Shown here: positions 1 through 64,000 of the stretch, piece after piece
Position numbering within the stretch: the first letter of the stretch is position 1
How the letters are laid out: every line of letters begins with the position of its first letter
Source: Pegea sp. RAD2-039
Lineage: Eukaryota > Chordata > Thaliacea > Salpida > Salpidae
Direction: 5' to 3'
Length of the DNA: 64,000 bases
NCBI GenBank assembly: GCA_034620365.1
Contig: JAQGEQ010000240.1
Span: 304,273-368,272, forward strand
Position numbers and translations under genes: made by a program
Notes under the pieces: model-generated
The model's database searches: none
The model's input: the letters and a program-made list of their open reading frames with translations, nothing else
What the model was told of the DNA's origin: nothing

Positions 1-580
1 AACTATATAAAGATTCAACGAATAAGCAACTCCAAAGATTACAGAAAAAAGAAAATGAATGAATCTGATTGGATAACAAAAAGCAATTGTATTAATCACT
101 AGTACAACAAGCATAATTGCATGTAAATGAACTGACAAAAACATTATGGATGTTCTTGTAGGAGCTATAAAAATCCAGAATAAAAAAGTGACAGCTATCT
201 GGGTGCTCAAAGAAATAGATTGTAAAATACAACTAATTCTCAACAAGAATTTTTCTACTCCTTTTGGCTGGTCTGAAATTGAACAATCTCAAATTTATAT
301 TTTCTACAAATATCAACAGGTAAGGAATTTAAATGAAACAAATTAAATTTATTGATATCTTCTGCTTCTAACCTGAAGTTTTGTTGCAGATTACGAGCAA
401 GAGTGATACAGATGATGTCAGCAGATATATAATCACAATAAATTCAGACCAATGTGTTAACTGATAAAAGGAAGTTTTTCCACCTCCTTTTAGATAGTTG
501 ATACATGAACAAGTTATTGCATATGACAAAGAGATAACTCGAATGAGGAATATTGTCAGTTGAGTTAGTTTTGCTTTTTC
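1..580 (-). CDS. Rolling-stone-like multipass membrane protein, copy 1 (cut by window edge)
   Basis: Two exons are visible on the minus strand: 580-373 and 272 to the window edge at base 1. The first follows an acceptor reading TTTTCCAG and ends at a GT donor; the second follows AATTTCAG, and the phases agree. The protein is almost the same as copy 2 (5356-6118). One difference seen is Leu for Phe in the VHFHAI stretch near base 133. Hydrophobic helices and the LTHW and FIAP-type motifs resemble the Drosophila rolling stone family of multipass membrane proteins, linked in flies to myoblast fusion; the assignment is from remembered family pattern. The 3' end lies outside the window and no first exon with a start codon was found. 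Confidence 0.55.
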
Positions 581-605
581 CTGGAAAATGTTGATTAGCT
601 GTTTA
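1..605. repeat. Direct repeat, first copy (pairs with 5539-6143)
   Basis: Bases 1-605 match 5539-6143 with only scattered substitutions, an offset of 5538 bases. The match covers the last two exons of the rolling-stone-like gene, the intron between them and a few bases of upstream intron, then stops abruptly. The left limit is unknown because the window begins inside the repeat. Confidence 0.85.
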
Positions 606-3600
606 ATCTTAGGTTTAGTTAAATTAAGAAAAAAAATGATAACACAATTTACTAGAATTAGTTTTACTTTTTAGTTTTAAATACTTAGATTTTGTTATCT
701 CAAGTAACTTGCTGTTACAAACCAATTTTACAAAAAGTTTCGTAGACTAAAAGATAAACTAAAATTTGCAAATCTTTATTAAAAGCAACTTACTTTGAGT
801 AGATAATAAAAATCAAAATGAGTCAAAAGAAGATGTTTTAGTTTTAATTCTTCAACAAAATCTTCCTTAAACTTTTCCATCTTCTCAGCGTAAATTTATC
901 TGCAAAATAATACTGAAGCATAAAATAATCGAAAAAATTTATGAGATTCTCAATCAAACTTAATTCGAAACTGAAAGAATATTTTTAAAAATTTATGAAG
1001 AATCAAAAAGTATAAACAAAAATGTATTGCTTAGAAATACAGAAAAAAATTCGGAGAAAAAATATATAAATAGGAAAACATCTTATGATCTAAAAAGCAT
1101 AAGTAGTTTATTTAATATGCAAATTTTTTTACTAAACTATTTAAATAGATAGAACAAAACTACTATATACGATATAAGGTTTGCTAAATGCTTATCATAA
1201 AACACAATTAAAAAATATTTTTACATTTCATTCTGAAGTTTTTCTTTCATAAACTACTCTTGTATAAACTGTGAACGACCAAATAGTTTAACACTGAATT
1301 GATAAAGGTCCCAGAAACATCAAAGTAGTTATTAAACTTATTATTTGATAGTTGAAGCTTTTCATAGCTTCAACGTTTCATGAAAAATTAGTTTCAACTA
1401 AAAATAGTTTAAATTTAGAAACTAAATTTGTTACTGAGCTTAAAATTAAAATCGTTTTCGAAATGTTTTAAAATTATCTAAAATAAAATTGTTTAAACTG
1501 ATGATAAAATCACCAAATTTTAGTAAATTATTTAAAAGCTAAACTAAAAAGTAGTTCTACATTTAGCTGAAAGCAAAATAGGAACAATGTAGACAATAAA
1601 TTTAAAAATATTTGTCTATAACAATTTCTATTAAATATTTTTCTAAACCTAAAGAATTTAAAGAAATTTGAAGAATTTTTGTCACAAAATATTTACTAAA
1701 GTAAAAATAGCGCCTGCTAAAAGGTTTATATATATGCTAATTTTTTAAAACCAATTTTTAATGTCATAAAAGTTTATTTTGTTTGATACAGCATACAATC
1801 AATATAAGTATATTTGAAATGTTTAAATCATGATATCTAGATAAATTTATTTATAAAATAAACGAGAAGATTAACTTTTAAACTTTAAAAGTTGTTTAAG
1901 TAACAAAGCTAATATTGATGTCAAGACAATAGATATATTTACTACAAAATGACTTTTATTATTTTTTCTACAAATCGTACAGTATTATGCCAACAAATAC
2001 TCTTACAAATGGACTTCTGTGAATATTTGATTTTAATAATATATATATAATAAACAGCTTCACAAGTTTTAAAGATGAAGATAAAAATTTCCAAAAATGG
2101 CAAAACATCTAAAACACTCTTGATAAAAGTGATTTGATCTTCTAAGTGACATTTCGATTTTTGTTACAAATGAAGCTATTATTATTGAAAAAAACCTTCA
2201 ACAAAATCAAATTAAACTCAATCTAAAGGTCTTTTGAAATTCAAAGAAAACCTTTAATGACATCTAAAAAAATTGTTGACAAGAACTAGTTTAAATCAAA
2301 TAATTATTAGTATTTATCATTTTAATTAACTAATAAAAAGAGTTAGTGGCTCTATAAATAAAGAACTTTAGCTATACAAATATTCTGTATCAATCACTAC
2401 TAGTACAAACTTTTTGTTAAAAAGAATTTTAATTTGTAAACAATTCAGAGAACTAATTAAATTTGAAAAATGTTATAAACGCTCAGTATGATTTCAAAAT
2501 CTTTTTAAAACGATATTTTAGCTTTTAGCTAAAAAGCTATTTTTGTAAATATGTAAACAATATTTACTAGTGAGATAAAATACAAAAAAGAGATTTGAGT
2601 GAATATATAAAAAACTATTTCATAAATAGATTTATTAGATAAATTAAATAAACCCAACATGCTTTGATTGTTTGATAAAAACCAAACTTTTTCAAAAAGA
2701 AATAGTACATTTTGAGTTTTTCGCAAAAGAATCAAAACTTCTCTTTACCTAACTTAATCTTAACAAGTGCAAAACAAACAATAGAATTAAAAGATCAACT
2801 CTATAAATAAAATATAATTAAACGTTTTGTTTTGTTGGAAAAAATCTAAAAAGTTTGATTTTAACTCAAACCTAAAAATAGAAATCTTGATTTTGTTTAA
2901 TTTTTTTGTGTTTATCTTTTAAGGTTTGTTTGAAAAAAAAGTGTCAAAAATAATTGTCGGTGATATTTTTCTAAAAACTAGTTTTTTTTTAATAATTTTT
3001 CGTAAAATCACCTTAAATAATTTGTATAAAAGCTTTGTTAAGGTTTTAAAAGGACTAAATTTAAAGTAAATGCAAAAAATAATATATAAAAACAATATAT
3101 TTTTTTATTTAAATAAGCTGAAAAATTGGTTTTAAGTCACAATTGCTTTATTTTTGTATTTGATACTCATTAAAATAGAAAATTGTTTCAAACGCAGATA
3201 AATCTTGGATAAAATCTAATAAGTTCTGAAATTAAACAAAAACTGTTTAACAAAATCAGAAACAAATTTAGTTTAAAAAAATCTTTTCAAGTTTTGACAA
3301 AATTAGAAAAAAACATTTTTTTCTTATTAATATATTTGAAATAAATTAAGAGCAATATTCTTAAAATCTAAAAATGAAGTTATGAACAGAGAGACTTGTA
3401 AAATGGGAATTCATTAAATAGAATTCTATTATTTGTAAATTCATTGATTTTTTATGATGAATCCATCATCAAAGTATGATTTGAATCTTCTGTACTTTAT
3501 GTTGAAATGATGTTGTTGAAAGAAGACGTCAAATTTAAATTCACTGCAAAGTTAAAGTAAAGGAACCAAATCTCAATGGCAAAGGAAGTCAAGATAAATA

Positions 3601-5355
3601 GGTTTAAAAAGAAACCATTAGTCTCCTCTGACCTTTTAACCTATTAAATCACAGCAGAGATAGCAAATGGTTTATTGAGTCAAGTCTAGTTCTACTTTGT
3701 CATGCTTGAAGATAATGAACTTAGAAAAATACCTAAAAAAATTGACATTAAAAAAAGGAACTGAAAATGAAATCCATGATGAAAAAATCTCACATCTCAA
3801 GTAATCAGAAAAGATTATGAAAAAATAAAATTAACGGGTCATTCAAAGTAGATATGGACACTGTTAAAACTCTATTCTACTTACGTTTGTACTAAGTTAG
3901 AGTTTAGAGTCTTTTATTTTTTTAAATTCAAAATCTTCTGTATTTAAGCTTCCACCTTAAATAGAATATTATAAGATTTGAATGTGTCCAAAGATAGTTT
4001 ATTAAACTTTTTTAAGATGTGCTATACTCTTTTTCTTTTACAAAGACATTCTCCTTAAGCTGAATCCCTGCAACGTATATGTTTTCTCTCAGGACTTTTA
4101 TTACTGTTTAGAATTATTAATGGTTTCTTTTCAGACTATGATTTTTTCTCAGAGGTTTTCTGGATTAACCCTACTATTAATTTATTTACACTCAGTTAAT
4201 TTAATAGAGTAGTTTTGATTTGTAGCTTTTTTTTTTCTATCACTAAACTCTTTGAAAATTATTTTGAAAAACATAATATCAGTAATCTTGTTGACGAATA
4301 ATATACAACAATTTTTTCATTTACACCGTAGTTTTTAATTCATATTTTCATAGTATACTAAAATTTATTTTTGAAATACAAAAACTTATTGATAAAATAA
4401 TCAAGAAAAACTTCTGCAGCAGTGTTTTTGAAATTTATTATAAAAATGAAAGAAGAAATTAGAATGCCACAAACAAATTGAGAAAAGTTGAAATTTGATA
4501 AAAAAAAATTGTAACACTTTTCATAGTTGAGCTGGTTGGCTGGTAAATAAAAGGTTGTCAAAAAAGTTTCTAAGCTTTTAACTATGATAAGGTTTTGGTA
4601 GAAGACAACAAAGTTGATACTTTTATCAAACTATTTTTATAAACACTACCGTTAAGATTTATATGAAATGTAGCTAGCTAGTGGTTTGCTTATTCAATTA
4701 TTACGAAAAACAGTAAGCAGATTATTGTTTTAAATTAATCATTAAAACAATTTTTATATTATTAATAATTAATAAAGTTTTCCGTTCCTGCTGAATACTC
4801 TAATCTGATAATTGAAGCGAAATTGATCTTACGGTTTTGGTTTGTCAAACGTAAACAATAATTTGAATTTGTGTAAGTAAGTTTCAAAGTTGATTTTATC
4901 AAATCATTATATAACATCTAATGCAATTAAGTAATTAAATCTTTTAAACTATCAAACAACTCAGATACATATTCCGTTATTTAAGCTTTAAGTAAACTTA
5001 TCTTAAACAATTCAACTTTCAGAATACAAATCTTACTGCTGTAACAGATAAAGAGCTTTTTTACTTCTTTCAGCGATAAAGACAAGAGATGCCTTCAATT
5101 TAAAAAATGACTTAGTGTAGATGGCCAACAACTTTCCAGATTGGATACTACTACTAAATCTAAAACACAGGCTAAAACACAAATTACTTGACTAACATTT
5201 TAATCAGAAGAAAATAATACAAGAAAAGAACAATAAAAGGATAGTCTATACAAAAATGCTTTACAATGTATTAAAAGTATTTGGTGGTAAATCTAGCATA
5301 ATAATATTATACAAAAAATAATTGAAAAATTATTATTTAAATTTCAAACCTGTTC
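606..5355. other. Intergenic, no supportable gene
   Basis: Very AT-rich sequence with only short chance reading frames in both strands. No RNA gene, terminal inverted repeat or tandem array was recognised. Part of it must hold the first exon of rolling-stone copy 1, which I could not identify. Confidence 0.6.
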
Positions 5356-6118
5356 TTATTTAGTTGAAGCTCTGCAAGATAACTTTACTTTCAGAAATTT
5401 GTATATCAGGACACAAATAGTGTTGATTATGAAAGGTGGAAAGATTGAAAATATACAAACAAATATGACAACATTAGTTTTATTCAAACTCCAATCCGTC
5501 AATGGACCATAAACAGCAGATTTAATGTCTAACAAATAAACTATATAAAGATTCAACGAATAAGCAACTCCAAAGATTACAGAAAAAAGAAAATGAATGA
5601 ATCTAATTGGATAACAAAAAGCAATTGTATTAATCACTAGTACAACAAGCATAATTGCATGAAAATGAACTGACAAAAACATTATGGATGTTCTTGTAGG
5701 AGCTATAAAAATCCAGAATAAAAAAGTGACAGCTATCTGGGTGCTCAAAGAAATAGATTGTAAAATACAACTAATTCTCAACAAGAATTTTTCTACTCCT
5801 TTTGGCTGGTCTGAAATTGAACAATCTCAAATTTATATTTTCTACAAATATCAACAGGTAAGGAATTTAAATGAAACAAATTAAATTTATTGACATCTTC
5901 TGCTTCTAACCTGAAGTTTTGTTGCAGATTACGAGCAAGAGTGATACAGATGATGTCAGCAGATATATAATCACAATAAATTCAGACCAATGTGTTAACT
6001 GATAAAAGGAAGTTTTTCCACCTCCTTTTAGATAGTTGATACATGAACAAGTTATTGCATAAGACAAAGAGATAACTCGAATGAGGAATATTGTCAGTTG
6101 AGTTAATTTCGCTTTTTC
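5356..6118 (-). CDS. Rolling-stone-like multipass membrane protein, copy 2
   Basis: Two joined exons, 6118-5911 (208 bases) and 5810-5356 (stop TAA), keep one frame and give about 220 residues. The intron of about 100 bases has GT-AG ends. Five to six hydrophobic helices are seen. Family-like features are an early LTHW segment, then a helix ending FLFWIFIAP, a helix starting VHFHAIML, the motif YPIRFIHF and a late YGPLTDWS segment before the last helix, which match the order in rolling-stone-like proteins. The family is usually about 270 residues, so 30-50 N-terminal residues with the start codon should lie in an upstream exon above 6118 that I could not place. The role in this animal is unknown; a plasma-membrane protein is inferred. 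Confidence 0.6.
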
Positions 6119-6143
6119 CTGAAAAATGTTGATTAGCTGTTTA
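5539..6143. repeat. Direct repeat, second copy (pairs with 1-605)
   Basis: Second copy of the duplicated segment. Similarity ends near 6143, where the two flanks become unrelated. The remaining sequence 5' of the exons is different in the two copies, so either the duplication was partial or the noncoding DNA has drifted beyond recognition. Confidence 0.85.
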
Positions 6144-9100
6144 AGTTAAAGATTAGTTAAACTATTAAAAATAATTTCTAAATGAAAAAATTACTTTGAA
6201 TGAATGATAAAATTCAAATTGGTTCAAAAACAAATGCGTTAATTTGAATTCTTCCAAAAAAATCTTCAAAGATTTGTTCATTTTATTATCTTAGCTGGAA
6301 AAGACTGATTAAAAATTCTAAAAAAGACATAAAAATGTCAAACTTGTTTTAAAGAATTTTTGAAAAACATTTCTATAGTTTTTAAGAACACTTTTTCAAA
6401 TAACAATTTTTAGTTTTGTTCCTGGCGAGTTTAAATATTCAAAGTACAAAAAAAGGATGAAATCCAAAACAACTACTAGTTGATATATAGCTTAATTTTC
6501 ACTGAGCAATTCCAATGCTAATCAAAAAGTTAACTGTAAAAATTGTACCAAGTACAAATAAGGTAAACGTTTTGAAAAATCGTTTGACAATTTCTATCTT
6601 TGAAATTTTTTTTAATATATAGCTTTAGTCTTAAGCAATATAAAACAACATTTAAATAAACAATTTCATAAAACATTTACACAATTAATAAACTTCAAAT
6701 AGAATAAACAACTAAACTAAATGCAATGATCATTTAGAAATTGCAGATAATTTTTTGAAATTTTTAATTTTTTTTAAAGATATTATGTAATGTTAAGTTA
6801 AACTGTTTTATTCAATTTGTTTTTTCTTACTTTTTATCAGGATCAAAAACGGTTGAATATTTGTAGAATTTATTGTCAAATTATTGCTTTGTAGATTATG
6901 GTTGCTTAAAAATTTTGAACTATAAAACTCAGGGAAAGTTGAAGGTATTTGTCTAGTTTTATGCGTCTTGAGAACAAAATACTTTGGTGTAGCTACTTAA
7001 ATAAGTCTTCACCATCTCAATAATTGCTATAAACTTTCTAGGATAGATTCAAGTAGCTGATAAACCAAATTTATTGTTTAAAAAGCCATTTTAGAATGTT
7101 TCTCATCAAAAACTCTTTTAATTAGTATCAATAAGCAATCTTAAAGTAACTTTAAATAAAGTGGTAGAGATAAAATATTTAATTGAAAAAGTAAATATGA
7201 GAAAAATATTATTTAGATATGCTGTGCAGGAAAAATTTTAAAGCAGTTGTAACTCAACTATTTCAAAATATAGTTTTATCAAATTAAAAAACTGTGTATT
7301 AAAAGTAATATTTGTAGTTTGGTTGTTGTTGGTTTAACAGTTGTTAGACAACTTTTCATTAGGCGGATATTACAAACTAAAGTCTGAAATTTATTTAAAG
7401 TTGAGTTGAAAAATATTTAAATTTTTGTAATAGAATTACAAATTAGAAATAAACTTTGTTTCTTGTGGTCGTTAATAAACTGAAGGACTTTAGAAAGAAT
7501 TTGATAATATATTGTTAACTGCAATGTTTAATCAGTAATTGATTTATTTGCTTTCAAGTTATACATATTTTCATTAGACTAATTTGGTGAAAAACGTTAG
7601 CTTATTTTTAAGAGATCTCTTGTAAAAAATAATTTTTAATAAAAGACAACTTCTTATATATATATTTGAGAAAAGATGTTTACAAGTTGAGTAAATATTT
7701 AAATATCTAACTCAAATGGTGAGCAAGCTTTCACTTTATAACTTTTAAGTCATAAACAGTAAATGATATTTCATCAATTGACATTTGAGAAGTCTTAAAA
7801 TAGTCTAATATACTTGTTATCAAAAATTTTAACAAAAACAAGTACATAAAGTTTTACTGAGAAAAACTATTTATTGACAGCGTTTGTTAAATCAAAAAAA
7901 GAAAATTGCAAGATAAACATAATTGTAAAAATTTCTGCAAATTAATTTAAAATAAACGAAAAAGCAAATTTAATCAAATCAAGTTTTATTGAACTTTCGA
8001 CTTAAATTTCAATGAATTTCAAAATATTTTCAGACTTTTTTAAATAGAACTTAAGGTGGCATGACATTTAAAAAATTGATAATAATATAATTATCGCAAT
8101 TTTCTTATTTCACTATCTAGACCATTAAACAAAATTTTGAGCTGAAAACAGTTTTATCGACACAAGCTAGAAAAGCTAGATTAAATAATAAATAATATTT
8201 TTAGAGTTTTCTTTTGAATGTGAAGCATTCATATTTGTTTGAATAACAAATCATACAGAAATAATTAATTATCTAAGATTAATCTACAATTTTTATAATT
8301 TGTTTTATAAATAATTTATTTGCTTGCCTCTTTACTTAATGAAGATTTACATTTTATTTTTCCCAACATATCTTCAATAATTTTAAATGGTAAAAATATT
8401 TACAAAATGAAAAGCAACATTGATATCTTTCACTAACAATTCTGTTTCTTTCATAAATGTGAAAATTTTTAATTTATTCATAATCAGTATCAAAATTATT
8501 TTCAAGTTAAACTGCTTATAATTTTACTTGTAATTAATTATTCTATAACCGCAGTGTAGCATCATCAAGCCCACCTAACACGACGAAGGTTTCGACAAGT
8601 ATCTGTCTAATAAATTATTTGAGAATTAAGATCATACATTTAAAAACACAAACAGAAACTTAATTCAAAATAAACCCTTTGGTAAGAAAGTAATTTCTTC
8701 AAAAGCTTCTTAGTAACCTAACGCTATTTAGTAGTCATCTTTATGATGAGATTTCAAAAATGGATTATCTGAACCTAACTGATGAGAAAAGTAATTATTT
8801 TATTTGTCGAATACTACAGCGAGGTCTAATGGAAACACATTTTTTAAATTGGTTAAATTTCATTCCTTCAAAATAAACTAATGGAAATTTTAAAAATGTA
8901 TCTTTTTGTCGTTTGAAAATGCGGGTAAAAGATAAGACTGAACAAGAAAAATTAATTTATTCTGAAAATTGCAGTTTAGAAATAAAAATCAAATTTACAT
9001 AATCTTGAATATTTTTGAATATAAATAAAGCATAGTTAGTTTATTCGTAAAAAAATAATTTAGAAAGTTATTGAAAGCATCCTGTGAAATATCCCAAAAA

Positions 9101-9198
9101 TTGGTATTGAGAATAGAAAAGGTTCTACAAAATAAAATAGAAAAATCAGATACAGAAAAGCAGATTATGCTCAAGTTGAAGGTTAAATACAAGTCTTA
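6144..9198. other. Intergenic, no supportable gene
   Basis: AT-rich and without a convincing frame. The first exon of rolling-stone copy 2 may lie here. A short patch of more even composition near 8550-8600 does not fold or read as any RNA or protein that I recognise. Confidence 0.55.
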
Positions 9199-10206
9199 TC
9201 AAACTCGGCTTGATTGGTTTTCAGATGAGCTTGGATGTTTAAGCTCATAAGAGTTTTGCGAAAAACAATTGATCAAGATTTTGTAATCTGAAAACGAATA
9301 AAAACTTGATAAGACAAACACAAAAATATTAATATCGTATATGACCACTTTGTAAATTTTTGGAGCAGTTTTTGCAATACAAAACTCAGAAATAATCTTA
9401 CAAATACTGATTGATAAAAGCATAGTAAAAGTACTGATTACAGACAAACGAATAACATTTTTCAAATCTGCTGATTTTTTATCAGTTACGTTTTTCTTCG
9501 AATTTTTGAGAAAAACCTTGGTCTGGTTAACATGAACTTTCAAGGGATACACAAATAACCCAAAGAGCAAGACTTGAGAAACAAAAGTCAGTACAAACCC
9601 AAAAGTAGAAGCTACATCAAAAATCGATCGTTCTTTACTTCTAACACATCCATGTTCTGTCATCGTGTATGAACTTGATAAGTAAACCATGCAAAATGTA
9701 CCCAGACAACCGAAATTAAACATTATAAGAGTCAACCAACTGATTATATTCACAAATTTAGTGCTCAAATGCTTTAACATTTTATTTTTATACAAAACTT
9801 GATTTCTAAACCATAAGAAGTTGAAAATAGTTACAAAGCATAATCCATGTAAAGTAAAAAGAATATCCACCATAATTCCACAAGGAGTTGTCCGACCGAT
9901 CATTGGATGAAGCAATTCCATAATTAAAAGAGTGTTGGATGCAAGATATCTCAAAATAACAAAACTAAGAAAAAGCTGAATAACACTCCACATAATTTTA
10001 TACTTAATAATATTATTTTGTTTTGTCAATTCTTGCAACTTCATCTTTTTATACCTTTTAAATGAAACCATAAAATAAATAGTTAAAACCAACAAGATTA
10101 AAAGAATAACTTGAGGAAGAATCCATAAGTATTTATAAACTTGATTTTGATTTTCAGTAAAATTTGAGTTTACAGATGAATTATCGACCAAAACAGTGTT
10201 CTCCAT
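9199..10206 (-). CDS. Seven-transmembrane protein, receptor-like, family not placed
   Basis: A single uninterrupted frame of 335 residues. The first true ATG is at 10206-10204, giving a start MENTVLVDN; the frame is open further upstream but without ATG. The N-terminal tail holds probable N-glycosylation sites (NSS, NFT) and precedes seven hydrophobic helices. Helix 3 ends in FLWFRNQ, the loop after helix 4 carries Cys near a TEHGC segment, and helix 7 reads FVLSSFYSF. There is no DRY after helix 3 and no NPxxY in helix 7, so it does not look like a standard rhodopsin-class receptor. The C-terminal tail is serine-rich. It could be a lineage-specific chemoreceptor-like protein. It appears intronless and complete. 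Confidence 0.6.
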   Translation of the reverse strand: MENTVLVDNSSVNSNFTENQNQVYKYLWILPQVILLILLVLTIYFMVSFKRYKKMKLQELTKQNNIIKYKIMWSVIQLFLSFVILRYLASNTLLIMELLHPMIGRTTPCGIMVDILFTLHGLCFVTIFNFLWFRNQVLYKNKMLKHLSTKFVNIISWLTLIMFNFGCLGTFCMVYLSSSYTMTEHGCVRSKERSIFDVASTFGFVLTFVSQVLLFGLFVYPLKVHVNQTKVFLKNSKKNVTDKKSADLKNVIRLSVISTFTMLLSISICKIISEFCIAKTAPKIYKVVIYDINIFVFVLSSFYSFSDYKILINCFSQNSYELKHPSSSENQSSRV

Positions 10207-13200
10207 TAAAAAAATGATTTTAAAAATCCCACAAATATTTATACAATCCACTATAAAAAATATCAATTATTAGATTTATCTAATCAGGCTACAATATGAT
10301 TATTTATAGCAGAGGCTTGTGTAAATTATAATTCTTAGAAAATAAAGATTAAAAAAATTATTTACAAAATGCTTCAACATACATTTAGAAATATAAGCTA
10401 ATTTTATTGAAACTTTTTAACAGTAACAAATCTTTTTCTAGTTTGTTTGTTTTCAAATTATTCTTAAACTATATTCTATTATAAATTTAACAAGATGAAG
10501 ATGAGATTATGAAAGCTATGTAGATAGTTTCGCTAGTTTAGGTCTATGAGAAAGTTTTGAGCAAAAGTTTTCTTTATACTCATTCAGAAAACTTAATAAA
10601 TTGATTTTTATAATAATTTTTATTTTTGTAAGTAGTTAAAATTTGATTTTCTTATCATTTTGTATCTTCATACAAAAGAAAGTTCATATTAAAGAATAAA
10701 ATCTCCAAACTAACTCCACTTAAAGTAAAAATAATTATTCATCTCTATTCTTATTTCTGCCTTTTAGGATGAGTTTCTTAATAATACTTAATTTGTAAAT
10801 ACAAATATACAAAATGTCATTTTTAATATTACTTCCCTCTGTAAGATGCAAGTTGGAATAGATTGAACAAAAATCAACCAAAAATAAAAACGATATATGT
10901 AAACAGGAAGCTCTTTTGCAAAACTATTTTTTAAAATAATATCTGTGTTAAAACAAATAAACATTATAAATATATTATCAAACTTCATTGAAGTATTCCG
11001 AAATATTTATAAAAACGTTTTTATTACTACTCTATACAAATTCAATTAATTGAAAAATCAACTAGTCATCAATAAGTAGCTAAAATAATTATTCAAAATT
11101 TCCTTCAAATAGTTTCAAAATATTTAGCTTTTATAAATAGTTCGAAAATAGATTCAGTAAAAACAAAAATTTCATACGAGTAGAAATATTTAAAATTTCA
11201 AAATTTAAATTTATTCTTCATTTTCTAAACAAATACTTTTGTATCTTTACTATTTAGATTAAGTGCTTAAACAAAATTATAAACAATCAATAAGAAACTG
11301 AAAAGTTAAAAAGAAGTTTAATACTAAGATGAGCTGTAAGTATTGTGTAAGTTATGTAGTAAAAAAAGTATCAAAGTATGTATTAAAAGATGACTAGCAA
11401 ATAAGAAAATTGTCGATATTAGCAAAATTACCAATTTTTTAAAAATAAACTTATTAAAAAAAACCAAAGCTATTTTAAAGCAAATCAAATTTTTATTGTT
11501 TGATAGGTAAACGGTTAAAATAGTTTTATTTAAAAAAAAATTATATATATTTTAAAATAGACTTTGTGTCAATTTTAAGGGTAAACGTTTCTAAGTATTA
11601 TAACCTGACTGTCTATTTATCTAAAAATAAACAAAATATTTTAGCTAGTTATACCAAAAATTTTACTTTAACCTCATAATATATATATACAAAAAACTAC
11701 CTTTTTTATTAATAGTTAAGTAAAAGTTTATAAGATATAGCCACATCATAAGATATAAAAAGCGAATAATTTTATATTTTGCAAAAACAAAGAAAATCAG
11801 TTGCTCTAAAATCTTATCACTTTAAATTATCACTTTTACCATAAAAACAACAAGCACAAGTTTGTTTTATCCACAGCTTCAAATTTTTAGTAAACTTCGA
11901 AAGTAAATTTCTCAACTTTAAATAATGTCAATTTTTTCACAAATTTTTAGATAGATCTATAACTTTAATATAAAGTATACGTTAATTTAAAAAATAGCAA
12001 AGAAGTTTAAATTTAGAAGTACAAATAAGCATCAAAAACTAAGAAAGCTGTTTTACGCTATAAACAAATTTTATCTTCAAGACCCTTTTTATCAATACAT
12101 TTTACAACAGAAACTGAAACAAAAACTTTGAGAACTCATCATACGAAGAGTGTATTAAGACAATTTACGAAATAAGATATTTAATGACTATGTTAAAAAA
12201 CCTTCTTAATTTCTGATCTTGATGTGGAACTGAAAGGAGATTGTATTATTTAAAAGTTGAATACAGTTACCTGAAAACTAATTCATTATTAGAAATAAGA
12301 TGAAAGTTTTCAAAAGGTTTTCAAATTAAAGATGGCTTTCAAAGTATTTAATAAGCAAAACTGCTTAAACTTTACTTAAATAACTTAATAAATTATCTAT
12401 AAGTTGTCTTTAACAAAATATAACTTTATTTATACCTATATACAACAAATATGCATTTACTCATTTAATAAAGCGATACTTATACTGATTTTTGAACTTT
12501 TATTTTTTTTAAGCTAAATTAATGCTTTAAGTTAATGCTAAATTTAAATTAATGCTAAATTAATGCTTTAATTAATGCTCTTGAAAATTTAAAAAGCAAT
12601 ACCAAACTATCATTAAACACATTTTGGGTAATCTTACAAACTTTAAAATGAAAAACATAATTCAAAGTCAATATGCTGGTATGTTATCTACTTGTACATA
12701 CTTTTATATCTTATGTAATATATACAAAATGTGTGAGAGTTAAGCTAAAAAAATCCTGAGCTTCAAGAGCTTTCAAGCCAGACAGATTATGCAAAGTTTT
12801 GTTTAAATTTTGTAAAACTGAAACATAAATATTTGAAAATGTTTTAATAGACTATAATATAATTCTACTATATTATACTATAATTCTTATTGCTTAGCTT
12901 TTAAATTCATTAAACGTTATTTCGTTGTTAGTTTTTGATCATTTTAAAATATGCTGCTAATAAACCAGCTCCAACATGAATGAGTAATTGATTATTTAAA
13001 AAAATATCTTAATGAATTTCATCTTTGATTACTGTTTGCTGGTCAAAGACTTACCGTTTTTAAAAGAAAAACATTTGTTTCTATCTTTTTTAAAATTTAT
13101 TTATTTACTTTATTTTAAAAGAATACATTTTTACTTACAGATTTATTTGTAGAATAATATTTAGACCACTCAAAAATTGCTTATTTTATTAAAATAATGG

Positions 13201-13729
13201 AATTTTTATACAGTTTCCATTTGAAAAAAGATTTTCTGAAAGAAATTCAATTTATACATATACAATAACTAGTGGTTCTTCAAACTATTTTGTTTTTCGA
13301 TATTATATTTTTTGTTTGCACCAGATAATTTAACAAACGAGCTCCTCTATTGATATTCAAAAGGTTTTGGAAATCTTTATTATTTAAAAATGAAATAAAC
13401 CACTTATATATATTCTACAAGTAATATTAACTAAGAAACTGTTTATTAAATGAAAGTAACACTAAATACAAGTTAGTAAATAGTCTTATCACAAATAAAT
13501 AAACTATTATATCCTTCTATATTCCTTTTCTTAAGATATTTTCAATGAATTCTATAGTTTCTTTACCAGCATTAATACTTATTAAACATTTAATAGCAAA
13601 AAATAGTTGAACTATAAGCTACTTTTTAAAGATACAATAATCTTAACACTAGTATAAAGTTTATTTTTTGCTAATTCTGACCAAAATTAGAGTTTTTTAA
13701 GCAAGTTTCCGCTTCTATCTTCTTTTTTT
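10207..13729. other. Intergenic, no supportable gene
   Basis: AT-rich DNA upstream of the seven-TM gene. Only short chance frames are seen. The one local structure is the small TTAATGCT repeat near 12.5 kb. Confidence 0.55.
12512..12580. repeat. Small imperfect repeat of TTAATGCT
   Basis: The octamer TTAATGCT occurs about five times in 69 bases, separated by 2-10 A/T bases. It looks like a slippage product and has no evident function. Confidence 0.7.
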
Positions 13730-14140
13730 CATGGCCTGCCAAAAACTGTCATGTTGCAAGCCAGGACACAAATGATGGAGATCCAACTGTTGCCTATTCA
13801 GCAGGATTTCACTCACTACGCCAACAAAATACGCAGCGGAACAGAAGGACTGATGTGACTATGTCGATATGACTGAACAGAATAACAAACTCTTATATCC
13901 AGGGGTTTTACAGAAAAAAAAAGATCTAAAATGTAACCTTTCAAGTGAATTGGTTAATGAATACATTGAGTTCGAGAGTTAGTAGTTTCAAAGTTTAGGA
14001 AGGTGTTATGGGCAGACTCGTCTGAATAAAGAGCAACAGTCTGTGTTGGGTCCCAGATATTTTGGGAAAATCTCTTAACAAGTAAAAGGAATATCAATAT
14101 AAGATAACACCAACTTCTAGTAAAGAGGAGGAACAATAGT
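13730..14140. other. Gene-like island with conflicting or broken frames
   Basis: This stretch is visibly less AT-rich than the 3 kb on either side, as genes in this window are. On the minus strand 14136-13954 gives an ATG-less frame of hydrophobic residues followed by IWDPTQTVALYSDES; a CTAG acceptor-like site precedes it at about 14121. On the plus strand 13735-13851 gives a frame ending in YANKIRSGTEGLM. Neither can be joined into a complete gene. It may be one or two exons of an unrecognised gene, or a decayed gene. Confidence 0.3.
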
Positions 14141-16139
14141 TAAAATTATGAGACAATGTTTACCTTTTCTGTCATAGATCTTATGTTACAATAAGTAGCT
14201 AAGAAAGTGTTGAAGGTAGTCTGGTTGACAGTATAACTGTTAGTATCAACCCCCGATAAAAATAGGTTGAAACAAAAAGACGACAAGAACTTAAATCTTG
14301 GCAAAATAATCATTAGCATCGGCAAATATATTACTACTCTTGCTCATAATTCGTTTATGGGAAAATCTTTAAGTTCTTGCAAGTTTTTTGCTGTTTATTT
14401 GCAGTTTCAAAATAACTTAAGTCATCTTCTTGTGTTAAGAAATTAATTGAAATATCAAAAAGCATTAATTTGTAATTTTTTTTGCTTCTAAACGAAAAGC
14501 ATCAAGATTTACAGAAAAAATCTTGTTTTTACATTTTAATTAACTGATTTCAATTTTTCATCTTGAATTTATATCATAAAAGAACTAGAATTTTCATAAT
14601 TTACAAAATGAATTTCCATATAACAATCATTCTTGATAAATTGAAATAAAGAAGTGAAGATCATAATTAGTTGAAAACTTCAAATAGAAATAATTTAATT
14701 CTCTGATGCTATTTTAGAAAATTAACATTTTTTGGAGTTAGAACAAAAATAGGCTGAAACAAATTTTTCAATAAAAATTCTTTATTCTTTCTTCCAACAT
14801 TTTTATATGAGCTATTTTATTTACTTCATCTTTTGTTTATTTATCTTAATTTAATTTTTGAATATACAAACAACCAAATAATGAGAAAAATAACAACTAA
14901 TTATGGTAATTATTAATTTCCTATTTTTTTTATAAGTGATAAATGTTTTTGAAAAGAAAATTGATCCGACCTCTAACTACAGTAAACTAGAATTTAAATT
15001 TTTTAAATTAAATATTTTAACATCTAATTTTCAGATTAAAAATTATTTTTAAACTAACAAACATGATATTTGAAACTATTCTAAAATTCAAAAATTTTAA
15101 TTTTATTTATTTTATCAATTTTTCGACTAACTTTCAACAATTTGACTATTTTAAAAGTTATTTATGTTTTTCAATGTCTTAATGAAGTTAAAATTTATTA
15201 AAACATTTTTAAAACAAAATTTTATTGGTAAATTTATATATAAAAATCTCAATAAAATTTCAAACTAGAAATCCTATTGATTTGATTTAAATTGTGAATA
15301 AAAATAATCAATTTAGAATTAAGTCGCAAAGATGTTAGTGTACAAAATAAATAAATGATTAATTTTTGTTCTAAAAAATATTAATAAAAAATATATATTT
15401 TCTTAAACAAAATTTTATTTAAAATTAAAAATAAAGTAATTATTACAATTTTTTTGTTAAAAACTATTTATTTGCATTTTATAATTTATACATAATAAAT
15501 TGATGACAAAATATTTTTTGTAAATCATTATATTATTATATATGTGAAGCATTATACGAGTTTTTATCAAACAACGCTGCAACCTCCGATTAAGTAATTC
15601 GAGCTTCGATTCCTCCTGACAAATTTCAATGCAAAGAATCCAAAAAATGCGTTCCAAGAAATTTGGTGAAAAATAGTTTCACTTTTGATTGCTTTAATCC
15701 TTTGAAAGTTACAGATAATTCAAATTTTTACTAATTTATTAAAAAATTCTAACCTGCAGCTAACGTAGGTAGTATTTAGGCCACCAAGTTTTGGTTCCTA
15801 AAAAATTGGGTCAAATATTGCCATAATTACTATAAGATTTAAAATATTTCAAATTCTTATAACTTAAAGTTAATCACTTAGTTGTTTTGGGTTCCGTTTA
15901 ATTGGAGTTTTTCCGTTATAACTGAATATATAAGGTTTTAGAAATTAAAATTCTAAAAAAACTATTTTATCAAATGATAAATAAAAGTTATATAACATTA
16001 ATAAAAGCTGGAAAATACTCAATCAGTTTAATTTAAATTATTCCAACCGATCATAAAAAGCAAAAATCTAAAACATTTTCCTAATAAAGGAATAAAGTCT
16101 TGTTCAGATCTGGTTTTTGGCTTTAAATGTCTTGTATCA
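14141..16139. other. Intergenic, no supportable gene
   Basis: AT-rich sequence with no convincing frame or RNA gene. It is the upstream region of the LDLa receptor gene; any signal-peptide exon of that gene would have to be here, but none was recognised. Confidence 0.55.
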
Positions 16140-17831
16140 ATGGGTAACACCACGCAAATATCAAATAGTCTGGAAAAAGAAATAAGAACTGTTCCTCAAC
16201 ATTACATTAACAATAACATTTCTATTTGCTTCTCACGAGAAGATAGATGTTACAATGAAGAAAATCAGTTTGTTTGTTCAAGATGTTTAGATAACAAAAC
16301 TATAATTTCTAAATCACAAATTTGTGACAACTACATCGACTGTCCAGACATGTCAGATGAATGTACATGTGGAAACAATGAAATAGAACCACTTTGTGAG
16401 ATGATGTATCCAATTACAACTTCTAGTAAGCAATCAAATCAATTAAATTTCAATCAAATTTGTAATCAAGTAGTTGATTTGAAAGATGGAATTGATGAAA
16501 GGTTTTGTAATTACAAGGTTCTTTCCTTATTAACTAAGTCAACTACAACAAAGTCACCAATTAATCAAAGTTATAGATGTTTATCTTATAATATAAACAA
16601 GAGCACACAACGTTCAGGAAACTTTTGTGATGGAACCGTTGACTGTCCATTGAAAGATGATGAATGTTCATTTGAATGTATAAATGTAGATTCTTTGCAT
16701 CATTTCTCTAAATGCATCGATCTTCATCAAAAGAATAGGGGACTTAAAATACTCAAACTATATTTCTCCAAATGTGCCAAGTTTGTTCGTTTAGATTATG
16801 ATCGGGTGTATCTACTTCATAATATTCATGTCGGCCCTTGCTGGATATTTGATTACAAGTCCTTGTACTTCGTTGAAAAGTTTGAAAATATGTCAACTAA
16901 TTTTAAACCATCCACTGATTTATTAAGCAGATATAAAGCAAAAAAAATTAATGTTTATAACTTTGGACATTCAGATAGTATAATGAACATTGAAGGCGGC
17001 CAAAATACTAGTTTTAGCAAATTTAGTGATTTGTGTAACTTGGAAAAATTCATTTGTCCGTGGAGATTTTATTGTCATTCAAACATCACTCAAAGCATTG
17101 ATTTAAAATATCGTTGTGATTTAAACAAAGATTGTTCAGATGGCTCAGATGAAATGAATTGTTCATCTAAAACTCATTTCTATTGTTTGAATAAAGAACC
17201 AATCTTTATAGACAGAAATAAAGTTTTAGATTGCAAAAAAGATTGTTCTGATGGTTCTGATGAAGATATTAAAGATGAATTTTTTTCATCTTTTGAAATG
17301 ATCAAAAGTAAACATCTTCATCTCTTTATTTGGTTTAATTCAATAATTACAATCCTCGTTAACCTGATAGTGCTTCAAAAGCATCTAGTAAAGTTGCTAA
17401 AAATTCAAAATAAAAGCTCTCTTAATTACATTAACACTTGGCTATTGTGTCAACTTGCTTTTGCTGATCTTATAATGGGTTTTGTTCTACTGATACTTGG
17501 TATCAAATCACAACAGTTTTCAGGTGAATATTGTTACCATGATCTTGAATGGCGATCAAGCGTCACTTGTAATGTTATTGGTGTACTAACTGTTCTTTCA
17601 TCACAAACATCAATGAGTATATTAGTTATAATCACAATTTTGAGATTGCATGCTGTGATTTGTCCTTTAAAATCAAACCAACTAAACTTTAAACTATTTT
17701 TTCTTGTTTCAACTACTGTTTGGTTGTTATCACTTCTATTTGCTTTAATTCTTATTTGGTTCAAAACTGTTTTACTGACAAGTTTTATATCGAACCAAAT
17801 CTATTTTTTCCGCAGCCAGTTATTTTTCTAG
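16140..17831 (+). CDS. LDLa-repeat receptor with four TM helices (truncated GPCR)
   Basis: A 563-residue open frame. LDL-receptor class A modules, recognisable by Cys spacing and D-x-S-D-E endings, lie at about residues 45-75 and 300-385 (two good modules ending in CSDGSDE), with weaker ones at 110-180. The segment 185-300 is unassigned. Helix 1 starts near residue 395; helix 2 holds LAFAD-x-x-MG, typical of relaxin-receptor-like GPCRs; helix 3 follows CNVIGVL and ends ILRLH; helix 4 ends near 545. The frame then stops. The next frame (+1) continues with a short loop-like piece and also stops, and no helices 5-7 are found before the converging gene. There is no signal peptide at this ATG and no LRR block. 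It is either a pseudogene or a truncated receptor. Confidence 0.65.
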   Translation: MGNTTQISNSLEKEIRTVPQHYINNNISICFSREDRCYNEENQFVCSRCLDNKTIISKSQICDNYIDCPDMSDECTCGNNEIEPLCEMMYPITTSSKQSNQLNFNQICNQVVDLKDGIDERFCNYKVLSLLTKSTTTKSPINQSYRCLSYNINKSTQRSGNFCDGTVDCPLKDDECSFECINVDSLHHFSKCIDLHQKNRGLKILKLYFSKCAKFVRLDYDRVYLLHNIHVGPCWIFDYKSLYFVEKFENMSTNFKPSTDLLSRYKAKKINVYNFGHSDSIMNIEGGQNTSFSKFSDLCNLEKFICPWRFYCHSNITQSIDLKYRCDLNKDCSDGSDEMNCSSKTHFYCLNKEPIFIDRNKVLDCKKDCSDGSDEDIKDEFFSSFEMIKSKHLHLFIWFNSIITILVNLIVLQKHLVKLLKIQNKSSLNYINTWLLCQLAFADLIMGFVLLILGIKSQQFSGEYCYHDLEWRSSVTCNVIGVLTVLSSQTSMSILVIITILRLHAVICPLKSNQLNFKLFFLVSTTVWLLSLLFALILIWFKTVLLTSFISNQIYFFRSQLFF

Positions 17832-18212
17832 CTCTTAAAATGTTTTATAAAAAAAGAAATTTTTGAATTATACTTTATACAAATAAATCTGTATGTTAAA
17901 TATTAGAACAGTTTATTGTTTTCCATAAACATACTATATAGATTCCTTTGGTTTCTTCCATTCATAATTCATTTTTTACTTATATTCTATCATAAAGTTT
18001 AATTAACACTTTAAACTAAAACTTATAAAGCAGTTTGTATTTATTTGGTTTTGAAATGATAACAAAAATTCTCATTAATGTCGCATCAGATAAATCAAAT
18101 GCTTTCGTTTGTTCTTTTATCATGAGGTGGGTACATGATTACTTTTCAAATCAATTGTGTATAAATAATAAGAAATAAAATAATAAATAAGTATAAAACA
18201 GGAATAAAATAA
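17832..18212. other. Convergent intergenic, nothing seen
   Basis: A 381-base AT-rich gap between the 3' ends of two converging genes. I looked here for helices 5-7 of the receptor and did not find them. Confidence 0.6.
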
Positions 18213-20570
18213 TCAACAGTTTGCACAAATGATATCTTTACCGAATCTTTTTATACATTCATCTATGATTCGAGCAAACTTTTCAAAATTCTCATCGAGA
18301 ATTTTGAAGAAATTTGGTGGCAAAACCATCATGGTAATTAAGCTATCGATTTCATTTTTCAGCAAGCATCGTTTTGATCGGAACAAGTTTCTTCTTTGGA
18401 TCATACCAGAAGTGAATTGGCAGTTATTGAAGTAAGGAATATAATCTGAGATCGGATCAACAAACGCGTGATCAGTCTTCATAAAGATCAACAATCCGTT
18501 TAAAGATATGTGTCCTCTAGTTGGAAATGGAATTGAAGCTAAATGACCAAGCAGCAAATATTCTAAATCACTGATTTGCTTTTTACTAAAAGGCGTTACT
18601 GCATCGGTGATGACGTCAAGTTTCGGTACAGTAACGTAATGCTCGAAAGTCCATATGTCTAATCTGGGTACAATGGCACCTAGAAGAGCCCCATCTTCAT
18701 CTTTTAATTGCTTAAAATCATCAAATACAGATCCACCAATGTCTGTAGGAAAACCAGCTGTGAGCAGCTCACTTGCGTTCAAAGATCTCTCAATCACTGG
18801 AGGAGATTTAAAAAGTCCAAAGATGCGATCTAGATGATAAGTGGCAACTTGAGATGATGAATACTCATTAGGACCCTCTTTTGCGATAAACAGTGATCTA
18901 ATATGAAGATCAGAAAGCTCTATATTCATCTGGCCACCAGCTAAGCTATTCTTAGACAAGATAAGATTATCAGCATTAATCACATGACTATTGGAAGCTA
19001 AATCAGACCATTGTTGCCAATGCTCAACATGAAATGCATCAATCAAAGTTTGCTGATTGATATCTCTGTACTTTTCATCTATTCCTGCAATCTTCTGAAG
19101 ACAACTACTTTCATTAAACATTGTCAAAAGTGCGCTAAGTTTATCGCTCTTCAAGCGGTATGACGTCACACCTGATTTTGGAGTTAAATCTTGTGAATTA
19201 CTCTTCATCACTGCATGAATTTGATGAAGATTTTCTGAGTCTGGGATTACTACAAAGCTCTGACAGCTCTCATCATGAAGACAGAACTGAGCAGCCGATT
19301 CCAACGAACTCGTGCTTATGACACATCCCCAATCTACAGCACTCAAGTCACAAACAAAATTGTACTTTGGTGAAAAATCAAAATTGTCCCTTTTTTCAAA
19401 TAGATCTAAAACTGGGATCAACTCTTCTTCTTCTACATCTTCATTCTCATTAACGTCTAGATGCTGCAAAGGAAAGTTTTCAGCATCCAAATTGTTGATG
19501 AGTACTTCTGACGTCATCGTAGTCGCGCGTTTATTCTTCGATCGTCCTTTGATCTTCTGAATATATTGAAGTGCTCCTTTGATTGATATTCTAAAGTCCT
19601 TGAGACCCTCAATTAGCTCCCTAACTAATTCGGGATCAGATTCGCTGTCGGAAGCAAGGAGCAGATTTCCGAGAATAAGATGTTCTGTTACTCCCAGAAG
19701 ATTCTTTTTCCAATTGATCCCGATGCATCTGTTATGTTCACACTGGCCTTGAACTTTTCTAATAACACAGTCATTGGAAGAGTCACAAGATTGTTCCTGT
19801 ATCTGAAGATCGTTTGCAAGGATCTGCATCTTTATTATAGATCCGTTAATAATGAAACTATCCGGATACCATGACTTTACTGCAACTGATCCGAAAGGAG
19901 ATTCGGATAGATAGAGAATTAGATTGAGGAGCTGATCTGAGATGTCGAGTCTTTGTTCTAAAGGAAGTTGCTGACTTTGATGAATGTTGAAAAGATCACC
20001 AAATTCATGGAAGATTACAAATCCGGCTGAATTGATTGGCCTCTGATTTAAGTTAGAGTCTTTTCGAAAGATACAGACTCCCTTGATGTGGAGGATGTTA
20101 GGATGGTTCATCTTTATAAGAATCATCAGATCTTGGATCATCTTTAAATTCTTTAACAAAAAACATCGATCTTGAAAATCTTCATCTTCAGATCGGATCT
20201 CGCAGTTAGATGCAAGCATACGATCAATATCAAGTCTTGGAGTTTGGATCAAGATTCTCTGATCTTGATGTAAGGCATGATAGAAAAAACTATCTTCTGT
20301 GATCTTAAATAAACTCCCAATCTTCATCATCTCGAAATCTGAACAAGACCACCAATTAGCAACAAAACTGAACATGTTGAAGGACAGGATTAAGTCATTT
20401 AGATGATAAGTAAAGTCCAAGGAGTTTTCTGATGAAGATGATTTGATCAAGGAGATTATTGATTGGATTTTCGAGTTGAGAAATTGGTCTGCTGATGACA
20501 AGGAGTCAGTTGGGATTAGATTTGCAAAAGATGAAGAGATGAGAAGAAAATAGAAGATAAATGATATCAT
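18213..20570 (-). CDS. Secreted VLK/PKDCC-like plus FAM20/GASK-like fusion, likely double pseudokinase
   Basis: An intronless gene of 785 residues from the ATG at 20570 (start MISFIFYFLLISSSF, a signal peptide); the open frame continues 10 codons upstream without ATG. Residues about 55-365 follow the secreted tyrosine kinase VLK/PKDCC: NHPNILHIKGVC, then SPFGSV, an NG turn, and a Cys cluster (QSCDSSNDC). About 410-480 matches the VLK C-terminal Cys part (QFCLHDESCQSFVV). From about 490 the pattern changes to the FAM20/four-jointed/GASK secretory kinases: VATYHLDRIFGLFKSPPV, later a TDHAF segment, then a Cys-containing C-lobe. Catalytic positions are lost in both halves: the beta-3 Lys is Gln (ILIQTP), the VLK loop Asp and DLDD motif are replaced, and the FAM20 Glu and catalytic Asp are absent. 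It probably works in the Golgi or outside the cell as a binder or regulator. The fusion is inferred from one uninterrupted frame. Confidence 0.7.
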   Translation of the reverse strand: MISFIFYFLLISSSFANLIPTDSLSSADQFLNSKIQSIISLIKSSSSENSLDFTYHLNDLILSFNMFSFVANWWSCSDFEMMKIGSLFKITEDSFFYHALHQDQRILIQTPRLDIDRMLASNCEIRSEDEDFQDRCFLLKNLKMIQDLMILIKMNHPNILHIKGVCIFRKDSNLNQRPINSAGFVIFHEFGDLFNIHQSQQLPLEQRLDISDQLLNLILYLSESPFGSVAVKSWYPDSFIINGSIIKMQILANDLQIQEQSCDSSNDCVIRKVQGQCEHNRCIGINWKKNLLGVTEHLILGNLLLASDSESDPELVRELIEGLKDFRISIKGALQYIQKIKGRSKNKRATTMTSEVLINNLDAENFPLQHLDVNENEDVEEEELIPVLDLFEKRDNFDFSPKYNFVCDLSAVDWGCVISTSSLESAAQFCLHDESCQSFVVIPDSENLHQIHAVMKSNSQDLTPKSGVTSYRLKSDKLSALLTMFNESSCLQKIAGIDEKYRDINQQTLIDAFHVEHWQQWSDLASNSHVINADNLILSKNSLAGGQMNIELSDLHIRSLFIAKEGPNEYSSSQVATYHLDRIFGLFKSPPVIERSLNASELLTAGFPTDIGGSVFDDFKQLKDEDGALLGAIVPRLDIWTFEHYVTVPKLDVITDAVTPFSKKQISDLEYLLLGHLASIPFPTRGHISLNGLLIFMKTDHAFVDPISDYIPYFNNCQFTSGMIQRRNLFRSKRCLLKNEIDSLITMMVLPPNFFKILDENFEKFARIIDECIKRFGKDIICANC

Positions 20571-20634
20571 TTTTTGAGATGACTCTGAAATAAATTCCAC
20601 AAATTTTTGAGCCGTTTACGTTTAAAGGTTTGAA

Positions 20635-20646
20635 ATATTTATAATT
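20635..20646 (-). promoter_or_regulatory. TATA-like box for the VLK/FAM20-like gene
   Basis: On the minus strand the sequence reads TTATAAATA about 65-75 bases before the ATG. Between it and the ATG lies TTTATTTCAG, which could be the acceptor of a 5'UTR intron or of a spliced leader. In such AT-rich DNA a TATA match is weak evidence. Confidence 0.35.
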
Positions 20647-23600
20647 GAAAGAAAATCTTAAAAACAAAAGTAATTTATTTACAATTTAAACTCGTCATCG
20701 TGTTAAGTCAAATATTTGTTTTCTAGCTTCAAAATGCAATTATAGGTTTCATTTGATTTATATAAAAAATATTTTATTAAAAAATCATTTTTGAATTTTA
20801 TAATAACTTTAACAATAAAATAATACTTAAAGTATTTTTATAAATATTGAATGTTTTCAACTTTTTTATAAAAGCGAAAAAGAACAAAACTCAATAATGA
20901 TATATTAAAAGCTTAATCTGAAGTTTTAAATTTTTTTGTATTGCGTTGCAGTCTTATATTAAAAAATGTTTTTTCTTGAGCTGTTTTTGATAAGTTCAAA
21001 TTAATTAAGCTTAATAATTATTGACGGTCAGTTACGAAGGCTAAGGTCTGCTCCAAATCGATTTTTAATTCTTTTTTAGTAAAAACAAAAAAAACTAAAC
21101 CATCACTATCAATTTATCAAAAACAATGAAATAAAATTCGATTAACTACAATTGACTACCTTATTGTTTACTTTTTTAATTGCTCATATTTTTCATTCAT
21201 GATTTTTCACTTAAAGTGACCTTTTTTAGATTTCTATCAAAATTGACTAATTATTAACAAGTACATGTTTGTGGCGTTTGTAAAATTTATTGCAAAAAGA
21301 TTTAGTAGCTCATAACTTCATCGCAGTAATTTTCTAACTTTTTTATTGAAACTTTTTTATCATTGTAAACCTGACAAACAAGTTTAGGAATGTGAAATAG
21401 TTCAAATAATACAATATTTCCTTAATAATTTTCTTTTCAAAAAATCTCAAACTAAATTGTAGAATATATGCTTAAACTACACTAGTACAAATTTTCTAAT
21501 TACCAACAACTTAGATGCCTTACTTGATGAGGCGTCTAAAGTTTTTGATGTTTATAAAACTTTGAAATTTTTTAACTCTAAAATACTAAATTGAACGTGT
21601 TGATACAAGACGTCTGACAACACTATCAACTCAGTTATGTTTACTATTTCATGAGAAAGAAAACAGACTTCAAATAATTTAAATTTCTTGCAAGAAAACA
21701 GACCCTATCAAACAAATAGTTCGTTAAAAAGTTATTTTTTGTCGCTACTACAGTCATGCTCATATGCCGAAGGGCTTCAATGTAACACAAACTAACTACA
21801 GTTCTTTGAAAAGTCTCAAATAATTATCTAACTATTCTTTAACTAGTGAATTGACATGATAAAAGCCTAAGGCAGAATAATTTTTGATCGTGAAGTCATG
21901 AACATAACGAGGACTTTCTAAACAGCCTTAACGACATTTTAAAACAGTAATAACAAATTTCAAGTATTTTTATTTACTACAAAGATACACAGAAATAATA
22001 TAAAAATTTGGCTTTCTATTTCACCAAGCATCGTGTGCGACAACACATCGAGAACCGCTTTGTTTGATTCATCCTTTTTCTAATTTTTTGAACCTGGAAA
22101 AGGATCATTATGTTGCTCTTTAGATGAAGAAAGCAAGGATTCTCATAAAGGTCCGCAAAATGTTCATTCATCTAACATTCGTATTTAAGGAGATATCTTT
22201 CAATAAAAGAGATGATCTAATGAACTCAGATCAACTTTTTGATTAAAAGAATCATAGATTGATTCATTGATGCAGAAGATCTACACTTCTTTTTGGAGTT
22301 TTTCATTATTCTTCTAATTTCAATGACTTTCTAGTCATAAGGATCATCTTGCAACCATCTGTCGTTACTGACTTCATCATTCCTTGTTGGTTCGAATCAG
22401 CTAATATTCTTATTCATGATGAAGGATCATCTTTCGAATCAGTTCAAAACTGTGATGAAGATCATTCTGATGAAGTTTCTGAATGTAGAAAGTGAATTTA
22501 TAAAGAGTTTGAGGAACAAATTATCTTTAAAGATTAGGATTGAATTAACAAATGATTTGTAAACTCTATTCTTCTTCTTCTTCATCTTTGGAGGCTTTAA
22601 GTCATTTTGTTCATCATTAAAGGGAGTAGTCATAAAGAAATGAGTTTTATTATCAGCATCAAAAACTTTAAAATTGTCAAAATCTTACCAATCTTAAATA
22701 TTTTAATAAAGTTTTTTAGTCACCAATAATTGAAATTTTTTATTGATAGATTGCCTTTTAAAAATGTTTATCAACATCCACAAGTAATTCAGGTTTTGTT
22801 TCAAGTTGTATATGATACTCAGCAGAAATTTAATAAAGTTTATTTTTCCACCTCTGAGCTTAGAAAGTTCCACCAGATGACATTTTAATCCATTTTATAA
22901 CTTCTTTGTGTTAAGTTTCTTTCCCAAGTGTTTATGATTAGATGTCATGGAAGATTCTTTAATAGCACAATTACATAACAAAATGAACTTTTATATTAAC
23001 ATTTTCAACAAATGTATTACTTAAAATTCATCATTAAGTTCTTTGCACTTAGGGTCTTTCGATTACTTTTCTGCAGAGTGTTTCCTTTAAGTTCTTTTTA
23101 ATTTGATATTTTCAGCCATACATAAAATGAAAATATATTTCAAAGAATTCAGAGATATTTTGGGAACCAAATTTTTAATATTTAACATTACCTGAATTCC
23201 ATAAATATTCAGATATTGTCCAAGCACTTTAAATGTTTCCCAAGCTATGTCCCAATAGATTTTAAGATATTTTGTATAACTTCTCGTTATTTTACTTATA
23301 TTCAACTTATTTTTTCTTTCAGTCTATTCTTTATATTTTCTTAAAGATTTTGAGACAACATCTTTGATATTACAACAAAGTTTATTTTAAATAGAAAGTT
23401 GCTTAGTTGCTAAGATAAGGTTCAACCCGACAGATATGAAGCTAATTGAATCCTGAGATCCCACTAACTCTTGAAAATGAGCTGTAAATGGAATATGAGA
23501 TAAAAGTTAAAAGTGTGATAAGTCACACAGAAGTTTACAGAAAACTTTGGGATAAGCTTGAACAATTTAGTTCTCAAATTTCCAAGTATTTCTTCAAAGT

Positions 23601-25311
23601 TTAATTTTTTTTATTTCAAATTTGTTCCAATTTTCTTAGAACAATTTTCGATTAACTCTAAATTTTCTGGAAGCTAGAGATGGTGTGATCTTAAAAAAAT
23701 AAAATAAATTATAATTTCATAAATCTTCTTGTGTTTGTTCAAAATATAAAAAGTAAAATCTTTGGAATTTAAAATAGATTTACAATCAAATCCTAGTGAC
23801 AAAAGATATATTCTCAACTAATATTTGATTTTTATTTCCCCACACAAAATTTTAGATGAAAATCAAATATTATATATGATTATTAAAAAAAATTTGTTTA
23901 CAATTTAATCATAATAAAATATGTTTTAATATGGTTAAAGAATATTAGCCTAAAAATATAAATAGATTTATTTAATACTTAAGAAACATAAATTAAAAGT
24001 ATTTTATTTATTGACATTTCATTTAAAAAGGATGGAACCTAGAAAAATATAAAAGAACAAACAAAAGTAAGTTATTTGTAAAAACTCTCAGTAAACTACT
24101 TTTAAAATTTCTTTCTATTTAAATTACTCTTAATTTTTACCAATGAAAACTTTTAATATATTTCATATAAATCAAAGTTTAATAGAAAGAAATTAGTTAC
24201 TGCAAAGTTTAAAAAATTTTCTTATTTTGGTGGAAATAAAATAATGTTAAACATAAAAATGTTATTTCTATTTTTGACTAAATGTCTACACATTTCAAAA
24301 TTGTTTATAATCGCGACTAGTCAAGCGAAACGTTTCGTTATAGTAAACTCTAAAATGGAACCTTAAAAAAGTAATTAAATAGTTCATTAGAAGCTTGAAA
24401 TTTTAAAAAGATATTACTTTATCACAATAAGTTTCATTATAAAATAAAAATTATACAGACAGTAAAGCAATTATCTTAATGATATAGAGGAAAAACTAAT
24501 AAATATCTTGTTGAATAAAAAAACATTAAAGTAAAAATCAATTAAATAATCGCAATCTATCAATGGACTTTTATATTTTGATTATAAAAACAATATCAAA
24601 GAAATAAAGTGCACTAACGATTTAATATTTCTTGAAAATCAAATTAATCTTAGAATAATAACAAATCGTTAAAATTTGTACTTCTGCTTATGCTGAAAAA
24701 ATAAAAAAGTTTAAGCTACAACAGATTAGAATAAATGTTACATTCAATCACTTTATAAATCAGTTAAATAATCGAAGTGACGAAATATGGATTTAAAACA
24801 ATTAACAGTTTCACAAATTAAACAGAGACCTTCCAACTTTGTGAACTTTTTGTAACGTTTTGGTGCTTATAGGTCATAAGCAACTAGCAAAAACGCTTTT
24901 AATTGTAAACAATAAATTTCAAATTGTGTTTTAAAACCTAATTAGAGTATAAACATAAGCAAAAATTACTTTATTAAAACATAAATAGAGTCATTACACA
25001 TAATAAATTCAGGAGGCAAATTAACTTGAAATTTCTTTTGGGAAAATATTCAAGTTTTGAACCAATACCACTTGCTCAAAAAACTTAAATGGTTAAATCC
25101 AACAAGTAAGAAATAAACAACTTTTAGTAAACAGAACTTACATTCCGTTTCCATAATTTCAATATTAAACAAAAAAACAATGATACTGTTTTGCAAAAAA
25201 GTCAGTTTAGTCTCATTAAAATTCATATCTTTTCCACTGAATTAATAACAAAAGTAATAAACGTACCTAGTAATTCCGTGCCAAGAAAATACAACACCCT
25301 TGACTAAATGC
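20647..25311. other. Intergenic, no supportable gene
   Basis: AT-rich DNA between the secreted pseudokinase gene and the tandem array. The part at 22.0-22.6 kb is somewhat richer in GATGA/TCATC words, and a 64-codon ATG frame rich in Lys lies on the minus strand at 22633-22439, but nothing connects it to a family or to further exons. Confidence 0.5.
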
Positions 25312-26400
25312 AGTTTATGTATTTAAGTAAAAAAAAAATTAAAAAATTACAAATTTAAAAATTACTTTGTATATTAGTTATTTGCTAAAATCTTAAAAGA
25401 AAGTTTTCTATATATATATTTTATATTATTTTTATGTTTGTAAGATTTATGTAACTCATATCTAGTTTCATTCTAGCTTGTATTTTAGCTTCTAAAATAC
25501 ACTTCTAAATACATCTACATAAAATTGATGTTTTCAAAGCTTTACACCTTAAACAAAATATAGAGTTTTAATTCAAATGTCAGATACATTAGAAAATATT
25601 TTTTTCTTTAAAGTTGATTATTAGTTATGTTTAAGTATAAAATCTTAAGATTCGTTTAATAAGTTTATTTCTAATAACTTTTTTAATTACTAATTTAGTA
25701 TTTTTCTGGAATAACTAAATTTATCTGTGTTTAAGAAAAACTTGTTTAGTTTATTATTTAAACTAACAAGGATCTGATTTACTTTGAGAATAAAATTTAC
25801 AATTCAAAGATGTAAGTCTTAAAAATCTGAAGCATTTTATAAAAAGTCTAAAATTAATTTTTTGCTTTCTATATCTCTGTTAACATCTGTCACTAAAGTG
25901 AATGAATTACTTTTGTAATTAAAGTTTAATTGAAATTTTAATTCCAGTTGTATTTATATCTTCGTGATTTGAAATTAAAAAACTCATTTAATGAAACAAC
26001 AACATGTCCCCAAATCTTGTTTAAAAGATTTTTTCGGAACTGATAAGCTTGTTGGTAACTTAAACTTATATTCATCAATTCAAATACAACAGAGATATTA
26101 ATAATGCTGAATGAAAATTTATAAAAGTTTAATTTAAATTAAATATTTTAACTCTTTCTACAGTTTTCAACGATTTTAATTTTAGTAAAAATTAAATCAA
26201 AATTTTATTATAGTTGTATTTTTCAATGTCATCATTATTATATCAGACTTAAAACCAGTTTCCTTATCAAGCTGTTGTAGCTTGGATTTTGTTAAAGTTT
26301 TTTTTAAAGATGTAACAATGTTTGCAAATTACTTACTTATACCAAGCTTAATAATAAAATTGAAAGCAGATCACAAATCATAATTTACATAAAGCTCATG
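25312..26400. repeat. Gene-less first unit of the array
   Basis: Spacer sequence of the unit is recognisable (for example the CATGTCCCCAAATCTTG segment near 26002), but it jumps near 25415 from the part just 3' of the gene to the part well 5' of it, so the whole gene and its promoter are deleted. It is more diverged than the inner units, as expected at an array edge. Confidence 0.8.
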
Positions 26401-26767
26401 TATTTAAGTAAAAAACTTCTACATATTTACACATTTAGAAAATACTTTGTATTTTAGTTATCTGCTAAAATCTTAAAAGAAAGTTCCCTATAAAAGATAA
26501 TAACTTTATTTAAAGAGTTTAAAAAATATCAAAGGAATCGTTTTTGATTTAGTTTCTTTTCTAGGACTTTTATAGAGTTTGACAAAAAACAATTTTACAC
26601 CAAAAATTACTTGAAATTTATTTAAATATTTTTCCAAAATATACTATTTAGTTTGTAATATGATAGAGACAGTTTTAGTACAAATAATTTGATTAAAAGC
26701 AAAAAGCACAACAATTTTATATCAAAAGATGATGAAAAGTTAGAACATTTATATAATTCAATTTATT

Positions 26768-27190
26768 TTATTTTGAACACATTTTGACAAGATCTTTGTT
26801 ATTTGCGACACATTGACAAGCCTTAGGAAGAAGTAATCTTCCTATATTTCCTTCTTGATCTTTAACTTCTTCGGTGAAAAGGATTGCCTCATTATGAAAT
26901 CTAACCATTTTTCCACATGTAGTAGGATTGAGGCAATATGGATGACATCTTTTGATCATGATTAGACCAGTTCGAAGATTTCCACAATAAATCTCGATAT
27001 CACTTGATTGAGATATAGTGAACAAGTTCTTTCTTCGGCGAGTAAAACTTTCACAATTCTTCAAAATGAAATCTTTGGTAGATCTTGGAATTCCTTTTAA
27101 AATAATTGAAGATGGTAGCAGTTGTTTTTGAGCTTTCACCAAAAGAGGACAAGTTATTGAAAAAATGATGAAGAAAATAATTGATTTCAT
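26768..27190 (-). CDS. Array gene 1: secreted 140-residue eight-cysteine protein (most diverged)
   Basis: One exon, ATG at 27190, stop TAA at 26768. A signal peptide covers about residues 1-20 (hydrophobic FFIIFSITC, cut near VKA-Q). The mature part has eight Cys at 46, 69, 82, 86, 92, 125, 127 and 138, and a basic run RRRK at 51-54 that could be a processing site. This copy differs from the others at I4, P15, K22, Y85 and G93 while all eight Cys stay, and shares L76, A129 and M137 with genes 5 and 7. I recognise no family by sequence; the closing C-x-C plus a last Cys recalls small cystine-knot cytokines, which is only an inference. Expression as an individual gene is likely because each copy has its own TATA box. 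Confidence 0.85.
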   Translation of the reverse strand: MKSIIFFIIFSITCPLLVKAQKQLLPSSIILKGIPRSTKDFILKNCESFTRRRKNLFTISQSSDIEIYCGNLRTGLIMIKRCHPYCLNPTTCGKMVRFHNEAILFTEEVKDQEGNIGRLLLPKACQCVANNKDLVKMCSK

Positions 27191-27270
27191 TTCAGTTGTT
27201 TTGAAACTTGTTGATAATCAGTATTACTATAATATCAGTTACTTTATGATATTACTTGAAATGTGTTTGC

Positions 27271-27374
27271 TTATATATTATCTTACCGAAAGTTGAAATA
27301 ATATTTAAAAATAGAAATTAAACTAAATCGAAAACTTTATGTTGACGTTCAGTTAACTAACGTTAAAACATCAC
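27271..27374 (-). promoter_or_regulatory. Promoter of array gene 1 (TATA plus degraded inverted repeat)
   Basis: TATATAAG at 27271-27279, about 80-90 bases before the ATG. The upstream element at 27341-27374 keeps the TTGACGTT half but has AACATCA instead of AACGTCA in the other half, so the palindrome is damaged in this edge copy. Confidence 0.55.
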
Positions 27375-28452
27375 AAAAATTTACAACTTATATCAATTTA
27401 ACTTCCTTCTTCAAGTAGTAAATTCAGTAATTGTTGCAACATTGCAGATTTAGTTTTTTATGATAATGTTTCAATAGGTTATTTATATATATGGGGTTTT
27501 GATAAACTTTCTGGGGAAAATAGAAGTGGTGAAAACTAAAATCTAAAAGAAGTTAAATGAATCATAGATAATTTTTAATATAAACATTTTATATTATTTT
27601 TTTGTTTGTGACATTTATGTTATATATGTAACTCATATCTAGTTTCTTTCTAACTTGTATTATAGCTTTTAAAATATACTTCTAAATACATCTACTAATA
27701 TTGATATTTTCAAATCATTACACCTTAAACAAAATCTAGAGTTTTAATTCAAAAGTCAAATACAACAGAGACATTAAAAATACTGAATGAAAATTTATAA
27801 AAGTTAAATTTAAATTAAATATTTTAACTCTTTCTACAGTTTTCAACGATTTTAATTTTAGTAAAAATTAAATTAAAATTTTATTAGATCTCTATTTTTC
27901 AATGTCATCATTATTATATCAGACTTAAAACCAGTTTCTTTATAGAGCTGACGTAGCTTGGATTTTGTTAAAGCTTTTTTAAAGATGTAACAATGTATGC
28001 AATTTACTTACTTATACCAAACTATATAATAAAATTGAAAGCAGATCACAAATCATAATTAACATAAAGCTCATGTATTTAAGTAAAAAACTTCTACATA
28101 ATTACATGTTTAGAAAATACTTTGTATTTTAGTTATCTGCTAAAATCTTGAAAGAAAGTTTTCTATAAAAGATAATAACTTTATTTAACATATTAAAAAA
28201 ACATCAAAGATGTCGTTGTAGATTTAGTTTCTTTTTTAAAACTTTTACATAATTTGATAATAAATAATTTTACTCAGATGTTTAAACGAAACTTATTTAA
28301 ATATTTTTCTAAAATATACTATTTACCTTGACTTAGTTTGTAATATGAAAGAGAAAGTTTTTTTACAAAAAATTTTATTAAAAGCGAAAAGCACAAAAAT
28401 TTTATACTAAAAGATGATGAAAAGTTAGAACATTTATATAATTCAATTTAAT

Positions 28453-28875
28453 TTATTTTGAACACATTTTGACAAGATCTTTGTTATTTACGACACATTG
28501 ACAGGCCTTAGGAAGAAGTAATCTTCCTATATTTCCTTCTTGATCTTTAACTTCTTCGGTGAAAAGGATTGCCTCATTATGAAATCTAACCATTTTTCGA
28601 CATGTAGTAGGATTGAGGCAATCTGGATGACATCTTTTGATCATGATTACACCAGTTCGCAGATTTCCACAATAAATCTCGATATCACTTGATTGAGATA
28701 TAGTGAACAAGTTCTTTCTTCGGCGAGTAAAACTTTCACAATTCTTCAAAATGAAATCTTTGGTAGATCTTGGAATTCCTTTTAAAATAATTGAAGATGG
28801 TAGCAGTTGTTGTTGAGCTTTCACCAAAAGATGACAAGTTATTGAAAAAATGATAAAGAAAATAGTTGATTTCAT
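28453..28875 (-). CDS. Array gene 2: secreted 140-residue eight-cysteine protein
   Basis: Same single-exon layout and signal peptide as its array neighbours, start MKSTIFFIIF. It carries V76 and V129 like genes 3, 4 and 6, but M137 like genes 1, 5 and 7, so it is a mosaic of the two subtypes. The Lys-136/Cys-138 end and the C125-x-C127 pair are intact. The spacer downstream of it (toward gene 1) is the one shortened by about 500 bases. No frameshift or stop is present, so it should be functional. Confidence 0.85.
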   Translation of the reverse strand: MKSTIFFIIFSITCHLLVKAQQQLLPSSIILKGIPRSTKDFILKNCESFTRRRKNLFTISQSSDIEIYCGNLRTGVIMIKRCHPDCLNPTTCRKMVRFHNEAILFTEEVKDQEGNIGRLLLPKACQCVVNNKDLVKMCSK

Positions 28876-28954
28876 TTCAGTTGTTTTGAAACTTGTTGAT
28901 AATCAGTATTACTATAATATCAATTACTTTAGTGATATTACTTGAAATGTGCTT

Positions 28955-29060
28955 GCTTATATATTATCTTACCGAAAGTTGAAATAATATTTAAAAATAG
29001 AAATTAAACTTAATCAAAAACTTTGTGTTGACGTTCAGGTAACTAACGTTAAAACGTCAG
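28955..29060 (-). promoter_or_regulatory. Promoter of array gene 2 (TATA plus inverted repeat)
   Basis: TATATAAGC at about 28955-28964 and the inverted TGACGTT...AACGTCA element at 29028-29060. Spacing to the ATG is as in the other copies. Confidence 0.6.
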
Positions 29061-30635
29061 ATAGATTTACAGTTTATATCAATTTAACTTCCTTCTTCAA
29101 GTAGTAAATTCAGTAATTGTTGCAACATTGCAGATATAGTTTTTTTGTTAATGTTTCAATAGGTTATTTTTATATATATGGGATTTTGATAAACTTTCTG
29201 GGGAAAATAGAAGTGGTGAAAACTAAAATCTAAAAGAAGTTAAATGAATCATAGATAATTTTTAATATAAATATTTTATATTATTTTTATGTTTGTGAAA
29301 TTTATGTAATTTATGTAACTCTTATCTAGTTTTTTTCTAACTTGTATTATAGCTTCTAAAATATACTTCTAAATACATCTACTAAAAATTGATGTTTTCA
29401 AATCTTTACACCTTAAACAAAATATAGAGTTTTAATTCAAAAGTCAGCTACATTAGAAAAAAATTTTTTCTTTAAAATTGGTTATTAGTTTTTATTTAAA
29501 TATAAAATCTTAAGATTGGTTTAATATATTTATTTGTAATAACTTTTTTAATTCCAAATTTAGTGTTTTTTGGAATAACTACATTTGTCTGTGTTTAAAA
29601 ATATTTGTTTAGTTTATTTTATAAACTATCAAGGATCTGATTTACTTTGAGAATAAAATTTACAATTCAAAGATGTAAATCTTCAAAATTTGAAGCATTT
29701 TATAAAAAGTCTAAAATTATTTTGTTGCTTTCTATATCTCTTTTAACATCTGTCACTAAAGTGAATGAATTACTTTTGTAATTAAAGTTTAATTGAGATT
29801 TTAATTCCAGTTGTATTTATATCTTTGTGATTTGAAATTTAAAAACTCATTTAATGCAACAACATGTCCCCAAATCTTGTTTAAAAGATTTTTCGGAACT
29901 GATAAGCTTGTTGGTAACTTAAACTTCTATTCATCAATTCAAATACAACAGAGACATTAATAATGCTGAATGAAAATTTACAAAAATTTAATTTAAATTA
30001 ATTATTTTAACTCTTTCTACAGTTTTCAACGATTTTAATTTTAGTAAAAATTAAATCAAAATTTTATTATAGTTGTATTTTTCAATGTCATCATTATTAT
30101 ATCAGACTTAAAACCAGTTTCTTTATCAAGATGTCGTAGCTTGGATTTTGTTAAAGTTTTTTTAAAAGATGTAACAATGTTTGCAAATTACTTACTTATA
30201 CTAAACTATATAATAAAATTGAAAGCAGATCACAAATCATAATTTACATAAAGCTCATGTATTTAAGTAGAAAACCTCTACATAATTACATGTTTAGAAA
30301 ATACTTTGTATTTTAGTTATCTGCTAAAATCTTAAAAGAAAGTGTTCTATAAAACTATCGACTTTATTTAACGTATTAAAATAACATCAAAGAAGTTGTT
30401 TTTGATTTAGTTTCTTTTTTAAAACTGTTTCAGAATTTGATAGAAAATGATTTTACTCAAAAGTTTAAACAAATTTTATTTAAATGTTTTTCTAAAATAT
30501 ACTATTTACCTTGACTTAATTTGTAATATGAAAGAGACAGTTTGTTTACAAATGATTTTATTAAAAGCAAAAAGCACAACAATTTTATACTTAAAGTAGA
30601 TGAAAAGTTAGAACATTTATATAATTCAATTTAAT

Positions 30636-31058
30636 TTATTTTGAACACGTTTTGACAAGATCTTTGTTATTTACGACACATTGACAAGCCTTAGGAAGAA
30701 GTAATCTTCCTATATTTCCTTCTTGATCTTTAACTTCTTCGGTGAAAAGGATTGCCTCATTATGAAATCTAACCATTTTTCGACATGTAGTAGGATTGAG
30801 GCAATCTGGATGACATCTTTTGATCATGATTACACCAGTTCGCAGATTTCCACAATAAATCTCGATATCACTTGATTGAGATATAGTGAACAAGTTCTTT
30901 CTTCGGCGAGTAAAACTTTCACAATTCTTCAAAATGAAATCTTTGGTAGATCTTGGAATTCCTTTTAAAATAATTGAAGATGGTAGCAGTTGTTGTTGAG
31001 CTTTCACCAAAAGATGACAAGTTATTGAAAAAATGATGAAGAAAATAGTTGATTTCAT
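30636..31058 (-). CDS. Array gene 3: secreted 140-residue eight-cysteine protein
   Basis: Intact single-exon copy of the V76/V129/T137 subtype, the commonest form in the middle of the array. It can serve as the reference protein: signal peptide 1-20, a Ser/Ile-rich stretch to residue 45, the first Cys at 46, a basic run at 51-54, then the Cys-rich core 69-92, an acidic EEVKDQEG loop and the C-x-C end. The small mature size (about 120 residues) and the even Cys count fit a disulfide-stabilised secreted factor. Target and function are unknown. Confidence 0.85.
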   Translation of the reverse strand: MKSTIFFIIFSITCHLLVKAQQQLLPSSIILKGIPRSTKDFILKNCESFTRRRKNLFTISQSSDIEIYCGNLRTGVIMIKRCHPDCLNPTTCRKMVRFHNEAILFTEEVKDQEGNIGRLLLPKACQCVVNNKDLVKTCSK

Positions 31059-31137
31059 TTCAGTTGTTTTGAAACTTGTTGATAATCAGTATTACTATAA
31101 TATCAGTTACTTTAGTGATATTACTTGAAATGTGCTT

Positions 31138-31242
31138 GCTTATATATTATCTTACCGAAAGTTGAAATAATATTTAAAAATAGAAATTAAACTTAATCGA
31201 AAACTTTATGTTGACGTTCAGGTAACTAACGTTAAAACGTCA
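31138..31242 (-). promoter_or_regulatory. Promoter of array gene 3 (TATA plus inverted repeat)
   Basis: TATA box at 31138-31148; inverted element at 31210-31242 with TTGACGTT at one end, a TAACGTTA centre-side palindrome and AACGTCA at the other end. Confidence 0.6.
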
Positions 31243-32822
31243 CATAAATTTACAGTTTATATCAATTTAACTTCCTTCTTCAAGTAGTAAATTCAGTAAT
31301 TGTTGCAACATTGCAGATATAGTTTTTTATGATAATGTTTCAGCAAGTTATTTATATATATATGGGATTTTGATAAACTTTCGGGGGAAAATAGAAGTGG
31401 TGAAAACTAAAATCTAAAAGAAGTTAAATGAATCATAGATAATTTTTAATATAAACATTTTATATTATTTTTATGTTTGTGAGATTTATGTAATTTATGT
31501 AACTCATATCTAGTTTCTTTCTAACTTGTATTTTAGCTTTTAAAATATACTTCTAAACACATCTACTATTATTGATGTTTTCAAATCTTTACACCTTAAA
31601 CAAAATCTAGAGTTTTAATTCAAAAGTCAGCTACATTAGAAAAAAATTTTTTCTTTAAAATTGGTTATTAGTTTTTATTTAAATATAAAATCTTAAGATT
31701 GGTTTAATATATTTATTTGTAATAACTTTTTTAATTCCAAATTTAGTGTTTTTTGGAATAACTACATTTGTCTGTGTTTAAAAATATTTGTTTAGTTTAT
31801 TTTATAAACTATCAAGGATCTGATTTACTTTGAGAATAAAATTTACAATTCAAAGATGCAAATCTTAAAAATTTGAAACATTTTATAAATAGTCTAAAAT
31901 TATTTTGTTGCTTTCTATATTTCTTTTAACATCTGTCACTAAAGTGAATGAATTACTTTTGTAATTAAAGTTTAATTGAGATTTTAATTCCAGTTGTATT
32001 TATATCTTTGTGATTTGAAATTTAAAAACTCATTTAATGAAACAACAACATGTCCCCAAATCTTGTTTAAAAGATTTTTCGGAACTGATAAGCTTGTTGG
32101 TAACTTAAACTTCTATTCATCAATTCAAATACAACAGAGACATTAATAATACTGAATGAAAATTTATAAAAATTTAATTTAAATTAAATCTTTTAACTCT
32201 TTCTACAGTTTTCAACGATTTTAATTTTAGTAAAAATTAAATCAAAATTTTATTATAGTTGTATTTTTCAATGTCATCATTATTATATCAGACTTAAAAC
32301 CAGTTTCTTTATCAAGATGTCGCAGCTTGGATTTTGTTAAAGTTTTTTTAAAAGATGTAACAATGTTTGCAAATTACTTACTTATACTAAACTATATAAT
32401 AAAATTGAAAGCAGATCACAAATCATAATTTACATAAAGCTCATGTATTTAAGTAAAAAACCTCTATATAATTACATGTTTAGAAAATACTTTGTATTTT
32501 AGTTATCTGCTAAAATCTTAAAAGAAAGTGTTCTATAAAAGCTATCGACTTTATTTAACGTATTAAAATAACATCACAGAAGTTGTTTTTGATTTAGTTT
32601 CTTTTTTAAAACTGTTTCAGAATTTGATAGAAAATGATTTTACTCAAAAGTTTAAACAAATTTTATTTAAATGTTTTTCTAAAATATACTATTTACCTTG
32701 ACTTAATTTGTAATATGAAAGAGACAGTTTGTTTACAAATGATTTTATTAAAAGCAAAAAGCACAACAATTTTATACTTAAAGTAGATGAAAAGTTAGAA
32801 CATTTATATAATTCAATTTAAT

Positions 32823-33245
32823 TTATTTTGAACACGTTTTGACAAGATCTTTCTTATTTACGACACATTGACAAGCCTTAGGAAGAAGTAATCTTCCTAT
32901 ATTTCCTTCTTGATCTTTAACTTCTTCGGTGAAAAGGATTGCCTCATTATGAAATCTAACCATTTTTCGACATGTAGTAGGATTGAGGCAATCTGGATGA
33001 CATCTTTTGATCATGATTACACCAGTTCGCAGATTTCCACAATAAATCTCGATATCACTTGATTGAGATATAGTGAACAAGTTCTTTCTTCGGCGAGTAA
33101 AACTTTCACAATTCTTCAAAATGAAATCTTTGGTAGATCTTGGAATTCCTTTTAAAATAATTGAAGATGGTAGCAGTTGTTGTTGAGCTTTCACCAAAAG
33201 ATGACAAGTTATTGAAAAAATGATGAAGAAAATAGTTGATTTCAT
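32823..33245 (-). CDS. Array gene 4: secreted 140-residue eight-cysteine protein
   Basis: Identical to gene 3 at the protein level except N131 is replaced by Lys, giving an NKKD segment after the C-x-C pair. It belongs to the V76/V129/T137 subtype. The flanking 3' sequence also matches gene 3 (ending TTTATATAATTCAATTTAA on the plus strand), so genes 3 and 4 look like the product of the same duplication. Confidence 0.85.
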   Translation of the reverse strand: MKSTIFFIIFSITCHLLVKAQQQLLPSSIILKGIPRSTKDFILKNCESFTRRRKNLFTISQSSDIEIYCGNLRTGVIMIKRCHPDCLNPTTCRKMVRFHNEAILFTEEVKDQEGNIGRLLLPKACQCVVNKKDLVKTCSK

Positions 33246-33324
33246 TTCAGTTGTTTTGAAACTTGTTGATAATCAGTATTACTATAATATCAGTTACTTT
33301 AGTGATGTTACTTGAAATGTGCTT

Positions 33325-33430
33325 GCTTATATATTATCTTACCGAAAGTTGAAATAATATTTAAAAATAGAAATTAAACTAAATCAAAAACTTTGTGTTG
33401 ACGTTCAGGTAACTAACGTTAAAACGTCAG
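33325..33430 (-). promoter_or_regulatory. Promoter of array gene 4 (TATA plus inverted repeat)
   Basis: TATA box at about 33325-33335; inverted TGACGT element at 33398-33430, intact. Confidence 0.6.
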
Positions 33431-35010
33431 ATAGATTTACAGATTATATCACTTTAACTTCCTTCTTCAAGTAGTAAATTCACTAATTGTTGCAACATTG
33501 CAGATATAGTATTTTATGATAATGTTTCAGCAAGTTATTTATATATATATGGGATTTTGATAAACTTTCTGGGGAAAATAGAAGTGGTACAAACTAAAAT
33601 CTAAAAGAAGTTAGATGAATCATAGATAATTTTTAATATAAACACTTTATATTATTTTTTTGTTTGTGACATTTATGTTATATATGTAACTCTTATCTAG
33701 TTTCTTTCTAACTTGTATTTAGCTTTTAAAATATACTTCTAAATACATCTACTAATATTGATGTTTTCAAATCTTTACACCTTAAACAAAATCTAGAGTT
33801 TTAATTCAAAAGTCAGCTACATTAGAAAAAACTTTTTTATTTAAAATTGGTTATTAGTTTTTATTTAAATATATAATCTTAAGATTGGTTTAATATATTT
33901 ATTTTGTAATAACTTTTTTAATTCCAAATTTAGTGTTTTTTGGAATAACTACATTTGTCTGTGTTTAAAAATATTTGTTTAGTTTATTTTATAAACTATC
34001 AAGGATCTGATTTACTTTGAGAATAAAATTTACAATTCAAAGATGTAAATCTTCAAAATTTGAAGCATTTTATAAAAAGTCTAAAATTATTTTGTTGCTT
34101 TCTATATCTCTTTTAACATCTGTCACTAAAGTGAATGAATTACTTTTGTAATTAAAGTTTAATTGAGATTTTAATTCCAGTTGTATTTATATCTTTGTGA
34201 TTTGAAATTTAAAAACTCATTTAATGAAACAACAACATGTCCCCAAATCTTGTTTAAAAGATTTTTCGGAACTGATAAGCTTGTTGGTAACTTAAACTTC
34301 TATTCATCAATTCAAATACAACAGAGACATTAATAATGCTGAATGAAAATTTATAAAAATTTAATTTAAATTAATTATTTTAACTCTTTCTACAGTTTTC
34401 AAACGATTTTAATTTTAGTAAAAATTAAATCAAAATTTTATTATAGTTGTATTTTTCAATGTCATCATTATTATATCAGACTTAAAACCAGTTTCTTTAT
34501 CAAGATGTCGTAGCTTGGATTTTGTTAAAGTTTTTTTAAAAGATGTAACAATGTTTGCAAATTACTTACTTATACTAAACTATATAATAAAATTGAAAGC
34601 AGATCACAAATCATAATTTACATAAAGCTCATGTATTTAAGTAAAAAACCTCTACATAATTACATGTTTAGAAAATACTTTGTATTTTAGTTATCTGCTA
34701 AAATCTTAAAAGAAAGTGTTCTATAAAAGCTATCGACTTTATTTAACGTATTAAAATAACATCAAAGAAGTTGTTTTTGATTTAGTTTCTTTTTTTAAAC
34801 TGTTTCAGAATTTGATAGAAAATGATTTTACTTAAACGTTTAAACGAAACTTATTTAAATATTTTGCTAAAATATACTATTTACCTTGACTTAGTTTTTT
34901 AATATGAAAGAGACTATTTTTTTACAAATGATTTTAATAAAAACGAAAAGCACAACAATTTTATATAAAAGTAGATGAAAAGTTAGAACATTTCTGTAAT
35001 TCAAATTAAT

Positions 35011-35433
35011 TTATTTTGAACACATTTTGACAAGATCTTTGTTATTTGCGACACATTGACAAGCCTTAGGAAGAAGTAATCTTCCTATATTTCCTTCTTG
35101 ATCTTTAACTTCTTCGGTGAAAAGGATTGCCTCATTATGAAATCTAACCATTTTTCGACATGTAGTAGGATTGAGGCAATCTGGATGACATCTTTTGATC
35201 ATGATTAGACCAGTTCGCAGATTTCCACAATAAATCTCGATATCACTTGATTGAGATATAGTGAACAAGTTCTTTCTACGGCGAGTAAAACTTTCACAAT
35301 TCTTCAAAATGAAATCTTTGGTAGATCTTGGAATTCCTTTTAAAATAATTGAAGATGGTAGCAGTTGTTGTTGAGCTTTCACCAAAAGATGACAAGTTAT
35401 TGAAAAAATGATGAAGAAAATAGTAGATTTCAT
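35011..35433 (-). CDS. Array gene 5: secreted 140-residue eight-cysteine protein
   Basis: Intact copy of the L76/A129/M137 subtype. The protein is identical to that of gene 7, and the two also share a distinctive 3' flank (CATTTCTGTAATTC on the plus strand) that the genes between and before them lack. One silent change, CTACGGC for CTTCGGC near 35277, separates the coding sequences of 5 and 7. Thus genes 5 and 7 are closer to each other than either is to gene 6, which sits between them. Confidence 0.85.
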   Translation of the reverse strand: MKSTIFFIIFSITCHLLVKAQQQLLPSSIILKGIPRSTKDFILKNCESFTRRRKNLFTISQSSDIEIYCGNLRTGLIMIKRCHPDCLNPTTCRKMVRFHNEAILFTEEVKDQEGNIGRLLLPKACQCVANNKDLVKMCSK

Positions 35434-35512
35434 TTCAGTTGTTTTGAAACTTGTTGATAATCAGTATTACTATAATATCAGTTACTTTAGTGATATTACT
35501 TGAAATGTGCTT

Positions 35513-35617
35513 GCTTATATATTATCTTACCGAAAGTTGAAATAATATTTAAAAATAGAAATTAAACTTAATCGAAAACTTTATGTTGACGTTCAGGTAA
35601 CTAACGTTAAAACGTCA
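35513..35617 (-). promoter_or_regulatory. Promoter of array gene 5 (TATA plus inverted repeat)
   Basis: TATA box at about 35513-35523; inverted TGACGT element at 35585-35617, intact. Confidence 0.6.
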
Positions 35618-37198
35618 CATAAATTTACAGTTATATCAATTTAACTTCCTTCTTCAAGTAGTAAATTCAGTAATTGTTGCAACATTGCAGATATAGTTTT
35701 TTATGATAATGTTTCAGCAAGTTATTTATATATATATGGGATTTTGATAAACTTTCGGGGGAAAATATAAGTGGTGAAAACTAAAATCTAAAAGAAGTTA
35801 GATGAATCATAGATAATTTTTAATATAAACATTTTATATTATTTTTATGTTTGTGAGATTTATGTAATTTATGTAACTCATATCTAGTTTCTTTCTAACT
35901 TGTATTTTAGCTTCTAAAATATACTTCTAAATACATCTACTTAAAATTGATGTTTTCAAATATTTACACCTTAAACAAAATCTAGAGTTTTAATTCAAAT
36001 GTCAGATACATTAGAAAAAAATTTTTTGTTTAAAATTGGTTATTAGTTTTTATTTAAATATATAATCTTAAGATTGGTTTAATATATTTATTTGTAATAA
36101 CTTTTTTAATTCCAAATTTAGTGTTTTTTGGAATAACTACATTTGTCTGTGTTTAAAAATATTTGTTTAGTTTATTTTATAAACTATCAAGGATCTGATT
36201 TACTTTGAGAATAAAATTTACAATTCAAAGATGCAAATCTTAAAAATTTGAAGCATTTTATAAAAAGTCTAAAATTATTTTGTTGCTTTCTATATCTCTT
36301 TTAACATCTGTCATTAAAGTGAATGAATTACTTTTGTAATTAAAGTTTAATTGAGATTTTAATTCCAGTTGTATTTATATCTTTGTGATTTGAAATTTAA
36401 AAACTCATTTAATGAAACAACAACATGTCCCCAAATCTTGTTTATAAGATTTTTTCGGAACTGATAAGCTTGTTGGTAACTTAAACTTCTATTCATCAAT
36501 TCAAATACAACAGAGATATTAATAATGCTGAATGAAAATTTATAAAAATTTAATTTAAATTAAATCTTTTAACTCTTTCTACAGTTTTCAACGATTTTAA
36601 TTTTAGTAAAAATTAAATCAAAATTTTATTATAGTTGTATTTTTCAATGTCATCATTATTATATCAGACTTAAAACCAGTTTCTTATCAAGCTGTCGTAG
36701 CTTGGATTTTGTTAAAGTTTTTTTAAAAGATGTAACAATGTTTGCAAATTACTTACTTATACTAAACTATATAATAAAATTGAAAGCAGATCACAAATCA
36801 TAATTTACATAAAGCTCATGTATTTAAGTAAAAAACTTCTACATAATTACACATTTAGAAAATACTTTGTATTTTAGTTATCTGCTAAAATCTTAAAAGA
36901 AAGTGTTCTATAAAAGCTATCGACTTTATTTAACGTATTAAAATAACATCAAAGAAGTCGTTTTTGATTTAGTTTCTTTTTTTAAACTGTTTCAGAATTT
37001 GATAGAAAATGATTTTACTTAAACGTTTAAACGAAACTTATTTAAATATTTTTCTAAAATATACTATTTACCTTGACTTAGTTTGTAATATGAAAGAGAC
37101 TAGTTTTTTTACAAATGATTTTATTAAAAGCGAAAAGCACAACAATTTTATACTAAAAGATGATGAAAAGTTAGAACATTTATATAATTCAAATTAAT

Positions 37199-37621
37199 TT
37201 ATTTTGAACACGTTTTGACAAGATCTTTGTTATTTACGACACATTGACAAGCCTTAGGAAGAAGTAATCTTCCTATATTTCCTTCTTGATCTTTAACTTC
37301 TTCGGTGAAAAGGATTGCCTCATTATGAAATCTAACCATTTTTCGACATGTAGTAGGATTGAGGCAATCTGGATGACATCTTTTGATCATGATTACACCA
37401 GTTTGTAGATTTCCACAATAAATCTCGATATCACTTGATTGAGATATAGTGAACAAGTTCTTTCTTCGGCGAGTAAAACTTTCACAATTCTTCAAAATGA
37501 AATCTTTGGTAGATCCTGGAATTCCTTTTAAAATAATTGAAGATGGTAGCAGTTGTTGTTGAGCTTTCACCAAAAGATGACAAGTTATTGAAAAAATGAT
37601 GAAGAAAATAGTTGATTTCAT
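37199..37621 (-). CDS. Array gene 6: secreted 140-residue eight-cysteine protein
   Basis: Intact copy of the V76/V129/T137 subtype with two private changes, R36G (GIPGSTKD) and R73Q (NLQTG). Both remove a positive charge outside the Cys framework. Its 3' flank mixes the two flank types (TATATAATTC followed by AAATTAATTT), which suggests recombination or conversion with its neighbours. Confidence 0.85.
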   Translation of the reverse strand: MKSTIFFIIFSITCHLLVKAQQQLLPSSIILKGIPGSTKDFILKNCESFTRRRKNLFTISQSSDIEIYCGNLQTGVIMIKRCHPDCLNPTTCRKMVRFHNEAILFTEEVKDQEGNIGRLLLPKACQCVVNNKDLVKTCSK

Positions 37622-37700
37622 TTCAGTTGTTTTGAAACTTGTTGATAATCAGTATTACTATAATATCAGTTACTTTAGTGATGTTACTTGAAATGTGCTT

Positions 37701-37805
37701 GCTTATATATTATCTTACCGAAAGTTGAAATAATATTTAAAAATAGAAATTAAACTTAATCGAAAACTTTATGTTGACGTTCAGGTAACTGACGTTAAAA
37801 CGTCA
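37701..37805 (-). promoter_or_regulatory. Promoter of array gene 6 (TATA plus inverted repeat)
   Basis: TATA box at 37701-37711; inverted element at 37773-37805, with CTGACGTT in place of CTAACGTT inside, which adds a further TGACGT half-site. Confidence 0.6.
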
Positions 37806-39387
37806 CATAAATTTACAGTTTATATCAATTTAACTTCCTTCTTCAAGTAGTAAATTCAGTAATTGTTGCAACATTGCAGATATAGTTTTTTATGATAATG
37901 TTTCAGCAAGTTATTTATATATATATGTGATTTTGATAAACTTTCGGGGGAAAATAGAAGTGGTGAAAACTAAAGTCTAAAAGAAGTTAGATGAATCATA
38001 GATAATTTTTAATATAAACATTTTATATTATTTTTATGTTTGTGAGATTTATGTAATTTATGTAACTCATATCTAGTTTCTTTCTAACTTGTATTTTAGC
38101 TTTTAAAATATACTTCTAAATACATCTACTTAAAATTGATGTTTTCAAATCTTTACACCTTAAACAAAATCTAGAGTTTTAATTCAAATGTCAGATACAT
38201 GAGAAAACATTTTGTTGTTTAAAGTTGATTATTAGTTATGTTTAAGTATAAAATCTTAAGATTCGTTTAATAAGTTTATTTGTAATAACTTTTTTAATTA
38301 CTAATTTAGTATTTTTCTGGAATAACTAAATTTATCTGTGTTTAAGAAAAACTTGTTTAGTTTATTTTATAAACTTTCAAGGATCTGATTTACTTTGAGA
38401 ATAAAATTTACAATTCAAAGATGTAAATCTTAAAAATCTGAAGTATTTTATAAAAAGTCTAAAATTAATTTTTGCTTTCTATATCTCTGTTAACACCTGT
38501 CACTAAAGTGAATGAATTACTTTTGTAATTAAATTTTAATTGAGATTTTAATTCCAGTTGTATTTATATCTTTGTGATTTGAAATTAAAAAACTCATTTA
38601 ATGAAACAACAACATGTCCCCAAATCTTGTTTATAAGATTTTTTCGGAACTGATAAGCTTGTTGGTAACTTAAACTTCTATTAATCAATTCAAATACAAC
38701 AGAGACATTAATCATGCTGAATGAAAAATTATAAAAGTTTAATTTAAATTAAATATTTTAACTCTTTCTACAGTTTTCAACGATTTTAATTTTAGTAAAA
38801 ATTAAATCAAAATTTTATTAGAGTTGTATTTTTCAATGTCCTCATTATTAAATTAGACTTAAAACCAGTTTCCTTATAGAGCTGTCGTAGCTTGCATTTT
38901 TTTAAAGCTTTTTTTAAAGATGTATCAATGTTTGCAATTTACTTACTTATACCAAACTATATAATAAAATTGAAAGCAGATCACAAATCATAATTTACAT
39001 AAAGCTCATGTATTTAAGTAAAAAACTTCTACATAATTACACATTTAGAAAATACTTTGTATTTTAGTTATCTGCTAAAATCTTAAAAGAAAGTTTTCTA
39101 TAAAAGCTATCGACTTTATTTAACATATTAAAATAACATCAAAGAAGTCGTTTTTGATTTAGTTTCTTTTTTAAAACTGTTTCAGAATTTGATAGAAAAT
39201 GATTTTACTTAAACGTTTAAACGAAACTTATTTAAATATTTTTTTAAAATATACTATTTACCTTGACTTAGTTTTTTAATATGAAAGAGACTATTTTTTT
39301 ACAAATGATTTTAATAAAAACGAAAAGCACAACAATTTTATATAAAAGTAGATGAAAAGTTAGAACATTTCTGTAATTCAAATTAAT

Positions 39388-39810
39388 TTATTTTGAACAC
39401 ATTTTGACAAGATCTTTGTTATTTGCGACACATTGACAAGCCTTAGGAAGAAGTAATCTTCCTATATTTCCTTCTTGATCTTTAACTTCTTCGGTGAAAA
39501 GGATTGCCTCATTATGAAATCTAACCATTTTTCGACATGTAGTAGGATTGAGGCAATCTGGATGACATCTTTTGATCATGATTAGACCAGTTCGCAGATT
39601 TCCACAATAAATCTCGATATCACTTGATTGAGATATAGTGAACAAGTTCTTTCTTCGGCGAGTAAAACTTTCACAATTCTTCAAAATGAAATCTTTGGTA
39701 GATCTTGGAATTCCTTTTAAAATAATTGAAGATGGTAGCAGTTGTTGTTGAGCTTTCACCAAAAGATGACAAGTTATTGAAAAAATGATGAAGAAAATAG
39801 TTGATTTCAT
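39388..39810 (-). CDS. Array gene 7: secreted 140-residue eight-cysteine protein (last copy)
   Basis: Intact copy of the L76/A129/M137 subtype with the same protein as gene 5. Upstream of it the unit is complete, including TATA box and inverted repeat, and the repeated spacer continues for about 1.2 kb to the sharp array edge near 41045. As the gene with the longest intact upstream unit at the array border it may be the source end of the amplification, but the direction cannot be told from the sequence alone. Confidence 0.85.
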   Translation of the reverse strand: MKSTIFFIIFSITCHLLVKAQQQLLPSSIILKGIPRSTKDFILKNCESFTRRRKNLFTISQSSDIEIYCGNLRTGLIMIKRCHPDCLNPTTCRKMVRFHNEAILFTEEVKDQEGNIGRLLLPKACQCVANNKDLVKMCSK

Positions 39811-39889
39811 TTCAGTTGTTTTGAAACTTGTTGATAATCAGTATTACTATAATATCAGTTACTTTAGTGATATTACTTGAAATGTGCTT

Positions 39890-39994
39890 GCTTATATATT
39901 ATCTTACCGAAAGTTGAAATAATATTTAAAAATAGAAATTAAACTTAATCAAAAACTTTATGTTGACGTTCAGGTAACTAACGTTAAAACGTCA
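39890..39994 (-). promoter_or_regulatory. Promoter of array gene 7 (TATA plus inverted repeat)
   Basis: TATA box at 39890-39900; inverted TGACGT element at 39962-39994, intact. Confidence 0.6.
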
Positions 39995-41045
39995 CATAAA
40001 TTTACAGTTTATATCATTTTAACTTCCTTCTTCAAGTAGTAAATTCAGTAATTGTTGCAACATTGCAGATATAGTTTTTTATGATAATGTTTCAGCAAGT
40101 TATTTATATATATATGGGATTTTGATAAACTTTCGGGGGAAAATAGAAGTGGTGAAAACTAAAATCTAAAAGAAGTTAGATGAATCATAGATAATTTTTA
40201 ATATAAACATTTTATATTATTTTTATGTTTGTGACATTTATGTAATTTATGTAACTCATATCTAGTTTCTTTCTAACTTGTATTTTAGCTTTTAAAATAT
40301 ACTTCTAAATACATCTACTAATATTGATGTTTTCAAATCTTTACACCTTAAACAAAATCTAGAGTTTTAATTCAAAAGTCAGCTACATTAGAAAACAATT
40401 TTTTATTTAAAATTGGTTATTAGTTTTTATTTAAATATATAATCTTAAGATTGGTTTAATATATTTATTTTGTAATAACTTTTTTAATTCCAAATTTAGT
40501 GTTTTTTGGAATAACTACATTTGTCTGTGTTTAAAAATATTTGTTTAGTTTATTTTATAAACTATCAAGGATCTGATTTACTTCGAGAATAAAATTTACA
40601 ATTCAAAGATGTAAATCTTAAAAATATGAAGCATTTTATGAAAAGTCTAAAATTATTTTGTTGCTTTCTATATCTCTTTTAACATCTGTCACTAAAGTGA
40701 TTGAATTACTTTTGTAATTAAAGTTTAATTGAGATTTTAATTCCAGTTGTATTTATATCTTTGTGATTTGAAATTTAAAAACTCATTTGATGAAACAACA
40801 ACATGTCCCCAAATCTTGTTTAAAAGACTTTTTCGGAACTGATAAGCTTGTTGGTAACTTAAACTTTTATTCATCAATTCAAATACAACAGAGATATTAA
40901 TAATGCTGAATGAAAATTTTTAGAAGTTTAATTTAAATTAAATATTTTAACTCTTTCTACAGTTTTCAACGATTTTAATTTTAGTAAAAATTAAATCAAA
41001 ATTTTATTATAGTTGTATTTTTCAATGTCATCACTATTTTATCAG

Positions 41046-41610
41046 CTTTTAAATCAGTTACTTCAACTTTAGATTGCTAACTTGTGATTTGTATAACTAC
41101 CAGTATCATATTTTCTTCACTTATTTTTGTTTTTTGAGTTTATTGCTTCTGATTTCTTTTATTGATTGATGACCTTTCAATTATCTCTTTGCTCATAAAT
41201 TTTTTAAACTTTTTATATCTTTTAGCTTGATAATTTTAAAATATTAAAACAAAGTCTTTATGCTAATGAAAGTCTAAATACTATGAAATAATTATAAATA
41301 CGCTGATTATGTAAAAGTTTGTTAATGGTTTAGTTTTCTTTGAAAAAAGTATCTTTAAGAAAATATCTTCAATAAAGAAAGTAATTAGTAATGTATTCAT
41401 TTGTTTTATTTCCTTATGATTTCTGAAAAAATTTTTTATTACAATGCAACTAAATTTTCTACTTTAAAAATTACTTTTTATATAATTTTATATAATACAT
41501 AATCTGAAAAAGAGTTTTCAAATTAATAATTGAATTGGAATTTTTTCTTTATTTATTTATTAATAAAAAAACTTGGAAATAAAAAGTTTTATAAGACTTA
41601 AAAAAGCTTG
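41046..41610. other. Intergenic between the array and IFT27, nothing seen
   Basis: AT-rich, not related to the array unit. It holds the 3' flank of the IFT27 gene. Confidence 0.6.
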
Positions 41611-42583
41611 TTATTGAAGTATTTGAACTTCTTCTTCCGATCTTTTATAAATCTCAAAAAATTCTTTTCCCAAAAATTCAAAACATTTTTCTACTCCTTC
41701 AAAAGTTTTCTAAAAATTAAAAGATGAAAAGATCAGAAGATGAAAATTAAAGGATATCAGAAGATTGAGCAGGTAAGTAGGATCAGAAAATATGACTTAC
41801 AGAAGAACATTCAAAATAATTTAGGTTGAATTTTTTAGCCATTTTTTCTGCATCTTCAAAAGAAATTCTTCTTCTTTTCGACAAATCTTTTTTATTTCCA
41901 ACTAAAATTCCTGAAAAATTATTTATTAAATATTTAATTTAAACATTTAATTTTTGTACCTGGAACTTTTTTGGAAGATGAAAAATTAGAAATTTTCTTG
42001 AACCATTTGATGACATTATTAAAAGAACTTAAATTTGTCAAATCAAAAACAATTACAAACATCCCAGTTTCATTCCAATTATTTTCACATAATTCAGAAA
42101 ATAAATCAGAACCAGAACAGTCATATAAAAAAAAGTCCTAAACAATTTTCAATTAAAATAATTATTTCAATTTTTGCAACAACTTTCTTACCATCATTTC
42201 ATTATCTCCCAGATTTATAAATTTTTTTATCAAGTCCACTCCTTTAGTCTGAAAAAGAAATTATTAAATATAAACAATTTCAGATTCTTTTTCTACCAAA
42301 TAATAATTTTTTGTAAAATTTGAACCATCACTATGGAACGATTGAGCTAAAGAAGTTTTTCCAACAGTTGAATCACCTAAAAAATAAAAACATTATTCAG
42401 CAAATTAAATGTTTATAATCATTTAATAAATCAGATAGCAATTCATGTTAAATTATATTAAAATTCTTATATGATTTAATTACCAAATCATCATCATTAA
42501 TAAATAAATGTTATTTAAAAATTTTTATTAATAATAAAAGTATAATTACCCAACAAAACACATTTTGCACGTAATACTAACAT
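41611..42583 (-). CDS. IFT27: IFT27 (RABL4) small GTPase of intraflagellar transport
   Basis: Six exons on the minus strand: 42583-42550, 42376-42297, 42248-42192, 42137-41960, 41910-41801 and 41709-41611, all with GT-AG introns and matching phases, giving 185 residues (human IFT27 has 186). The P-loop GDSTVGKTSLAQ is near residue 12, the G3 region reads YDCSGSDLFSE, and the guanine-specificity motif is GNKKDL. The start MLVLRAKCVLLG, the AQSFHSDGSNF stretch and the SSFNNVIKWF segment are close to IFT27 rather than other Rabs. The end (RSEEEVQILQ) has no prenylation Cys, as known for IFT27. In other animals it pairs with IFT25 in the IFT-B complex and helps export cargo from cilia. The family call is firm. 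Confidence 0.92.
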
Positions 42584-44704
42584 CTTAATTTGTTCTATCT
42601 TTAATTAAACCTAATATAAAAAATAACCTTTTTAAGCTCCAAATTAATAAAATAAATAAATTTAAAAGTAATTATAAAAATTAGAAATGAAATGTTTTTA
42701 GATAAAAAGCAAAATGATAAGGTTCTATCTATTTTCCTTTGTTTACAAAAATTCTACTTTTTATAAACAGAAATTGTTGTTAGGTAAAGCTAGGTTGTTA
42801 GGTGAAATCAATCAAGAGTAGTTGAATTATTTGTCTCTTTTGGCTTTATAATTCAAATTGCGCAAAAGAAATCAGTAAAGATAATTTTGTTCTAATTTGA
42901 TCTTATTTTACATATTAAAGCATCTTAAGAGCAATTTTTAAGACTTTTGTAAATGATTTACGTACAACAAAAGAGTATTTTTTATTAAGTGATATTTATC
43001 CGTTTAAATGAAGTATTTTAAACTGATTGCTTGAAATTTCTCTCTCAATAAGTTTCGATTTAAAATATACAGAAACATTGAAAAAATGCAATTTTATGCA
43101 TAAAAAGTAAGATTAATAAAAGTTGAACAAATTTAATTAATAATCTTTACAATCTTATATACGTTAAGGGTTATCGAAATACCATGTGTTACATCTTTTG
43201 CTTTCTATATTTTTGACTAAATAGATGTTATTCGTGAGAATGTGTATTAGCGAGAAGTGCTCTCTTCAGGTACCCTTCTTTGCACTTATTGTAATAAATA
43301 AATAAATCAAAACTGACTTTGAAGATCTGTTAACAAATAAGTGATTTACAAATGCTTAAATAAAGAATCTTTACAATAAAATAAATGTTGTGCTTAAATG
43401 TATTATGTTTGCAAGATAGTATTCACAAAAGAAGTATTATAAGCCTGGTTAATTATTTAATTACAAAAATGCAAAATTACAACTTTGCAGAAAACTGTTT
43501 AGTATAAAGTTTGACTCAACAATCTCGTTTAAATTTATTTTTTTGTTTTTGAACTACGTCATAAAAAATTTAAGGCTTTTATGATTTTATTTATTCGTTG
43601 ATTATTTCAATTACTCATCTTTATTTTTCTAGAGATTAGGTAAATCGCATAAAAGTTTTTTAAATTAGAGTAGGTTGTTGACTTTTAGTTAAATTTTTTT
43701 CTCCATGAGAAAGTCGTTAAAAGCAATTATTATCGAATACTTTGATAATTTTCAAAACGCTCAATGAATTTATAAGCTATATATATATATATATTGTATG
43801 ATTTAAATCATCAACAATCTAAGAAAATTTTTTGAAAATGAAGTAAGCCATTCAAAGTCGAACGCTGCCGAAAGTAGTTAGCTTTTAAAAATATTTTAAT
43901 CCACTGACATAACCCTACTCTTGATATTTTTTTATATAAATAAAGATATTTGTATAAAATAATATTTATTAATTAATTATAATTTTTTTTTTGCTATCTA
44001 TTACAATAATAAAGGCTTAATTATAATTTGAAGTAAATTTAAAAAATTAGAATTTGTTTGTAACTAATATGGCCATTGTATACTTTGTTGCTTAAAACAA
44101 AGTGAATGTTTTGAAATAATTTATAAATCTTAAAAAAAATAATAAAATTTTAATTTTCTAGTACTTTAGTTAAATTTGATTCTTATTTTATCTATTTGCT
44201 GATTATATATTTTTTAATTGCTTATAAAAATCTTGCTATTTTTTATTATTTTTGTTGTTATCTTATATATATAATTTTACCAAATTATTAAATTTCATTT
44301 TTAATAAAAACAACTTATATAAACTAAAATTTTGTTTATTATAAAATATTATAATTATAAAGCTTTAAATTTTCAATTGAAATCATAAAAATGATATTAT
44401 TTACTAAAATATATAAACTATGAAAAATATTTTATGAATTTCATTTAAATTTTCAGCATTTAGAAAGTTTTCTGTAAAGTTTTTTATTAGTATTGAATAG
44501 ATTTTACCTGAAAACTAAAAGTTTTAAAATAAAAATAAAATCTCTAAAATAAAGCTTTTAACTAAACGAAAACCATAATTCCACAAAACCTGGCATCTAA
44601 ATAATTAAAATGAAAATATTTATATGAAAGTTTTTCAAGTTTTTTTTATAATTTTTTCAGGTTTTTGTTAAAAAAAAAAGTAATTTTATAAAAAGAAATT
44701 GAGA
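42584..44704. other. Intergenic between divergent IFT27 and TMUB genes
   Basis: A 2.1-kb AT-rich gap holding both upstream regions. No gene is supported. A pure TA run of about 16 bases lies at 43779-43794. Confidence 0.6.
43779..43794. repeat. TA dinucleotide microsatellite
   Basis: About eight uninterrupted TA/AT units. Nothing links it to a nearby gene. Confidence 0.8.
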
Positions 44705-45726
44705 ATGAGTGAAAACTTGATTGAAGGAATTGGTGATGACGTCACTTACGCTGTTGGTGCTTTAGCTATTATTGCTTTTCTTACATCTATTTGGTGGAGT
44801 ACAAGAGTTGAATCTAGGTGAGAAAAAAGTAAAAATTCCCCAAAACTAAATTTTCTTTCAGTAGAAATCATGAACCAGAGCCGGAAGTTGAAGAAACTCA
44901 ACAAGTAGACGAGATGACGTCATCACCACCTGAAGATTCAGTAGAAGGTAACTTCTTTGCCTCCTTTTATGATGTCATCATTTTCTTCGTGTGACGTCAT
45001 CAGTAACTGTCCTTGATGTCATTAGTTACTTTTTGTGACGTCATCAGCTAGTTTTTCTGGCGTCATCAGTAACTGCCTTTGACGTCATCAGTTTTTTAGG
45101 AACTTTTACGGTTCGTTTGAAATATTTGGATGACACTGAACGCGAAATTGAAGTTTTTGGAAATCTTTCAGTTGAAGATTTTCGAAGGTAATCTAAAAAA
45201 ATATTTTTTTTTCTGGATTTTTAGTTTTGTTGTTTTAAGAGGCGGTGTTTTCCCGTTTCTGAAACTTCTCGGTTTTCATTAATCTTTAGAGGAAGGATTT
45301 TAAGAGATGGAAGCAATTTAAGAAGTTATGGAATAGTTCAAACAACTGTAAGATCACTAATGACGAAATGAAATCGTTAACCACATGTAACGTCATAGAA
45401 CGCTGAAGGAGTCGTTGATGTTCCAGTGATTCATTGTTTTCAAGTTCAAAATCAAAATTCGACAAATCAAACACAAAATGATCATTTTGATGAGATTCCA
45501 AATTTGTTTAGCGATCTTAGAATTCATTTCTTGCCAATTTTAGGTTTGTTGTTGTTTTGGAAATTCGTTAGATTTTACCAATGACGTCATTTTTGCAGGT
45601 TTTTTGTTGGCGGTTTTTTGGGGGGTATTTTTCACTTTTTCTTCCTGTTTTAATCTTGTTTCTGTAATTAATCTTCTTGTGATTTCATCATTTTTCTTTA
45701 TTCTCGTTTTCAATCATTACGCGTGA
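44705..45726 (+). CDS. TMUB1/2-like transmembrane ubiquitin-like protein
   Basis: Exons 44705-44817, 44862-44947, 45100-45187, 45242 to about 45350, one starting near 45410, and a last one from about 45600 to the TGA at 45724-45726. The start MSENLIEGIGDDVT followed by a TM helix is the signature N-terminus of TMUB1/TMUB2. A linker EPEPEVEE leads to a ubiquitin-like domain (TFTVRLKYLDDTEREIEV, LIFRGRILRDGSNLRSYG, VIHCFQV) and two closing TM helices (ILGFLLAVFWGVFF; LLVISSFFFILVF). The order TM-Ubl-TM-TM matches the family, which in mammals acts in ER-associated degradation and receptor recycling. The join between the fourth and fifth exons does not keep frame with the obvious donor at 45350, so that boundary is unsure. 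Confidence 0.85.
44737..45087. promoter_or_regulatory. Cluster of five TGACGTCA palindromes at the start of the TMUB gene
   Basis: Exact TGACGTCA at 44737, 44915, 44992, 45036 and 45080, with further near matches (GGCGTCATCAG, GATGTCATC). Two lie in coding sequence and three in the third intron. The motif is the classic CRE/ATF binding palindrome; whether it is bound here is unknown. Confidence 0.5.
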
Positions 45727-46209
45727 CGTCATCACTTCTCGTGCTGTACGAAGCTTTCAAAATTCATTCGCAAAAAAAACTCAACAAAAAACACAAAAAA
45801 AACAAATTAAAAATGAGAAGCATGTGATAAACTACAAAATATTTATCTATAAAGTTGTATATAGATTAAAGGTTTTAAATAGGTTCGAAAAATTAAAATT
45901 TGTTTTTTAGTAATTAGATTTTCTTAATTCAAACCAACTTTTTGAAATTGGAGTTGATATTTTGTAGTTTTCAACATTTAGAAAAAAAGTTTGAGGAAAT
46001 TTGTTTGTATTTTAAAGGTTTTAATAAAAATATTTGAAGTTTTTACCAAAATTTAATCACTTTTTATTTATCAATTTAATCACTTGTTTAGAAAAAATAT
46101 GAATTTTTAATTAGGGTCCGAAAAGTAATATTCAAAGAAACGAACAAATTTGTTTTCAATTTTAATAAAGCTTTCTGCAAAAAAATTGTTTTGGAACTTT
46201 GAAATAATA
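45727..46209. other. Convergent intergenic, nothing seen
   Basis: AT-rich gap of 483 bases between the 3' ends of the TMUB gene and the downstream minus-strand gene. Confidence 0.6.
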
Positions 46210-48903
46210 TTAAACAGTAAGAGGAAATGACTTGAGATCTACACTTGGAAATATCGATGTTGAGGATTCAACTTCTTTTGAACGATTCAACCAACTTCTC
46301 CATTTAATAAAACTCGAGTCATACGCATGACTATATCCTAAAAATTAAAAAAAATATTTCGTGAAAATCATTCATTTTATTAATTTTTCAGTCACCGTTG
46401 TTAAGGGTGCTTTTTTCAATTTCAGCATGTAGTTTTCTTCTTGTATTTCTCACAGACATTTCTTGTTCAGCAACTATATTAAACGGCGCTTCAATTAACG
46501 TATTAATCACTTGATTTGTATCAACTTTATTTTCGAAGAATTGCCATACTGTTAAACCTTCACAAGGTTTCATTTTATTTGTTAGCCTAAAAAATATCAA
46601 GTTTAAGAATTATATGTTCTTCTTAAAATGTTAAATCTCAAACCATTCAAAATCTTTTAATTTTTCTTTTCGAACAGGAACTGAATTTAACCATTTTCTT
46701 AGAAATCTTTTTCTATCTTTCTGTATGATCGGTTGCTGATCTTAAAACAGCAAAAGAAAAGTTCAGCTATCAGACTTGAAGATGTTTTTACTTCTATTTA
46801 AAGAGCTCTTAGTCTAATTTGAAAATGGTGAAAACTTTTTACAGTTTTGAAATCATTACTTTTTAGCTGAAACTTAAATCAAAAAATGCTATTCAAATTT
46901 ATTTAGAAGTTTGAAGTATTTAAAAAATAAAACTAAAGAAAATTGATTTAAAAATTACAAATAAAATAAATAGATGAAAGTAAAATACTTTGATATGCTA
47001 AAATTCTATTTTATTACCTCTAGAGTTATTTTTTTCCAAAGGAGCTGATTTTTGAAGTGATTTTATCTGAAGGTGATCTTTGAGCTTTAGATCTTTGTAG
47101 TCAGTATTAATAGTTTTTTCATCAGTTTTATTTTGTTCTAAGATATCATCTGGTTATATTTCAGGATTAATTATTGAGAAATAAAACTTACTGTTAGATA
47201 AACTCGTGAAATTGTTTTTTGTAACATTAGATCGTGAAATTATTTTTTTGTCGCTTCTTATTTCCTGTAATGATGTCTCTTGTACGACGGCTTTTAACGT
47301 TTGAACATCTTCCACAACTTGCTCTATTTGAATATTAAAATATTTCTAGGTTTGAATGCAACTTTTTTGGTTTTAGATAGTAGTTAGAATAATAGTTGTT
47401 AAAATAAATAATCAAGTAGTTTACAGTTTTTCATATTCATCAAATCATGTTATTGTGACAAACGCTAACTTTGAATCTTTTTATCCTTTGAAAAAAATGA
47501 CTCATCTGATTCATTTTGAAACTTCTCCAAGCTTAACGAGTTCTTCATTTCTTCAAAGGCATCATCAACTGATATTTCTGTTCAATATTTATTTACTTCA
47601 AACTTATACCGAAATAAATAGTAAATTTTTCAGCACTACTTTAACAAACTTCAAAGTTATTTTAAACTTACCTTTATCTTTCAATCTTGCGAGAAAATGC
47701 TGACATTCGTTTAATATTTTCATTCTTAATACCTTCAAGTCTTTTCCATTCTCATTTTGGACTAAACCCATTTCTTCTTTCATTTGAGTTTTGTGCATTT
47801 TCATATTCCAGTAATAATTGTTAAGCCGTTCCAATTGTTCCTCTTCTTTTGCGCCTATGAAACGATCAATTGAAATTTTGAAGCTTATATTTGAAGTAAC
47901 TCACTTAACGGTCTTTGAGTTTTCCTGTTGTGCAAATCAGACATTAAATTGAAAGTTATTCGCTGACGTTTTCTCCATCTACCAAAAAGATGTTCAAACA
48001 AAAACTTTTAACAAAACTGTCATCAACAAAATTCGATTTGTTCTAATTTGTCAAATAAACAAACCTTTTATATCTAATATACATCATGAAAAAGTTCCTA
48101 GTCAACTGATGTATCTTTTCTCTGTACATCGTTTTTAATTTTAGTAAATAATTGAAAGATTTTTTATCAAAAATCGAGTTCCAATTACTTAAACCAATTT
48201 GTTTTCCACTCACAGCTTTGTGACTTTCCAGTTCCTTCTAAGATGCAAAAGATAATCAAAGTGTGAATAAAAGATGTTACAAAAAGATGAAACCTGTTCT
48301 TGCTCTTTTGCTAATGTCTCAGGTGCCCTCAGGTCAAGACTTTGCATTTTTAATCTGTTTTCAAAATTTCTTTTTTGAGATTCAAAACTGGGCTTTGCAC
48401 TTTTAGATCGATTCGATATACTTTTTTTTTCATTTAAAGACTTATTACATTTTCGAAAAGAAGTGATGACGTCATCAGTCGTGTAGTAACGCTTGAGTTG
48501 CTGGTTTTTGACTTTGGGTGTTTTTTTCAGTTCAAACAAATCAGATGCAGAAACGAAACTGGGGGTGAAAGTTGTTACCAAGTCTTCTTTGTTTCCAGAT
48601 GAAGATGCTTCTTTATCCAATCCTTCATCTTTTATTTCGTTTTTAGACTTAAAATTAATGATTTCAAAATTAGTAAATTTCAAATTTTTATAGTTTTACA
48701 ACAAACTTTTATGTAAATTGAAATTATCTAAATAGCAGATTTGATCTAAGTACCTCTTCAAAACTTTCAAGATCTTGATGAGATTTTCTTAGTTCACCAC
48801 TTGTCCAATCTTTCTCAACCTTCATATGAAGAGATTTTTCTTTTTTTATTGTAGCAATCAATGACTTGATCGAAGCCAGGAATAATTCAAAGGTGTTTTC
48901 CAT
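46210..48903 (-). CDS. Uncharacterised coiled-coil/basic protein, multi-exon
   Basis: Start ATG at 48903 (MENTFELFLASI), first exon to 48754 with a GT donor. Further exons are seen near 48650-48300 (SKNEIKDEGL to KEQEQ), about 48235-48100 (ending in a basic RNFFMMYIRYK segment), 47960-47900, 47860-47670 (EEEQLERLNNYYWNMKMHK to FLARLKDKG), 47550-47450, 47330-47200, 47150-47020, 46740-46640, 46590-46400 (FFENKVDTNQVINTL) and a last one ending TAA at 46210 (KWRSWLNRS). Helical, Lys/Glu-rich stretches dominate; no catalytic or known domain is recognised. Exon limits in the middle are approximate. Since the next gene upstream on the same strand ends 104 bases before this ATG, the two may be co-transcribed. 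The neighbourhood of IFT27 is not evidence for a ciliary role. Confidence 0.6.
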
Positions 48904-49007
48904 CCTTCAAATTTTTGTATTTTAAAAACAACAATTATTATCATCAATCCACATTTTTCAATTGTAAACAAATAAATTATTGTTTATAAATTTGGTTTCT
49001 TTTCAAT

Positions 49008-52000
49008 TTACTCTTTATTATGTTGTTGTAAAGTTGAAGAAAATCCACCAGATTGAATCTCATCAAAAGAAAATGTTAAAGCTACTCTGTTTGATTCGTC
49101 AGTCAAGCCTTCTCTGATCAACAATTTCACCAAACTGTTCCTAAAACTAAAAAAAAGATGAATGAAAACGTTGAGGCACTTTAAGGATTACTTGTAGATA
49201 ATTCTTTCCGTTTTGGAGGATTCTTTTTTGATCCGCTCGTAGGAGTCACTTAATTAAAGTAAGAATTAAAATAAGGTGTTGATGAGTTTATGATAAGTGA
49301 CTCACTAAGGATCAGCGTGTTTATCTGTTTGAATCAGCTGATCTTGCAACTTGTCACTTTTATTTTCTACAATATTATGTCAAGCATTCATAAACGTTAC
49401 TCGAAAACCTATCAGTAAATAGATCATTTTTTCATAAATACCTGAATCAAGTCTTATTTTAGAAAACTTTTCCAAATTTGAATAACTTTTTAGCTTATTT
49501 CCTTTATTCTTTTTCTTTATAATCTTGTTTCCTACAATTTGTTGATTTGTACTATTTTTAGTTTCATTTTGAAGTTGTTTAATAATATCTTCTTTTCTTT
49601 GAAGTTTTTCTTTAGCGTCCTCTAGTGACTCCATTACTTTTTCAAGCTTTCTCTCGCGATCTTTTAAACGACTTTCGATGTCTCTAGCGTGCACCGACAT
49701 ATCTTTTAGTTTCTCTGCGACCAATCGTAAGTGTGTTTTACTGTAAGTTGCTTTTTTCGTATTTCTATTCAACAATTCAGGACTTTGAATCGATTTTTCA
49801 GCAATGGAGTCATCTTCATCTTCATCCTCATCTTTTGTATCGATAAACTCAAATTTACTTTCATCTTCTTTCAGAGAATTCTCTTTAAATTCAGAAATCA
49901 AATCATTTTCTCTGTTTATTTCTATAAAGCTCAGAGTCAGGAGCGGTTTGTTTGACTTCTTCTGATCCGGAGGTTGGACTCCTTTATATTTTGCTCCGAT
50001 TGCCTCTTTTTCATTTTCAATATTAAATATTTTGTCTTCCAATTTGATAATCTGAAGAAAATTATTTGTTAGTTGACGATTGACGAAACTATCTTTACCT
50101 TCTGTTTATATTCTATCAGTTTCTTTTCTAGACTCGAAAGTTGTTTTTTCATTTGATTTTTCACTTCAGAAATTTGTAAGGTTGTAACCTTTAAGTCATC
50201 ATACATACTTTTCCATTTGGAACTTTCCTTCACCATGTTTTTAATAACTTCATCCATTGCATCAAATTCTTGCTGCAAAGTTTGAAATTCCATTTCTTTC
50301 AAAAGAGCCTTCAGAAGACACTTTCAATAATCATCTCGAATTTCTTTGATCTTCTACTTACAAGCTCTTCACGATTTTTTATGATTTCTTCAACAAGAGT
50401 AAATAGAAACAGGGTCCAACGAATATTCTTTTTCTGATCTTGGTTCATCAAACGTATGTCATGTAAAGTAAACAGCGAAATCCGGATTGCTTCTCTAATG
50501 TCCTTAAAAGAGAATGAAGGTGAAATAATCATTGAAGATAATCCATCTTACTTTTAATTGGTCACTGTTTCTTGAAATTTCGTTGATTATATCGCGAAAA
50601 ATTTCTTTATCTTGTGAACCTTGTTGAATTAATGAAATAAAATCTAGTTTCATAAAAAAAGTTGTTTGAATTTTCATATTATCAGCAGCAGCAGCAGAAA
50701 AGTTTTTACTTTTATGAATTTCATTTGGATTTTTATTCCCAGATGCTACCATCGCATGACGTAATTGTTTCTTGTTAGCATCTGAACATGTTCTAAAATT
50801 AACAGATATTTGAAAAATAATTCTTTTTAAATTAGAAATTGTTTTTACTTAAACGCTGCCATTAAAATTTTCTTCATCTTAGCTTCTGGAGAAGAACCAT
50901 TTAGCATTTCCACTGCCATCAAGCTTAAACGATTCAAAGCTTTTAAACTTTTATCATATGCAAATGACATTAATCTTTCGGAGTCTTTTAAACTTTTTTC
51001 ATTTATAGTATCTCCACGTTTTTTTCCTGTTTCTTTTCTCAATAATTTGTCATGCTTGTAAAGCCAAAATAATGTTTCACGCAATAAGCTATCTCTATAA
51101 AAGCAAAATAAGTTTAGTTTTAATGTTTTCAAATAAGATTAAATCGTTGTTTGATACTTCCAATAGAAAAATAGTTTAAAATAGATCACCTTATTTTTCC
51201 TGTTTCTACAATACTTTCAATTAAAGTACGAAAATAAATTTTTCTTTCATTATCTTCACTAACTGAAAATTCATCATACAAGCTAATAGGAACTGTACTT
51301 AAATTTTCTAAACATGAATCTGGTAACACTGCATCATAATCTCCTTGATTTAAAATGTAATAAACTCTATTCATTACAAGTTCATTTCTTCTTTCTACAA
51401 GCTGTTTTTTAAAACATAATAATAGAAAAGTTTTTCAAAGTTTTAAAAATAAAAGTTTTTTTTTCGTAATTTTAAATTTATTGTTAGAAATTTTATACAA
51501 TTAGAAAATTTGAAATATTAAAAGTTCCACAATTAATTCTTACTTCTAAGTTTTGCTTTCTGGTTGCACAATTCCTTATTGCCATCCGAGTTACAATATC
51601 AGAACTAATCATATCACTAGATTTATCGAAAATCTGCGAATTGATTCTTAAATCTTCAACATTTGGTTGACTTTCAGTTGGCCAAGGTGGTATTGCTGTT
51701 AATCGTACCCTAGATTCATTGAACTCATTTCTTTTTTTACTTTTATTTTGCAAACTTTGTGTTTTTAGATGTTGATTACTAGAACTATTTTTGATACACA
51801 AGTTCGATTTTACTCCATATAATTTTCCATTGAACAGGTGGCTTGTAGCAGATTTGTTGTACAATGTCATTAATGTGACCGGCTCTATTACTGATAAAAA
51901 AACAATTAAAAGTTAATTTATAAAATCTAGAAGATTTTCGATTGAAATTACAAATTGTTGTAAAATGAAAGTGGTATTTTAGTAATAAAACGTATTTTTA

Positions 52001-52015
52001 CTTACTCTCAGACAT
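49008..52015 (-). CDS. Uncharacterised coiled-coil protein, multi-exon
   Basis: Start ATG at 52015 in a ten-base first exon (MSE, donor GTAAGT), then an exon at about 51890-51542 (TLMTLYNKS to ATRKQNLE), 51405-51190 (ELVMNRVYYILNQGDYDAV), 51100-50850 (RETLFWLYKHDKLLRKE), 50790-50550, 50505-50365, 50310-50100, 50050-49440, and small exons down to a TAA at 49008. The first third is a compact globular region with a conserved-looking IPPWPTESQPN motif; from 50300 onward it is strongly coiled-coil (DIESRLKDRERKLEKV and similar), with an acidic DEDEDEDD run near 49825. No enzyme motif is seen. I do not recognise the family; a structural protein is the safest inference. An open frame also precedes the start, so an upstream exon beginning at an acceptor near 52054 is possible. 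Confidence 0.6.
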
Positions 52016-53246
52016 TTTATCATCGACAAATGGTTTCTGATAATCTGTAACCTAAATATTAAATGATAAGAAACTGCATTCTGTTAAACAATTTGATTAT
52101 GAGAGTTATCGATTGATTATGACGTCATAATAGTTGGTGAGTTAAAGATGTTTCTTCATATAAAAACTAAACTTCAATTTTAAATAAATATTAAGAATAT
52201 ATTTGATAGAATTAATGATAAAACATCAAAGTTATTTCAAAAGCACAAGGTTTTGGTGCTTAACTGAATTTGAAACTTTTCTAATCTTCTTTTGAATAAT
52301 GTTTCTAGCTTTCTCTAATCTTTTTCACGACATATATAATCGCATCCTAGCCAAAATCTTACACTCATAAATACTTTTCATCTTATACCGTTCTTCGAGC
52401 GTAGTGACTGTTCGTGGAACAGATTATAAGTGAGAAACTAGCAACGGGTGAGTCGCTATCACTTGTAAACGATGACAATTCAGCTAAAATTGAAAACTTA
52501 ACAAGAATTATTCTTTAACATCATGGGATAGTTCCAGAAATATCAAATTTAGAGTCCAATAGACCACCAAAAGCCAAACGTGGTCGAGTTTCGAGTATTC
52601 TGGATCTAGAAAAACATATATTCTGATTGTCATAAAGAGGTAAAAAGACATTAAATAAGACATCAGCGGAAGTGGAATTCCACCAATTGATACAAGAATA
52701 AGATGAAGAAGTTGATTGAATGAAGCACGGGGATTGATTGGTCACGCTGAAGCGGCCTACTCTGGGTCCAACTTGACCAAACGTCTCACAACTGTTTTGT
52801 CAACCCAAACTTCGAAATTGCCTAGCAACAACAACACTTCAGGACACAAAAAGCTCCTTTAACAGGATGAGCTGACATGATTCAGTAAAGATTCTTCGGA
52901 CAACGCGACAACTATATATATTATTTCATTAAACATAAGAAGAATATTTAATTCTCATTTAATATTTCTAAACTTCTAAATATTTCAAGACATTTCAACA
53001 GATCAGTTTTCCAACAAAAATATTTTATTGAAATTCTAGAAAATGATTGAAAGCGCAGAAAAATTGATTTTAAAACAAATTAATTTCATTATCGAATATA
53101 TGTGTTGAGAAGTTGTTATTCGTGGAAAAGGTTGGAAATTAGGCGAGCAGGTGGTACTGGTTTTGCTCAAGTGAATATAATAATACCATTTGTATTCTGC
53201 AACGATAATATGTCAGATGATATTTGCAACAACATCAACAACAATG
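52016..53246. other. Intergenic with gene-like, frame-broken sequence at 52.5-53.2 kb
   Basis: From about 52380 the composition turns less AT-rich. On the minus strand 52790-52521 gives a Cys-containing frame (TFGQVGPRVGRFSVTNQSPC) with no start codon, ending at a TGA-type stop near 52521. Around 53190-53400 the plus strand encodes a W-x-x-W-x-x-C motif (GTWGNWGTC) in a short frame, while the minus strand is the presumed GCN2 tail. No complete gene can be assembled. A decayed secreted-protein gene is one reading. Confidence 0.3.
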
Positions 53247-59679
<6,433 letters not shown>

Positions 59680-61921
59680 TCTAAAATATAAGTTTCTTTG
59701 ATCATAGCTTTAATTAAGAAATCTCTATAAAAATTTATTGTTTAACTAATAAAACAGCAAAAACATAAAACTAACTGAAATTTAAATGCTGCATAACATT
59801 TTCAAGTTTTAATGACTCACTATTACTACTTTATTTACTAATAGTATTTTTCAAACATTTGAAAACTTTTAAGAATAACAAAAAGAAACAGATTTTAAAG
59901 TTTAGTTCACAAGCCTAAAACTGATTACAGTTAAAAAACTGCACCAAAAATAGTTTTTGTCTAAACGACTTAAAGAAACTTTTACTTTTTTCAAATGAAC
60001 TATTATTGATAACTTAATTTTGACTTTCTCAAATAACAAAAATATTTTATAAATAAATGTATTATATATAAATAAACATATTTAAAATTAGAAGTTTCTA
60101 GTTATTTGAATGTTCAGTTCTATTAAAAATCTCAAGTAAACTATTAATAAAAATTTTTAGCGTTAACATGAGAATATCTCTACAACTTTAAATTTTTTCA
60201 CATTTTGTTAAAAGATAAGAAGAAGAAATCAAAAAACAAAATATTAGAAGATATTACTTTGAAAAATTCAAACAAAAATTCAGTTTATAAACATAAAAAT
60301 GTTCAAAACAAATATAATAAAAATGAAATCACATTACAAAAGTAGTCAAAAAAATTGCTTTATACAATTTGTCAAATTTTTTACCCTTTCTCTTAATTAT
60401 TAATATCCATAATATTATTTTATGATAATTTAATTATAAAATAAAAAAAGTTACAAAATTTAATTCTTTAAATTCAACAAACTTAAATACATTTTAAATA
60501 GTAAAATCAGTATGACAAATTAAATAAGAAGTCAATATAAAAAAATTGAGAAATTATATAAACTATAAATGTGTTTTTTCTCCATAATTCAACGAATGAT
60601 ATAAGCGGAAAACGTGAATAAAATTGATTGGTTTTAAAAAGAATAGTAAAAAATTCCCCTAAACCATTAAGAGTGCGTTTAATAAATAATTTGTCTATTT
60701 ACAAAGCACTTAAAAATTGTTGTTTAATTTAAGATAACTTAAAACACCGATATTCAATTGCATTTCTAACTCTTTTATCTTTTAAGAAAATTTATTTGAT
60801 CAATACATAATTAAATTATACGTAAAGTATAAGAAGTATTTAGATTTGCCAATCACACAGTTTCTGTGATCCTTATTTTCAAGTAGTTTTCATCTTATTT
60901 TATTTGCAGTTTGATTATAAAAATTTTAGTTTTTGAAAACACTTTTGATCTAATTTTTTGAAAGTGATGTAGAATTTTGATAATATCCTAAAATCTTAGC
61001 GACTTTGGTTTGTTATACCAGCAATTCTAGTCCTAATTTGCTGCTTACGTTTGAAACCGCAGCAAAATTTTATAGAAAGCCACGAGCAATGACACTTTAG
61101 CTATTAAAGAGCGGCGATTTAACATTGAATAAAAGCCTCTGAGGGCGTTAATAGTTTGAAATAGTAATACAAGATGAAAAGTGGCATGGATATCGAAAGG
61201 ATTTGATGCTTAGTTTATAGAGGCAGTCTTCAATTAAGTTTCCAAAACCATTTAATGATGTATGACTAAGTACAAAAATCATTTCTGTTTCTAAATACTT
61301 GTGAAAATAAACATCAGATTTACAGAAATACTTTTTAAAGAGTTTCAAATGATTTTAGTTTTTTCGAGAAGGTTCTATTTAAATGTACATCATTTAGTGT
61401 CGTCATTAGTCTTTTTTTAGAGTTTCTTTTTTTTAAATACCACCTTACTTATTTTTCTGGGCTTAAATAGTGGGCTTAAAACTTTACAAGTAAAATATGG
61501 AAATTATTTATCTCATTTTCTCAATCTCTATTTTTGAACCAACATTTCTATCAAGCTAAATCTTTACGTATTACTTAATTCAAAAATGTTATAAAGCAAG
61601 TATTTTCTTGAAGTTTCGACTTAAAGCTTCTACAATTGAGTTGTAATTATCTCAGTGAAATAAAGTTTGAACTTATTGGGCGTTAACAGAAATTTTTAAT
61701 AGTTGAAATACAAGATATTTGAAAGTAGCAGTTTTGTTTTAAAAAAATATCCGCTAGAGGTCTCACTAGTTATCAAAAATATTCTTGAATTTATTTTGTA
61801 AAGGAGCTATAAAAGTCTTTTCCACTTAAATATTCTGTCTATTGACATTTCTATATTTAAAGTAACAAGATGTACCAATTGTCAACTTATATGGAAAATT
61901 TTGGCTCACTGGTTTTGGTCG
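59680..61921. other. Intergenic, no supportable gene
   Basis: AT-rich DNA upstream of both GCN2 and U2. Slightly more balanced sequence at 61000-61350 gives only a 66-codon minus-strand frame without support. Confidence 0.55.
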
Positions 61922-61942
61922 CCCACAAACTCTAGACTCTAC
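61922..61942 (+). promoter_or_regulatory. PSE of the U2 snRNA gene
   Basis: CCCACAAACTCTAGACT, starting 57 bases before the U2 start. The same element at the same distance precedes U5 and U6. No TATA box follows it, as expected for an RNA polymerase II snRNA gene. Confidence 0.75.
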
Positions 61943-61978
61943 AACGTGAATAAGTACTCGGAGAATGATGTAAACGTT

Positions 61979-62168
61979 ATCGCTTCTCGGCTCTTTGAGC
62001 TAAGATCAAGTGTAGTATCTGTTCTTCTCAGTTTCAAACCTGAGAGGTAGGCCAATGGCCTACTCCAATGTTTGACTGAGTTTTTGGAATGGGATCAGCA
62101 CGGAGAGCTTGCTCACCTCTGATCATGGGTCGGCCCGGTATTGCAGTGCCTCCGGGAACGGCCCGCCA
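61979..62168 (+). ncRNA. U2 spliceosomal snRNA
   Basis: Begins ATCGCTTCTCGG and continues through GCTAAGATCAAG and the branch-point-pairing GTAGTATCTGTTCTT, all as in other animals' U2. A Sm-type site GAGTTTTTGG follows at about 62079, then stem-loops III/IV with GAGCTTGCTC and GGTATTGCAGTGCCTCCGGG. Length about 190 matches the family. The 5' half is almost unchanged and the 3' half has compensating stem changes, so it looks functional. In the spliceosome it base-pairs with the intron branch site. Confidence 0.95.
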
Positions 62169-62190
62169 CACCTCCCATTGGGGGGTGACC
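62168..62190 (+). other. Inverted repeat just after U2
   Basis: CACCTCCC, a three-base loop ATT, then GGGGGGTG: an eight-pair hairpin with one G-T pair directly after the presumed U2 3' end. It could help 3'-end formation or be the last stem of a longer U2 precursor. Confidence 0.5.
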
Positions 62191-63333
62191 TAAATATCAA
62201 TATGTACTTAAGCTAAGTGTTGTTGTTTAAGCGCGCGAAAATCTCTGATTTGTCTAATGAGTCAAATTTCCCAATTTTGATTTTATAGTTTTATTTTAGT
62301 AGAAATTTAGCAGAAGGCTGGTTTTTTTTAGACCTTTTTTCTTTTGGTTGATTCTACGTGTTAATCAAATATTCATAAATAAGGCTGCTTGGTAGTTGAA
62401 AACGATGCTGTCGTTTTTTTTGTCACCTTCTGAGTTGCTTATCTGTGCAATAGAGACTCTATCTTCAACCATCAAAATACGACCTTTTTCATCTATCATA
62501 TTCTCTGTATATGTTGATTACAATACCAAGCACAGAACTACTCTCACTCACTCGATACGTTGCTTGTTGCTACAACCATTTAAACTAGGACAGTGAACTC
62601 AAAGTCATCAGATTGTGGATACTTTATCGGACTTTGCTGTCTTTAATATTTAACCTGGCAAAGCTGATGAGTCCAATAAAATATTTATAATAAATATTAT
62701 ACATATACTATTATATCTATTTCATTACTTAATATTTTATAAGATATTATTTATTGTATAGATCTGCTTCACAAATAATAATTTGCCATTAAAATAGTTT
62801 TTAGCAAAAGATCTTGATATAAAGAATAAATAATTTAGATCATCAAGATCTAGAAACTTCTAAAGTGTTAGTGACAGTAAAAATTCAAGCAGACAATTCT
62901 ATAAAATAAAATTTAAAATGTGAATACAGAGGGCTCACTTGAAAAATTAACATTTTTAAGACTTTTGTTCAAATAGATTATCAATATCAAACAATATCAA
63001 GCATCATTATTTAGTTTACTATTATGTAGCTAGTTTAACTTGTTTAATAATATCAATAACTTTGCTGTTTATAAATTTAGCTTACTACTATAAATAATTA
63101 GTATAACTACTTAAGTCGTTTTTTGTCTCAATTGGATTTACTTTACAATGTTAAACAATTTTCTGCATATAGCAGTTTAAGTTTAACTAGAATTTGAAAA
63201 AAAATTCATGATTGAAACCAAGAAAATATTAAAAAAACTTAAATAATAAGGACACTTTAAAAATACTTTTTGAATAAGGTCTACCATGCGTAGTTAGTCA
63301 CACTATTATAATTTCTCAGAAGAAAACAGTACA
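62191..63333. other. Intergenic between snRNA genes, nothing seen
   Basis: AT-rich; I searched for U1, U4 and a further copy of the PSE and found none. A 66-codon plus-strand frame near 62396 has no support. Confidence 0.5.
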
Positions 63334-63470
63334 CGGCGATAATAGAAGACCCGCGCCGAATAGCTACAGGCCAAGCAAAAACTATTTAAGACTCATTGTG
63401 TTGCCCCAATCCACGGAAATCTTTAGTAAAAGGCGAAAGATTCATTCGTGAACTGAACTGAGGCCAGAGT
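63334..63470 (-). ncRNA. U5 spliceosomal snRNA
   Basis: On the minus strand, ACTCTGG near the 5' end, then the invariant loop 1 region CTTTCGCCTTTTACTAAAG followed by ATTTCCGTGG, then GAGTCTTAA and a Sm-type site AGTTTTTG. A GC-rich 3' stem closes with CGGCG/CGCCG near 63334. The loop 1 match is exact and diagnostic; loop 1 holds the exon ends during splicing. The 5' end is set at 63470 from the alignment and the PSE distance; the 3' end is approximate. Confidence 0.9.
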
Positions 63471-63490
63471 GCCTTCAATTGCAACTTTAT

Positions 63491-63500
63491 CCATATATAT
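63491..63500 (-). promoter_or_regulatory. TATA-like box upstream of U5
   Basis: ATATATATGG at 21-30 bases before the U5 start, the same place as the TATA box of U6. In vertebrates a TATA here together with a PSE selects RNA polymerase III, whereas U5 is normally a polymerase II gene. Confidence 0.5.
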
Positions 63501-63509
63501 GCAGCCTTA

Positions 63510-63528
63510 CAACTTTGGTATTTGTGGG
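63510..63528 (-). promoter_or_regulatory. PSE of the U5 snRNA gene
   Basis: CCCACAAATACCAAAGTTG on the minus strand, starting about 58 bases before the U5 start. It shares CCCACAAA and the following C-x-A pattern with the U2 and U6 elements. Confidence 0.7.
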
Positions 63529-63776
63529 TGATAACGTCATACTTAAAAAGGGCTCAATTCTAGTTTATTTAAGAAAAGCTTGAAACGTAAATTTACTACA
63601 TGTTGTTGAAGGTGCATCGAGCTATTAGAAGCTGGCGTCTTTGAAGTAATTTCAGTCGCTAAGCGCAAGATTTTTAGGTACAACAAAATTTCTTCGTACT
63701 GATTCTGTAGATTGAAGAGTCTTACAGCTCAATCTATTCCAAATGCTTTTTCCTATCCAGCTGATAAGTTGGCTTT

Positions 63777-63814
63777 AACGCTTCACGATTTCGTGTCATC
63801 CTTGCGCAGGGGCC

Positions 63815-63854
<40 letters not shown>

Positions 63855-63871
63855 ACTGCCGAAGCAACTAC
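63777..63871 (-). ncRNA. U6 spliceosomal snRNA
   Basis: From 63871 on the minus strand: GTAGTTGCTTCGGCAGTACA, then ATACTAAAATTGGAACG, the ACAGAGA box and AGCAT, then GGCCCCTGCGCAAGGATGAC, and ends GTGAAGCGTT. The catalytic core (ACAGAGA, AGC triad, ISL) is intact; there is a two-base shortening near CACGAAATCG compared with the human form. Downstream of GCGTT the usual short tail with a run of T is not found; the next TTTT on this strand is about 90 bases away (63684-63687). It is a clear U6 sequence with its own promoter, but 3'-end formation may be abnormal. Confidence 0.92.
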
Positions 63872-63886
63872 AAATAAAACAACTCT

Positions 63887-63899
63887 CAATATATATACA
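63887..63899 (-). promoter_or_regulatory. TATA box of the U6 gene
   Basis: TGTATATATATTG on the minus strand, 17-28 bases before the U6 start, the usual place for the TATA element of type 3 RNA polymerase III promoters. Confidence 0.75.
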
Positions 63900-63910
63900 A
63901 TAGATTCGAG

Positions 63911-63930
63911 TAAGTTTAGAGTTTGTAGGG
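63911..63930 (-). promoter_or_regulatory. PSE of the U6 gene
   Basis: CCCTACAAACTCTAAACTTA on the minus strand, starting 59 bases before the U6 start. It matches the U2 element at 61922 in 14 of 17 aligned bases or better. Confidence 0.8.
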
Positions 63931-64000
63931 TCATCTTGATATAACCGATCAAAGTCATATTATCAGTAGAGGAAGCTACTGTGCAAATATCAAGTTTTTT

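What the first reader, a model, noticed from the sequence alone, without database searches (positions are those of the whole stretch)
25312..41045. Tandem array of seven small secreted eight-cysteine protein genes
Seven intact, same-strand genes encode nearly the same 140-residue secreted protein, each in its own ~2.19-kb unit with its own promoter. All eight cysteines are kept. I recognise no family. Such an array usually reflects either a need for high dose (for example a structural, defence or mating-related secreted factor) or recent unequal crossing-over. It is the strongest candidate for an undescribed system in the window.
Basis: partly seen in the sequence, partly recalled or inferred. 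Interest (0 to 1): 0.8.

Follow-up and report, generated by a model that had tools for sequence, protein, structure and literature searches.

The report
Tandem array of IL-17-like cytokine genes
A small animal, probably a rotifer, carries seven nearly identical back-to-back copies of a gene for a small secreted protein that looks like a very diverged relative of the immune signalling protein interleukin-17; arrays of such genes are already known in other invertebrates.

Summary
In detail: seven intact 140-codon ORFs lie on the minus strand (26768-39810) in tandem repeats of about 2.19 kb, 93-98% identical; the first repeat lacks about 0.5 kb. Coding DNA varies less than spacer (11/423 vs 157/1620 columns, p = 2.5e-7), and TATATAAG sits 87-88 bases before every ATG.

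"No family" changes. Pfam and PDB give no direct match, but the host genome (105.7 Mb animal; rotifer inferred) holds one dispersed relative (29% identity, six shared cysteines) and six diverged IL-17-like proteins, one over the Pfam IL17 cut-off. Profile comparison joins array plus relative to these six (86.6%, P = 4.5e-6; 0 of 400 cysteine-fixed shuffles reach it; TGF-beta control 0.1%). The genome also encodes SEFIR (IL-17-receptor-type) proteins. Best reading: diverged IL-17-like secreted cytokines, multiplied by unequal crossing-over.

The link is indirect: nothing against canonical IL-17, the reverse profile search is not clean, the W of the CPW/SPW motif is missing, AlphaFold failed. 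Tandem IL-17 arrays are known in molluscs and sea urchin.

The parts
25317..41063 (-). whole tandem array, including partial repeat ends
   Evidence: self-BLASTN, alignment of seven repeats
26768..27190 (-). copy 1, 140-aa secreted protein, most diverged copy; its repeat lacks about 0.5 kb of spacer
28453..28875 (-). copy 2
30636..31058 (-). copy 3
32823..33245 (-). copy 4
35011..35433 (-). copy 5; protein identical to copy 7
37199..37621 (-). copy 6
39388..39810 (-). copy 7; its repeat is cut at the upstream end of the array
27270..27277 (-). TATATAAG, copy 1
   Evidence: 87 bases before ATG
28956..28963 (-). TATATAAG, copy 2
   Evidence: 88 bases before ATG
31139..31146 (-). TATATAAG, copy 3
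   Evidence: 88 bases before ATG
33326..33333 (-). TATATAAG, copy 4
   Evidence: 88 bases before ATG
35514..35521 (-). TATATAAG, copy 5
   Evidence: 88 bases before ATG
37702..37709 (-). TATATAAG, copy 6
   Evidence: 88 bases before ATG
39891..39898 (-). TATATAAG, copy 7
   Evidence: 88 bases before ATG

Best explanation
Each repeat is a complete small gene: TATA-type promoter, a one-frame coding sequence, a signal peptide cut near A20/Q21 (by eye, -3/-1 rule), and a basic mature protein of about 13.7 kDa. The mature protein is a highly diverged IL-17-like cytokine of a rotifer-type animal. C82-x3-C86 and C125-x-C127 would form the IL-17-type half cystine knot (C82-C125, C86-C127), C46-C69 a third bond shared with most of the genome's other diverged IL-17-like proteins, and C92-C138 a bond private to the array (pairings inferred). 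It would act as a secreted dimer on the genome's SEFIR-type receptors, most likely as an epithelial, immune or tissue signal. Seven copies arose by unequal crossing-over and are kept alike by exchange and selection on the gene region, raising dose or allowing strong induction. Shown: genes, repeats, lower variation of the genes, profile link through C57, SEFIR genes in the genome. Inferred: fold, pairing, receptor binding, function.
For: One dispersed relative at G000:C57 (29% identity over residues 6-136, E 8.2e-5; mature part of copy 6 alone E 8.4e-5; reciprocal search finds all seven copies at 2.2e-5 to 1.3e-4); six cysteines and CxPxCLNP...PxxCQCV are shared (3 of 7 copies plus C57). Own-genome search with Pfam IL17 finds 5 places, 3 over the cut-off; L018 scores 43.4 bits, E 4.7e-11. 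Searches with L022 and L024 expose four diverged members on C3. Array+C57 (A5) against the six-member family (A7): hhalign 86.6%, P 4.5e-6, score 36.9; 0 of 400 cysteine-fixed column shuffles reach it (max 25.6); TGF-beta control 0.1%. A five-row version (A4): 77.1%, P 2e-5; 0 of 300 cysteine-fixed and 0 of 300 free shuffles. Adding human and C29 IL-17 to A7: 79.6%, 0 of 250 shuffles. The A7 profile, built without array or C57, ranks C57 (E 1.4e-4) and then six of seven array copies (E 0.1-0.17, not significant alone) directly behind four of its own members among 752 ORFs. The canonical set A9 (C29 genes and L018) matches human IL-17F structures at E 5.6e-5. SEFIR: 6 matches, 5 over the cut-off; the two ORFs checked, 608 and 591 aa, hold SEFIR.
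Against: No Pfam family at E up to 10 for the two array copies tested of seven, or for C57. PDB gives chance matches only. No direct profile link to human or C29-type IL-17 (0.1-0.2%), where the TGF-beta control scores no lower (0.5-1.4%); with L018 added 1.9%, and 4 of 250 shuffles do as well. Array without C57 gives only 35.9% to A7, 1.1% if L018 is left out and 5.6% to A4; A5 to A7 without L018 is 54.9%; single A7 members against A5 give 0.1-13%, one of them (L025) no better than against TGF-beta. The reverse search with the A5 profile is not clean: two C278 frames judged retroelement-like (E 0.038, 0.064) rank before the best A7 member (L023, E 0.084). Copy 1 ranks low with the A7 profile (E 1.6). 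The Trp of the CPW/SPW motif is missing. Both AlphaFold models failed (pLDDT 39.6 and 43.6), so the fold is untested. No expression data.
Confidence: 0.65

Rival explanations
1. A lineage-specific secreted cysteine-rich effector (antimicrobial, venom-like, cuticle or egg-shell protein) with a cysteine spacing that only resembles IL-17; the array serves bulk dose.
For: No direct database match; basic protein, pI 9.1-9.5; the array itself suggests dose; two cysteines not shared with C57; reverse profile search not clean.
Against: Shuffles that keep the cysteines in place do not reach the observed profile score (0 of 300; 0 of 400), so more than cysteine spacing is shared; the C57 relative bridges the two groups.
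Confidence: 0.24
2. A member of another cystine-knot growth-factor family (TGF-beta, Spaetzle, noggin or trunk type).
For: A CxxxC ... CxC cysteine layout is common to many cystine knots (recalled).
Against: TGF-beta set A8 from the same genome gives 0.1%. The Spaetzle family rang nowhere, controls included, so that search says nothing. Noggin and trunk types were not tested.
Confidence: 0.07
3. Assembly artefact: collapsed or falsely multiplied repeat, or decaying duplicates without function.
For: No reads available; tandem repeats are easily misassembled; the copy number may be wrong.
Against: Copies differ by 1.7-6.9% with private indels; all seven frames intact; coding columns vary less, p = 2.5e-7; sequence without array repeats lies on both sides in one 368-kb contig.
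Confidence: 0.04

Closest known systems
Diverged IL-17-like genes of the same genome (C3 cluster L023, L024, L025, L047; C11 L018; C265 L027)
   Same: Cysteines at the places of C46, C69, C82, C86, C125 and C127 in most members, C-terminal PxxCxC in five of six (L018's first cysteine lies outside its trimmed row); profile link
   Different: Five of six have W in the PW place and P[VIL] further on; frames of C3 members suggest an upstream exon (by eye), while the array genes are one open frame; the array has two cysteines of its own (C92, C138)
Sea urchin SpIL17-1 tandem cluster (PMC5457136, passages and listed abstract)
   Same: Tandem cluster of eight genes for IL-17 proteins; eight conserved cysteines reported
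   Different: 59.8 kb, two exons per gene, clear IL-17 proteins, gut expression in the response to Vibrio; the array has no expression data and is far more diverged
Expanded IL-17 repertoires of molluscs and others (PMC8353272, section 13 and passages)
   Same: IL-17 genes often in tandem duplications; 6-8 cysteines
   Different: CPW motif, recognisable IL-17 domain; the species table of that paper lists no rotifer
Human IL-17A and IL-17F (PDB chains)
   Same: CxnC ... CxC layout
   Different: No significant match to array plus C57; Cx4C in the human proteins, Cx3C in the array

Membership tests
IL-17 (Pfam PF06083) | score over the curated Pfam cut-off | tested here: not met
   0 families up to E 10 for copies 1 and 5 (2 of 7 tested) and for C57; the same genome's L018, L019, L020 and L021 pass
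IL-17 (Pfam PF06083) | four cysteines of the half cystine knot (CxnC ... CxC) | tested here: met
   C82, C86, C125, C127 in 7 of 7 copies and in C57; pairing itself not testable
IL-17 (Pfam PF06083) | CPW/SPW motif (as described in PMC8353272) | tested here: not met
   no Trp in the array proteins; five of the six A7 members keep the W
IL-17 (Pfam PF06083) | profile-level homology to accepted members | tested here: inconclusive
   86.6% to the genome's diverged family anchored by L018, but 0.1-1.9% to canonical sets
IL-17 (Pfam PF06083) | cystine-knot fold | tested here: inconclusive
   AlphaFold pLDDT 39.6 and 43.6; no fold search was made on such models
IL-17 (Pfam PF06083) | secretion signal | tested here: inconclusive
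   hydrophobic N terminus with V18-K19-A20 before Q21 in 7 of 7, by eye; no signal-peptide program was available
IL-17 signalling system | SEFIR-domain genes in the same genome | tested here: met
   6 matches, 5 over the cut-off; SEFIR confirmed in the two ORFs checked, from two of the six loci
IL-17 signalling system | receptor binding and downstream response | not testable with these tools
   needs experiment
TGF-beta (PF00019) | profile similarity | tested here: not met
   A5 vs A8 0.1%

The most novel reading that the evidence does not exclude
The array encodes a rotifer-specific, released IL-17-derived signal whose dose is set by gene number, for example a density or mixis-type signal between individuals rather than an immune cytokine within one.
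Probability: 0.04. Interest if true: 0.85.

Novelty: new variant of a known kind. Interest (0 to 1): 0.4.

Why it matters
If right, it adds a strongly diverged branch to IL-17 biology in an animal group that the comparative IL-17 paper seen here does not list, with ligand-like and receptor-like genes in one small genome, and gives a compact case of concerted evolution of a cytokine array. It also shows how an orphan secreted protein can be placed by using the host genome's own family members as stepping stones.

Tried and rejected
Direct searches: Pfam none for copies 1 and 5, PDB one chance match at E 1.6 for copy 5 and two for C57 (E 0.2, 0.63), viral contigs none. Profiles A4, A6 and A5 against PDB gave no IL-17 hit, nor did L018 alone, so only the A9 set reaches solved IL-17s; 25 of its 30 listed hits are IL-17 family chains, five are not. 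AlphaFold failed twice, so no fold search was made.

Rows dropped before the profile tests: two C278 matches (E 1.26, 1.5; one stop inside each), judged retroelement-like by eye, though their frames score E 0.038 and 0.064 with the A5 profile; C3:3973634 (E 0.19; no IL17 match). The three C29 genes were left out of A7 as canonical type and used in A9. A5 used 3 of the 7 array copies plus C57. A7 rows were trimmed to the domain. The 752 ORFs come from the window and six fetched loci, not the whole genome, and L041 repeats part of the window.

The genome search with one whole repeat as DNA returned one 47-bp piece and not the array itself, so it says nothing on copy number. The Spaetzle search rang nowhere, controls included. 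Rfam reported nothing in the array at gathering scores. The mixis-signal idea is kept only as the novel case: PMC3701536 (passages) says the known signal's N terminus resembles a mammalian steroidogenesis-inducing protein; its size of about 39 kDa is recalled and does not fit 13.7 kDa.

Papers: PMC5457136, PMC3701536 and PMC6555955 (not used) passages only; PMC8353272 passages and section 13; PMC11954553 passages and section 6; all others search listings only. That no rotifer IL-17 turned up in print rests on (9 of 9 papers listed; 11 of 11; 6 of 6; 15 of 12,283; 15 of 80,800) in an open-access library and is weak.

Full report
What is there. Seven 140-codon open frames, on the minus strand, lie in a tandem repeat from about 25317 to 41063. 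Five repeats are 2183-2189 bp; the first lacks about 0.5 kb of spacer and the last is cut at its upstream end. Pairwise identity is 93.1-98.3%. Copies 5 and 7 encode the same protein. The mature part carries eight cysteines in 7 of 7 copies (46, 69, 82, 86, 92, 125, 127, 138), plus C14 in the signal peptide.

Are they genes? Coding columns vary about four-fold less than non-coding ones (odds ratio 0.25, p = 2.5e-7 in six units; 0.23, p = 3.0e-10 in seven). The 100 bases before the ATG are also quiet (2 of 100 and 3 of 99 variable columns), and TATATAAG stands 87-88 bases before the ATG in 7 of 7. Of the 16 variable coding columns 11 change an amino acid, so protein constraint alone is not strong; constraint on the whole gene region, or homogenising exchange, also fits. 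Among 50 informative sites in six units 539 of 1225 pairs fail the four-gamete test, as expected from exchange between repeats.

Host. The window is G000:C114:304273-368272, the end of a 368-kb contig, in a genome of 105.7 Mb and 387 contigs. U2, U5 and U6 RNA genes in the window and IL-17 and TGF-beta families in the genome mark an animal. Window GC is 26.7%. In a published table of monogonont rotifer assemblies 10 of 11 rows have 24.95-31.03% GC; Brachionus plicatilis is given as 106.9 Mb, 716 scaffolds, 26.75% GC, and Sinantherina socialis as 107.1 Mb, 25.04% (PMC11954553, section 6). A monogonont rotifer, most likely a Brachionus, is therefore my inference; no marker gene was tested.

Relatives. 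The genome holds one dispersed relative on C57: 29% identity, E 8.2e-5, reciprocal E of 2.2e-5 to 1.3e-4 for the seven copies, and E 8.4e-5 with the mature part of copy 6 alone. Six cysteines are shared (46, 69, 82, 86, 125, 127). The array's C92 and C138 are not shared, and C57 has two mature cysteines of its own; each pair may form a private bond (inference).

Link to IL-17. The Pfam IL17 family has five places in the genome, three over the cut-off. Scanned singly, L018 (C11) and L019, L020, L021 (C29) pass the cut-off, L023 and L024 match weakly (E 0.008, 0.039), and L025 and L027 do not match; L047 was not scanned. Searches with L022 and L024 show four diverged members within about 14 kb on C3. 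The six diverged proteins (A7: L018, L027, L023, L024, L025, L047) hold together in leave-one-out tests (92.1-98.4%). Array plus C57 (A5) matches A7 at 86.6%, P = 4.5e-6, against 0 of 400 cysteine-fixed shuffles (max 25.6 vs 36.9) and 0.1% for a TGF-beta set from the same genome. A profile of A7 alone, run over 752 ORFs from the window and six loci, puts four of its own members first, C57 fifth (E 1.4e-4) and six array copies next (E 0.1-0.17); array copy 1 falls to E 1.6.

Limits. The link is a chain. Without C57 the array reaches only 35.9%, and 1.1% if L018 is also left out; A5 against A7 without L018 gives 54.9%; single A7 members against A5 give 0.1-13%. Against canonical IL-17 (human, C29) there is nothing (0.1-0.2%; the TGF-beta control scores 0.5-1.4% there), and adding L018 gives 1.9%, matched by 4 of 250 shuffles. 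In the reverse direction the A5 profile puts two C278 frames (E 0.038, 0.064) before the best A7 member (L023, E 0.084). The array lacks the W of the CPW/SPW motif. AlphaFold gave pLDDT 39.6 and 43.6. I therefore call it IL-17-like and do not file it as a member of PF06083.

How it would work. Secreted as a basic protein of about 13.7 kDa without N-glycosylation sites, folded by two knot bonds and extra bonds, dimeric, sensed by SEFIR receptors. The genome has six SEFIR matches, five over the cut-off. The two ORFs examined (608 and 591 aa) hold SEFIR at residues 379-523 and 266-403, behind a hydrophobic stretch and an N-terminal part that looks extracellular (by eye). Function is most likely an epithelial, immune or tissue signal with dose or induction raised by copy number; none of this is tested.

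Known or new. Tandem IL-17 clusters are known in sea urchin (eight SpIL17-1 genes in 59.8 kb; PMC5457136, passages) and in molluscs and a hemichordate (PMC8353272). The species table of the latter has no rotifer. The find is thus a new variant of a known kind; interest moderate.

Noticed in passing
G000, 27 places, e.g. L048-L057: TGF-beta ligand genes: 27 matches listed, 16 of them with an open frame of 149 aa, on C36, C128, C166, C23, C238, C271 and C31; the three of these that were read (L055, L056, L057) are nearly identical. Looks like a recent dispersed amplification of one TGF-beta ligand.
   Followed up: partly
window 61979-63871: Cluster of spliceosomal RNA genes U2 (+), U5 (-) and U6 (-) within 1.9 kb.
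   Followed up: no
window 1-637 and 5539-6175: Direct repeat of 637 bp, 97.5% identical; the second copy overlaps a multi-pass membrane-like frame, 5356-5826, without a Pfam match that resembles rolling-stone proteins (recalled).
   Followed up: no
window 18213-20615 (-): Single 800-aa open frame with a borderline match to the FAM69/PIP49 kinase domain (25.4 bits, cut-off 25.2) and a signal-like stretch near its start (by eye).
   Followed up: no
window 16032-17831 (+): 599-aa frame with an LDL-receptor class A match (35.9 bits, cut-off 24.1) followed by seven-helix-like segments (by eye): perhaps an LDLa-type GPCR.
   Followed up: no
window 53717-58229 (-): Frames with an anticodon-binding domain over its cut-off and a kinase match under its cut-off: perhaps a GCN2-type kinase gene.
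   Followed up: no
spacer of the array, e.g. unit 34631-36818 (-): A 66-aa frame in the spacer of unit 5; units 2-4 lack one base inside it and unit 1 lacks the stretch. Possibly a remnant of another gene.
   Followed up: no
L064, G000:C67:436029-436075: 47-bp stretch 87% identical to part of the array repeat, elsewhere in the genome.
   Followed up: no
array protein residues 51-54: RRRK run between C46 and C69, a possible furin-type site, not kept in C57 (by eye).
   Followed up: no
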